A DNA stretch of 36,683 nt, from the IMG/VR virus record IMGVR_UViG_3300030102_007435, positions 5,332-42,014 of that record; one strand, 5' to 3'. Under the pieces are notes generated by a model. The model searched no databases. It worked only from the letters and a program-made list of their open reading frames with translations, and was not told the DNA's origin. Each line of letters starts with the position of its first letter. Position 1 is the stretch's first letter. Below, piece after piece: positions 1-36,683 of this stretch. Source of the stretch: a virus. A program made the position numbers and the translations under genes.

Positions 1-14
1 TGCTCCCAGAGGAG

Positions 15-1211
15 ATGGTGCGTTCAAATACACCTATGATTCCTACTCGGCAGCAAGAGAATCAAGTAATAACTCAGACAAGGGGAGTGCAACCTCTAAC
101 ACAAAGAATGTCTGCAGCATTCGATAGAATGAAAAGTAAAGAGGATGAAGGTAATAAGATAACGAGTAAAGATGCTGTTATATTAGGTAAATTATTTTTA
201 GAAATAGAGCAGGTAAAAAATAATTTGAACTCTATTACGACAGAGTTTAGAAATACAAACAGGAAAAAGAATGAGTTAGATGCGAAAGAAAATGAGTTAT
301 TAGAAGAAGAAACCGATAGACTTACTGCTTTAGGAGCAGGATTCAAAAGATTCAGACGAACACTAGGTGGAATCGCTGCTGCATTGTCTGGAAAACAATT
401 CCTTGAGGGTGATGTTCAGGGTGGAATTCAAAATGCAGGGATAGCATTGACAGCATTTTTGCCAGATATCATAAAAGTTGTCAGTACAGTTGTTCTTGGA
501 AGAATGTTGCTGAGTGGTAGAGGTATGGGTGCTGCAAGAGGTGCAGCAGGTGGTGGTGGTAGAGGAAGTTTATTACCACTTCTACTAGGAGGAGGTGGAC
601 TTCTTGCTGCAGGCACTGCATTAGGATCGAGAGGTGGTGGAGATCAAAGAAGATTAGAATTGACAAGAAGACAAGCAATACCTCAATTACTTTCTAGAAA
701 TGATGTTAGAAGATTCAGAGCATCATCATCAAGATTTGATAATATTTTGACTGATTTTGGTTCTCAAAATCAAATGGCATTCAACCCTACTACACCTGTA
801 GTCATGGGAGGAAGAGAGATTGACATGCCTAAAGGGTTTGGTGAACAGGCAAGTGATTTTGGTTCAAAAATCATGAATTTTTTCAGTGGTGATAAAAAAG
901 AGGAAACTGATGAATCTAAAGTTTCTGGAAATGAGGAGGATGATTCGATTTCTTTTGCACCAAATTTTGAAGTTGTTCCTACAGGAGAAGAAATATTTTC
1001 AGACACAAATATGACTGAGGGTGGTGAATTGCAACTAAACCTCAAAAGAGGAGAAGATGGAAATACTGTAATTATTGAAGGAGAAAATAAAAAAATAAGC
1101 AACAATCAGACAACTCCTCCTTCTTCATCAAATATCTTTGTGAAATCTACATTCAGTGACAATAGCAAAATAAGTTATATTCTTGAGTATGGAGGAGGAG
1201 CAGTGATATGA
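15..1211 (+). CDS. Gly-rich structural protein upstream of tail hub
   Basis: Unassigned protein of up to 398 aa. The N-terminal third is charged and helical, with a KKNELDAKENELLEEE stretch resembling coiled coil. It is followed by a long hydrophobic, Ala/Gly/Leu-rich part (about residues 115-205) with GGGG runs, then a soluble acidic C-terminus. Its position directly before a second Gly-rich protein and the gp27-like hub suggests a tail-tip or tail-lumen component; that role is inferred. The reading frame stays open to the left edge (the in-frame codons before the ATG are sense), and an AGAGGAG sequence directly abuts the ATG, so the gene could begin outside the window or at the ATG at 36. 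Its stop overlaps the next start (ATGATGA). Confidence 0.75.
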   Translation: MVRSNTPMIPTRQQENQVITQTRGVQPLTQRMSAAFDRMKSKEDEGNKITSKDAVILGKLFLEIEQVKNNLNSITTEFRNTNRKKNELDAKENELLEEETDRLTALGAGFKRFRRTLGGIAAALSGKQFLEGDVQGGIQNAGIALTAFLPDIIKVVSTVVLGRMLLSGRGMGAARGAAGGGGRGSLLPLLLGGGGLLAAGTALGSRGGGDQRRLELTRRQAIPQLLSRNDVRRFRASSSRFDNILTDFGSQNQMAFNPTTPVVMGGREIDMPKGFGEQASDFGSKIMNFFSGDKKEETDESKVSGNEEDDSISFAPNFEVVPTGEEIFSDTNMTEGGELQLNLKRGEDGNTVIIEGENKKISNNQTTPPSSSNIFVKSTFSDNSKISYILEYGGGAVI

Positions 1212-2809
1212 TGAATACACAGACTCTGTTGAATAGACCACAAATACTTCAGTCTACTCTAAAACTAACTTCTCTAATTGTAAAAAATAATAGAGAAGAA
1301 CTTACACAAAAAACTTTACTTCTCAGGAAAAGAGAGAAGGTATCGAAGCAAAGAATAAAGACATTCCAAGCACTAAATCAAACTGCTAAAGAGTCTGATG
1401 GAGGTCTTACCACAGGTGGTCTACTTGCCGGAGGTGCTTTGTCACGTTTGGGTATAAGGAAACCTGCAAATAATATAAGACCTTTTAGAAAACCTATCAA
1501 ACCGGGAAAACTCAGTGGACTAAGCAGATTAGGTGGTCTTCGTAGAATAAGCAAAGGTAGTGTTATTACCAACACACTCTTTGCAGGACTTGATTTTGCT
1601 AACAGAAAATCAGCAGGACAAACAAATCTACAAGCAGGACTCGGTGCAGGTGGTGGAGCAGTTGGTGGTATTGCAGGTGCTGCGATAGGACAGGCACTTA
1701 TACCAGTACCCGTGTTGGGTGCTCTTATAGGAGGGTTTGTGGGATCGACTATAGGATCTGGTCTTGCTGATCGTGCTTCAGGAGTTACTGGTGGTGATTT
1801 CAGAAGAAGACAATTAGAACAGGAATCTATTAGACAATTAGGTAGAACAGAATTTACTGATGGTTTAGATCGTTTTGATAGTGCACTAGACAAATTGAGA
1901 AAGTATGATGATGATAATAGAGCGTTCATCTTACGTGCCACCGGAAATGATCCTAAAAATAAATTCAGATTTGCTCCACGTCCTACAGGCGGTGGTGCCA
2001 CTCAAGCAGATATAGATGCAGCATATGCAAGAGGTGTGAGTATGGGTGTTGGTGGTTTGATATTAGGAACTGTCGGCACAGTACTGGTAGTCAAAGGTGG
2101 TGCATTTATAGCGAGTGGTGCTGCTGCAGTCAAATTGAAGGCACTTGGAGCACTCATAATAAAGAAGATTGGACTAAAAAATGCATTACCTAGATTATTA
2201 GCGTTTCTCAAGAAACAAGAATTATTATTCAGAATGAGTAAATTTGATCCTAGTAAAGCTCCCGGAATCTCAAGAAAAGGTAAATTAATAAGAGAGGGAA
2301 ATAAATTACTGAAAGAAATTAGAAATGAACCATCTACTAAAAGACCAAACATAACAAAAGAAAACTTAAATAAGTTTTTTGAGGCGATTAGGAATGTAGA
2401 CAAAAAACCTAGAATCAGATTCAAACCACAGTTCAACAAAATATTTAAGAATAAAAAACTCAGGGATCTTATCAAACAAAAAAGAGAAGATGCAGAAATT
2501 CTCAAAAAAGGTGAAGAGTTTGCAGATAGCGTTGATTTACTTGAACAAATTCGTAAGGTTCCTTTTGATGAGTTTGCAGATGATGTATTGAGAAAAACTG
2601 AGAGATTGAAGATATTGGACTTCATCAAAAAAATTGATAAGAATATAATAAATCAAGGAAAAAACCTGTCAGATAACACAATTATAAAGGAAGGAGATAC
2701 CTTTGTTGCAAATAGCATGGGTGGTACAGTCATTGGTGGTGGGACGAGTGAAGATCCTTATGAGGGTACCCTAAATACCATCAAGGCATATGGTTATTTG
2801 ACGGCATAA
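1208..2809 (+). CDS. Gly-zipper structural protein, tail-tip candidate
   Basis: Unassigned 533 aa protein, overlapping the preceding gene by 4 bases and the following gene by one base (TAATG), so the three are probably translated as a coupled unit. Residues about 140-195 form a glycine-zipper-like hydrophobic region (AGLGAGGGAVGGIAGAAIG and onward). A second hydrophobic segment lies near residues 278-320. The C-terminal third is very basic and Lys-rich and ends in a Gly-rich MGGTVIGGGT segment. Membrane-active segments beside the hub would suit a protein in the tail lumen that enters the cell envelope on ejection, as tape-measure proteins do. This is inference; no family was recognised. The start may be 1208 or the adjacent ATG at 1211. 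Confidence 0.8.
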   Translation: MMNTQTLLNRPQILQSTLKLTSLIVKNNREELTQKTLLLRKREKVSKQRIKTFQALNQTAKESDGGLTTGGLLAGGALSRLGIRKPANNIRPFRKPIKPGKLSGLSRLGGLRRISKGSVITNTLFAGLDFANRKSAGQTNLQAGLGAGGGAVGGIAGAAIGQALIPVPVLGALIGGFVGSTIGSGLADRASGVTGGDFRRRQLEQESIRQLGRTEFTDGLDRFDSALDKLRKYDDDNRAFILRATGNDPKNKFRFAPRPTGGGATQADIDAAYARGVSMGVGGLILGTVGTVLVVKGGAFIASGAAAVKLKALGALIIKKIGLKNALPRLLAFLKKQELLFRMSKFDPSKAPGISRKGKLIREGNKLLKEIRNEPSTKRPNITKENLNKFFEAIRNVDKKPRIRFKPQFNKIFKNKKLRDLIKQKREDAEILKKGEEFADSVDLLEQIRKVPFDEFADDVLRKTERLKILDFIKKIDKNIINQGKNLSDNTIIKEGDTFVANSMGGTVIGGGTSEDPYEGTLNTIKAYGYLTA

Positions 2810-4104
2810 TGGCAAGTTTTTGTAGATCAGCAGAAATAGAAAAGATTATCGTCAGAGATCCTGATGATACTAAGGATCAGGAAGTGACTCCGCAGGTTGG
2901 TCCTATGGCATTTTACGAGGACCAACTTGATGCATCTTTTCATTGTGAAGTCATGATCTTCGACGTTCATGGATGGTTAGAAAGTTTTCCTATAAGAAGT
3001 GGGTCAAAGGTCTATCTTCGTATCAAACATCCCACTGTCGATATTGATTTTGAAAAAGAACCGTTGTATATAAGCAATATAAAGACTGCAGGGCAGACTG
3101 ATAAGAGAGAATTTTTTGTGATGCAACTTGAATCTAAAGCAGCATTCACTAACCATTTGAGAAGATTGTATAAAAAATATAATGCTCCCACAAATGAAGT
3201 TGTCAGAGAAATATTAACAAAAGAATTAGAGGTTCCTGATTCCAGAATCATAGATTTAGAAGAACCAAGTAACAGGATAGAATTTTTAGGTGTTTACAAG
3301 AGACCCTTACAAACATGTGCAGGATTGGCAGTAAAATCTATACCTAAGAATCATAGCAAAAAACCATTTGGTCAAGGTGGATCCGGAATGTTCTTCTGGG
3401 AAACTCTCAAAGGGTTTTTCTTCAAAAGTCCAGATCAATGTTTTGCAGAGGCATTTGAGAAAAAAGAAGAAATTCCTACGTATGAGAAGGTTGCTTCTTT
3501 CAATGCCCTTGACCCTAATAATAACTTTCACCTAACATGTGACCCTATATGGCAAAATAACCATAACTTGTTTGAGAAACTTTCGATGGGTCAATATAGT
3601 TCTCAGTTTGGACTATTTGAAACATCTACAAGGGAACATATAGTAATAGAAAGAGGTAATGAGGCAAAACATGATTACAATGCTGATAAGGATGGAGATA
3701 TACTGTCAAACTCAGAATACTTTCAACCAAAAGAATTCAGCACTATGCCATCAAGACACATGATGCTAGTAAAGAATGATCGTTTGTTTGATAATTCTGA
3801 CGAACAGGACGATGGTAGCAAAACGTCCATGGAACATGTAGAATATGAAGCAAGGAGACAATCACGCTACTCTGCATTATTCTCTCAATCATTAGAGGTA
3901 ACCGTACCCCTAAATCTAAATCTGCATGCAGGAGCAGTTGTGAATCTCAAGTTTCCTCGAATAAATATAGACAAACCCAGTGGTGGAGATAACAATCCTG
4001 CTTCTGGATACTATATGATCAAAACACTGTCTCACAAATTTGGATCTGAAGGTGATTTCACTGGGATGCAATTGGTAAGAGACGCTTACACAAAACTATC
4101 ATGA
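2809..4104 (+). CDS. gp27-like baseplate hub protein
   Basis: 431 aa. The N-terminal half reads like the beta-rich hub domain of contractile-tail injection systems (gp27/VgrG type): a short strand, a FHCEVMIFD segment, then SGSKVYLRIKHP and a LYISNIK strand. The C-terminal end SGYYMIKTLSHKF followed by a GMQLVRDAY strand resembles the last hub barrel. T4 gp27 is about 390 aa, so the length fits. The trimeric hub caps the tail tube and holds the spike, and the next large gene encodes an OB-fold spike protein, which supports the call. The start overlaps the previous stop by one base; the 3' end overlaps the next gene as ATGA. The family call rests on pattern and position. Confidence 0.75.
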   Translation: MASFCRSAEIEKIIVRDPDDTKDQEVTPQVGPMAFYEDQLDASFHCEVMIFDVHGWLESFPIRSGSKVYLRIKHPTVDIDFEKEPLYISNIKTAGQTDKREFFVMQLESKAAFTNHLRRLYKKYNAPTNEVVREILTKELEVPDSRIIDLEEPSNRIEFLGVYKRPLQTCAGLAVKSIPKNHSKKPFGQGGSGMFFWETLKGFFFKSPDQCFAEAFEKKEEIPTYEKVASFNALDPNNNFHLTCDPIWQNNHNLFEKLSMGQYSSQFGLFETSTREHIVIERGNEAKHDYNADKDGDILSNSEYFQPKEFSTMPSRHMMLVKNDRLFDNSDEQDDGSKTSMEHVEYEARRQSRYSALFSQSLEVTVPLNLNLHAGAVVNLKFPRINIDKPSGGDNNPASGYYMIKTLSHKFGSEGDFTGMQLVRDAYTKLS

Positions 4105-4328
4105 AAAGTATAGAAGATCACATAGCACACGACAAAGAGGTCATCGCTGACCCAATCGCAAGTCCTGCTGCTAGAAGGCATGCAAAGGAAGAATTGCATG
4201 AATTAGAAGAATACATGGATCATCATAAGGAAGAGATCGCTGCAGGGGATCATCATGACCCTAATGCACTCGAACTATTCTGTGATATGCATCCTGACGA
4301 ACCAGAGTGCCTAATATACGACGATTAG
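4101..4328 (+). CDS. small acidic His-rich hub-associated protein
   Basis: 75 aa, very rich in Glu, Asp and His, with helical segments (HAKEELHELEEYMDHHKEE) and a conserved-looking end (LFCDMHPDEPECLIYDD). It is translationally coupled to the hub gene through an ATGA overlap and lies immediately before the gp5-like gene without a gap. A small soluble protein between two hub genes may be an assembly factor or minor hub subunit. The Cys and His content could allow metal binding. Function is not recognised. Confidence 0.8.
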   Translation: MKSIEDHIAHDKEVIADPIASPAARRHAKEELHELEEYMDHHKEEIAAGDHHDPNALELFCDMHPDEPECLIYDD

Positions 4329-6296
4329 ATGTCAATTGCCGGACCCCTTCCAAATAACATAAACTTTTCTGGTGATGATGGATTTCCATACTTCAGAGGA
4401 CAAGTAACGACTGATGCTGCATGGCGTGAGCACCATAAAGAGTACGGGTATAGAGTCAAGGTAAGGATATATGGAGTTCACCCTCCATCCAATATCGTAC
4501 CGGACTCTGAATTGCCATGGGCAACTGTCGGTGTGTCTCCTCAATTTGGTTCTGGTAAAGCGATGTGTGGAACATCATTAATGCTACAGGGTGGTGAGAC
4601 TGTTATTGGTTTCTTTGAAGACACTGACAAGCAGCAACCAGTCATTTTTATGTGCTACCAATCTGATGTAAAACATCAAAACGTATTAGCATATAATACT
4701 GATCCTGATGGTAGCAGTGAGTTCTATGAGGTCGAAGCAAAATCAAACTTGGTGTGGGGAGAAGGTAATCGATCTGTCAATCATAGTGATCCTAAAAAAA
4801 CCAATGGAGTGCCGGGGATTGGTAAAATTTCTACTGGTTCTATTACAGCACAAAAAATCATTGATAATGAGAACTTTGTAGCAAAAAGGGCACAAGTGTG
4901 TAAGGGCGGTGAGGGTTTCATGAATGAACTTTCACGATCACTTGCATCTTTTATAGAAGTAACAGGAAAACTTGAAAAGTTTCAAGACACTTATATAGAT
5001 CCTGTTATGGATGAGATAAGAGACGTTCAAAAACTCGTAGGTGAAACAGCACAACTTATATCAGGGGCATATGCTCAAGTCATAAGACTCGCAAGAAAAT
5101 TCTTATTTTCCAAGATATATGAGTTGGCAGAGACACTCATGGGATTCCTACAACTCGATAGTTTATTGAAGGACATCGCTGTCAAGAAAGCGACCGATCA
5201 AATATATTGTGTGATAGAAAAAATCATCAAGAGTCTACAAAATGTCATAAAAGATTTCTTGATAGGGTTAATAGGTAAGATCGTACAGGCACCAGTTTGT
5301 GCAGCAGAACAGTTCTTGGGTGGTTTGAACAGTAGAATGTTCAATGAAATCGAAACTGCTATCGGAGATGCAATGAGCGAAATTTCTGGTATACTTGGTC
5401 CAATCGGTAACTTCATGGGATATATTGAAAAGGCAATGGGTTATGTTGAGATAGGTTTGAAATTTTTATCATGTGAAGATCAAAAATGTGAACCAGAACC
5501 ATATGACTGGGCACTGAACTTTGGTCCAACAAAACAACAAAAACTTGATTTCAAGAGAACCATTGATATCTCTTCACAACTCAATGTTGCAGGAATCGGA
5601 AAGTCAGTTACAGATGGTATAGATAAATTCTTCGGATTAGATGATGACGATTTTGAACAGGCAGATTATGTTGCAAATATACTTGGTCCATGCCCCATCA
5701 ACAATAAAGTTTGTGGTCCCCCTAAGATAGAAATATTTGGTGGTGGCGGAATAGGAGCAGCAGCAAACGCTGTTGTAAATGAGTTGGGAGAAATAGTGGG
5801 TGTTAATATGCAGTCACTTGGTGTGGGTTATACTAACACACCATTCGTTAGTATAATTGATAATTGTGATGGCAGAGGAGCAGAGGGCGAAGCAATAGTA
5901 AAAGATGGTCAAGTAGTTAATATTGTAATAAGAAGAGGTGGTGGAGGATATCAAGTTCCAGAAAATATTTCTGATGGTGAGGGTATAGATGTAGTAGGTG
6001 AAATTGAAGGTATAGAGGTCATAAGAACTGGTAGAGATTATAAAGTGGGAGACCTCATCACCAGTAGATGTGGAACTCTTGAACCAATCTTAGATGGCAC
6101 TGGTAGAATCGTTGGTGCGAACGTAATAAATGCTGAAGTTGGATGTAAAGTCATTCCAGATCTATCAATAAATAGCGATACTGGATATGGAGCACTCTTG
6201 AGACCTATTATGAGATATAAGAAAGTGGAAGATTATGATTCAACAATACCTGCTGGCAGCACTATGAGAGTTGTTGACTGTGTGAGTTCATACTAA
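4329..6296 (+). CDS. gp5-like baseplate hub/spike protein (OB-fold, no lysozyme seen)
   Basis: 655 aa. Residues about 14-118 look like the gp5/VgrG OB-fold: YRVKVRIYGVHP, LPWATVGVSPQFGSG, LMLQGGETVIGFFEDTD and QQPVIFMCYQSD are typical strand motifs. The middle (about 190-400) is helical with amphipathic stretches. No T4-type lysozyme signature was seen where T4 gp5 carries its muramidase. From about 465 the protein becomes Gly-rich with two copies of a beta module centred on VGYTNTPFVSI and GGGYQVPENI, like the SGYT modules in the fibre genes at 9091 and 14494. It directly follows the small gene (no spacer) and overlaps the next gene as TAATG. It probably trimerises on the gp27-like hub to form the membrane-piercing device. 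Confidence 0.75.
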   Translation: MSIAGPLPNNINFSGDDGFPYFRGQVTTDAAWREHHKEYGYRVKVRIYGVHPPSNIVPDSELPWATVGVSPQFGSGKAMCGTSLMLQGGETVIGFFEDTDKQQPVIFMCYQSDVKHQNVLAYNTDPDGSSEFYEVEAKSNLVWGEGNRSVNHSDPKKTNGVPGIGKISTGSITAQKIIDNENFVAKRAQVCKGGEGFMNELSRSLASFIEVTGKLEKFQDTYIDPVMDEIRDVQKLVGETAQLISGAYAQVIRLARKFLFSKIYELAETLMGFLQLDSLLKDIAVKKATDQIYCVIEKIIKSLQNVIKDFLIGLIGKIVQAPVCAAEQFLGGLNSRMFNEIETAIGDAMSEISGILGPIGNFMGYIEKAMGYVEIGLKFLSCEDQKCEPEPYDWALNFGPTKQQKLDFKRTIDISSQLNVAGIGKSVTDGIDKFFGLDDDDFEQADYVANILGPCPINNKVCGPPKIEIFGGGGIGAAANAVVNELGEIVGVNMQSLGVGYTNTPFVSIIDNCDGRGAEGEAIVKDGQVVNIVIRRGGGGYQVPENISDGEGIDVVGEIEGIEVIRTGRDYKVGDLITSRCGTLEPILDGTGRIVGANVINAEVGCKVIPDLSINSDTGYGALLRPIMRYKKVEDYDSTIPAGSTMRVVDCVSSY

Positions 6297-6865
6297 TGGC
6301 AATAAAAAGAGAATCTCCACCCCTAATCGTAAACACTCCCGAAGATGGATTTCTTCGGGTTGGTTTGAATACTGATGCAGATGTAGAGCGTCCTGATCAG
6401 GTTCAATTAGCAGGTGGATGTGGAGCAAGTCTTAGGATTTTTGATGATGGAGGATGGGAACTAAGATCGGTAGATAAACCCAATAAACCAAATAAGAAAG
6501 GTTGTAATATAATAGCAACAGGAGAAGGTGGGTTAATCATCAAATCGGAAGGTGATGTTGTTATAGATGCAGCAAAAACCTTCAGAGTTTCTGCTGCTAA
6601 CATTGTTATGGAGACCACTGCTCAAGACGGAGACTTTACTGTTAATTGTAAAAGAGATATAAAATTAGATGCAGACAATAACTTCAAAGCATTAGGAACA
6701 AAGTGTATTGTTACAGCAACGGATACCATGGTAACTCACTCAAAGGGATGGAATCTGATAGTGGGTAATCCGGTATATGTCTATGAAAAGAAATCTAAAC
6801 TTATACCAACAAGCACAGGAGATCTTGTACAGGGTATTCTTGATCAATTTTTATTAGGAGTGTAA
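6296..6865 (+). CDS. beta-rich spike shaft-like protein
   Basis: 189 aa. The sequence alternates short beta strands (GGLIIKSEGDVVIDAAKTFRV, DGDFTVNCKRDIKLDADNNFKA) in a pattern like the triple-stranded beta-helix of T4 gp5C or VgrG tails, where a needle is built from interdigitating strands. It starts on the last base of the gp5-like stop and ends coupled to the next gene by TAATG. In T4 the needle is part of gp5; here it may be a separate polypeptide sitting under the OB-fold protein. This is structural analogy, not a demonstrated homology. No catalytic motif is visible. Confidence 0.65.
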   Translation: MAIKRESPPLIVNTPEDGFLRVGLNTDADVERPDQVQLAGGCGASLRIFDDGGWELRSVDKPNKPNKKGCNIIATGEGGLIIKSEGDVVIDAAKTFRVSAANIVMETTAQDGDFTVNCKRDIKLDADNNFKALGTKCIVTATDTMVTHSKGWNLIVGNPVYVYEKKSKLIPTSTGDLVQGILDQFLLGV

Positions 6866-7725
6866 TGGAATCACCAGAAGTATCAACGGGTAAACTCTAT
6901 ATCGGTCCAAGTATACCGGTAAAACTTGATCTATCAGCGTTTACACTCAATTCAAAACTTCCTTTCAATGGAACACTAGCATGTGTGGGTCCTGCATTTT
7001 TTGGTGCAGTTCCACCAACAGGTTTTGCCAGAGCGATGTGTCAGATGGGTCCGGGAATACCACCATTTGTGTCAGCAGTTCCGGGTCTGACTCTTGAAGT
7101 GACAGGTGGAACACACCTGATGGGATATCTGAATGCTTTTGGATTGAACTCAATGATAGGTGTGACTAATAATATTGGTGTTCATAATGGTATAGGACTC
7201 AAGAACATGCTTGGGTTTCATAACAGGGTAGGAAAGCAGACAGCAGTTGGTGGAGAAACATCAGCAGAACCGAAGAAGTTCTGTGCAGCACCAACGATGA
7301 CTCTTACATCTGTAAATGGAACACTCAGAGGTAATTGGAAACATAATGGCACATCTTTATTTCTCCTGCATGCTCACTCAGATAGAAATCTAAAGAAGAA
7401 TATACAACCTATACTATCACCTCTATCTAAAGTTCTACAACTTCAAGGTGTGACGTTTGAATGGGATCACCCTAAGTTAGCAAAGAATAGACCGGGAACA
7501 AATATGGGATTGATTGCTCAAGATACTGAAAAAATAGTTCCAGAAGTCGTTATAAATATGACCATAGATGCTGATGGCGAACAAAAAGAAGTCAAAGGTA
7601 TCATGTACGAAAACCTTACTGGTCTCTTGATTGAGGCGATCAAGGAACAAAACAAGCGAATTGAACATCTAGAACAATGCATTGCTACACTACAAGCGGA
7701 AAAGTCCACACCGACGGAATCATAG
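6865..7725 (+). CDS. tail tip protein with C-terminal S74 autocleaving chaperone
   Basis: 286 aa. The N-terminal about 160 residues are Gly/Pro/hydrophobic with short repeats (IGVTNNIGVHNGIGLKNMLGFHNRVG), plausible for a spike-tip or PAAR-like cap. From about residue 170 the peptidase S74 / intramolecular chaperone domain begins: HSDRNLKKNI, with catalytic Ser172 and Lys177 in the family S-x4-K spacing, then FEWD, MGLIAQD, VPEVV and a C-terminal coiled coil (LIEAIKEQNKRIEHLEQ). In this family the domain trimerises, folds the preceding beta structure and cleaves itself off just before the Ser. Its position at the end of the hub operon supports a tip role. The last 49 bases overlap another ORF in the -1 frame. 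Confidence 0.8.
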   Translation: MESPEVSTGKLYIGPSIPVKLDLSAFTLNSKLPFNGTLACVGPAFFGAVPPTGFARAMCQMGPGIPPFVSAVPGLTLEVTGGTHLMGYLNAFGLNSMIGVTNNIGVHNGIGLKNMLGFHNRVGKQTAVGGETSAEPKKFCAAPTMTLTSVNGTLRGNWKHNGTSLFLLHAHSDRNLKKNIQPILSPLSKVLQLQGVTFEWDHPKLAKNRPGTNMGLIAQDTEKIVPEVVINMTIDADGEQKEVKGIMYENLTGLLIEAIKEQNKRIEHLEQCIATLQAEKSTPTES

Positions 7726-7958
7726 AATTACCGGAAGATTGGCGGGGTAATATAGTACCAGAAACAATTGCTGTACAACTGACTGCAATAGGGACAGCTC
7801 AGGAGTTGTTTGTAAAAGAAATTCAGTGGGGAGCGAAGGTTATAGTAAGAAACGGTGGAGGTGGTTCTTTGAATGCATATTATACTGTAACTGCAGAAGC
7901 ATCGGAACCAATAGTGCTGAATGACTACAAGTCAAAAAAGAAAAAGTTGACTGCATAA
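7677..7958 (+). CDS. small beta-rich protein overlapping S74 gene (-1 frame)
   Basis: 93 aa, with a core that reads like a beta module found at the ends of phage structural proteins: GIIELPEDWRGNIVPETIAVQL, then LFVKEIQWGAKVIVRNG and AYYTVTAEA, ending in a basic KSKKKKLTA tail. It starts inside the end of the S74 gene and has no Shine-Dalgarno sequence before the ATG. It could be translated separately by reinitiation, or as a -1 frameshift extension of the S74 protein: the overlap contains an A-AAG site where the Lys codon could re-pair one base back, joining ...LQAEK to VHTDGII. Both readings are inference. A perfect late-type box TATAAATA lies inside the S74 gene at 7551-7558. Confidence 0.7.
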   Translation: MHCYTTSGKVHTDGIIELPEDWRGNIVPETIAVQLTAIGTAQELFVKEIQWGAKVIVRNGGGGSLNAYYTVTAEASEPIVLNDYKSKKKKLTA

Positions 7959-7974
7959 GCACCTGTGGTATAAT
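7947..7974 (+). promoter_or_regulatory. sigma70-type promoter for the 7997/8167 small genes
   Basis: TTGACT (7947-7952), 16-base spacer, TATAAT (7969-7974), a near-consensus host promoter. The predicted start near 7981 is about 16 bases before the ATG at 7997. It is embedded in a region otherwise organised for late transcription. Confidence 0.7.
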
Positions 7975-7996
7975 AGGGAAGCACCCGACTTTTATT

Positions 7997-8170
7997 ATGA
8001 TTGATGAATTTGTAGATCTCGTAGAGGTAAATATCGCTGCGAGATCTTTTTCTTTGTTTGGATCTAATGGATCTTCAAAGGTCATAGACAAATTGACAGT
8101 GAATCAATTCATGTCAGTTCTTGAAGTTATAAGAGCAGCAGAACATGAAACAGAAATAGTTTATGTATGA
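7997..8170 (+). CDS. small hypothetical protein (57 aa)
   Basis: 57 aa, beginning MIDEFVDLVEV and ending EHETEIVYV, mostly helical and acidic. It is the first gene after a near-consensus sigma70-type promoter and overlaps the next gene by ATGA. No family recognised. Its own host-type promoter between hub and fibre genes suggests earlier expression than its neighbours. Confidence 0.65.
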   Translation: MIDEFVDLVEVNIAARSFSLFGSNGSSKVIDKLTVNQFMSVLEVIRAAEHETEIVYV

Positions 8171-8316
8171 GCAAAATAAGATGCCCTGTATGTGGACATA
8201 TATGTAATGGTAGAATCGAATTCGGTTCTCATATAAGGCGTTGTCAAGCAATATCTGGTGAAAGAAATTTCAAATTCAATCGAAAGAAAAACTCGAAGAA
8301 GAAAAAGAAAAGATAA
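8167..8316 (+). CDS. small zinc-finger-like basic protein (49 aa)
   Basis: 49 aa. It has C6-x2-C9 followed by H22-x3-C26, a C2HC zinc-binding arrangement, and a very basic tail (KKNSKKKKKR). Such a protein could bind DNA or RNA, or act as a small regulator; this is inference. It is coupled to the preceding gene (ATGA). Its TAA stop is immediately followed by the stop of the convergent minus-strand gene, leaving no intergenic base. Confidence 0.65.
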   Translation: MSKIRCPVCGHICNGRIEFGSHIRRCQAISGERNFKFNRKKNSKKKKKR

Positions 8317-9048
8317 TTATTCTCTTATAAACTGAGCAAGATCAGGATTTTGTAATGTCTGCACTATCAAATTTGCACTTGCAACATCATCATCTAATTC
8401 TTTCTCTGTTTTACGATATCCATATTGTTGTAATTGATATTCTGACCTTGCTTCCTTGATCTCATTTATTGGTGTTCTAACAGCATCTCGTGCTGCTTGT
8501 AGTGATGTGATCTCATTATTTTTTGCAGTAATACTACTAGCATATGATGGACAACTTCCGTCTAAAGCAAAAAATGTTCCAATACTGACAGTTACAATAC
8601 CAGTAAAAGTAGCGATACCAACATTTGATGTGGTCATTGCAAAATTACTCTCATTGAATGGTTCTTCACCTGTATATGATGAGTCAGTATAATCATAATT
8701 ATATAACTGAACCACATCTCTTCTTACATCTACAACTGCTGTGGCATCAGACACATAAGTTGAACATCCTACCTGTTCTGCACCTGTATAGAGATTGAAT
8801 AATTCTGTTTGTGCATCATTCACAGGAGTGTTGAGTGTTAATATACGATCATCTAATCCTTGTGTGATTGGATCGAATCTGTTTATAACCTCTTTTAGGT
8901 TTTCTATTTTAGCAAGAATATTTTCTTCTGAATCTTTTATTTCAAAACCTTCTTGAGTTTTTTGTACTTCTGTCTTATCTTTCGCTGCTTTCTTTGCCTT
9001 CTCTTGAAAGGTCACTATTAGTTTTTCGGTTTCAGGACCAGATGCCAT
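8317..9048 (-). CDS. hypothetical coiled-coil protein, antisense in late block
   Basis: 243 aa on the minus strand, unlike all surrounding structural genes. Residues about 10-65 and 165-235 are strongly helical and probably coiled coil (VTFQEKAKKAAKDKTEVQK and later ITAKNNEITSLQAARDAV). The middle is beta-rich and Gly/Ser/Thr-rich (NVGIATFTGIVTVSIGTFF). The mix resembles a virion component. A perfect T4-type late box on the minus strand (9080-9087) lies upstream, so late expression is likely. No Shine-Dalgarno sequence is seen before its ATG at 9048. The family is not recognised. Confidence 0.8.
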   Translation of the reverse strand: MASGPETEKLIVTFQEKAKKAAKDKTEVQKTQEGFEIKDSEENILAKIENLKEVINRFDPITQGLDDRILTLNTPVNDAQTELFNLYTGAEQVGCSTYVSDATAVVDVRRDVVQLYNYDYTDSSYTGEEPFNESNFAMTTSNVGIATFTGIVTVSIGTFFALDGSCPSYASSITAKNNEITSLQAARDAVRTPINEIKEARSEYQLQQYGYRKTEKELDDDVASANLIVQTLQNPDLAQFIRE

Positions 9049-9050
9049 AG

Positions 9051-9058
9051 TATAAATA
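9051..9058 (+). promoter_or_regulatory. T4-type late promoter for the 1790 aa fibre gene
   Basis: TATAAATA, perfect T4 late consensus, predicted start about 9064. The TTG at 9061 lies upstream of that start, which argues for translation from the ATG at 9091. It faces a minus-strand late box at 9080-9087. Confidence 0.8.
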
Positions 9059-9079
9059 GGTTGAAGGAGATAGTGTCAG

Positions 9080-9087
9080 TATTTATA
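9080..9087 (-). promoter_or_regulatory. T4-type late promoter for the minus-strand gene
   Basis: Reads TATAAATA on the minus strand, with predicted start about 9074, 26 bases before the ATG at 9048. It lies inside the transcribed leader of the plus-strand fibre gene. Confidence 0.75.
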
Positions 9088-9090
9088 GGT

Positions 9091-12000
9091 ATGCCGTTAA
9101 GCAGACTCGAAAATTTTCTCAAGAATGTCACAGGAAACGTAATTTACGTCAATCCTGAAGAACTTGATGCAACAGATGATATTAGTAATAGGGGAAGTAG
9201 TCGAGCAAGACCTTTCAAAACTATTCAACGTGCATTAATAGAGGCAGCGAGATTTTCATATCAGGTAGGTGGAAATAACGATAAGTTTGATAAAACAACA
9301 GTTTTATTATCACCGGGTGTTCATTTCATTGATAACAGACCCGGACTGCAAATCAACACATCAGGTTCACTTACTGATGTAAATGGAACTGCAGCAACAA
9401 TAGATCAGTTATCCATTGGATCTAATTTTGATATTCAAGATCCAAATAATGTATTATACAAATTCAATAGTGCTAGTGGTGGTGTTATAATACCTCGTGG
9501 TACATCAATAGTTGGACAAGATCTAAGAAAGACAAAGATAAGACCAAAGTTTGTTCCACAACCTGATAACGGTAATATTGATACAGCAGCAATATTCAAA
9601 GTTACAGGTGCATGTTTCTTCTATGGATTCAGTTTCTTTGATGCTGATCCAAATGATAGAATCTTTAGAGATTATACATCAAATGTATATGCTCCAAACT
9701 ATTCTCATCATAAGTTAACATGTTTTGAGTATGCTGATGGCGTGAATACGATTGCGGGTAAGGGTAATACCGACCTTGACATGTACTATTATAAGTTGAC
9801 ACTTGCTTATGGTACTAACAGTGGTCGTGCTATACCAGTATATCCTACAAATACAGATTTTGAGAAGTCAATTGATGAAACTCGTATTGTAGGTGCTATA
9901 TCACAGGTAGGAACTATTTCTATCAATGACATTTATTCTGGTGCAAACCCAACAGATTCAACAGCAACACCTATCGTTACTGTTGTCACAGCAACTAATC
10001 ATAATTTTGAAGTAGGTACACCAATACTAATCAATGGTGTTGGCGACTCAAACTATGATGGAAGTTATATTGTATCTCAGGTTCTTAGTGATACTTCATT
10101 CACTTATGCTGTACCAACAACACCTGCAAGCACAGCGACACCAAACTTGTCTGGGCTGAATGCAGTTGTAAAGATTGAGAGTGATACTGTTTCATCTGCA
10201 TCACCATATATCTTCAATGTTTCGATCAGATCTGTCTTCGGTATATGTGGACTAAACGCTGATGGTAGTAAAGCAACTGGATTCAAGTCCATGGTTGTGG
10301 CACAGTTCACTGGTATTGCACTCAACAAAGATGATAATGCATATGTCAAATACAATACTACAACAGGTGTATGGCAAGATCAGGCAGCGTTAGGATCTAC
10401 AGTAAGTTTACACACAGATAGTCTTGCTAAACATAAACCATCTTACCAAAACTATCATGTAAGGGTAAGTAATAACGGTATAATTCAGGCAGTATCAGTA
10501 TTCGCTATAGGATATGCACAGCATTTCCTTGCTACTACTGGTGGTGATATGTCAATCACCAACTCTAACTCTAACTTTGGTGCTAAGTCACTAGAAGCAG
10601 ATAAGTTTAGATTTGAATCATTCCTGAAAGATGATAAAGGATTCATAAGAGAGATAAATCCTCCACAGCATAATTTTGCAAAAGAAACTTCAGTAGGATT
10701 TCTACCATTAGATGTAGAGGCAACTGTAGGTGTATCAACAGATGTCAAAGTTTACATCAATGACTTCAAGAATAAGGATAATAAACCAAACGTTATACTC
10801 AACGGATTCCATCTTGGTGCTAAGATAGGAGATCAACTCAACGTAAGTATTGGTAACACAGTATTTGGAGCAGACATCGTTATGCCTGTTCCTCAGACTG
10901 ACCCTGATGAAAGAGTATCTGGTCAGAAAGAAATATTTGTTGGTAGAGTATCAGGTATCAATAGTATAACTGGAAATACCTTTACATTACAGTCTGATCA
11001 TAAGTTTATCAATGGTGAAACTGTTAGAGTTTATTCTGAGAATGGATCATTACCTGATGGTTTAGATTATAATAGAGTTTATAATGTTATAACTACATCA
11101 CTCAATGCAGATCAGGTACAGTTAGCATCAACCCTGAATAATGCCGTTGCTGGTAATGAGATCACAGGCATCAATAATTCAGGTGGACTTCTTCGTATAG
11201 TATCAAAAGTATCTGATAAAGAAGCAGGAGATGTGGGACATCCCGTGCAGTTTGATTCTTCAGGTTGGCATATAAACGTTGGAGTGGGTAATACCTTATC
11301 TGCTGCTATAACAGGAAGTCAGAGTTCTATTACACCAAAGACTAGAACTTCATTCATCAAGAGAACACTGGATAGGCGTGAAGAGTCAGAGAAGAATTAT
11401 GGAGTCAAGTATGTCATACCTCAAGATTCTAATCTAGCAGCAGCACCTATTGCAGGGTTCAGTATTGCTGAGACATCAACAGTTCCAGATGATACAAACT
11501 ATCAGAACGACAACAATGTTCTTACATCAGCATCTAATCTAAGACAACCAAACAATATTATCAATGCTTCATGGGCAAGTAATGTTGGTATCATAACTGC
11601 AGAGCAACCTCATGGATTGAAAGTAGGTCATATCGTACAGATTTACAGACTAAGAAGTTCAGGAAATACATCAGGAACTGATAATAGTGGTTTCAATGGG
11701 ATCTTTGAAGTATCTGCAGTGCCTAGCGATACAACATTCAGAGTAGGGTTGAACACAAATCCCGGTGGAATTTCTACAATTACAAATGATATCCCATACA
11801 CATTCCATGACAGAAGTATAGTTGGTTCAGGTAGAACATTCAGTCCTTACTTCGTAAAACGTGATTTCAATACAAGTTATCAGATACAGGGTACGACTGA
11901 GATACAGGAGTATAAGCAGGGAGTACAAGATGGTGAATATGATCTAACATTACGTGGATATATTTCACAACCAGAAGTTTCTCCATTCTCTACAACTACA

Positions 12001-14463
12001 AATTACTTTGGACAGGACATTACTGACATCGTTCCATCTGAGGATGTAGATAATAGAAACTATGATCCAAAGGCAGCAGTCAGTTATGCTGTAAGAGACG
12101 AGATTGGTAAGGTAGAAACTAACGATCCTGAAAGAAGTATTACTAAGGAAGGTCTAAATTCATTCCTAAGAGAGACAGGTGTTGTAAAGAGTATTGATAC
12201 TACATCAACCAGTTCAGGAACACTTACTATAAACACTGTAGTGGATCATGGATTCAATGGTGTTGTGGGAATACAGAGTATCACAGGTGGTGCTCAGTAT
12301 GGTACTAACAGTGGTAATGCTGAGTTCTACTTCAATGTAAGACTTGAAGGTGGTACAGGTGAAGGAGCAACTGCTGATGTCACTGTATCTGCTGCAAGCA
12401 CAATAAGTGGTATTACATTATCAAATCCCGGTTCTGGTTATAGTGTAAACGATACTCTTACAGTAAGAGGAGTTCCTTTCCATACACCCGGAACAGATTG
12501 TACAGTTGGAGTTTCAGGCATCGACAATAAAGTTGGTGATGTAGTTGAAATAGTAGGAGTTTCAAGCGAATCATATGACGGATTATACAGAATCAAGGAA
12601 GTTACAGACAAAAATAGTTTCACAGTCAACGGAAGTGCTGATGGTGCAGGAACCGGAGGACATGTTTACCACGTTGGTATTTCTACTGGGGTTGTTGACA
12701 TCACCCATGATGCGATAAGTGGTATCGCTACAGTACAACTTAGTGGTGACATTGGACTTAGAAGAGGTGATCAAATCGTTATTGCTGGTGCTACTAACTT
12801 TGCATCAATCTATAATGGAACGTTCTTTATATCAGATAGAGTAGGTTATGGTACTTCTTTAGCAGTCAATATTGGTATAACTTCAAATGCTCCTGCTTTC
12901 ACAGGCGTAGCGACAGCCCATGGGACAGGTATTTCAGTAAGAGGACATGGTAGAGGTATACCGTTATACGGTGGTCATACTACCAAACTCAATAATGATA
13001 TTACTTCTACATCCACAGGTGTAACTCTTGCTAACAAGGGTAACTTGAGAAGAGGAGACTTCTTGATTATAGAGGATGAGATCGTGATGGTTTCAAACTC
13101 TGCAGTTACAACTGTAATCAGAGGTGTGCTTGGCACAAATGCAGTAGCACATACTAAGGAAGTATCAGTAAGAAAGATCAAACCAATTCCTACTGAGAAC
13201 AGAAGATATTCTGTATTGAGAGCGTCAGGACATACATTTGAGTATGTCGGATTCGGACCCGGAAACTACTCAACCTCAATGCCACAGGTACAGGATAGAG
13301 TAAGATCTGAGGAAGAGGAATTGATCGCTCAATCATTACAAACCAGAGGTGGATTCGTAGTCTACACTGGTATGAATGATCAGGGAGATTTCTATATCGG
13401 TAATGTCAAGATTGACTCAGCAACAAATTCACTCAAGTTTGTTGGTGGTATCGGTGGAAGAGGTGGTGGTGCTGTAGGAGACACAGTTCTACCTGCTAAT
13501 GCTACATTTGATGATTTAGTTGCAGACTCTTCATTCCAGTCTAACGGAGAAACAGAAGTTATTGATATACTTCTCAAAGGTAATCGTTCTGGCGACATAG
13601 GACAGAGTGTTTATGTTGGTATACAGGCAGGTAATACCACTCCAACAAGCAATGTTGATAACATTCTAATCAAGACATCACCTGACGCTGGTGGATATAT
13701 TGGTTGGGTCAAGACTGGTAGTAGTTGGAAACGTTTTGGACCAATTTCAAAAGATGGAGGAGTTGATGCATATTCCTTTGATACTCTTGAAGTTACAGGT
13801 CTATCAACATTCACAGGTGGACAAAAAGTAACTGGAAACGTTGATGTTACAGGTAATGTAACTGCAAGCGGAACAGTCACAGCAGAGCAACTTACATCTA
13901 CAGATGATGCAAGCATTGCTGATGATCTAACAGTCGGAGGCACAGCGACAGCAGATACATTTGTTGGTAATGGTGTTATACCGATTGGCGGTATTATCAT
14001 GTGGTCAGGCACTAATGCTAGTATACCAAGCAATTGGGTATTATGTGATAACTCAGCAGCAGCACAAGCAGCAGGGGCACCAAACCTTGTTGACAGATTT
14101 GTCGTTGGTCGTGGTTCTTCATATGCAGCAGATGCCACAGGTGGTAGTGCAAATGCTACATTAGTGTCTCACAGTCATACCACTAACTCTACTATCGAGG
14201 AGGGTAGCAGCACTGCTAAAACTCTAACTGGTGCTGTTACGAAAATATCAGAAACTTATGACGTTAGTGGAACTGCAAGTGGAGTGTTCACAAAAACCAG
14301 TGACGGAAACTCAAACGTCACAGCAAGTGCATCTACAAGTCCTGTAGCTGGATTTACCTTTGATGGCACTCATCGTCATGGCACAGACACTCAAGGTTCA
14401 TCAGCGACTAACGCTAACTTACCTCCATATTATGCAATCGCTTATATCATGCGAGTTAGTTGA
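9091..14463 (+). CDS. giant tail fibre protein with beta-helix and tail-collar domains
   Basis: 1790 aa from the ATG at 9091, chosen because the late promoter box at 9051-9058 places the transcript start near 9064, after an upstream in-frame TTG at 9061. An AAGGAGA element lies at 9064-9070. The N-terminus (NVIYVNPEELDATDDISN, then RPFKTIQRALIEAARFSY) is like a pectate-lyase-type parallel beta-helix. The long middle is Gly/Ser/Thr-rich with SGYS and FEYVG modules. Near the C-terminus are short fibre repeats (VTGNVDVTGNVTASGTVTAE), then a phage tail-collar domain: IPIGGIIMWSG, NWVLCDN, LVDRFVVGRG, SHSHT, HRHG and the terminal LPPYYAIAYIMRV. Collar domains form trimeric fibre tips, so this is probably a distal or lateral host-binding fibre. 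Confidence 0.85.
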   Translation: MPLSRLENFLKNVTGNVIYVNPEELDATDDISNRGSSRARPFKTIQRALIEAARFSYQVGGNNDKFDKTTVLLSPGVHFIDNRPGLQINTSGSLTDVNGTAATIDQLSIGSNFDIQDPNNVLYKFNSASGGVIIPRGTSIVGQDLRKTKIRPKFVPQPDNGNIDTAAIFKVTGACFFYGFSFFDADPNDRIFRDYTSNVYAPNYSHHKLTCFEYADGVNTIAGKGNTDLDMYYYKLTLAYGTNSGRAIPVYPTNTDFEKSIDETRIVGAISQVGTISINDIYSGANPTDSTATPIVTVVTATNHNFEVGTPILINGVGDSNYDGSYIVSQVLSDTSFTYAVPTTPASTATPNLSGLNAVVKIESDTVSSASPYIFNVSIRSVFGICGLNADGSKATGFKSMVVAQFTGIALNKDDNAYVKYNTTTGVWQDQAALGSTVSLHTDSLAKHKPSYQNYHVRVSNNGIIQAVSVFAIGYAQHFLATTGGDMSITNSNSNFGAKSLEADKFRFESFLKDDKGFIREINPPQHNFAKETSVGFLPLDVEATVGVSTDVKVYINDFKNKDNKPNVILNGFHLGAKIGDQLNVSIGNTVFGADIVMPVPQTDPDERVSGQKEIFVGRVSGINSITGNTFTLQSDHKFINGETVRVYSENGSLPDGLDYNRVYNVITTSLNADQVQLASTLNNAVAGNEITGINNSGGLLRIVSKVSDKEAGDVGHPVQFDSSGWHINVGVGNTLSAAITGSQSSITPKTRTSFIKRTLDRREESEKNYGVKYVIPQDSNLAAAPIAGFSIAETSTVPDDTNYQNDNNVLTSASNLRQPNNIINASWASNVGIITAEQPHGLKVGHIVQIYRLRSSGNTSGTDNSGFNGIFEVSAVPSDTTFRVGLNTNPGGISTITNDIPYTFHDRSIVGSGRTFSPYFVKRDFNTSYQIQGTTEIQEYKQGVQDGEYDLTLRGYISQPEVSPFSTTTNYFGQDITDIVPSEDVDNRNYDPKAAVSYAVRDEIGKVETNDPERSITKEGLNSFLRETGVVKSIDTTSTSSGTLTINTVVDHGFNGVVGIQSITGGAQYGTNSGNAEFYFNVRLEGGTGEGATADVTVSAASTISGITLSNPGSGYSVNDTLTVRGVPFHTPGTDCTVGVSGIDNKVGDVVEIVGVSSESYDGLYRIKEVTDKNSFTVNGSADGAGTGGHVYHVGISTGVVDITHDAISGIATVQLSGDIGLRRGDQIVIAGATNFASIYNGTFFISDRVGYGTSLAVNIGITSNAPAFTGVATAHGTGISVRGHGRGIPLYGGHTTKLNNDITSTSTGVTLANKGNLRRGDFLIIEDEIVMVSNSAVTTVIRGVLGTNAVAHTKEVSVRKIKPIPTENRRYSVLRASGHTFEYVGFGPGNYSTSMPQVQDRVRSEEEELIAQSLQTRGGFVVYTGMNDQGDFYIGNVKIDSATNSLKFVGGIGGRGGGAVGDTVLPANATFDDLVADSSFQSNGETEVIDILLKGNRSGDIGQSVYVGIQAGNTTPTSNVDNILIKTSPDAGGYIGWVKTGSSWKRFGPISKDGGVDAYSFDTLEVTGLSTFTGGQKVTGNVDVTGNVTASGTVTAEQLTSTDDASIADDLTVGGTATADTFVGNGVIPIGGIIMWSGTNASIPSNWVLCDNSAAAQAAGAPNLVDRFVVGRGSSYAADATGGSANATLVSHSHTTNSTIEEGSSTAKTLTGAVTKISETYDVSGTASGVFTKTSDGNSNVTASASTSPVAGFTFDGTHRHGTDTQGSSATNANLPPYYAIAYIMRVS

Positions 14464-14469
14464 TAAATA
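14462..14469 (+). promoter_or_regulatory. T4-type late promoter for the 786 aa fibre gene
   Basis: GATAAATA overlapping the stop codon of the preceding fibre gene. The predicted start near 14475 precedes a CGGAGAG ribosome-binding sequence (14476-14482) and the ATG at 14494. Confidence 0.75.
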
Positions 14470-14493
14470 CACATACGGAGAGCACTGCAGTAA

Positions 14494-16854
14494 ATGGCAT
14501 CAGTAAATAAGAAGTTTGGTATCGAGAAGGGTCTGGAGGTAGGAACAGACGCTTTAGTTGTTGATGCCGATAATAATCGAACCGGTGTTGGTAAAACGAA
14601 TGCACAATACGGTCTTGATGTAGCAACAACCGCCAACTTTGATGGCATCGTTGCTGCCGGACAGGTTGGTGTAGGTAGCACACAACCTGCATATGACGTA
14701 GACATCAGAACAGACATGCGTCTGACTGGTAGATTACGTGCTCAAGATTCAAGTGCCGGTACGAATGGTCAGGCACTCATATCAGTTGGAACGGGTGTAT
14801 CGTGGTCTGATCTATCTGAGATTCAAACAAACGCTGCAGATAAAGTAAACTCAGTACAATATAAGAAAGCAAACCTAAAATTTGGTGGTGCTGATAATTT
14901 TGTTTATGACCCAACAAATCAACGAGTTGGTATTGGTAGCACACAACCAGAATACTTATTACAAGTTCAGAGACAAGGACAGAATGGTTATGTTCAGATA
15001 GGTGGAACATTCTTAGATTCTAACGGACAAACCGCAGGAATCGGATCAGTTCTTGGTGGTACTGACGGAGATCTAACATGGGTAGGTGCCGGTGCTAGTA
15101 CACTGAACGTAATATATGTTGCAGAGGATGGACTGGATACGAATGATGGAAGAAGACCAAGCACAGCAAAGAGAACAGTCAAGGCAGCAGCAGCGATAGC
15201 AGTAAATGGAGACGTTATAAGAGTAGCAGGCGGTGTATATCAAGAACAAAACCCTATATCATTACCACAAAACGTATCAGTTGATGGAGATGATCTAAGA
15301 AATACTAAAATTATACCTTCAAACACTGGAGCAGACCTATTCCATGTTGATAACGGATGTTTGATACAAAACTGTTCATTCGTTGGAGCAGCAAATACTG
15401 GTGCTATGGTAGCATACCATCCACCAAGAGAAGTTCTCAATCAATTCGTTTCAGCAACTTCAGGAGCAGTGCATGTTAGCAGTTGGAATGGTGCAACTCT
15501 TAATGTAACTGGATTTGATTATAGTAGTAAGAGTGGTGTTGCTACTGTCACAGTGGGAGCAAATCATGGATTGACTGCTGGAGTGACACAGGTTGGTTTC
15601 AAAACTGATTCTATATCAATAAAATGTTCAACAGATAATTTCAATAGTGCCAAAGCATATCCTCGTGCAGGGGTTGACGTTTATGATGGTACTCTTATTG
15701 CTATAGCATCAACAACCTCCACAACATTCACATCAAACATCGGTGTAGCAGGAATCGGATCGGAGTACGTTGGTTTCATTACCCAGTCTCCATATGTAAG
15801 AAACTGCACAAACTTCGTACCTGATTCACTAGGTATGAAAGTGGATGGAAATCTTGCAAGAGGTCTGAAGTCAATGGTTGTTGACTCATACACTCAGTAT
15901 AATGAGAATGGTATCGGTGTTTCTATAACAAACAACGGTTATGCTCAGTTAGTTTCTATCTTTACAATATGCACAGATATCGGAATCTATTGTGGTTCAG
16001 GTGGTCAGTGTGATCTCACCAACTCCAATAGTTCATTCGGTAATAAAGGTTTAGTAGCACAGGGTATTGGTACTGTAGGGTATAGTGCTCAACTTGCTGT
16101 AAATGCAGTAGCAGAGGACAATACATTTACATTGTCTGGACTAGGGACATTCAGACCATATTCAGGACAGGTTCTATATGTTGGAGAGTTATTCCAAGAT
16201 GTAAAATCAGTTACAGTAACCAATGCGGGATCTGGTTATACGAGTGCACAACCTCCCGTTGTTACAATATCCAATCCTTCAGGACCCGGTGGAATTGCTG
16301 CTGACGGAGTTGCAGTAATTTCTGGATTTGGATCTGTGACTGGAGTGAACCTAATTGCAAACGGTAGGCAGTACAGATCTAGTGATTCTGTCAGTGTAAC
16401 GATTGCACCTCCAACTTCAGGTGTAACAGCAACAGCGAGTGCTACGTTGGCACCTGCTTATTACACTATAAATAGTGCAACGACCCCTTCTGGAGGAATA
16501 TCCACTGTCACGGTGGATCAGACCATTCCAGCAGCGATAGGTATTGGATCAACAGTTCCGATTGCTAGACAATCACTTATACTAGCATCATCACACTCTT
16601 TCGAGTATATCGGAACAGGAGTTACTATTGCACAAGCAAGACCGTCACAGGGCGGAGTAACAATTCCTGAGAACCAAGTCATATCATTGGACGGTGGTAA
16701 AGTCGTTCATACATCCACTGATGAAAGAGGAAACTTCCTAATCGGTGATGACTTTATTATAAATCAACAAACCGGAACGATTGCCGGTGATTCTTTCAAT
16801 AAGAGTATCCAAGCAACCCTAACACCACTCATCATAGCACTCGGAGGACAATAA
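14494..16854 (+). CDS. tail fibre protein with beta-helix domain, paralogue of 9091 product
   Basis: 786 aa. The N-terminus (MASVNKKFGIEKGLEVG, VVDADNNRTGVG) resembles fibre attachment segments with head-to-tail beta repeats. Around residues 206-280 there is a right-handed beta-helix signature (VIYVAEDGLDTNDGRRPSTAKRTVKAAAAI). Later blocks (GLKSMVVDSYTQYNENG, NNGYAQLVSIF, LTNSNSSFGNKGL, ASSHSFEYIGTG, DERGNFLIG) match the giant fibre at 9091 in the same order, so the two genes are partial paralogues. It lies behind its own late promoter. A perfect late box (TATAAATA, 16467-16474) sits inside this gene about 390 bases before the next one. Product: virion fibre or baseplate-proximal adhesin, exact place unknown. 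Confidence 0.85.
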   Translation: MASVNKKFGIEKGLEVGTDALVVDADNNRTGVGKTNAQYGLDVATTANFDGIVAAGQVGVGSTQPAYDVDIRTDMRLTGRLRAQDSSAGTNGQALISVGTGVSWSDLSEIQTNAADKVNSVQYKKANLKFGGADNFVYDPTNQRVGIGSTQPEYLLQVQRQGQNGYVQIGGTFLDSNGQTAGIGSVLGGTDGDLTWVGAGASTLNVIYVAEDGLDTNDGRRPSTAKRTVKAAAAIAVNGDVIRVAGGVYQEQNPISLPQNVSVDGDDLRNTKIIPSNTGADLFHVDNGCLIQNCSFVGAANTGAMVAYHPPREVLNQFVSATSGAVHVSSWNGATLNVTGFDYSSKSGVATVTVGANHGLTAGVTQVGFKTDSISIKCSTDNFNSAKAYPRAGVDVYDGTLIAIASTTSTTFTSNIGVAGIGSEYVGFITQSPYVRNCTNFVPDSLGMKVDGNLARGLKSMVVDSYTQYNENGIGVSITNNGYAQLVSIFTICTDIGIYCGSGGQCDLTNSNSSFGNKGLVAQGIGTVGYSAQLAVNAVAEDNTFTLSGLGTFRPYSGQVLYVGELFQDVKSVTVTNAGSGYTSAQPPVVTISNPSGPGGIAADGVAVISGFGSVTGVNLIANGRQYRSSDSVSVTIAPPTSGVTATASATLAPAYYTINSATTPSGGISTVTVDQTIPAAIGIGSTVPIARQSLILASSHSFEYIGTGVTIAQARPSQGGVTIPENQVISLDGGKVVHTSTDERGNFLIGDDFIINQQTGTIAGDSFNKSIQATLTPLIIALGGQ

Positions 16855-16858
16855 AAAA

Positions 16859-17200
16859 ATGGCAGCGATTCCATTAAATAAATTTCGTACGATCACTCAT
16901 ACTCTTACTACATCATCGGTTGGTATCTACACATGCCCTCCGGGTGTAGCATCATTGATTGTATACGGTAATGTAGCGAACGTAGGTTCGGGAACATCAG
17001 TGGTATCATTTAGTGCTTTTCATAGCAGAAGTTCAGTTGATACACCAATCATTGAGAAGGGTCAAATCCCTAACCAAGACTCAATGAGTTTCATTGAAGG
17101 TAGATTAGTTCTTGAGACTGGAGATATTCTCAAAGTCAAGAGTGAAGACAGAGATGGCACACAAAAAATCATCATAAGCATATTAGAGAACGCTAAGTAA
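16859..17200 (+). CDS. small structural protein between fibre genes
   Basis: 113 aa, a compact beta-rich protein: ITHTLTTSSVGIYTCPPGV, SLIVYGNVANVGSG, then RLVLETGDILKVKSED and a KIIISILENAK end. The pattern suggests a jelly-roll or immunoglobulin-like sandwich. It sits 4 bases after the preceding fibre gene, following an A-run, and abuts the next fibre gene with no spacer. It is probably a fibre connector or minor virion protein; no family recognised. Confidence 0.75.
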   Translation: MAAIPLNKFRTITHTLTTSSVGIYTCPPGVASLIVYGNVANVGSGTSVVSFSAFHSRSSVDTPIIEKGQIPNQDSMSFIEGRLVLETGDILKVKSEDRDGTQKIIISILENAK

Positions 17201-19141
17201 ATGGCAAAACTACTATCTGGTAAGGTCGGTGTTCAGACTTATGCCGGTCTATCTACATCCCGAAATCAAATAGTTGGAGGACAACCGACATTTATTGGTT
17301 TATCCGAAGCGGAACCCAATTTGGGTTTATCACCACAGAACGATTACGTTTTGTATGGGGATGCGAATGGAACTCGTCGTTGGGGGGAACCACAAGGATC
17401 TCCTTCTGGAACAGTCAGTGGTATAACAGTAAGAGACGAAGGATTGAATCCAGTCGGATTGGCGGGTTCAATAACAATAATTGATATAGTTGGCGATGGT
17501 ATAGTAGCAATACAAACTTCTATCACACAAGGTGGTGTTCAGGTAGGTTTAGCAACACTTTCAGTGGACAGAGGAGATTTAGACGGTCAGAGTGGATCAG
17601 GATTTACAGAAGTTACAGGTATATCAACAATCAGGGTAGGAGCAGGACTCACAATTTTTGCACCTGCTGGAACCACAGGTATTGCATCTATTGGTAATAT
17701 AACTGATGCAAACATAGACATATACGATGATAGGTCATATCTTTCAATACCAAACGTAGCACAACTTCAGGCAGGTGTAGGATTATCAGTTACCGCCCCT
17801 GCTGTAAATAGGGCAAAGTTTGATGTTACTGGTAACTTACCAGCACTGAAGATCAGTGGTATAACAACTCTAACACAAGTTGGTGCAACAGATCTCAACG
17901 CTTCCGGAATTGTCACCGCCACAACATTTGATGGTAACGTAACTGGTAATCTCACAGGTAATGTCACAGGTAATGTAACTGGAAACGTTGGTGGTAATGT
18001 TACTGGTAATGTGACCGGAGATGTATATGCTGGTCTGGTGACAGCAACGAGAGGGATCACAGGTAATATTAACTCAGCAGGTGTCAGTACTATAACTCAG
18101 TTACTTGTTAGTACCATAAACAGTACAGGTTTTGGAACTGCCCTTGGATTTATAGCAAGCGGTAACTCATTTATGGGTAACCTGAACTCAGGTGGTATAT
18201 CAACAACAAAATATTTACAGAATACTAATATAAACTCTACTGGTATTATAACAGCAACTACATTTGATGGTAATGTAACTGGAAACGTAACCGGAAACAT
18301 CACCGGTAACACAAATGGAACTCATACGGGTGCTGTTACTGGAAACGTAACTGGTAATCTGACTGGTAATGTAACTGGTAATGTAACTGGAAACTTGACA
18401 GGCGATTTCTTAGCAGGACTGTCAACAGTCACTAATGAATTGCATATCAAGAGTGATGATGGAACTCCGGGTCGTATCAATTACTATTGTGAATCGGGTA
18501 ACTCACATTATGTTCAGATAAAATCTCCTCCTCATTCAGAATACTCAGGTAACGTCACTGGTATCTTACCTAAAAAATCTGGTGATATTCTAGTTGGTGA
18601 TACTGCAGGTGCAATAGACCAGAATATTCATACGAGTGGTATTATAACTGCAACATCATTTAGTGGTAGTGGTGCAAACTTATCGGATGTCGTAGCATCA
18701 AGTGTATTAGTTACAGCAACCAACACTACAGACGCTACTCATTACGTTGCATTCTCTGACTCAGTATCTGGTCAAGAGACAATGAGATCTGATATTGCTT
18801 TGACATTCAATCCTAGCACAGATACATTATCATGTACCACATTCAATGGTAACTTATCAGGTAATGCAACAGGAATCAGTGGTAGTCCTGACATAACAGT
18901 AAATGACATCACTTGTCATAATATTCTGCCTGCAGCACATAACACCTACAGTTTGGGTTCAAATGCTGTAAGATTTGCACAGATATACGCTGCTGACATG
19001 CACTTCAGTAACAAGAATGCCACTCCTAATAGTGTGGATGGTACTACTGGAGACTGGACATTACAAGAAGGGGAGAATGATATCTTTATGATAAACAATA
19101 CCACAGGCAAGAAGTACAAGATAAATCTTACTGAAGTCTAA
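17201..19141 (+). CDS. tail fibre protein with GNVT repeats
   Basis: 646 aa. The N-terminus is Gly/Thr-rich (VGVQTYAGLSTSRNQIVGGQ). About residues 245-272 and 357-400 consist of four-residue repeats of the type G-N-V/L/I-T, encoded by 12-bp tandem units; these would form a repetitive beta shaft. The C-terminal about 75 residues (HNILPAAHNTYSLGS, VRFAQIYAADMHFSN, NSVDGTTGDW, EGENDIFMINNTTGKKYKI) closely match the end of the 1431 aa fibre at 19174 and probably form a trimeric cap. It begins directly after the preceding stop. The stop codon lies inside a late-promoter-like TCTAAATA. Confidence 0.85.
   Translation: MAKLLSGKVGVQTYAGLSTSRNQIVGGQPTFIGLSEAEPNLGLSPQNDYVLYGDANGTRRWGEPQGSPSGTVSGITVRDEGLNPVGLAGSITIIDIVGDGIVAIQTSITQGGVQVGLATLSVDRGDLDGQSGSGFTEVTGISTIRVGAGLTIFAPAGTTGIASIGNITDANIDIYDDRSYLSIPNVAQLQAGVGLSVTAPAVNRAKFDVTGNLPALKISGITTLTQVGATDLNASGIVTATTFDGNVTGNLTGNVTGNVTGNVGGNVTGNVTGDVYAGLVTATRGITGNINSAGVSTITQLLVSTINSTGFGTALGFIASGNSFMGNLNSGGISTTKYLQNTNINSTGIITATTFDGNVTGNVTGNITGNTNGTHTGAVTGNVTGNLTGNVTGNVTGNLTGDFLAGLSTVTNELHIKSDDGTPGRINYYCESGNSHYVQIKSPPHSEYSGNVTGILPKKSGDILVGDTAGAIDQNIHTSGIITATSFSGSGANLSDVVASSVLVTATNTTDATHYVAFSDSVSGQETMRSDIALTFNPSTDTLSCTTFNGNLSGNATGISGSPDITVNDITCHNILPAAHNTYSLGSNAVRFAQIYAADMHFSNKNATPNSVDGTTGDWTLQEGENDIFMINNTTGKKYKINLTEV
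17933..18016 (+). repeat. 12-bp tandem repeat, 7 units (GNVT)
   Basis: Seven consecutive 12-base units of the form GGTAAYGTNACN encoding G-N-x-T. Unit 5 diverges (GGAAACGTTGGT). In frame within the 17201 fibre gene. Confidence 0.9.
18269..18400 (+). repeat. 12-bp tandem repeat, 11 units (GNVT)
   Basis: Eleven consecutive 12-base units, mostly GGTAATGTAACT or GGAAACGTAACY variants. Units 4-6 are degenerate (G-N-T-N, G-T-H-T, G-A-V-T). Two adjacent units at 18365-18388 are identical, suggesting recent duplication. Confidence 0.9.
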
Positions 19142-19144
19142 ATA
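19137..19144 (+). promoter_or_regulatory. late-promoter-like box before the 1431 aa fibre gene
   Basis: TCTAAATA, one mismatch to NATAAATA, placed over the stop of the preceding gene as at 14462 and 23465. The predicted start near 19150 leaves a leader of about 24 bases before the ATG at 19174. Confidence 0.5.
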
Positions 19145-19173
19145 CTAGGGTAGTATACTAACATAACTCACTT

Positions 19174-22100
19174 ATGTCTAGAGCAAGAGAACTTGCGAAG
19201 GCGGGTGGCGTACAACAACGTATAGCTGGTTTCAGTAGTCACGTTGGAATGTCTACATTCCTAGCGGAAGTTCACATGGAGGATAACCTCACAGTGGACG
19301 GAAACATAGGTGTAGGCGGTAATCTTACGGTTACTGGTACGACAACCTTCAATGGTGGAACACTTAATCTTGGTAATGCTGCTACAGATAACGTAGTATT
19401 TGGTGGAGAGGTAGATAGTAATATCATACCCGACGATGATAATTCATTTGACTTAGGTTCTTCAACAAAAGAGTGGAAAGACTTATTCATAGATGGCACT
19501 GCACATGTTGACACATTAGATGTTGATGAGAATGCAGCAGTGGCAGGCACTTTGACTGTCACAGGCACAGCAACATTCAACACTGCACTTGCAAATAGTA
19601 ATTTAGCAAACAGCACTGTATCTTATGGTGGTATTAGTCTAGCACTAGGTGCATCAGACGCAACACCGGCATTTGATCTTACTGACGCCACAAACTATCC
19701 TACAAGTAGTTTGACTGGTACGATAACAAATGCTCAGTTAGCAGGTTCTATTGCTAATGGTAAGTTAGCAAACAGTACAGTATCATATGGTGGTGTATCA
19801 CTATCACTTGGTGGTTCAGATGGAACTCCAGCGTTTGATTTGAGTGATGCAACAAACTATCCAACAAGTAGTTTAAGTGGTACCATAACCAACGCTCAAC
19901 TTGCAGGATCTATTGCTGATAGTAAGTTATCAACAATCTCAACTGCTAATAAGATTTCATTATCAGCATTGGACATTGATGGTGGCACAGATATTGGTGC
20001 TTCTCTTGCAGATGCAGACTTATTCATTGTTGACGATGGTGCTGGTGGAACTAATAGGAAAATTACAGCAGCAGATGTCAAGACATATATGGGTGCTGCA
20101 GGTGGAGCATTCTCAGTATCAAACCTTGATATTGATGGAGCGACAGATATAGGTGCTGATATTGTTAATACTGACGAGATAATCATTGACGATGGTGGTA
20201 ATGGAACCAATAGACGTTCTGACATGTCTAGAGTCAAGAAGTATATTTGGTCTTCTGCATCTGGTGATGCTACTGCTAGTGATAGTGGTGTAATAACACT
20301 CGCCACAATAGCAAACGCTAAGTTACAAAACAGCACCGTATCATACGGTGGTGTGTCGTTATCACTTGGTGGAACTGATGCTACTCCCGCATTTGATCTT
20401 TCAGATGCTACTGACTATCCTACAAGTAGTCTAGTGGGTACGATAACCAATGCTCAACTTGCAGGATCTATTGCTAACGCTAAGTTAACAAACAGCACTG
20501 TATCATTAGGTGGCGTATCTATTGCTTTAGGAGGCACAGATGCAACTCCGGCATTTGATCTTTCAGATGCTACTGACTATCCTACAAGTAGTCTAGTGGG
20601 TACGATAACCAATGCTCAACTTGCAGGATCGATTGCTAATGCAAAATTAACAAACTCTTCTGTATCACTTGGTGGCGTATCTATTGCTTTAGGAGGCACA
20701 GATGCAACTCCAGCGTTTGATCTTTCTGATGCTACGAATTATCCAACAAGTAGTCTAAGTGGTACCATAACTAACGCACAGTTAGCAGGTTCTATTGCTA
20801 ATGGTAAGTTGTCAAACAGTTCAGTATCATATGGTGGTGTATCACTATCATTAGGTGGAACTGATGCAACTCCGGCGTTCAACCTAGCAGATGCAACAGG
20901 ACTACCAATAAGTTCGGGTGTATCAGGATTAGCATCAAACGTTGCCACATTCTTAGGCACTCCAAGTTCTGCTAACCTAAGATCAGTACTAACTGACGAG
21001 ACAGGTTCAGGTGCTGCGGTATTCGCTGCTTCTCCAACTCTAACTGGTACAGTTGTTGCTGCAAACTTAGACATATCTGGACAGGTAGATATTGATGGTC
21101 ACACTGACTTAGATAACGTTAGTGTTGCCGGTGTTTCAACATTCGCTTCGGGTGTTACTATAACAGGTGCTCTTGATGCTAACGGTGGAGCAAGTATTGA
21201 TAACATTCAAATTGGTGTCACCAATAACAATGAATTAGATACTTCTTCAGGAAACTTAGTAATCGACTCGGCAGGCGGTACAACAACAATTGATGACAAC
21301 TTGACAGTCTCAGGTAACTTGACAGTCAATGGTACAACAACTACCATTAACTCTACCACAGTTGCTATAGATGACAAAAACTTTCAAGTTGCAACAGGTG
21401 CTGCTGATGACGCTGCTGCAGATGGTGCCGGTCTAACAGTTGACTCAGGCGATGGAGACAAGACGTTCAACTTTGAAGCAACAGGCGATAACTGGGGTGC
21501 TTCCGAGAACTTGAACCTTGCAAGTGGAAAGGTATATAAGATAAACAATAGTTCAATATTGAGTGCTACTACACTCGGTTCAAGTGTTACTGGATCTTCA
21601 CTAACAAGTGTTGGTACAATCTCGACCGGTGTATGGAACGGTACTGCAATCGGAAATGCCTACCTAGCGAACTCAACTATGAGTGTCGGTGGTGTTACTC
21701 TAACACTAGGTGGAACTGATGCAACTCCGGCGTTCAATCTAACTGATGCTACTAACTATCCTACAAGTAGTTTGAGTGGTACTATAACCAACGCTCAGTT
21801 AGCAGGGTCAATAGCAAACGGTAAGTTAGCAAACTCTTCTGTATCATTCGGTGGTGTATCGTTATCACTAGGTGGTTCAGACGGAACTCCAGCGTTTGAT
21901 CTTTCTGATGCTACGAATTATCCTACTTCAAGTTTGAGTGGTACTATAACCAATGCTCAACTTGCAGGTTCTATCGCAGCAAGTAAGTTAGCAGGTTCAA
22001 TTGGAGATAGCAAACTATCAACAATCTCGACTGCCAATAAGGTTTCAATCAGTGCATTGAACATTGATGGTGGTACAGATATTGGTGCTGCACTAGCAAA

Positions 22101-23469
22101 CGGAGACGAAATCATCGTTGACGATGGTGGTGGTGGAACCAATAGACGTTGCGATATGAGTAGAGTCAAGACATACATCTATGGTGCAATGTCTGGAGAC
22201 GCTACTGCTTCATCAGGTGGTGCAGTAACACTTGCAAACTCAGGTGTTAGTGCCGGAAGTTACGGTTCTGCAACTGCAATTCCTGCAATCACAGTTGATG
22301 CTAAAGGACGTATTACAGCGTTATCAACAAACACTGTAAACACAACCACAAACTTAGGAAGTTCAACAGCAACTGACGAAATCACTATCACAAGTAGTAC
22401 TGGAAACAACGTCACAATTGGCGAGGCAACTGGTTCTATTGCAGGTTTGATGTCAGTAGCACATCATGACAAATTGGACGGAATAGAGAGTGGGGCGACT
22501 GCCGATCAGACAGCAGCAGAAATTCGTGCTTTAGTTGAGAGTGCCAGTGACAGTAATGTGTTTACTGATGCAGACCACTCAAAACTCAATGGTATAGCTG
22601 CCGGTGCAACTAACGTTACCAATAACAACCAGTTGACAAACGGTGCCGGTTATGTAACTGCTAATACTCAACTATCTAATGAACAAGTCCAAGACATTGT
22701 TGGTGGTATGGTTTCTAGCAATACCGAATCTGGTATTACGGTAACATATCAAGATAGTGATGGTACATTAGACTTCTCTGTAGCGTCACAGACAGATCAG
22801 AATTTCACAACTACCCTAAAGAATAAACTTGATGGCATTGCTTCAGGTGCAACTAACGTTACTAATAACAACCAGTTGACAAACGGAGCAGGTTACATAA
22901 CTTCTCAGAGATCTGTTGAGTCAGTGCAAGATATCGTGGGTGCTATGGTAAGTAGCAACTCTGAATCTGGTATTACAGTAACATATCAAGATAGTGATGG
23001 TACTTTAGATTTCTCTGTTTCATCACAGACAGACAATAACTTCACTGATGCTGATCACAGTAAACTGGACGGAATAGAGAGTGGGGCTACCGCAGATCAG
23101 ACAGCATCAGAAATCTTGACACTTCTCAAGACAGTTGATGGTGCCGGTTCTGGTCTAGATGCTGACAAACTTGATGGTATATCTTCTGGTAATTTCCTTA
23201 GATCAAATACATCTGACACATTCACAGGTACACTAACAGTTTCAGGTAATATCTTACCTAACGCTAACGGTACTCGTGATTTGGGAGCAAACGGTACAAG
23301 ATGGGCAAACGTCTACAGTTCTGACTTAGACTTATCAAACCAAGCGAAGGGTGGAAACTCGGTCGATGGAACTTGGGGATCTTACCTCATTGAAGAGGGA
23401 GAAGATCATTTATTCCTAACTAATAGACGTAGCGGTAAGAAATTCCGTTTCGTACTAGAGGAAGTATAA
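19174..23469 (+). CDS. long repetitive tail fibre protein
   Basis: 1431 aa. The N-terminus (MSRARELAKAGGVQQRIAG) is helical and may be the attachment end. It then contains eight copies of a 54-residue module (NSTVSYGGVSLSLGG, TPAFDLSDATNYPTSSLSGTI, NAQLAGSIANGKL), one of them truncated. Between and after them are modules such as LDIDGGTDIGA-x-DD, HSKLNGIAAGATNVTNNNQL and SESGITVTYQDSDGTLDFSV, each present at least twice. The C-terminus (ILPNANGTRDLG, RWANVYSSDLDLSN, NSVDGTWGSY, EGEDHLFLTNRRSGKKFRF) is shared with the 17201 product. The design is a long trimeric beta-structured shaft with a conserved cap, as in cyanophage long tail fibres. The start at 19174 follows a late-promoter-like box; no strong Shine-Dalgarno sequence is seen. 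Confidence 0.85.
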   Translation: MSRARELAKAGGVQQRIAGFSSHVGMSTFLAEVHMEDNLTVDGNIGVGGNLTVTGTTTFNGGTLNLGNAATDNVVFGGEVDSNIIPDDDNSFDLGSSTKEWKDLFIDGTAHVDTLDVDENAAVAGTLTVTGTATFNTALANSNLANSTVSYGGISLALGASDATPAFDLTDATNYPTSSLTGTITNAQLAGSIANGKLANSTVSYGGVSLSLGGSDGTPAFDLSDATNYPTSSLSGTITNAQLAGSIADSKLSTISTANKISLSALDIDGGTDIGASLADADLFIVDDGAGGTNRKITAADVKTYMGAAGGAFSVSNLDIDGATDIGADIVNTDEIIIDDGGNGTNRRSDMSRVKKYIWSSASGDATASDSGVITLATIANAKLQNSTVSYGGVSLSLGGTDATPAFDLSDATDYPTSSLVGTITNAQLAGSIANAKLTNSTVSLGGVSIALGGTDATPAFDLSDATDYPTSSLVGTITNAQLAGSIANAKLTNSSVSLGGVSIALGGTDATPAFDLSDATNYPTSSLSGTITNAQLAGSIANGKLSNSSVSYGGVSLSLGGTDATPAFNLADATGLPISSGVSGLASNVATFLGTPSSANLRSVLTDETGSGAAVFAASPTLTGTVVAANLDISGQVDIDGHTDLDNVSVAGVSTFASGVTITGALDANGGASIDNIQIGVTNNNELDTSSGNLVIDSAGGTTTIDDNLTVSGNLTVNGTTTTINSTTVAIDDKNFQVATGAADDAAADGAGLTVDSGDGDKTFNFEATGDNWGASENLNLASGKVYKINNSSILSATTLGSSVTGSSLTSVGTISTGVWNGTAIGNAYLANSTMSVGGVTLTLGGTDATPAFNLTDATNYPTSSLSGTITNAQLAGSIANGKLANSSVSFGGVSLSLGGSDGTPAFDLSDATNYPTSSLSGTITNAQLAGSIAASKLAGSIGDSKLSTISTANKVSISALNIDGGTDIGAALANGDEIIVDDGGGGTNRRCDMSRVKTYIYGAMSGDATASSGGAVTLANSGVSAGSYGSATAIPAITVDAKGRITALSTNTVNTTTNLGSSTATDEITITSSTGNNVTIGEATGSIAGLMSVAHHDKLDGIESGATADQTAAEIRALVESASDSNVFTDADHSKLNGIAAGATNVTNNNQLTNGAGYVTANTQLSNEQVQDIVGGMVSSNTESGITVTYQDSDGTLDFSVASQTDQNFTTTLKNKLDGIASGATNVTNNNQLTNGAGYITSQRSVESVQDIVGAMVSSNSESGITVTYQDSDGTLDFSVSSQTDNNFTDADHSKLDGIESGATADQTASEILTLLKTVDGAGSGLDADKLDGISSGNFLRSNTSDTFTGTLTVSGNILPNANGTRDLGANGTRWANVYSSDLDLSNQAKGGNSVDGTWGSYLIEEGEDHLFLTNRRSGKKFRFVLEEV
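19609..21993 (+). repeat. 162-bp tandem repeats (54 aa modules) in fibre gene
   Basis: Unit starts at 19609, 19771, 20329, 20491, 20653, 20815, 21670 and 21832. Adjacent copies are exactly 162 bases apart. The 20329-20814 copies are the most alike at DNA level. The unit at 20815 loses the pattern after about 25 residues. Confidence 0.85.
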
Positions 23470-23472
23470 ATA
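23465..23472 (+). promoter_or_regulatory. T4-type late promoter for the 253 aa adhesin gene
   Basis: TATAAATA, perfect consensus, overlapping the preceding stop codon. It is followed by an AGGAGATA ribosome-binding sequence at 23478-23485 and the ATG at 23493. Confidence 0.8.
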
Positions 23473-23492
23473 CCAACAGGAGATAACAACAA

Positions 23493-24254
23493 ATGGCTTT
23501 ATACGGTGACGGTTCAAACGTCAATAAGACAACGGATGCCACAGCAAGTACTACGTTTGGTTCAGCGAATGCTATTCCTCGAATTACTGTAGATGCCAAC
23601 CAGAGAATTAGTGCAATAAATACAGCGTCAATTACAGTCGATGCTTCTATAAACGCTAACGCTTCGGTTGGAGACGTAGGTACCTACGCTTTCTTACAAC
23701 AGGCAAACACAAACTCAGCAGTGAACGCAGGTGAAACTGCAGCAGGGTCAACACTTCGTTACTCTGATGCTACAGGTAGAATGAACGGTACACCTTCGGG
23801 AAACTGGAGATGTATGGGTTACGACTCAGGTGCAGCGAGAACAAATTCCTCAAACACAGGTTCTGCTTCTGCTTCTGGTTCGGGTAACATATCTGGTTCA
23901 TTACAAGGTGGCGAAGTTCAAGGTAACGCTTCATTACAAGGTGCTGAAGTTCAAGGAAACGCTTCGTTGCAAGGTGGTAATGTTCAGGGTAACACAAATA
24001 CTAACGGTAATTTGGGTGTTCAAGGTGTTGATGTTAACAACACTAAAGGTAATTTGAGTGTATCTACTAACCACTTAGGAGTTGGTGGTAACGTAGGTAC
24101 AAGTGGACTAAACGTTGGTGGTAACGCAGGTACTTCTGGACTCAACGTTGCAGGTAACGTTACAGGTACAGCGACTATTAACGTATCAGTGAACTCAGTA
24201 AGTACAAACACAACGGTTGCATACAGTTCAACCTTGTGGTTACGTTATTCATAA
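23493..24254 (+). CDS. Gly/Asn-rich repeat adhesin-like protein
   Basis: 253 aa. The N-terminal half is a folded-looking domain (YAFLQQANTNSAVNAGETAAGS, then GNWRCMGYDSG). The C-terminal half is low-complexity and Gly/Asn/Ser-rich: three 11-residue repeats (GEVQGNASLQG type) and then GVGGNVGTSGLNVGGN repeats, ending in a hydrophobic SSTLWLRYS. Short periodic Gly-rich strands could fold as a beta-solenoid or a polyglycine-type sandwich, as in some phage gp38-type adhesins; that parallel is inference. It has its own late promoter and follows the largest fibre, fitting a fibre-tip or receptor-binding role. Confidence 0.8.
   Translation: MALYGDGSNVNKTTDATASTTFGSANAIPRITVDANQRISAINTASITVDASINANASVGDVGTYAFLQQANTNSAVNAGETAAGSTLRYSDATGRMNGTPSGNWRCMGYDSGAARTNSSNTGSASASGSGNISGSLQGGEVQGNASLQGAEVQGNASLQGGNVQGNTNTNGNLGVQGVDVNNTKGNLSVSTNHLGVGGNVGTSGLNVGGNAGTSGLNVAGNVTGTATINVSVNSVSTNTTVAYSSTLWLRYS
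23901..23999 (+). repeat. 33-bp tandem repeat, 3 units
   Basis: Three 33-base units starting at 23901, 23934 and 23967, each beginning TTRCAAGGTG and encoding an 11-residue L-Q-G-x-x-V-Q-G-N-x-x module. Confidence 0.85.
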
Positions 24255-24260
24255 GGAGGT
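24253..24260 (+). promoter_or_regulatory. perfect Shine-Dalgarno sequence
   Basis: AAGGAGGT, full match to the anti-Shine-Dalgarno sequence, 5 bases before the ATG at 24266. It fixes that start over an earlier in-frame codon at 24236 and stands out in a window where many genes lack any clear site. Confidence 0.85.
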
Positions 24261-24265
24261 TTCAA

Positions 24266-24676
24266 ATGGCGTACACAATTACAGCAGCGAGAAACCCTCA
24301 GTGGGTAGACTCAGATCACAATATGATTGACCTAGAGGTCAACTTTGCAGAACTTGAAGAAGAGTGGTTACCTTACACATCTAGTCCAACTGATGTATGT
24401 GAGCACTCAAGAACACTTTACACTCGTGCAGCAGCAGGCGAGTTTGGTGAAGTTGCAGCAGAGAGGGTTTTGACAGAGGATGATTTTTGGACACCAGTTA
24501 CACAGGTTGTTACAGAGGTTTCAACTGAAGCGTTAGTGCAGGTTCTTCTTGAAAAAGGACTTATAGATGATGATGACGTAGATTCAATTCTTGTCGATCG
24601 TGAAAAAGCACTTGGATTCACTCGTCCTACAAAAGACGGTAGTAACCCAAATTGGCATTCACCCACGGTCGGATAA
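24266..24676 (+). CDS. small fibre-locus protein, possible tail fibre assembly factor
   Basis: 136 aa, acidic and soluble. Segments such as NPQWVDSDHNMIDLEVNF and EEEWLPYTSSPTD recall the short proteins following phage fibre genes that act as fibre-assembly chaperones; this is a weak pattern match. The C-terminal half is helical (TEALVQVLLEKGLIDDDDVDSI). The start is fixed by a perfect Shine-Dalgarno sequence 5 bases upstream, which suggests high expression. It is the last gene of the fibre block, 47 bases before a strong intrinsic terminator. Confidence 0.8.
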   Translation: MAYTITAARNPQWVDSDHNMIDLEVNFAELEEEWLPYTSSPTDVCEHSRTLYTRAAAGEFGEVAAERVLTEDDFWTPVTQVVTEVSTEALVQVLLEKGLIDDDDVDSILVDREKALGFTRPTKDGSNPNWHSPTVG

Positions 24677-24684
24677 CAACCGTT

Positions 24685-25653
24685 TTGGTAATACAAAGCG
24701 ACAAGTGGCAACACTCATTTCAGAGGTATTTCGGATTACATCCGGATACCTCTTTTCGTTTTGGGGTGATTCCCGGATTTTGTCGTGAGAGTGTAGGTCG
24801 AAGAGATTGGGTTTATACCAGCACTAAAGTTTATAACACACAGCAGTTATATTGTTGGAGTGACTTTCATCATAAGAGGTTATGTAAAGAGGGTCACTTT
24901 ATAACATCATACTATGGGACAGCACCATTTCTTTGGGATCTGGATCACCAGCAGGAAGAAGACGGCGGGACACTATTTTTTCTCCCAAATGATGATCTTT
25001 CTACCATAAGGGATGCTGATTATAAGATAGTACAAGATGCAATAGATTCTGCACCAGAACCAATCACTTTCCTGCTGCCATGGCGGAAGGAGCAGGTATG
25101 GAAACACTGGGAAGATTTGTCTATTCCGGGTCATGCTGAGATAATATCACTATCTGATCGTGTAAACAGACAACTTATATTAACAAAACTATTCCAACAG
25201 AAAGAATATATTTACTTGGCGTATCCGGGAACGGATCTGTACTATGCCTCGTTCTTAGATAAAAAAATTATGATTTATGATAGTATAAAGAACTATCGTT
25301 CTAAGACTGATGAAGAGTTAGCAGCACAAGGAATGAAAAGAGAACAAATTTTATCTCACCTGATCTGGGGATATGATTATCTGAATGATGTACAGAAAGA
25401 ATATTTTCATTGGACAGAGAACTGGAATGATATTGATTTACAGGATAGACAATTTCTTACTCAAAAAATTCTAGGGTTAGATGCTCTAAAGTCTCCTGCT
25501 GATCTTTTTCGTGATATGAAAGAAAATAACTTATTATATAATGAGAAATTCGTGGAAAATGAAAAATATAACATCACATATGAGTGGTTGAAGTCAAAAG
25601 TCAAAAAAATAACACCTACAGACGAAGGATTGGAGAAATATGCAAAAATGTAA
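24685..25653 (+). CDS. unassigned protein, possibly glycosyltransferase-like; start uncertain
   Basis: About 295-333 aa depending on the start. No ATG is found near the 5' end. Candidate starts are TTG at 24652 (overlapping the previous gene), TTG at 24685, or GTG at 24766, the only one after the terminator hairpin at 24723-24762. The body has alternating strand/helix blocks (GTLFFLPNDD, PITFLLPWRKEQ, AEIISLSDRVNRQ, YIYLAYPGTDLYYASFLDKKIMIYDS) that look Rossmann-like. The phrase TDLYYASFLDKKI recalls GT-B sugar transferases, where the allele-like loop precedes a surface-located sugar site. It lies next to the surface-sugar operon, which fits, but the call is tentative. The downstream part (about 24840-25653) is clearly coding. 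Confidence 0.6.
   Translation: MVIQSDKWQHSFQRYFGLHPDTSFRFGVIPGFCRESVGRRDWVYTSTKVYNTQQLYCWSDFHHKRLCKEGHFITSYYGTAPFLWDLDHQQEEDGGTLFFLPNDDLSTIRDADYKIVQDAIDSAPEPITFLLPWRKEQVWKHWEDLSIPGHAEIISLSDRVNRQLILTKLFQQKEYIYLAYPGTDLYYASFLDKKIMIYDSIKNYRSKTDEELAAQGMKREQILSHLIWGYDYLNDVQKEYFHWTENWNDIDLQDRQFLTQKILGLDALKSPADLFRDMKENNLLYNEKFVENEKYNITYEWLKSKVKKITPTDEGLEKYAKM
24723..24762 (+). terminator. intrinsic terminator after the fibre block
   Basis: GAGGTAT (24723-24729) pairs with ATACCTC (24746-24752), and CGGAT pairs with ATCCG inside, with loop TAC. It is followed by TTTTCGTTTT. The stem has 12 pairs with one small internal loop. Confidence 0.85.
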
Positions 25654-25740
25654 CATGCTGATACACTTTTGCTCCCTCCAGAATCGCCTGTAAGGTGCCT
25701 GTTTTTATGTCTAGGTATGATAGTAACCCCCCAAAATGGG

Positions 25741-26583
25741 TCAGGTTACGTTCCAATCAATTTTTGTACGGATTTGTTCGTTATACTTCCATATCTCCTT
25801 GAACATCTTACTATTCAGTCCTACTTCGTCAAACTGAGCGATCAAAGCATTGAGATCTTTGGGGAAACATGTTCCTCCAAATCCTCTATCGTTATCTACA
25901 CCCGGAACTTCACTATGTGATTCTCCTATTCGTGGGTCTGCAACCACACCTCGTCTTACATGGTCATAATCCATTTCGTGTTTCATACAGAAGTCATACA
26001 TCTTATTGAAGTATGCAACCTTGTATGCTAGAAAGACATTAGAAAAATATTTCACTGCTTCACTTTCATTACTTGTCATATAATATGTCTCAGTATTACT
26101 AAAATAATAACTATAGAACATTCCTAACTTACTACTATAATGTTGCCTTGCTCCTATAATTGCTCTTGGTGCATGACGAAAATCCTTCACAGCATTTCTT
26201 GCTGTCAGAAACTCAGGATTATGACACACAGTATGACCTAACTCAGCATATTTCTCAGTAGTACCAACTGGAACTGTTGACTTGATGACATACAGAGGGT
26301 CATCATAGGCATCATTATCCAGTGCTTCAAGCGATTGGTGTGGGTCTAACTTACTAAAAAATTCGTCTAAGTAAGATAAGTCACACGTTCCGTCCATTCT
26401 CATGGGAGTGGGCAAACATACGAACACAATACTTTGCTTCGTTGTTTCTTCAAAAGTATTCAATGATCTCAATGGGTCAACATCATATACCTTTGTTTCT
26501 ACTTTATCTCTTACATTCTGATATATTGCATTTCCTACAAATCCATTACCTACGATACCAACAGTCAATCTATCTGAATACAT
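25741..26583 (-). CDS. short UDP-glucose/GDP-mannose dehydrogenase family protein
   Basis: 280 aa. The N-terminal NAD-binding Rossmann motif is G-x-G-x-x-G in VGIVGNGFVGNA (residues about 8-19), followed by the family pattern VFVCLPTPM and YVIKSTVPVGTT. The catalytic cysteine motif GFGGTCFPKD (Cys239) is intact. In this family the Cys carries the thioester intermediate during two-step NAD-dependent oxidation of a nucleotide-sugar C6 alcohol to the acid. The usual C-terminal UDP-binding domain is absent: family members run about 390-450 aa and this ends about 40 residues after Cys239. It may be an unusual short form or act with a partner. It has its own consensus promoter and no coupling to the upstream HAD gene. 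Confidence 0.85.
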   Translation of the reverse strand: MYSDRLTVGIVGNGFVGNAIYQNVRDKVETKVYDVDPLRSLNTFEETTKQSIVFVCLPTPMRMDGTCDLSYLDEFFSKLDPHQSLEALDNDAYDDPLYVIKSTVPVGTTEKYAELGHTVCHNPEFLTARNAVKDFRHAPRAIIGARQHYSSKLGMFYSYYFSNTETYYMTSNESEAVKYFSNVFLAYKVAYFNKMYDFCMKHEMDYDHVRRGVVADPRIGESHSEVPGVDNDRGFGGTCFPKDLNALIAQFDEVGLNSKMFKEIWKYNEQIRTKIDWNVT

Positions 26584-26606
26584 ATTCTATTTGTAAAGTA
26601 CATTAT

Positions 26607-26635
26607 ATTATATCACATCTATTTGATGTTGTCAA
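26607..26635 (-). promoter_or_regulatory. consensus sigma70 promoter for the dehydrogenase gene
   Basis: On the minus strand: TTGACA (26635-26630), a 17-base spacer, TATAAT (26612-26607), a perfect match. The spacer contains an inverted repeat ACATC-5-GATGT (26615-26629). The predicted start is about 26600 and the gene's ATG is at 26583. The -35 lies in the end of the HAD gene. Confidence 0.85.
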
Positions 26636-27011
26636 GGAAGTAATCAAAATCACTGCAACCTCTATCGTCCACATAGATAGATGCTCTTGGTTTACCAAAG
26701 AACAACTTAGTGTATTTCACACCCCATGACTTGAGTTGTTCTTCTGTTCGTGATCTCATGTACTTGTCTGCTTCTGCTTGTTGAGCAATGATGTCATCAG
26801 GGTGCATGTCACTGCTCACAATAAATCCCCTTGCTGTCTGTAGATATATGATAGCACCTTGATCGAATAGTGCATTGACTTTTTCTATTCTATCATAACG
26901 TGGTATAGCATCAAAGGGAGTGCCTTCGTGAACTTCAGTCAGTGTTCCATCTATATCAAAACAATATATGTCAGACCTAGAGTCAGTTGGATCATCAAAA
27001 ATTTCATTCAT
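26619..27011 (-). CDS. HAD-family phosphatase
   Basis: 130 aa. Motif I is DIDGT in YCFDIDGTLTEV (nucleophile Asp19 and acid/base Asp21). Motif II is the Thr of YLQTARG, a Lys lies in FFGKPRA, and motif IV is YVDDRG. All core motifs are present in a compact protein without a cap domain. HAD enzymes hydrolyse phosphate esters of small metabolites; compact forms such as KdsC and GmhB act in Kdo or heptose synthesis. Its position between a sugar isomerase and a dehydrogenase suggests a sugar-phosphate substrate. It overlaps the SIS gene by 8 bases. Confidence 0.85.
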   Translation of the reverse strand: MNEIFDDPTDSRSDIYCFDIDGTLTEVHEGTPFDAIPRYDRIEKVNALFDQGAIIYLQTARGFIVSSDMHPDDIIAQQAEADKYMRSRTEEQLKSWGVKYTKLFFGKPRASIYVDDRGCSDFDYFLDNIK

Positions 27012-27480
27012 GTTCGATTTTGGGTAGAGTTATACCATTATATTCCATAAGCATATAAAGAGTCCAAAGAGCATTTACTTCAAACTCGTGATATGTTTCT
27101 ACTGGAATCACAATGGTGTCTAAATGTTCGTGTAGTATTGGACGTGACACTATCGCTAGTGTTGGCATGGAGGGAGATATTTGCTTCATTGCTTCAATGA
27201 GTGGCGAGTTCGTTCTACACCCAACTGCAATAATCAAGTCAGCATATTGACAGGCATAATTTATAAATGCACCTTTCCAATCTCCATCACGACCTAGTGC
27301 AGTCATGTGAACTGAATCAGGAGCAAAACAAAATTTACCTGTATGTCTTTGTATGTCACTTGCCATGTGTTGACACACAGCAAGATTACCACCATTGCCA
27401 ACAAGAGCAACTTTATTTGCTTGATGTAGCAACCAAGCACCACGTTCTATTTCAGGACTTTTTACATACAACCTTTTCAT
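27004..27480 (-). CDS. SIS-domain sugar-phosphate isomerase (GmhA/KdsD-like)
   Basis: 158 aa. A SIS fold is visible: the phosphosugar loop VALVGNGGNLAVCQHMASDI matches the GNGGSA-x-x-x-H pattern of sedoheptulose-7-phosphate isomerase, with a second strand/loop ADLIIAVGCRTNSPLI. The length is slightly below GmhA (about 190 aa). The protein probably interconverts an aldose and ketose phosphate. The second Ser-containing loop (usually SGNS/T) reads GCRTNS, so substrate and activity are uncertain. Its start overlaps the KdsB-like stop (ATGA), showing a coupled operon. Confidence 0.8.
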   Translation of the reverse strand: MKRLYVKSPEIERGAWLLHQANKVALVGNGGNLAVCQHMASDIQRHTGKFCFAPDSVHMTALGRDGDWKGAFINYACQYADLIIAVGCRTNSPLIEAMKQISPSMPTLAIVSRPILHEHLDTIVIPVETYHEFEVNALWTLYMLMEYNGITLPKIEHE

Positions 27481-28178
27481 AGTAATTTTTCGACTTCGTT
27501 CACATGTTCTGGTCGATCTATTGCTCTAAATTTAGCACAATTCAAGTTGTATGGCAACACATTATACTTACCAATGAACCCCTGAGTATCCAGACCTTGC
27601 CATTGATTTATGAGTGTCATATCTAAATTGGGAAAGTCATTGATGACATTTCGTTTATACAGATATAATCCTATGATTGATTTTATATTTTCGTTTACTA
27701 CTTCTATATTTCTCATACAATGAGTCACAACACCATTATTGATTACACATTTGACTACATCTTGATCTTTTATTTCACTTTCGTCTAAATCTCTTATCGC
27801 TTGCACCATGTCACACCTATATGAGACCCCGAAACGAATCATATCGTCTATCCAATTAGATTGAATTAGCGGTTCGTCTCCCTGCAAATTAAGAATGAAA
27901 TCACTTTCCACATTTTGAGATACTTCTGCAACTCTATGAGTGCAAGTGTAGTGCTTTCCTGTAAGTCTGGATTCATAACCCTCCTTTTTGCAAAGATCAA
28001 CAATTTCGTTATCTTCAGTAGCAACGATAACATTGTCAATATATTTAGACTTTCGTCCAATGTCAGCAACCCTAAGAACCATTGCCCTGTCATTGATAAG
28101 AGCAAGAGGTTTTCGTGGAAACCTAGATGACGACAGTCTAGCAGGGATTACACATGTAATCTTCTGACCTAGATACAT
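27477..28178 (-). CDS. kdsB: CMP-Kdo synthetase-like nucleotidyltransferase
   Basis: 233 aa from the ATG at 28178, preferred over an upstream in-frame codon at 28256 because the conserved N-terminus begins at once (ITCVIPARLSSSRFPRKPL) and the predicted promoter start is about 28192. Family motifs: VIPAR-x-x-S-x-RFP-x-KPL (CTP-binding loop), VIVATED, HRVAE, ILNLQGDEPLI, LYLYKR and the terminal AIDRPEHVNEVEKL. KdsB activates Kdo or a related ulosonic acid as CMP-sugar for surface polysaccharide. It is slightly short against the usual 245-255 aa. It leads the minus-strand sugar operon. The exact sugar (Kdo, 8-amino-Kdo or other) cannot be told from sequence alone. Confidence 0.85.
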   Translation of the reverse strand: MYLGQKITCVIPARLSSSRFPRKPLALINDRAMVLRVADIGRKSKYIDNVIVATEDNEIVDLCKKEGYESRLTGKHYTCTHRVAEVSQNVESDFILNLQGDEPLIQSNWIDDMIRFGVSYRCDMVQAIRDLDESEIKDQDVVKCVINNGVVTHCMRNIEVVNENIKSIIGLYLYKRNVINDFPNLDMTLINQWQGLDTQGFIGKYNVLPYNLNCAKFRAIDRPEHVNEVEKLL

Positions 28179-28198
28179 AATTTTTCTCGTGTATAGAT

Positions 28199-28227
28199 AT
28201 GATAACAGTAGTTGCAAATAATTGCAA
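28199..28227 (-). promoter_or_regulatory. sigma70-type promoter of the sugar operon
   Basis: On the minus strand: TTGCAA (28227-28222), 17-base spacer, TATCAT (28204-28199). The -35 is the right arm of a GTTGCAA-ATAA-TTGCAAC palindrome (28211-28228). Confidence 0.65.
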
Positions 28228-28240
28228 CGTGGAGTATTAT
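28212..28240 (+). promoter_or_regulatory. sigma70-type promoter for 28260, crossing the divergent one
   Basis: TTGCAA (28212-28217), 17-base spacer, TATTAT (28235-28240); predicted start about 28247, ATG at 28260. The -35 is the left arm of the same palindrome used by the minus-strand promoter. Confidence 0.65.
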
Positions 28241-28259
28241 ATAGTTTTCTAGTCAATCA

Positions 28260-28535
28260 ATGAGAAGAATCAATCTTGGAGACATAGTAAGGTCAGGAGA
28301 CGATACTGGCGAGGTCTGTTTCGTTTCTTCTTCTTATTTTTGTATGTGTGTTAGGTTGGGGGAGATCGCATTGTATGATGTAAAAGTGGTTGTATCTAGA
28401 ACATTAGACAACTACGAGGTCATACGCAAGGTGGATAGTGACAGTTTAGATAGTGTCACAAAAGAAATTGAAAAGAAATACATGTATAATAGAGTAAGAT
28501 CAAATCAAAAATGGAGAGTGCCTTATGCTATCTGA
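28260..28535 (+). CDS. hypothetical protein (91 aa)
   Basis: 91 aa. The N-terminus reads like a small beta barrel (NLGDIVRSGDDTGEVCFVS, CMCVRLGEIALYDVKVVVS), possibly SH3-like, and the C-terminus is helical and basic. It is the first plus-strand gene after the divergent promoter region, with an AATCA leader directly before the ATG and no Shine-Dalgarno sequence. It overlaps the next gene by 11 bases. Function not recognised. Confidence 0.75.
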   Translation: MRRINLGDIVRSGDDTGEVCFVSSSYFCMCVRLGEIALYDVKVVVSRTLDNYEVIRKVDSDSLDSVTKEIEKKYMYNRVRSNQKWRVPYAI

Positions 28536-28698
28536 AAATGAGTACAACCTTATAGTATATTGCTTGGAACAGCAAATGTACGAGTTCACACCTGATGAGC
28601 AAAAAGATGCTAATAATATAGTAGTCAAATTATCAGAGCATGTGACAGTTGAAAAAGTGGCACACAAGCACGAGCGTAGAGATTTAGACAGACTATAA
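28525..28698 (+). CDS. small hypothetical protein (57 aa)
   Basis: 57 aa, MLSENEYNLIVYCLEQQ to HERRDLDRL, helical. It starts inside the end of the preceding gene, with GGAG 9 bases before its ATG (28512-28515), so coupled translation is likely. Its stop overlaps a TATAAT element before the next gene. No family recognised. Confidence 0.7.
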   Translation: MLSENEYNLIVYCLEQQMYEFTPDEQKDANNIVVKLSEHVTVEKVAHKHERRDLDRL

Positions 28699-28710
28699 TG
28701 ATAGTATAAC
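28694..28710 (+). promoter_or_regulatory. probable promoter -10 region for the CobT-like gene
   Basis: TATAAT at 28694-28699 and TATAAC at 28705-28710; no good -35 for the first, and a weak TTTAGA (28683-28688, 16-base spacer) for the second. Close in sequence to the 32692 and 34640 starts. Confidence 0.45.
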
Positions 28711-28720
28711 AACAAAGATT

Positions 28721-30982
28721 ATGACAGTATCAATCGAAATCAAAGGCAACCTTGCTAAACTACTAGCAACAGAAGACCTTATCATTGAGCATAAACCAGT
28801 CGAGACAGCATCATTTGATGTTGATAGAAGAGTCCTTACTCTACCTGTATGGGATAGAGCAAGTGAGACTGTTTACGATATGCTAGTAGCACATGAGGTG
28901 GGTCATGCACTATACACACCTAATAGAGATTGGTGGAAAGAAGATGAGTTCAAAACAATACCACATGATTATGTCAATGTGGTAGAAGATGCTCGTATTG
29001 AGAGACTCATCAAGCAAAGATACAGAGGTCTCAACAGAGATTTCAACAAAGGATATTCTGAATTACATAATGATGATCTATTTGAATTAGAGGATACAAA
29101 TGTAAATCATTTGAAACCTATTGATAGAATCAATCTATACTTCAAGATCGGTAGTTTCATTGACATTGACTTCAATGATACTGAGAATGAGTTTGTGACC
29201 AGAATTTCTAGATGTGAGACATTTGAAGAGGTGCTACAAATATCTAAAGAGATACACCAGTACACTAAAGAAATGCAAGAGCAAATGCAAAAGCAAGCAA
29301 ATGCCGAGCAAAAAGAGTCCGAAGCACAAGATAATGCCAAAGTCGAGGTCAGACCTGACATGTCAGGGTCTAATGATGATACTCAAGCACAAAAAGATGA
29401 GCAAGAAACTGATACTCAGGGTCAGGGTCAGGAAGATGGCGAAGAAGAACCAGTACAAGGTAGATCAGATAAATTATTCCCTGATGAAGTACAAGATACT
29501 CAAGAGGAAGAGCAAGAAGAAGAGTCAAAACCTACTGGAAACACTCAGGGTGGAGAGTTCGGAGACATTGATACTGCTACAACTCAGAGATCACTTGATG
29601 AGAGTCTAGAGAATTTGACTAACACATACAAAGATCAAGTGCCTACACAATATGTTACTATACCTAACATGAAAATGGATAAGGTTGTTATTGACTTTGA
29701 TACTATCAAATCATATCTTGATAATCATTTTGTTGAGAACAACACTACTGACTCATCAAATCAATTCTTGATCGAACATACTCAAAGATTCAATGAGTTC
29801 AAGAAATCAAGTAACAAAGAAGTCAACTATCTTGTCAAAGAGTTTGAAATGAAAAAGTCAGCAGACTCATACGCACGACAGGCAACAGCAAAGACTGGTA
29901 TGCTTGATACATCTAAGTTGCACACATATATGTACAATGAAGATATATTCAAGAAAGTAACAACAATTCCTGATGGCAAGAATCATGGTCTTGTATTTGT
30001 TCTGGACTGGTCTGGTTCAATGAACAATATACTTGAAGATACTCTCAAGCAATTATTTCAATTAGTCTGGTTCTGTAAAAAGACTCAAATCCCTTACGAG
30101 GTGTACGCTTTCACAAATGATTCATGGCAACTAAATGTGGAATGTGATGATGAAGACAGACCATATACATCATACAGGAATACATCTAAAGATCTCCTAG
30201 TCGATACTTGGAAAGAGGGAGACATCAATATTGACGGTTGTTTCCGTATGGTAAACATATTATCATCTAAGGCAAAGACCAAAGATATTGAGAAACAAAT
30301 GCTAAACTTATGGTTGACAAACTGTAGTTTCAAGTATCACTACAATCATTGTTTCCAACACCCTGCAAAGTTTCATCTATCAGGCACACCATTGAATGAA
30401 GCGATCATTGCTACTAAGCAAATCGTCAAAGCAATGATGAAGAAAATCCAGAAGGTTCACGTTGTTATCCTGACTGATGGAGAAGCATACCAACCTAGTT
30501 ACAATGTGGATAGATCAAAGTTACATGATTCATTCGGAGTTGACTACAAGGGTACAAGATCAATCAATTCAACTTGCATGTTGAGAAATCGTAAGTCAGG
30601 TAAGACTTTCGCATTGACCTACAGTAATTGCTCATTGAAACTTATTGAGTCTATCAAGGACGATCTACCTAACGTCTCATTCATTGCCTTTAGAGTGGTC
30701 GAGAGGGGTGGTATGAGATATGTCTGGTCTCAGTATGGTATGGATACATACAACACATACGAGGAAATGAAAGAGCAAGTCAAGAAAGGCAATCTTTCAC
30801 TCACATTGAACTCATTTGATAGATTCTTTATGATTCCACAACAGCACCTAAGTGTGGACTCAGATCTTGAAGTCAAAGAAAATGCAACCAAAGGAGAAGT
30901 CTCAAAGGCATTTCGTAAGATGTTCAAGAACAAAAAGACAAACAAGTTTATGCTCTCAGAATTTGCAAAGGTCATTGCATAA
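28721..30982 (+). CDS. CobT-like protein: HExxH peptidase-like plus VWA domain
   Basis: 753 aa. The N-terminal domain carries HEVGH (residues 58-62) and, about 25 residues later, VVEDARIE, the gluzincin-like third-ligand pattern, so it looks like a zinc metallopeptidase. A Gln/Glu/Asp-rich linker spans about 185-275. The C-terminal VWA domain has an intact MIDAS: D429-x-S431-x-S433 (LDWSGSM), T556 and D586 (ILTDGE). Cobaltochelatase CobT and MoxR-partner proteins share the acidic-linker-plus-VWA layout and work with an AAA+ ATPase, here the next gene. In cyanophages the pair is often annotated as cobalamin-related; the HExxH domain makes remodelling or proteolysis equally possible. It is followed by a hairpin at 30996-31025. 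Confidence 0.85.
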   Translation: MTVSIEIKGNLAKLLATEDLIIEHKPVETASFDVDRRVLTLPVWDRASETVYDMLVAHEVGHALYTPNRDWWKEDEFKTIPHDYVNVVEDARIERLIKQRYRGLNRDFNKGYSELHNDDLFELEDTNVNHLKPIDRINLYFKIGSFIDIDFNDTENEFVTRISRCETFEEVLQISKEIHQYTKEMQEQMQKQANAEQKESEAQDNAKVEVRPDMSGSNDDTQAQKDEQETDTQGQGQEDGEEEPVQGRSDKLFPDEVQDTQEEEQEEESKPTGNTQGGEFGDIDTATTQRSLDESLENLTNTYKDQVPTQYVTIPNMKMDKVVIDFDTIKSYLDNHFVENNTTDSSNQFLIEHTQRFNEFKKSSNKEVNYLVKEFEMKKSADSYARQATAKTGMLDTSKLHTYMYNEDIFKKVTTIPDGKNHGLVFVLDWSGSMNNILEDTLKQLFQLVWFCKKTQIPYEVYAFTNDSWQLNVECDDEDRPYTSYRNTSKDLLVDTWKEGDINIDGCFRMVNILSSKAKTKDIEKQMLNLWLTNCSFKYHYNHCFQHPAKFHLSGTPLNEAIIATKQIVKAMMKKIQKVHVVILTDGEAYQPSYNVDRSKLHDSFGVDYKGTRSINSTCMLRNRKSGKTFALTYSNCSLKLIESIKDDLPNVSFIAFRVVERGGMRYVWSQYGMDTYNTYEEMKEQVKKGNLSLTLNSFDRFFMIPQQHLSVDSDLEVKENATKGEVSKAFRKMFKNKKTNKFMLSEFAKVIA

Positions 30983-30995
30983 ACCAATTATAATA

Positions 30996-31025
30996 GTGGC
31001 ACATTGCTTATTGCATTGCCACTTT
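30996..31025 (+). terminator. hairpin after the CobT-like gene
   Basis: GTGGCA (30996-31001) pairs with TGCCAC (31017-31022), with TGC/GCA pairs inside and TTT then a C-run after it. A possible weak terminator. Confidence 0.5.
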
Positions 31026-31039
31026 CCCCCCTATACAAT
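31011..31039 (+). promoter_or_regulatory. sigma70-type promoter for cobS
   Basis: TTGCAT (31011-31016), 17-base spacer, TACAAT (31034-31039). The predicted start near 31046 gives a short leader containing GCAATCAATCAA before the ATG at 31066. The -35 lies in the preceding hairpin. Confidence 0.55.
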
Positions 31040-31065
31040 TAGTACATAAGCAATCAATCAAGATT

Positions 31066-32196
31066 ATGCCAAGAACAATCAACTTTGAACCACACTTTGA
31101 TGCAATCACTTCCAAGTATGGTAAAGAACTAGATGCTGATATGGTCAAGGAGTATGTTGCAAACAACCCTGACGTATCTTATCAGACAGTTACCAAGTAT
31201 CTCAACAAATGGAAAATCAGTAGAGGTAAATGGAACATCAAAACACCCAAGCAAGAGACTCAGATTCCAACTGCTACATTCCAAGTACAGCAACCACAAT
31301 CAACTAAACTCACAAAGACTGAGAAAGTTGAACAAAATCTTATCCCTGCAAAGGATAACACATTCATTCCTTTCGGCAATTTCCCTGCACTCAAAAAAGT
31401 AATTGCATCTAGGGAGTTCTATCCTACATTCATCACTGGTATGAGTGGCAATGGTAAAACATTCGGTGTTGAGCAAGCATGCTCTCAGTTGAACAGAGAA
31501 CTTATCAGGGTCAACATTACAGTCGAGACTGACGAGGACGATTTGATCGGTGGTTTCAGACTTGTCAATGGTCAAACAGTATGGCACAATGGTGCTGTTG
31601 TTGAAGCACTAGAGCGTGGTGCTATTCTATTACTTGATGAGATTGACCTAGCATCAAACAAGATACTATGCTTACAACCCATACTAGAGGGCAAAGGTCT
31701 GTTTCTCAAGAAGATTGGCGAGTACATCAAACCTGCTAAAGGATTCAATGTTATCGCTACTGCTAACACTAAGGGCAAAGGTTCTGATGACGGTCGTTTC
31801 ATAGGTACTAACATACTCAATGAAGCGTTCCTTGAGAGATTCCCTATTACATTTGAGCAAGAGTATCCTACAGTCGTGACTGAGAAAAAGATACTTACCA
31901 GACTATGTGAAGAGATCGGGATACCTCTTACAGGCGATCACAAAGGGTTCATTGACTACCTATGTGATTGGTCAGACATTGTTCGTAGAACATTCAAAGA
32001 CGGTGGTGTTGATGAAATCATATCCACTCGAAGACTCGTACACATCATGAGAGCATATCAAATCTTTGGCGATAAAGTCAAAGCAATGCAAATGTGTCTC
32101 AACAGATTTGATGATGAGACCAAAGAGTCATTCATGCAACTCTATACCAAACTAGACGAGCATATCAAGTCAGAAGAGAATGTTACGGAGTCGTAA
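31066..32196 (+). CDS. cobS: CobS-like MoxR-type AAA+ ATPase
   Basis: 376 aa. An N-terminal region of about 75 residues (VSYQTVTKYLNKWKISRGKW) looks like a small helical CobS N-domain. The AAA+ core follows: Walker A GMSGNGKT (125-132), Walker B ILLLDE (187-192), sensor 1 ATANT (Asn234) and a likely arginine finger in LERFP (Arg258). The family member CobS powers cobalt insertion into hydrogenobyrinate diamide together with CobT and CobN; MoxR relatives remodel VWA partners. A cobS-type gene is a common cyanomyovirus gene. The adjacent CobT-like gene supports a functional pair. It has its own promoter and an SD-less leader. Its stop codon lies in a perfect 9-bp hairpin (32179-32200). Confidence 0.88.
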   Translation: MPRTINFEPHFDAITSKYGKELDADMVKEYVANNPDVSYQTVTKYLNKWKISRGKWNIKTPKQETQIPTATFQVQQPQSTKLTKTEKVEQNLIPAKDNTFIPFGNFPALKKVIASREFYPTFITGMSGNGKTFGVEQACSQLNRELIRVNITVETDEDDLIGGFRLVNGQTVWHNGAVVEALERGAILLLDEIDLASNKILCLQPILEGKGLFLKKIGEYIKPAKGFNVIATANTKGKGSDDGRFIGTNILNEAFLERFPITFEQEYPTVVTEKKILTRLCEEIGIPLTGDHKGFIDYLCDWSDIVRRTFKDGGVDEIISTRRLVHIMRAYQIFGDKVKAMQMCLNRFDDETKESFMQLYTKLDEHIKSEENVTES

Positions 32197-32200
32197 CATT
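32179..32200 (+). terminator. perfect 9-bp hairpin over the cobS stop codon
   Basis: AATGTTACG, loop GAGT, CGTAACATT. The TAA at 32194-32196 is inside the right arm. No U-tract follows, so it is either a weak terminator or a 3'-end stabiliser. Confidence 0.55.
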
Positions 32201-32203
32201 CAG

Positions 32204-32232
32204 TTGACAGGGTAAACCAAACCTGTCATAAT
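32204..32232 (+). promoter_or_regulatory. sigma70 promoter for the 32291 gene
   Basis: TTGACA (32204-32209), 17-base spacer, CATAAT (32227-32232), near consensus. The predicted start is about 32239, the first base of a GTCAGTCA arm. Confidence 0.75.
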
Positions 32233-32238
32233 GAGTAT

Positions 32239-32276
32239 GTCAGTCAGAGGTTTTGATTGATGACTGACTGACTGAC
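32239..32276 (+). repeat. 5'-end hairpin formed with a (TGAC)4 tract
   Basis: GTCAGTCA (32239-32246) can pair with TGACTGAC in any of three registers of the four-unit tract at 32261-32276. It would form at the very 5' end of the mRNA. Confidence 0.6.
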
Positions 32277-32290
32277 AAACCATTTGTGTC

Positions 32291-32557
32291 ATGTCGTATG
32301 ACCCTAAACTAGGCATTGAAAACACTTACTACATTATGATTATGCAAATCACAGGTTCTTCCGCTATCGCTAACGTAAACTTCAAAGATGCAAGTCTCGT
32401 TGGAATCACATTCACATCACAAGATACTGAGTATGACTTCAAAGCGTTAGATTCAAACCTTGTTCGTAATGGACTAAGCAATGCAATCGCTAAAGGCGAC
32501 AGCGTTGGCAAGTTGATCGCTTCATACAGAAGAGAAGGTCAACTAACAGAAGTGTAA
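32291..32557 (+). CDS. small KTSC-like protein
   Basis: 88 aa from 32291, or about 71-73 aa if translation starts at the ATGs at 32336 or 32342 (MQITGSSAIANV). The core (SSAIANVNFKDASLVGITF, EYDFKALDSNLVRNGLSNAI, GKLIASYRREGQL) follows the KTSC-domain pattern: a strand pair, an aromatic Y-x-F/Y strand, then a helix with A-x-S-x-G-x-x. The function of this domain is not firmly known. It stands alone behind a strong promoter with a hairpin leader and is followed by a GAAA-loop terminator. Neither start has a Shine-Dalgarno sequence. Confidence 0.75.
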   Translation: MSYDPKLGIENTYYIMIMQITGSSAIANVNFKDASLVGITFTSQDTEYDFKALDSNLVRNGLSNAIAKGDSVGKLIASYRREGQLTEV

Positions 32558-32613
32558 TCTGAAACTACACAAAGACAACTGAATATTTTGATACTAGCAT
32601 AATCTCGCAAAGC

Positions 32614-32639
32614 AAAGCACTCGAAAGGGTGCTTTTCTT
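32614..32639 (+). terminator. intrinsic terminator with GAAA tetraloop
   Basis: AAAGCACTC, loop GAAA, GGGTGCTTT (9 pairs including one G-U), followed by TCTT. Closes the 32291 transcription unit. Confidence 0.8.
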
Positions 32640-32642
32640 ATG

Positions 32643-32668
32643 CCAATTTATATACTGGCACAAATTGG
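32643..32668 (+). promoter_or_regulatory. inverted repeat abutting the nuclease/methylase promoter
   Basis: CCAATTT (32643-32649), 12 bases, AAATTGG (32662-32668), ending one base before the -35 element at 32669. It is a candidate operator; a second nested pair TGCCA/TGGCA overlaps it. Confidence 0.5.
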
Positions 32669-32697
32669 TTGTTATAGCATAAGACTTATACTATAAT
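32669..32697 (+). promoter_or_regulatory. sigma70-type promoter of the nuclease/methylase operon
   Basis: TTGTTA (32669-32674), 17-base spacer, TATAAT (32692-32697). The -10 overlaps an ATG at 32696, so translation probably starts at the next in-frame ATG, 32720. Confidence 0.65.
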
Positions 32698-32719
32698 GAG
32701 TATATCAATTACAGACACA

Positions 32720-33247
32720 ATGATTACAGCAAAAGACATTCTACAATTCAAAACACACAAAGTTTCTCTACAAGAAAGTAAGAGTTGTATCTACAATGGT
32801 AGTCCGTTTCAAGTTTACAAACAAATGAGTAGTAAAAAGAAAGGGGCAAGGTTCGAGGGTATTGTACAAGAGTATTGCACAAACTTAGGATACAAAGTTA
32901 CAAAACCTGATAACTCAGATCATGACAGGAAGATCAACAACATCAAGGTTGAGATCAAGGGTTCAATGATATGGTCAGGCAAAGATGAGCATTTCCGTTG
33001 GCAACAATTACGACCGCATCAAGATTATGATGTTGTTATATTCCTTGCAATATTCCCACAACAGATAGAGTTCTATGGGTGTACAAAGCAAGATGTCAAA
33101 GACAATCTTGAAATACAGGACGAGAAGGGCAACTGGATACACAACCAACATGGAGGACTCAAGGTCAACTCAGGCACATTCTTTTTGGATAGTGACGGTC
33201 TAACCATACCAACATGGTTCAAATCAATCGAAGAGGTATTACAATGA
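32720..33247 (+). CDS. PD-(D/E)XK nuclease-like protein
   Basis: 175 aa from the ATG at 32720; an upstream in-frame ATG at 32696 overlaps the predicted -10 box and would not be on the transcript. The middle fits the PD-(D/E)XK fold of restriction enzymes: a helix with ARFEGIVQEYC (Glu46), the strand LGYKV, then the active-site pair with an acidic residue in SDHDRKI (Asp67 or Asp69) and VEIKGS (Glu78-x-Lys80). After it come RWQQLRPHQDYDVVIFLAIF, a strand/helix typical of this superfamily, and a conserved-looking NQHGGLKVNSGTFF. It is coupled to the methyltransferase by ATGA, which suggests a restriction-modification-type pair. A DNA-repair or host-DNA-degrading nuclease is the alternative. Confidence 0.8.
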   Translation: MITAKDILQFKTHKVSLQESKSCIYNGSPFQVYKQMSSKKKGARFEGIVQEYCTNLGYKVTKPDNSDHDRKINNIKVEIKGSMIWSGKDEHFRWQQLRPHQDYDVVIFLAIFPQQIEFYGCTKQDVKDNLEIQDEKGNWIHNQHGGLKVNSGTFFLDSDGLTIPTWFKSIEEVLQ

Positions 33248-34032
33248 AACTCAACACAATTACAAACTCAGACTGTCTAAAGTATCTGAAGAAACTACCA
33301 GACAATTCAGTTGATCTCGTACTAACTGACCCCCCATACTTCATAGGATTTGACGGTGGTAAGGGTTGGGATAAGCAATGGAAGAGTGACAGGGAGTACA
33401 TTCAATGGTGCATAGAGTGGACTAAAGAGTGTGTCAGGGTACTCAAAGATGAACGTATGCTCGTTGTATGGGGTACTCTAAAGACTGAAGCGTTCTTACT
33501 GTATAAACTAGCATTGAACCGTATGGAGGGCATCACACCGCAGAATGAGATCATTTGGTCATACAACTGGGGTGGTAGGTCTAAGGATAACTTTGCTCGT
33601 AAACATGAGTATGCTTGGTGCTATTCGACAGGTGATAAATTTTTGTTCAATGGTGATGACGTTCGTATTGATCGTAAGATGAATACTAACATAAGAACTG
33701 GATTACAGCATACAAAGGGTACTATACCAACATGTGTGTGGGAGAAGAACAACCACACAACCAGTAAGGACTATGTTGGTTGGCATGCTACAACCAAGAA
33801 TATTGACATACTGTCAAGGATAATCAAGGCATATACAAATGTCAATGATGTGGTTCTGGACTGTTTCATGGGTTCTGGAAGTACAGCAGTTGCAAGTCTT
33901 AGAACTGGACGTAACTTTATTGGATGTGAGCGATCTAAAGAGTATTATGCACAGGCAAAGAAGCGTATATGTGACAGTCAAAAAAGTGACACCAAAAACG
34001 TGTCTAAGGCAAGTCTAGCGTCTATACTATAG
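33244..34032 (+). CDS. beta-class DNA methyltransferase
   Basis: 262 aa from the ATG at 33244, which overlaps the nuclease stop (ATGA) and follows an AGAGG sequence. Catalytic motif IV DPPY is at residues 29-32 (LTDPPYFIGFD), and the AdoMet-binding motif I comes later (VVLDCFMGSGST, 203-214), followed by GRNFIGCER. This IV-before-I order defines the beta class of N6-adenine or N4-cytosine methyltransferases. With no separate target-recognition domain beyond the middle region (about 90-190), the recognition site cannot be predicted. It probably methylates phage DNA against its partner nuclease or host enzymes. The stop codon lies in a short palindrome at 34020-34034. Confidence 0.88.
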   Translation: MKLNTITNSDCLKYLKKLPDNSVDLVLTDPPYFIGFDGGKGWDKQWKSDREYIQWCIEWTKECVRVLKDERMLVVWGTLKTEAFLLYKLALNRMEGITPQNEIIWSYNWGGRSKDNFARKHEYAWCYSTGDKFLFNGDDVRIDRKMNTNIRTGLQHTKGTIPTCVWEKNNHTTSKDYVGWHATTKNIDILSRIIKAYTNVNDVVLDCFMGSGSTAVASLRTGRNFIGCERSKEYYAQAKKRICDSQKSDTKNVSKASLASIL

Positions 34033-34034
34033 AC
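34020..34034 (+). other. palindrome over the methyltransferase stop codon
   Basis: GTCTATA-C-TATAGAC, with the TAG stop at 34030-34032 inside the right arm. It can form a 6-bp stem with a 3-base loop. Confidence 0.45.
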
Positions 34035-34053
34035 ATATACAGGAGTTACACCT

Positions 34054-34194
34054 ATGAGACAATTCACAGTTTCAGCATTACTTGAGGGATACAGGGTGGA
34101 GGAGACTGTAACAGCAGTTTCTATTCATCATGCTATCAAGATCATGAAGGCAAAGTATGGCAATGCTGCTAGAAACATTTACGTTTTGAACTAA
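34054..34194 (+). CDS. small hypothetical protein (46 aa)
   Basis: 46 aa, MRQFTVSALLEGYRVEETV then a helix (SIHHAIKIMKAKYG) and a NIYVLN strand. A clear AGGAG lies 8 bases before the ATG. Its N-terminus resembles that of the 35786 product, so the two may be relatives. It shares one base with the next start (TAATG). Confidence 0.7.
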   Translation: MRQFTVSALLEGYRVEETVTAVSIHHAIKIMKAKYGNAARNIYVLN

Positions 34195-34364
34195 TGAATG
34201 AACAAAGACTGAACGAAGAACTCGACATCATGGAAGAGCATGAAAGGGTCAAGGAAAAGCGTTATCAGGAGTTTCAGCAATGGTTGAACCAATGCCCACT
34301 CGTGATAACTGACTACAACGATTTCACAAACGAGTTTCAAATCACATTCTCATTATCAGACTAA
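34194..34364 (+). CDS. small hypothetical protein (56 aa)
   Basis: 56 aa. Strongly helical, charged N-terminal half (MNEQRLNEELDIMEEHERVK) and a beta-like end (EFQITFSLSD). It shares single bases with both neighbours (TAATG on each side), so translation is probably by termination-reinitiation. No family recognised. Confidence 0.7.
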   Translation: MNEQRLNEELDIMEEHERVKEKRYQEFQQWLNQCPLVITDYNDFTNEFQITFSLSD

Positions 34365-34591
34365 TGGAGTATATCACATACAAAAAGCAAGATTTCATTT
34401 TTGCATCATCACACATATTATGTGAGACATTGCCCCCTGACTTTGATACATGGAGTGAGGAGAAACTTGACGATTTCCTAAGTGACAATGCTTATGAACC
34501 GTTCGAGTATCACACACCCACACAAATATTCCAAGAGATAGAGTCACTTGCTCACTCAGTCAGGGATTACATCAAATGTGACAGTCAATAA
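34364..34591 (+). CDS. small hypothetical protein (75 aa)
   Basis: 75 aa, acidic, MEYITYKKQDFIFASSH to DYIKCDSQ. It is coupled to the preceding gene by TAATG and is the last of this small run. A 9-bp hairpin (34575-34601) surrounds its stop codon. Function unknown. Confidence 0.75.
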   Translation: MEYITYKKQDFIFASSHILCETLPPDFDTWSEEKLDDFLSDNAYEPFEYHTPTQIFQEIESLAHSVRDYIKCDSQ

Positions 34592-34601
34592 GTGTCACAT
34601 T
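34575..34601 (+). terminator. 9-bp hairpin around the stop of the 34364 gene
   Basis: AATGTGACA, 9-base loop containing the stop, TGTCACATT. Followed by TACAC rather than a U-tract. Similar in layout to the hairpin over the cobS stop. Confidence 0.5.
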
Positions 34602-34611
34602 TACACTTGCA

Positions 34612-34640
34612 TTACACAATAGGCAAGTTATTATTATAGT
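34612..34640 (+). promoter_or_regulatory. sigma70-type promoter for the 34658 gene
   Basis: TTACAC (34612-34617), 17-base spacer, TATAGT (34635-34640). The short leader ACAAATCAATCATT before the ATG at 34658 has no Shine-Dalgarno sequence. Confidence 0.5.
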
Positions 34641-34657
34641 ATAACAAATCAATCATT

Positions 34658-34879
34658 ATGGAAAGAACTAAAAAACAACTTTTCAAAGACATTCAATTCT
34701 GTAAGAATGTATTGGGTTTATCCCCAGAAGATACCGACAACATGATTATGGTATGTGACAAGTTGAAAATCGGTGCAGAGTATTTCTCAGAGGAGTTCGT
34801 ATTCGAGGGAGACGGTATTGAATCCGTTGTTAGAGTACATGACCCAGAATACCTAAAAATCAAGTGGAGACTAGCATGA
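34658..34879 (+). CDS. small hypothetical protein (73 aa)
   Basis: 73 aa, a helical N-terminus (KKQLFKDIQFCKNVLG) and a beta-like C-terminus (EEFVFEGDGIESVVRVHD). It is the first gene after a promoter with an AATCAATCA leader and is coupled to the next gene by ATGA. No family recognised. Confidence 0.75.
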   Translation: MERTKKQLFKDIQFCKNVLGLSPEDTDNMIMVCDKLKIGAEYFSEEFVFEGDGIESVVRVHDPEYLKIKWRLA

Positions 34880-35037
34880 ATGTACCACTTACAGATACTC
34901 AGTTAGAAGACATCATTTACTATCTTGGTTGGAAAATTCAAGAAATCAATGAAGCAGGTTGCGATCTAGAATTTCCAGAGATCGAAGACACACTACAACA
35001 CCTAAAGGATTACCAACATGGAACTCAGACAAGATAG
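34876..35037 (+). CDS. small hypothetical protein (53 aa)
   Basis: 53 aa, acidic and helical (DTQLEDIIYYLGWKIQEINEAG, EIEDTLQHLKDYQ). It begins on the stop of the previous gene (ATGA) and overlaps the next gene by 20 bases in another frame. Function unknown. Confidence 0.65.
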   Translation: MNVPLTDTQLEDIIYYLGWKIQEINEAGCDLEFPEIEDTLQHLKDYQHGTQTR

Positions 35038-35347
35038 CAAAGACACATACACTTTGCAACTCACTCGCAGGGAACTAGGTTTACTAGAACATCAAGCAGG
35101 CATTTGGTATCATAGAGTGGATTCAGACCTTGAGCAGGGTGCTATAGGTTATGACCATTACTTAGTTGATTCTTTCGGCAAAGATGCCATTGTAGGTCTA
35201 TACAAAGAAGTTAGAACAGTTGTTGATGCTAACTTTGACAGTTTCAAAGACCTAAAACGAAAGGACGCTTTTACCAGACCATTTTGTTATGAACCAAAGA
35301 GTGAAAACCACTACACTAAGTGGGATATAGGTCAATTCAAAGACTGA
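35018..35347 (+). CDS. hypothetical protein (109 aa)
   Basis: 109 aa, starting inside the end of the previous gene. The N-terminus (KDTYTLQLTRRELGLLEHQAG) reads as a strand plus helix, the rest as mixed helix with an aromatic-rich end (NHYTKWDIGQFKD). A hairpin at 35354-35380 follows the stop. No family recognised. Confidence 0.75.
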   Translation: MELRQDSKDTYTLQLTRRELGLLEHQAGIWYHRVDSDLEQGAIGYDHYLVDSFGKDAIVGLYKEVRTVVDANFDSFKDLKRKDAFTRPFCYEPKSENHYTKWDIGQFKD

Positions 35348-35353
35348 CACATG

Positions 35354-35380
35354 ATCGGTTGCTATCTTATTGTAACCGAT
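35354..35380 (+). terminator. hairpin overlapping the next promoter
   Basis: ATCGGTTGC (35354-35362), 9-base loop, GTAACCGAT (35372-35380): 9 pairs including one G-U. It is followed by TATTATAATA, which serves as the -10 region of the next gene rather than a U-tract. Confidence 0.5.
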
Positions 35381-35389
35381 TATTATAAT
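35359..35389 (+). promoter_or_regulatory. promoter for the 35410 operon
   Basis: TATAAT at 35384-35389 (or TATTAT at 35381-35386) with TTGCTA (35359-35364) at 19 or 16 bases. The leader AGCAATCAATCAATC runs directly into the ATG at 35410. Confidence 0.5.
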
Positions 35390-35409
35390 ACTATAGCAAT
35401 CAATCAATC

Positions 35410-35667
35410 ATGGCAATGACACCTCGACAATTCATGGAAGAAGTTTACGAGATAGCATTTGGCGATCAAGCATACTATCGTGGTTTCTTTCCAGAAGAAG
35501 TGCTAGAAACACTCAGAGAATTTTCAGACAACGCTCTCAAGGTCGAAGAGTTGAGTCTAGAACCCGAACAGTATGAAGACATGGATAGGCAACTTGAAGA
35601 CGCTTATCGTAGAGGATACATGGACGGTCGTAAATTTCTATTACAACAACAGGAGACAAACTCATGA
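35410..35667 (+). CDS. small hypothetical protein (85 aa)
   Basis: 85 aa, acidic and helical (TPRQFMEEVYEIAFG, EEVLETLREFSDNALK, DMDRQLEDAYRRGYMDGRKF). It leads a coupled run of six or more tiny genes, each starting on the previous stop. An SD-less AATCAATCA leader precedes it. Function unknown. Confidence 0.75.
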   Translation: MAMTPRQFMEEVYEIAFGDQAYYRGFFPEEVLETLREFSDNALKVEELSLEPEQYEDMDRQLEDAYRRGYMDGRKFLLQQQETNS

Positions 35668-35789
35668 ATCGTTCAGAACTAGAAAAACTAATTACTGACT
35701 TTGTTATAGAGCATAATCTTGATGCTCAGTTCGTACAGCAAACAGAAGGACTAACTTATGTTCGATTTGTAGTCGAGGAGGACTCATGA
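35664..35789 (+). CDS. tiny hypothetical protein (41 aa)
   Basis: 41 aa, MNRSELEKLITDFVIEHNL then a strand pair ending YVRFVVEEDS. Coupled on both sides by ATGA, with AGGAG 8 bases before the ATG (35651-35655). No family recognised. Confidence 0.65.
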   Translation: MNRSELEKLITDFVIEHNLDAQFVQQTEGLTYVRFVVEEDS

Positions 35790-35965
35790 AACAGTACACA
35801 ATTACAGCAGTCAAGGAATACGAGTACACAAAAACAGTTTTTGCTGACAATCTTGTGGACGCTCATCTACAGGCATTTGAATCAGAGGAGGAATGGACTC
35901 TCATTACTGACCCTGACTATGATGAACACAACCCTTACAACATTACACTAATTGAGGAATCATGA
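35786..35965 (+). CDS. small hypothetical protein (59 aa)
   Basis: 59 aa, MKQYTITAVKEYEYTKTVFADNL followed by a helix and an acidic end. The N-terminal strand-strand-helix layout resembles the 34054 product. Coupled on both sides by ATGA; GAGGAG precedes the start. Function unknown. Confidence 0.7.
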   Translation: MKQYTITAVKEYEYTKTVFADNLVDAHLQAFESEEEWTLITDPDYDEHNPYNITLIEES

Positions 35966-36171
35966 CAGTAAAATACACATTTCCAAGTGATGACCCATAT
36001 CAGGAGGGCGAAGAAATCTACTACAACATGGTAGATTTTCTAAATGATTCAGAAGTACATCAAATCTGGGAAATTGTCGGCAAGGCACTTGACAGAAATA
36101 ATATTGTCACATCAGACAATGAAAGTCTATCAGTTCGGGTGTATGATGAACTTAGTTACGAGGAATCATGA
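35962..36171 (+). CDS. small hypothetical protein (69 aa)
   Basis: 69 aa, acidic: MTVKYTFPSDDPYQEGEEIYY, a helix (NDSEVHQIWEIVGKAL) and a C-terminal strand. Starts on the previous stop (ATGA) after GAGG and ends coupled to the next gene. No family recognised. Confidence 0.75.
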   Translation: MTVKYTFPSDDPYQEGEEIYYNMVDFLNDSEVHQIWEIVGKALDRNNIVTSDNESLSVRVYDELSYEES

Positions 36172-36314
36172 CTCTACTCAATGAATTGCATGACATCATC
36201 AATGAAGATGACATGACAGCATCACATGACTTAGTTGAAATTATGTTCAATTTACTTGACACCAATCAACTGACTCAACTTGAAGATATTATCACAAATC
36301 AGTTCCCAAAATGA
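36168..36314 (+). CDS. tiny hypothetical protein (48 aa)
   Basis: 48 aa, all-helical and acidic, with an internal similarity between its two halves (LNELHDIINEDDM and TQLEDIITNQ). Coupled on both sides by ATGA; GAGG lies just upstream. Function unknown. Confidence 0.65.
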   Translation: MTLLNELHDIINEDDMTASHDLVEIMFNLLDTNQLTQLEDIITNQFPK

Positions 36315-36448
36315 AAACAGTTACTTACACATTTGATGAACTACACGCTTTTAGTGAGCATGTAACATGGTGCATCATGGAACAAGATCAACCAGTTGAT
36401 GACAACTTACAATCTTTTATAGACAAAACTCTTTATTCAAATGACTAA
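36311..36448 (+). CDS. tiny hypothetical protein (45 aa)
   Basis: 45 aa, MKTVTYTFDELHAFSEHV, acidic and helical, ending FIDKTLYSND. Starts on the previous stop and overlaps the next gene by 8 bases. No family recognised. Confidence 0.65.
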   Translation: MKTVTYTFDELHAFSEHVTWCIMEQDQPVDDNLQSFIDKTLYSND

Positions 36449-36683
36449 TCACAAACAAGTAAACTTCACAACTGTCATGGACTATCGTCAAACATTTACA
36501 GTTGACATTGACTTTGAAGCACTCAAAAAAGAATTAGTTGAAAAATACGACTATGATGAAGAAGAAGTGCAATCAACATGGGAGAGTGATGACGAAATGT
36601 ACAACCTCGCATGGGAAATGGTCATGGAAGACCCAGACAAGTATCGTGACCAAGAATTTGGTCATGGAGACTATGACAATGAA
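36441..36683 (+). CDS. partial small acidic protein, runs off the window
   Basis: At least 81 residues with no stop before the right edge. N-terminus MTNHKQVNFTTVMDYRQTF, then a helix (FEALKKELVEKYDYDEEEV) and a very acidic, aromatic-rich region (MVMEDPDKYRDQEFGHGDYDNE). It overlaps the previous gene by 8 bases. The 3' end is missing, so length and function are unknown. Confidence 0.65.
   Translation, partial: MTNHKQVNFTTVMDYRQTFTVDIDFEALKKELVEKYDYDEEEVQSTWESDDEMYNLAWEMVMEDPDKYRDQEFGHGDYDNE

Follow-up and report, generated by a model that had tools for sequence, protein, structure and literature searches.

A compact nuclease-methylase operon of T4-like cyanophages and other marine phages, predicted to be a virus-specific restriction-modification system for TTAA

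In type II restriction-modification (R-M) systems, like PvuII and, for the methylase class considered here, MboII, a PD-(D/E)XK nuclease and a beta-class amino-methylase are encoded next to each other and act on a short palindromic target. R-M pairs have also been described in eukaryotic viruses: those of chloroviruses break down host DNA, and for those of marseilleviruses the suggested targets are competing viruses (PMC7253447). Phages often encode beta-class methylases, cyanophages such as S-BM3 among them, and a marine methylome survey found methylases, viral and other, almost only as orphans (PMC9516812). The loss of short palindromes from phage genomes has been associated with host R-M systems (PMC6286503); in our check of the literature, which was confined to open-access papers, that study did not contain the words phage-encoded, cyanophage or TTAA.

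The pair analysed here lies in a 36.7 kb window (the whole stretch of DNA studied), which is part of a 42 kb IMG/VR virus record. It resembles type II systems in its adjacent genes and in its short palindromic target, which is predicted; one of the nuclease families that occupy its position folds like PvuII, and the closest PDB chain to its methylase is M.MboIIA (1g60, E=3e-27). Unlike those systems, it is found in phages: a short-pattern search of 84,980 prokaryote species genomes and a tblastn search of 72,556 plasmids yielded no relative of the nuclease, although such searches do not exclude distant relatives. No controller gene was seen. Its nuclease is also exchangeable, and lone nucleases accompanied by a purged site occur. 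Like the chlorovirus and marseillevirus enzymes it is a viral pair, but those belong to eukaryotic viruses and no direct protein-family comparison was made. Whereas most marine phage methylases are described as orphans, the one in the window is joined to a nuclease, and whereas the site avoidance described in the earlier study concerns host R-M systems (PMC6286503), the loss reported here tracks the nuclease encoded by the phage itself.

The pair is preceded by a peptidase (PHROG 459) and CobS (PHROG 249), T4-like cyanophage core genes that adjoin, or nearly so, in S-BM3, S-ShM2 and S-PM2, and then by a small ORF. A hairpin, a promoter-like site and the genes for nuclease and methylase follow in that order, all on the plus strand. 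The hairpin, read from the sequence at 32614-32639 (AAAGCACTC-GAAA-GGGTGCTTT and then TTTTCTT), is intrinsic-terminator-like and sets the operon apart from the upstream genes. Its stem shows two-sided compensatory changes that keep the pairing in relatives (L007 and L012), and it was not picked up by a simple scan. The promoter-like site at 32669-32697 (TTGTTA-17-TATAAT) has 10 of 12 matches; its -10 box, TATAAT at 32692-32697, is kept in three relatives, and ACTATAATGAGTATA is conserved in relatives. The initial annotation had placed both genes behind one promoter, and a single promoter-like site with a conserved -10 box does stand just upstream of them, but such sites were not commoner than chance in our scan. 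The longest nuclease frame begins at ATG 32696. Since this codon lies within the conserved -10 box, and the nucleases of relatives begin at the equivalent of ATG 32720, the latter is the likelier start, as had been assumed, and the residue numbering based on it is right. Elsewhere in the window, on the minus strand at 25741-28256, four ORFs recognised by eye only resemble sugar-nucleotide genes (UDP-glucose dehydrogenase-like, HAD-like, sugar-phosphate isomerase-like and CMP-KDO synthetase-like).

The first gene (32720-33247, plus strand) codes for a PD-(D/E)XK protein of 175 amino acids, which we assign to subfamily A1 and predict to be a type II restriction endonuclease with TTAA as its site. 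Its AlphaFold model (mean pLDDT 92.2) contains the helix and strands of the PD-(D/E)XK core with the catalytic residues in place, and the intact restriction fold is one of the features of type II systems. Glu46, Asp69, Glu78 and Lys80, with codons at 32855, 32924, 32951 and 32957, do not vary in any of 97 distinct relatives. A model without the core, or relatives lacking these residues, would have refuted the nuclease proposed from the sequence, and neither was found; Asp67, which had been listed among its catalytic residues, is not conserved. The best match among solved folds is the homing endonuclease I-Ssp6803I (Z 11.6, rmsd 2.5 over 114 residues), and further matches include Eco15I (Z 9.9), NhoI (Z 9.6), archaeal Hjc, HinP1I, PvuII and EcoRV. 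At the level of sequence, residues 31-129 match the PADLOC model REase_II PDLC03515 (E=8e-15; the specificity of the model itself is not given) and the protein matches PHROG 6927, of unknown function (E=4e-26). No Pfam family was assigned to it, and sequence searches of the PDB, whether started from the nuclease or from A1, A5 and A6 profiles, returned nothing meaningful. Comparison of the window with L007 gave a dN/dS of about 0.14, so that purifying selection on the nuclease, like its fold and the conservation of its motif, is established by computation.

The second gene (33244-34032, plus strand) codes for a DNA amino-methyltransferase of 262 amino acids, matched by Pfam N6_N4_Mtase (9e-50) and PHROG 67 (E=7e-75) and predicted to protect TTAA. 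Its DPPY motif (33328-33339) stands ahead of the AdoMet motif FMGSGST (about 33865-33885), which is the beta order, and the beta class given to it in the initial annotation is confirmed. The four-base ATGA overlap of the two frames is likewise present, at 33244-33247, where the stop TGA and the start ATG can be read directly, and the window's pair has the adjacent DNA methyltransferase that characterises type II systems.

This adjacency recurs in most relatives, which answers the concern that the two genes might never be found together elsewhere. Pairing was computed from the nuclease side, without bias to the methylase, on clusters at 90% identity, and a pair was counted when a beta-methylase started no more than 200 bases from the nuclease end. 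A beta-methylase lies directly downstream in 22 of the 26 clusters of subfamily A, to which the window belongs, and in 12/17 clusters of the diverged subfamily A3 (~23% identical), against 8 of 829 (1%) other ORFs of at least 100 amino acids in the same loci. The commonest arrangement is the 4-nt overlap, seen in 21 of 35 family A clusters that adjoin a methylase. The methylase partners of A1 and A3 differ, with a mean identity of 29% between the two sets, and nuclease and methylase distances are correlated (Mantel r 0.96 over 61 pairs, 0.69 within A and 0.55 within A3; none of 2000 permutations reached the observed r). Contig L008 holds both an A1 pair and an A3 pair (5965-7349 and 10266-11533). 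L013-L019, L052 and L058 have two different beta-methylases, the second of which overlaps the end of the first (at ~5741-6721 in full-length loci), and these loci are thus nuclease-methylase-methylase operons. Unpaired arrangements also occur: in S-BM3 the nuclease is far from the methylase, and lone nucleases are found at other places, for example directly behind the T4-GC 36 helicase in S-ShM2 (L003, 3676-5447) and S-SSM4 (L005, 3670-5453). The helicase was considered as a part of the system and rejected, being near only a minority of lone nucleases.

In many relatives of the methylase, a different ORF overlaps the same methylase start. One such group, family B, has invariant E36, D63, E74 and K76, and its model (pLDDT 88.9) matches PvuII (Z 9.5; Foldseek 2.5e-5); a search that started from family B itself placed 14 of 20 clusters directly upstream of a member of the window's beta-methylase family. 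Another, family C, was found only in the slot before the methylase, at four loci that are all close relatives. Its designation as a putative nuclease rests on a D40, E51-x-K53 pattern and on the position in which it was swapped. No sequence or profile similarity linking families A, B and C was detected. The replacement is most evident between L062 and L063, which share 96.8% identity over the 4.45 kb upstream and 99.0% over the 2.0 kb that start at the methylase ATG; between these flanks one locus carries family A and the other the unrelated family C, and homology picks up again at the methylase start codon. When the three family labels are placed on the methylase tree, at least 10 changes are required. 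At least three putative nuclease families therefore occur in front of the same methylase and, on this computed evidence of replacement in place, the slot is exchangeable. Protection of a shared target would allow nucleases to be exchanged before a methylase that stays the same, although this is an inference.

For an R-M system, one would expect that no phage could carry the nuclease without the methylase and still have sites in its genome. S-ShM2 carries a family A2 nuclease and no methylase of the PF01555 class, a restriction of the term that is necessary because an annotated dam (GC 161) is present, and its 179,563 bases contain no TTAA against about 590 expected from trinucleotides. The same holds for three metagenomic contigs in which an A1 nuclease stands alone, again without a PF01555 methylase: TTAA there is 0/174, 0/364 and 0/196 (observed/expected) in the stretches read, and TCGA is normal. 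One of these contigs, G003, is related to S-ShM2; G001 and G002 are not closely related to it, and these lineages share little nucleotide similarity. S-RIM14 and S-SSM2, of the same species as S-ShM2, have no TTAA in the 40 kb read. In genomes with A3 it is TCGA that is missing (observed/expected 0/80 in S-SSM4, 0/41 in G007 and 3/142 in G005) and TTAA that is normal, whereas six T4-like cyanophages without the nuclease have 0.70-1.01 of the expected TTAA and 0.71-0.88 of the expected TCGA. Among 16 four-base palindromes, none preselected, TTAA (p=2e-7) and TCGA (p=3e-4) best separate the two subfamilies. The purging of sites is in this way tied computationally to the subfamily of the nuclease; TTAA as the target of A1 and A2 is a prediction, with cleavage inferred, and the diverged paralogous pair formed by A3 and its own methylase appears to use TCGA. 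Phages with both nuclease and methylase keep some TTAA (27 of 152 expected in the window, 63/399 in S-BM3). TTAA is only moderately low with families B and C (0.47 and 0.41), and the site assigned to these two depends mostly on inference from the methylase they share.

Depletion of AGCT, GGCC and CCGG was rejected as a nuclease signal, because cyanophages without the nuclease are low in them too. AGCT occurs 5 times against 93 expected across the whole window. CCGG is almost absent in most T4-like cyanophages tested (L254-L257, L260-L269), with 1/126 in S-ShM2, and is not depleted in the window (51 against 30 expected), ACG-2014f, G001 and G002. In S-SM1 (NC_015282 60000-100000, L262), which has no family A or B nuclease, GTAC was found in 0 of 130 expected cases, and another self-avoided site with its nuclease may exist.

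Not all of the evidence fits equally well. On short loci, the difference in TTAA between lone and methylase-bearing nucleases was not significant (p=0.16), since TTAA is almost lacking in 8 of the 22 representatives with a methylase as well; the corresponding difference in TCGA for A3 was significant (p=0.013). All 27 TTAA of the window, which belong to its structural-gene part, lie before 27,900, and none is found in the last 8.7 kb (28000-36683), where ~26 are expected. As a speculation, a TTAA-free genome could have gained the methylase and later taken in DNA that contained sites. The methylase-only fragments L034, L037 and L060 are TTAA-poor with no visible nuclease, but they may miss one, since that of S-BM3 lies far from its methylase. 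S-SSM4 has a distant beta-methylase elsewhere and yet no TCGA in the 40 kb tested, while ACG-2014f, which also combines A3 with a distant beta-methylase, has kept TCGA. Finally, in L098, L099, L100 and L122 (L100:4542-5516) a methylase of alpha/gamma order, with motif I before SPPY, follows directly behind the A3 nuclease. If it protected these loci, TCGA should be tolerated; the site is in fact absent, and for that reason this methylase was not counted as a protector.

Our preferred reading, to which we give a probability of about 0.83, is that the pair constitutes a compact virus-specific type II R-M operon that cuts TTAA, with the phage protected either by methylation or by having been purged of the site. 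The small PD-(D/E)XK endonuclease from its first gene would cleave the TTAA palindrome, and the beta-class methyltransferase from the overlapping second gene, most likely of the N6-adenine type, would modify this site too. Such modification would spare phage DNA that is replicated and packaged, unmodified DNA in the cell, whether host chromosome or competing phage, would be cut, and relatives bearing the nuclease without a beta-methylase would be safe because no copy of the site remains in their genomes. Inference is all that supports the cleavage, the methylation, the identity of the modified base, the timing and the victim. The genome-wide loss of TTAA in those relatives supports a shared, methylation-protected target, if indirectly. 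The joint function that the initial annotation had suggested for the two proteins thus gains support from the nuclease core, its residues, the adjacency of the genes and the loss of TTAA, with the victim and the enzymology still inferred.

The nuclease could instead be a free-standing homing endonuclease with a methylase gene as its neighbour, propagating itself by cleavage of alleles from which it is absent. Its similarity in fold to I-Ssp6803I, the lone copies found elsewhere, as behind the helicase in S-ShM2 and S-SSM4, and the gain and loss of the gene between near relatives are all compatible with such an element. Homing enzymes, however, recognise long sites, whereas here whole genomes are purged of a four-base palindrome that is specific to the subfamily. 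Unlike I-Ssp6803I, the window's nuclease is paired with a methylase and has a predicted 4-base target. The translational overlap is conserved in most clusters, and other loci have unrelated proteins, PvuII-like or of family C, in this operon slot; we consider homing quite unlikely. R-M systems can also behave selfishly, and the different genome positions of these modules would suit an addiction-type module of no use to the phage. We find this scarcely credible: a lytic cycle, which is assumed here, should leave little room for post-segregational killing, and lone nucleases persist with all of their catalytic residues and with purged sites.

It is also conceivable that an orphan anti-restriction methylase stands next to an unrelated nuclease for host DNA degradation or recombination, and that host restriction is responsible for the depletion of sites. 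Most marine viral methylases are reported as orphans (PMC9516812), viruses are reported to avoid host restriction sites widely (PMC6286503), and AGCT, CCGG and GGCC are low in cyanophages without the nuclease too. The depletion of TTAA and TCGA, though, follows the subfamily of the nuclease and not cyanophages in general, and it recurs in TTAA-free lineages (G001, G002 and S-ShM2) that share little nucleotide similarity, so that we consider this combination very improbable.

Beyond the window, we judge it probable that T4-like cyanophages and other marine phages carry a virus-only family of R-M modules, with the nuclease as an exchangeable part plugged in before a constant methylase, and that nuclease-only phages are immune by having deleted all sites (TTAA for A1/A2, TCGA for A3), telling self from non-self by sequence composition without methylation. 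Because the predicted sites are exact, the claim can be tested directly, and the same reasoning could reveal the targets of other unnamed phage nucleases. If true, cyanophages would be able to attack the DNA of host or rival with sequence specificity and, beside methylation, would have a second route for sparing themselves, that of having no sites. A molecular cause for the complete disappearance of a common tetranucleotide from 180 kb of genome would then lie in the phage's own gene set.
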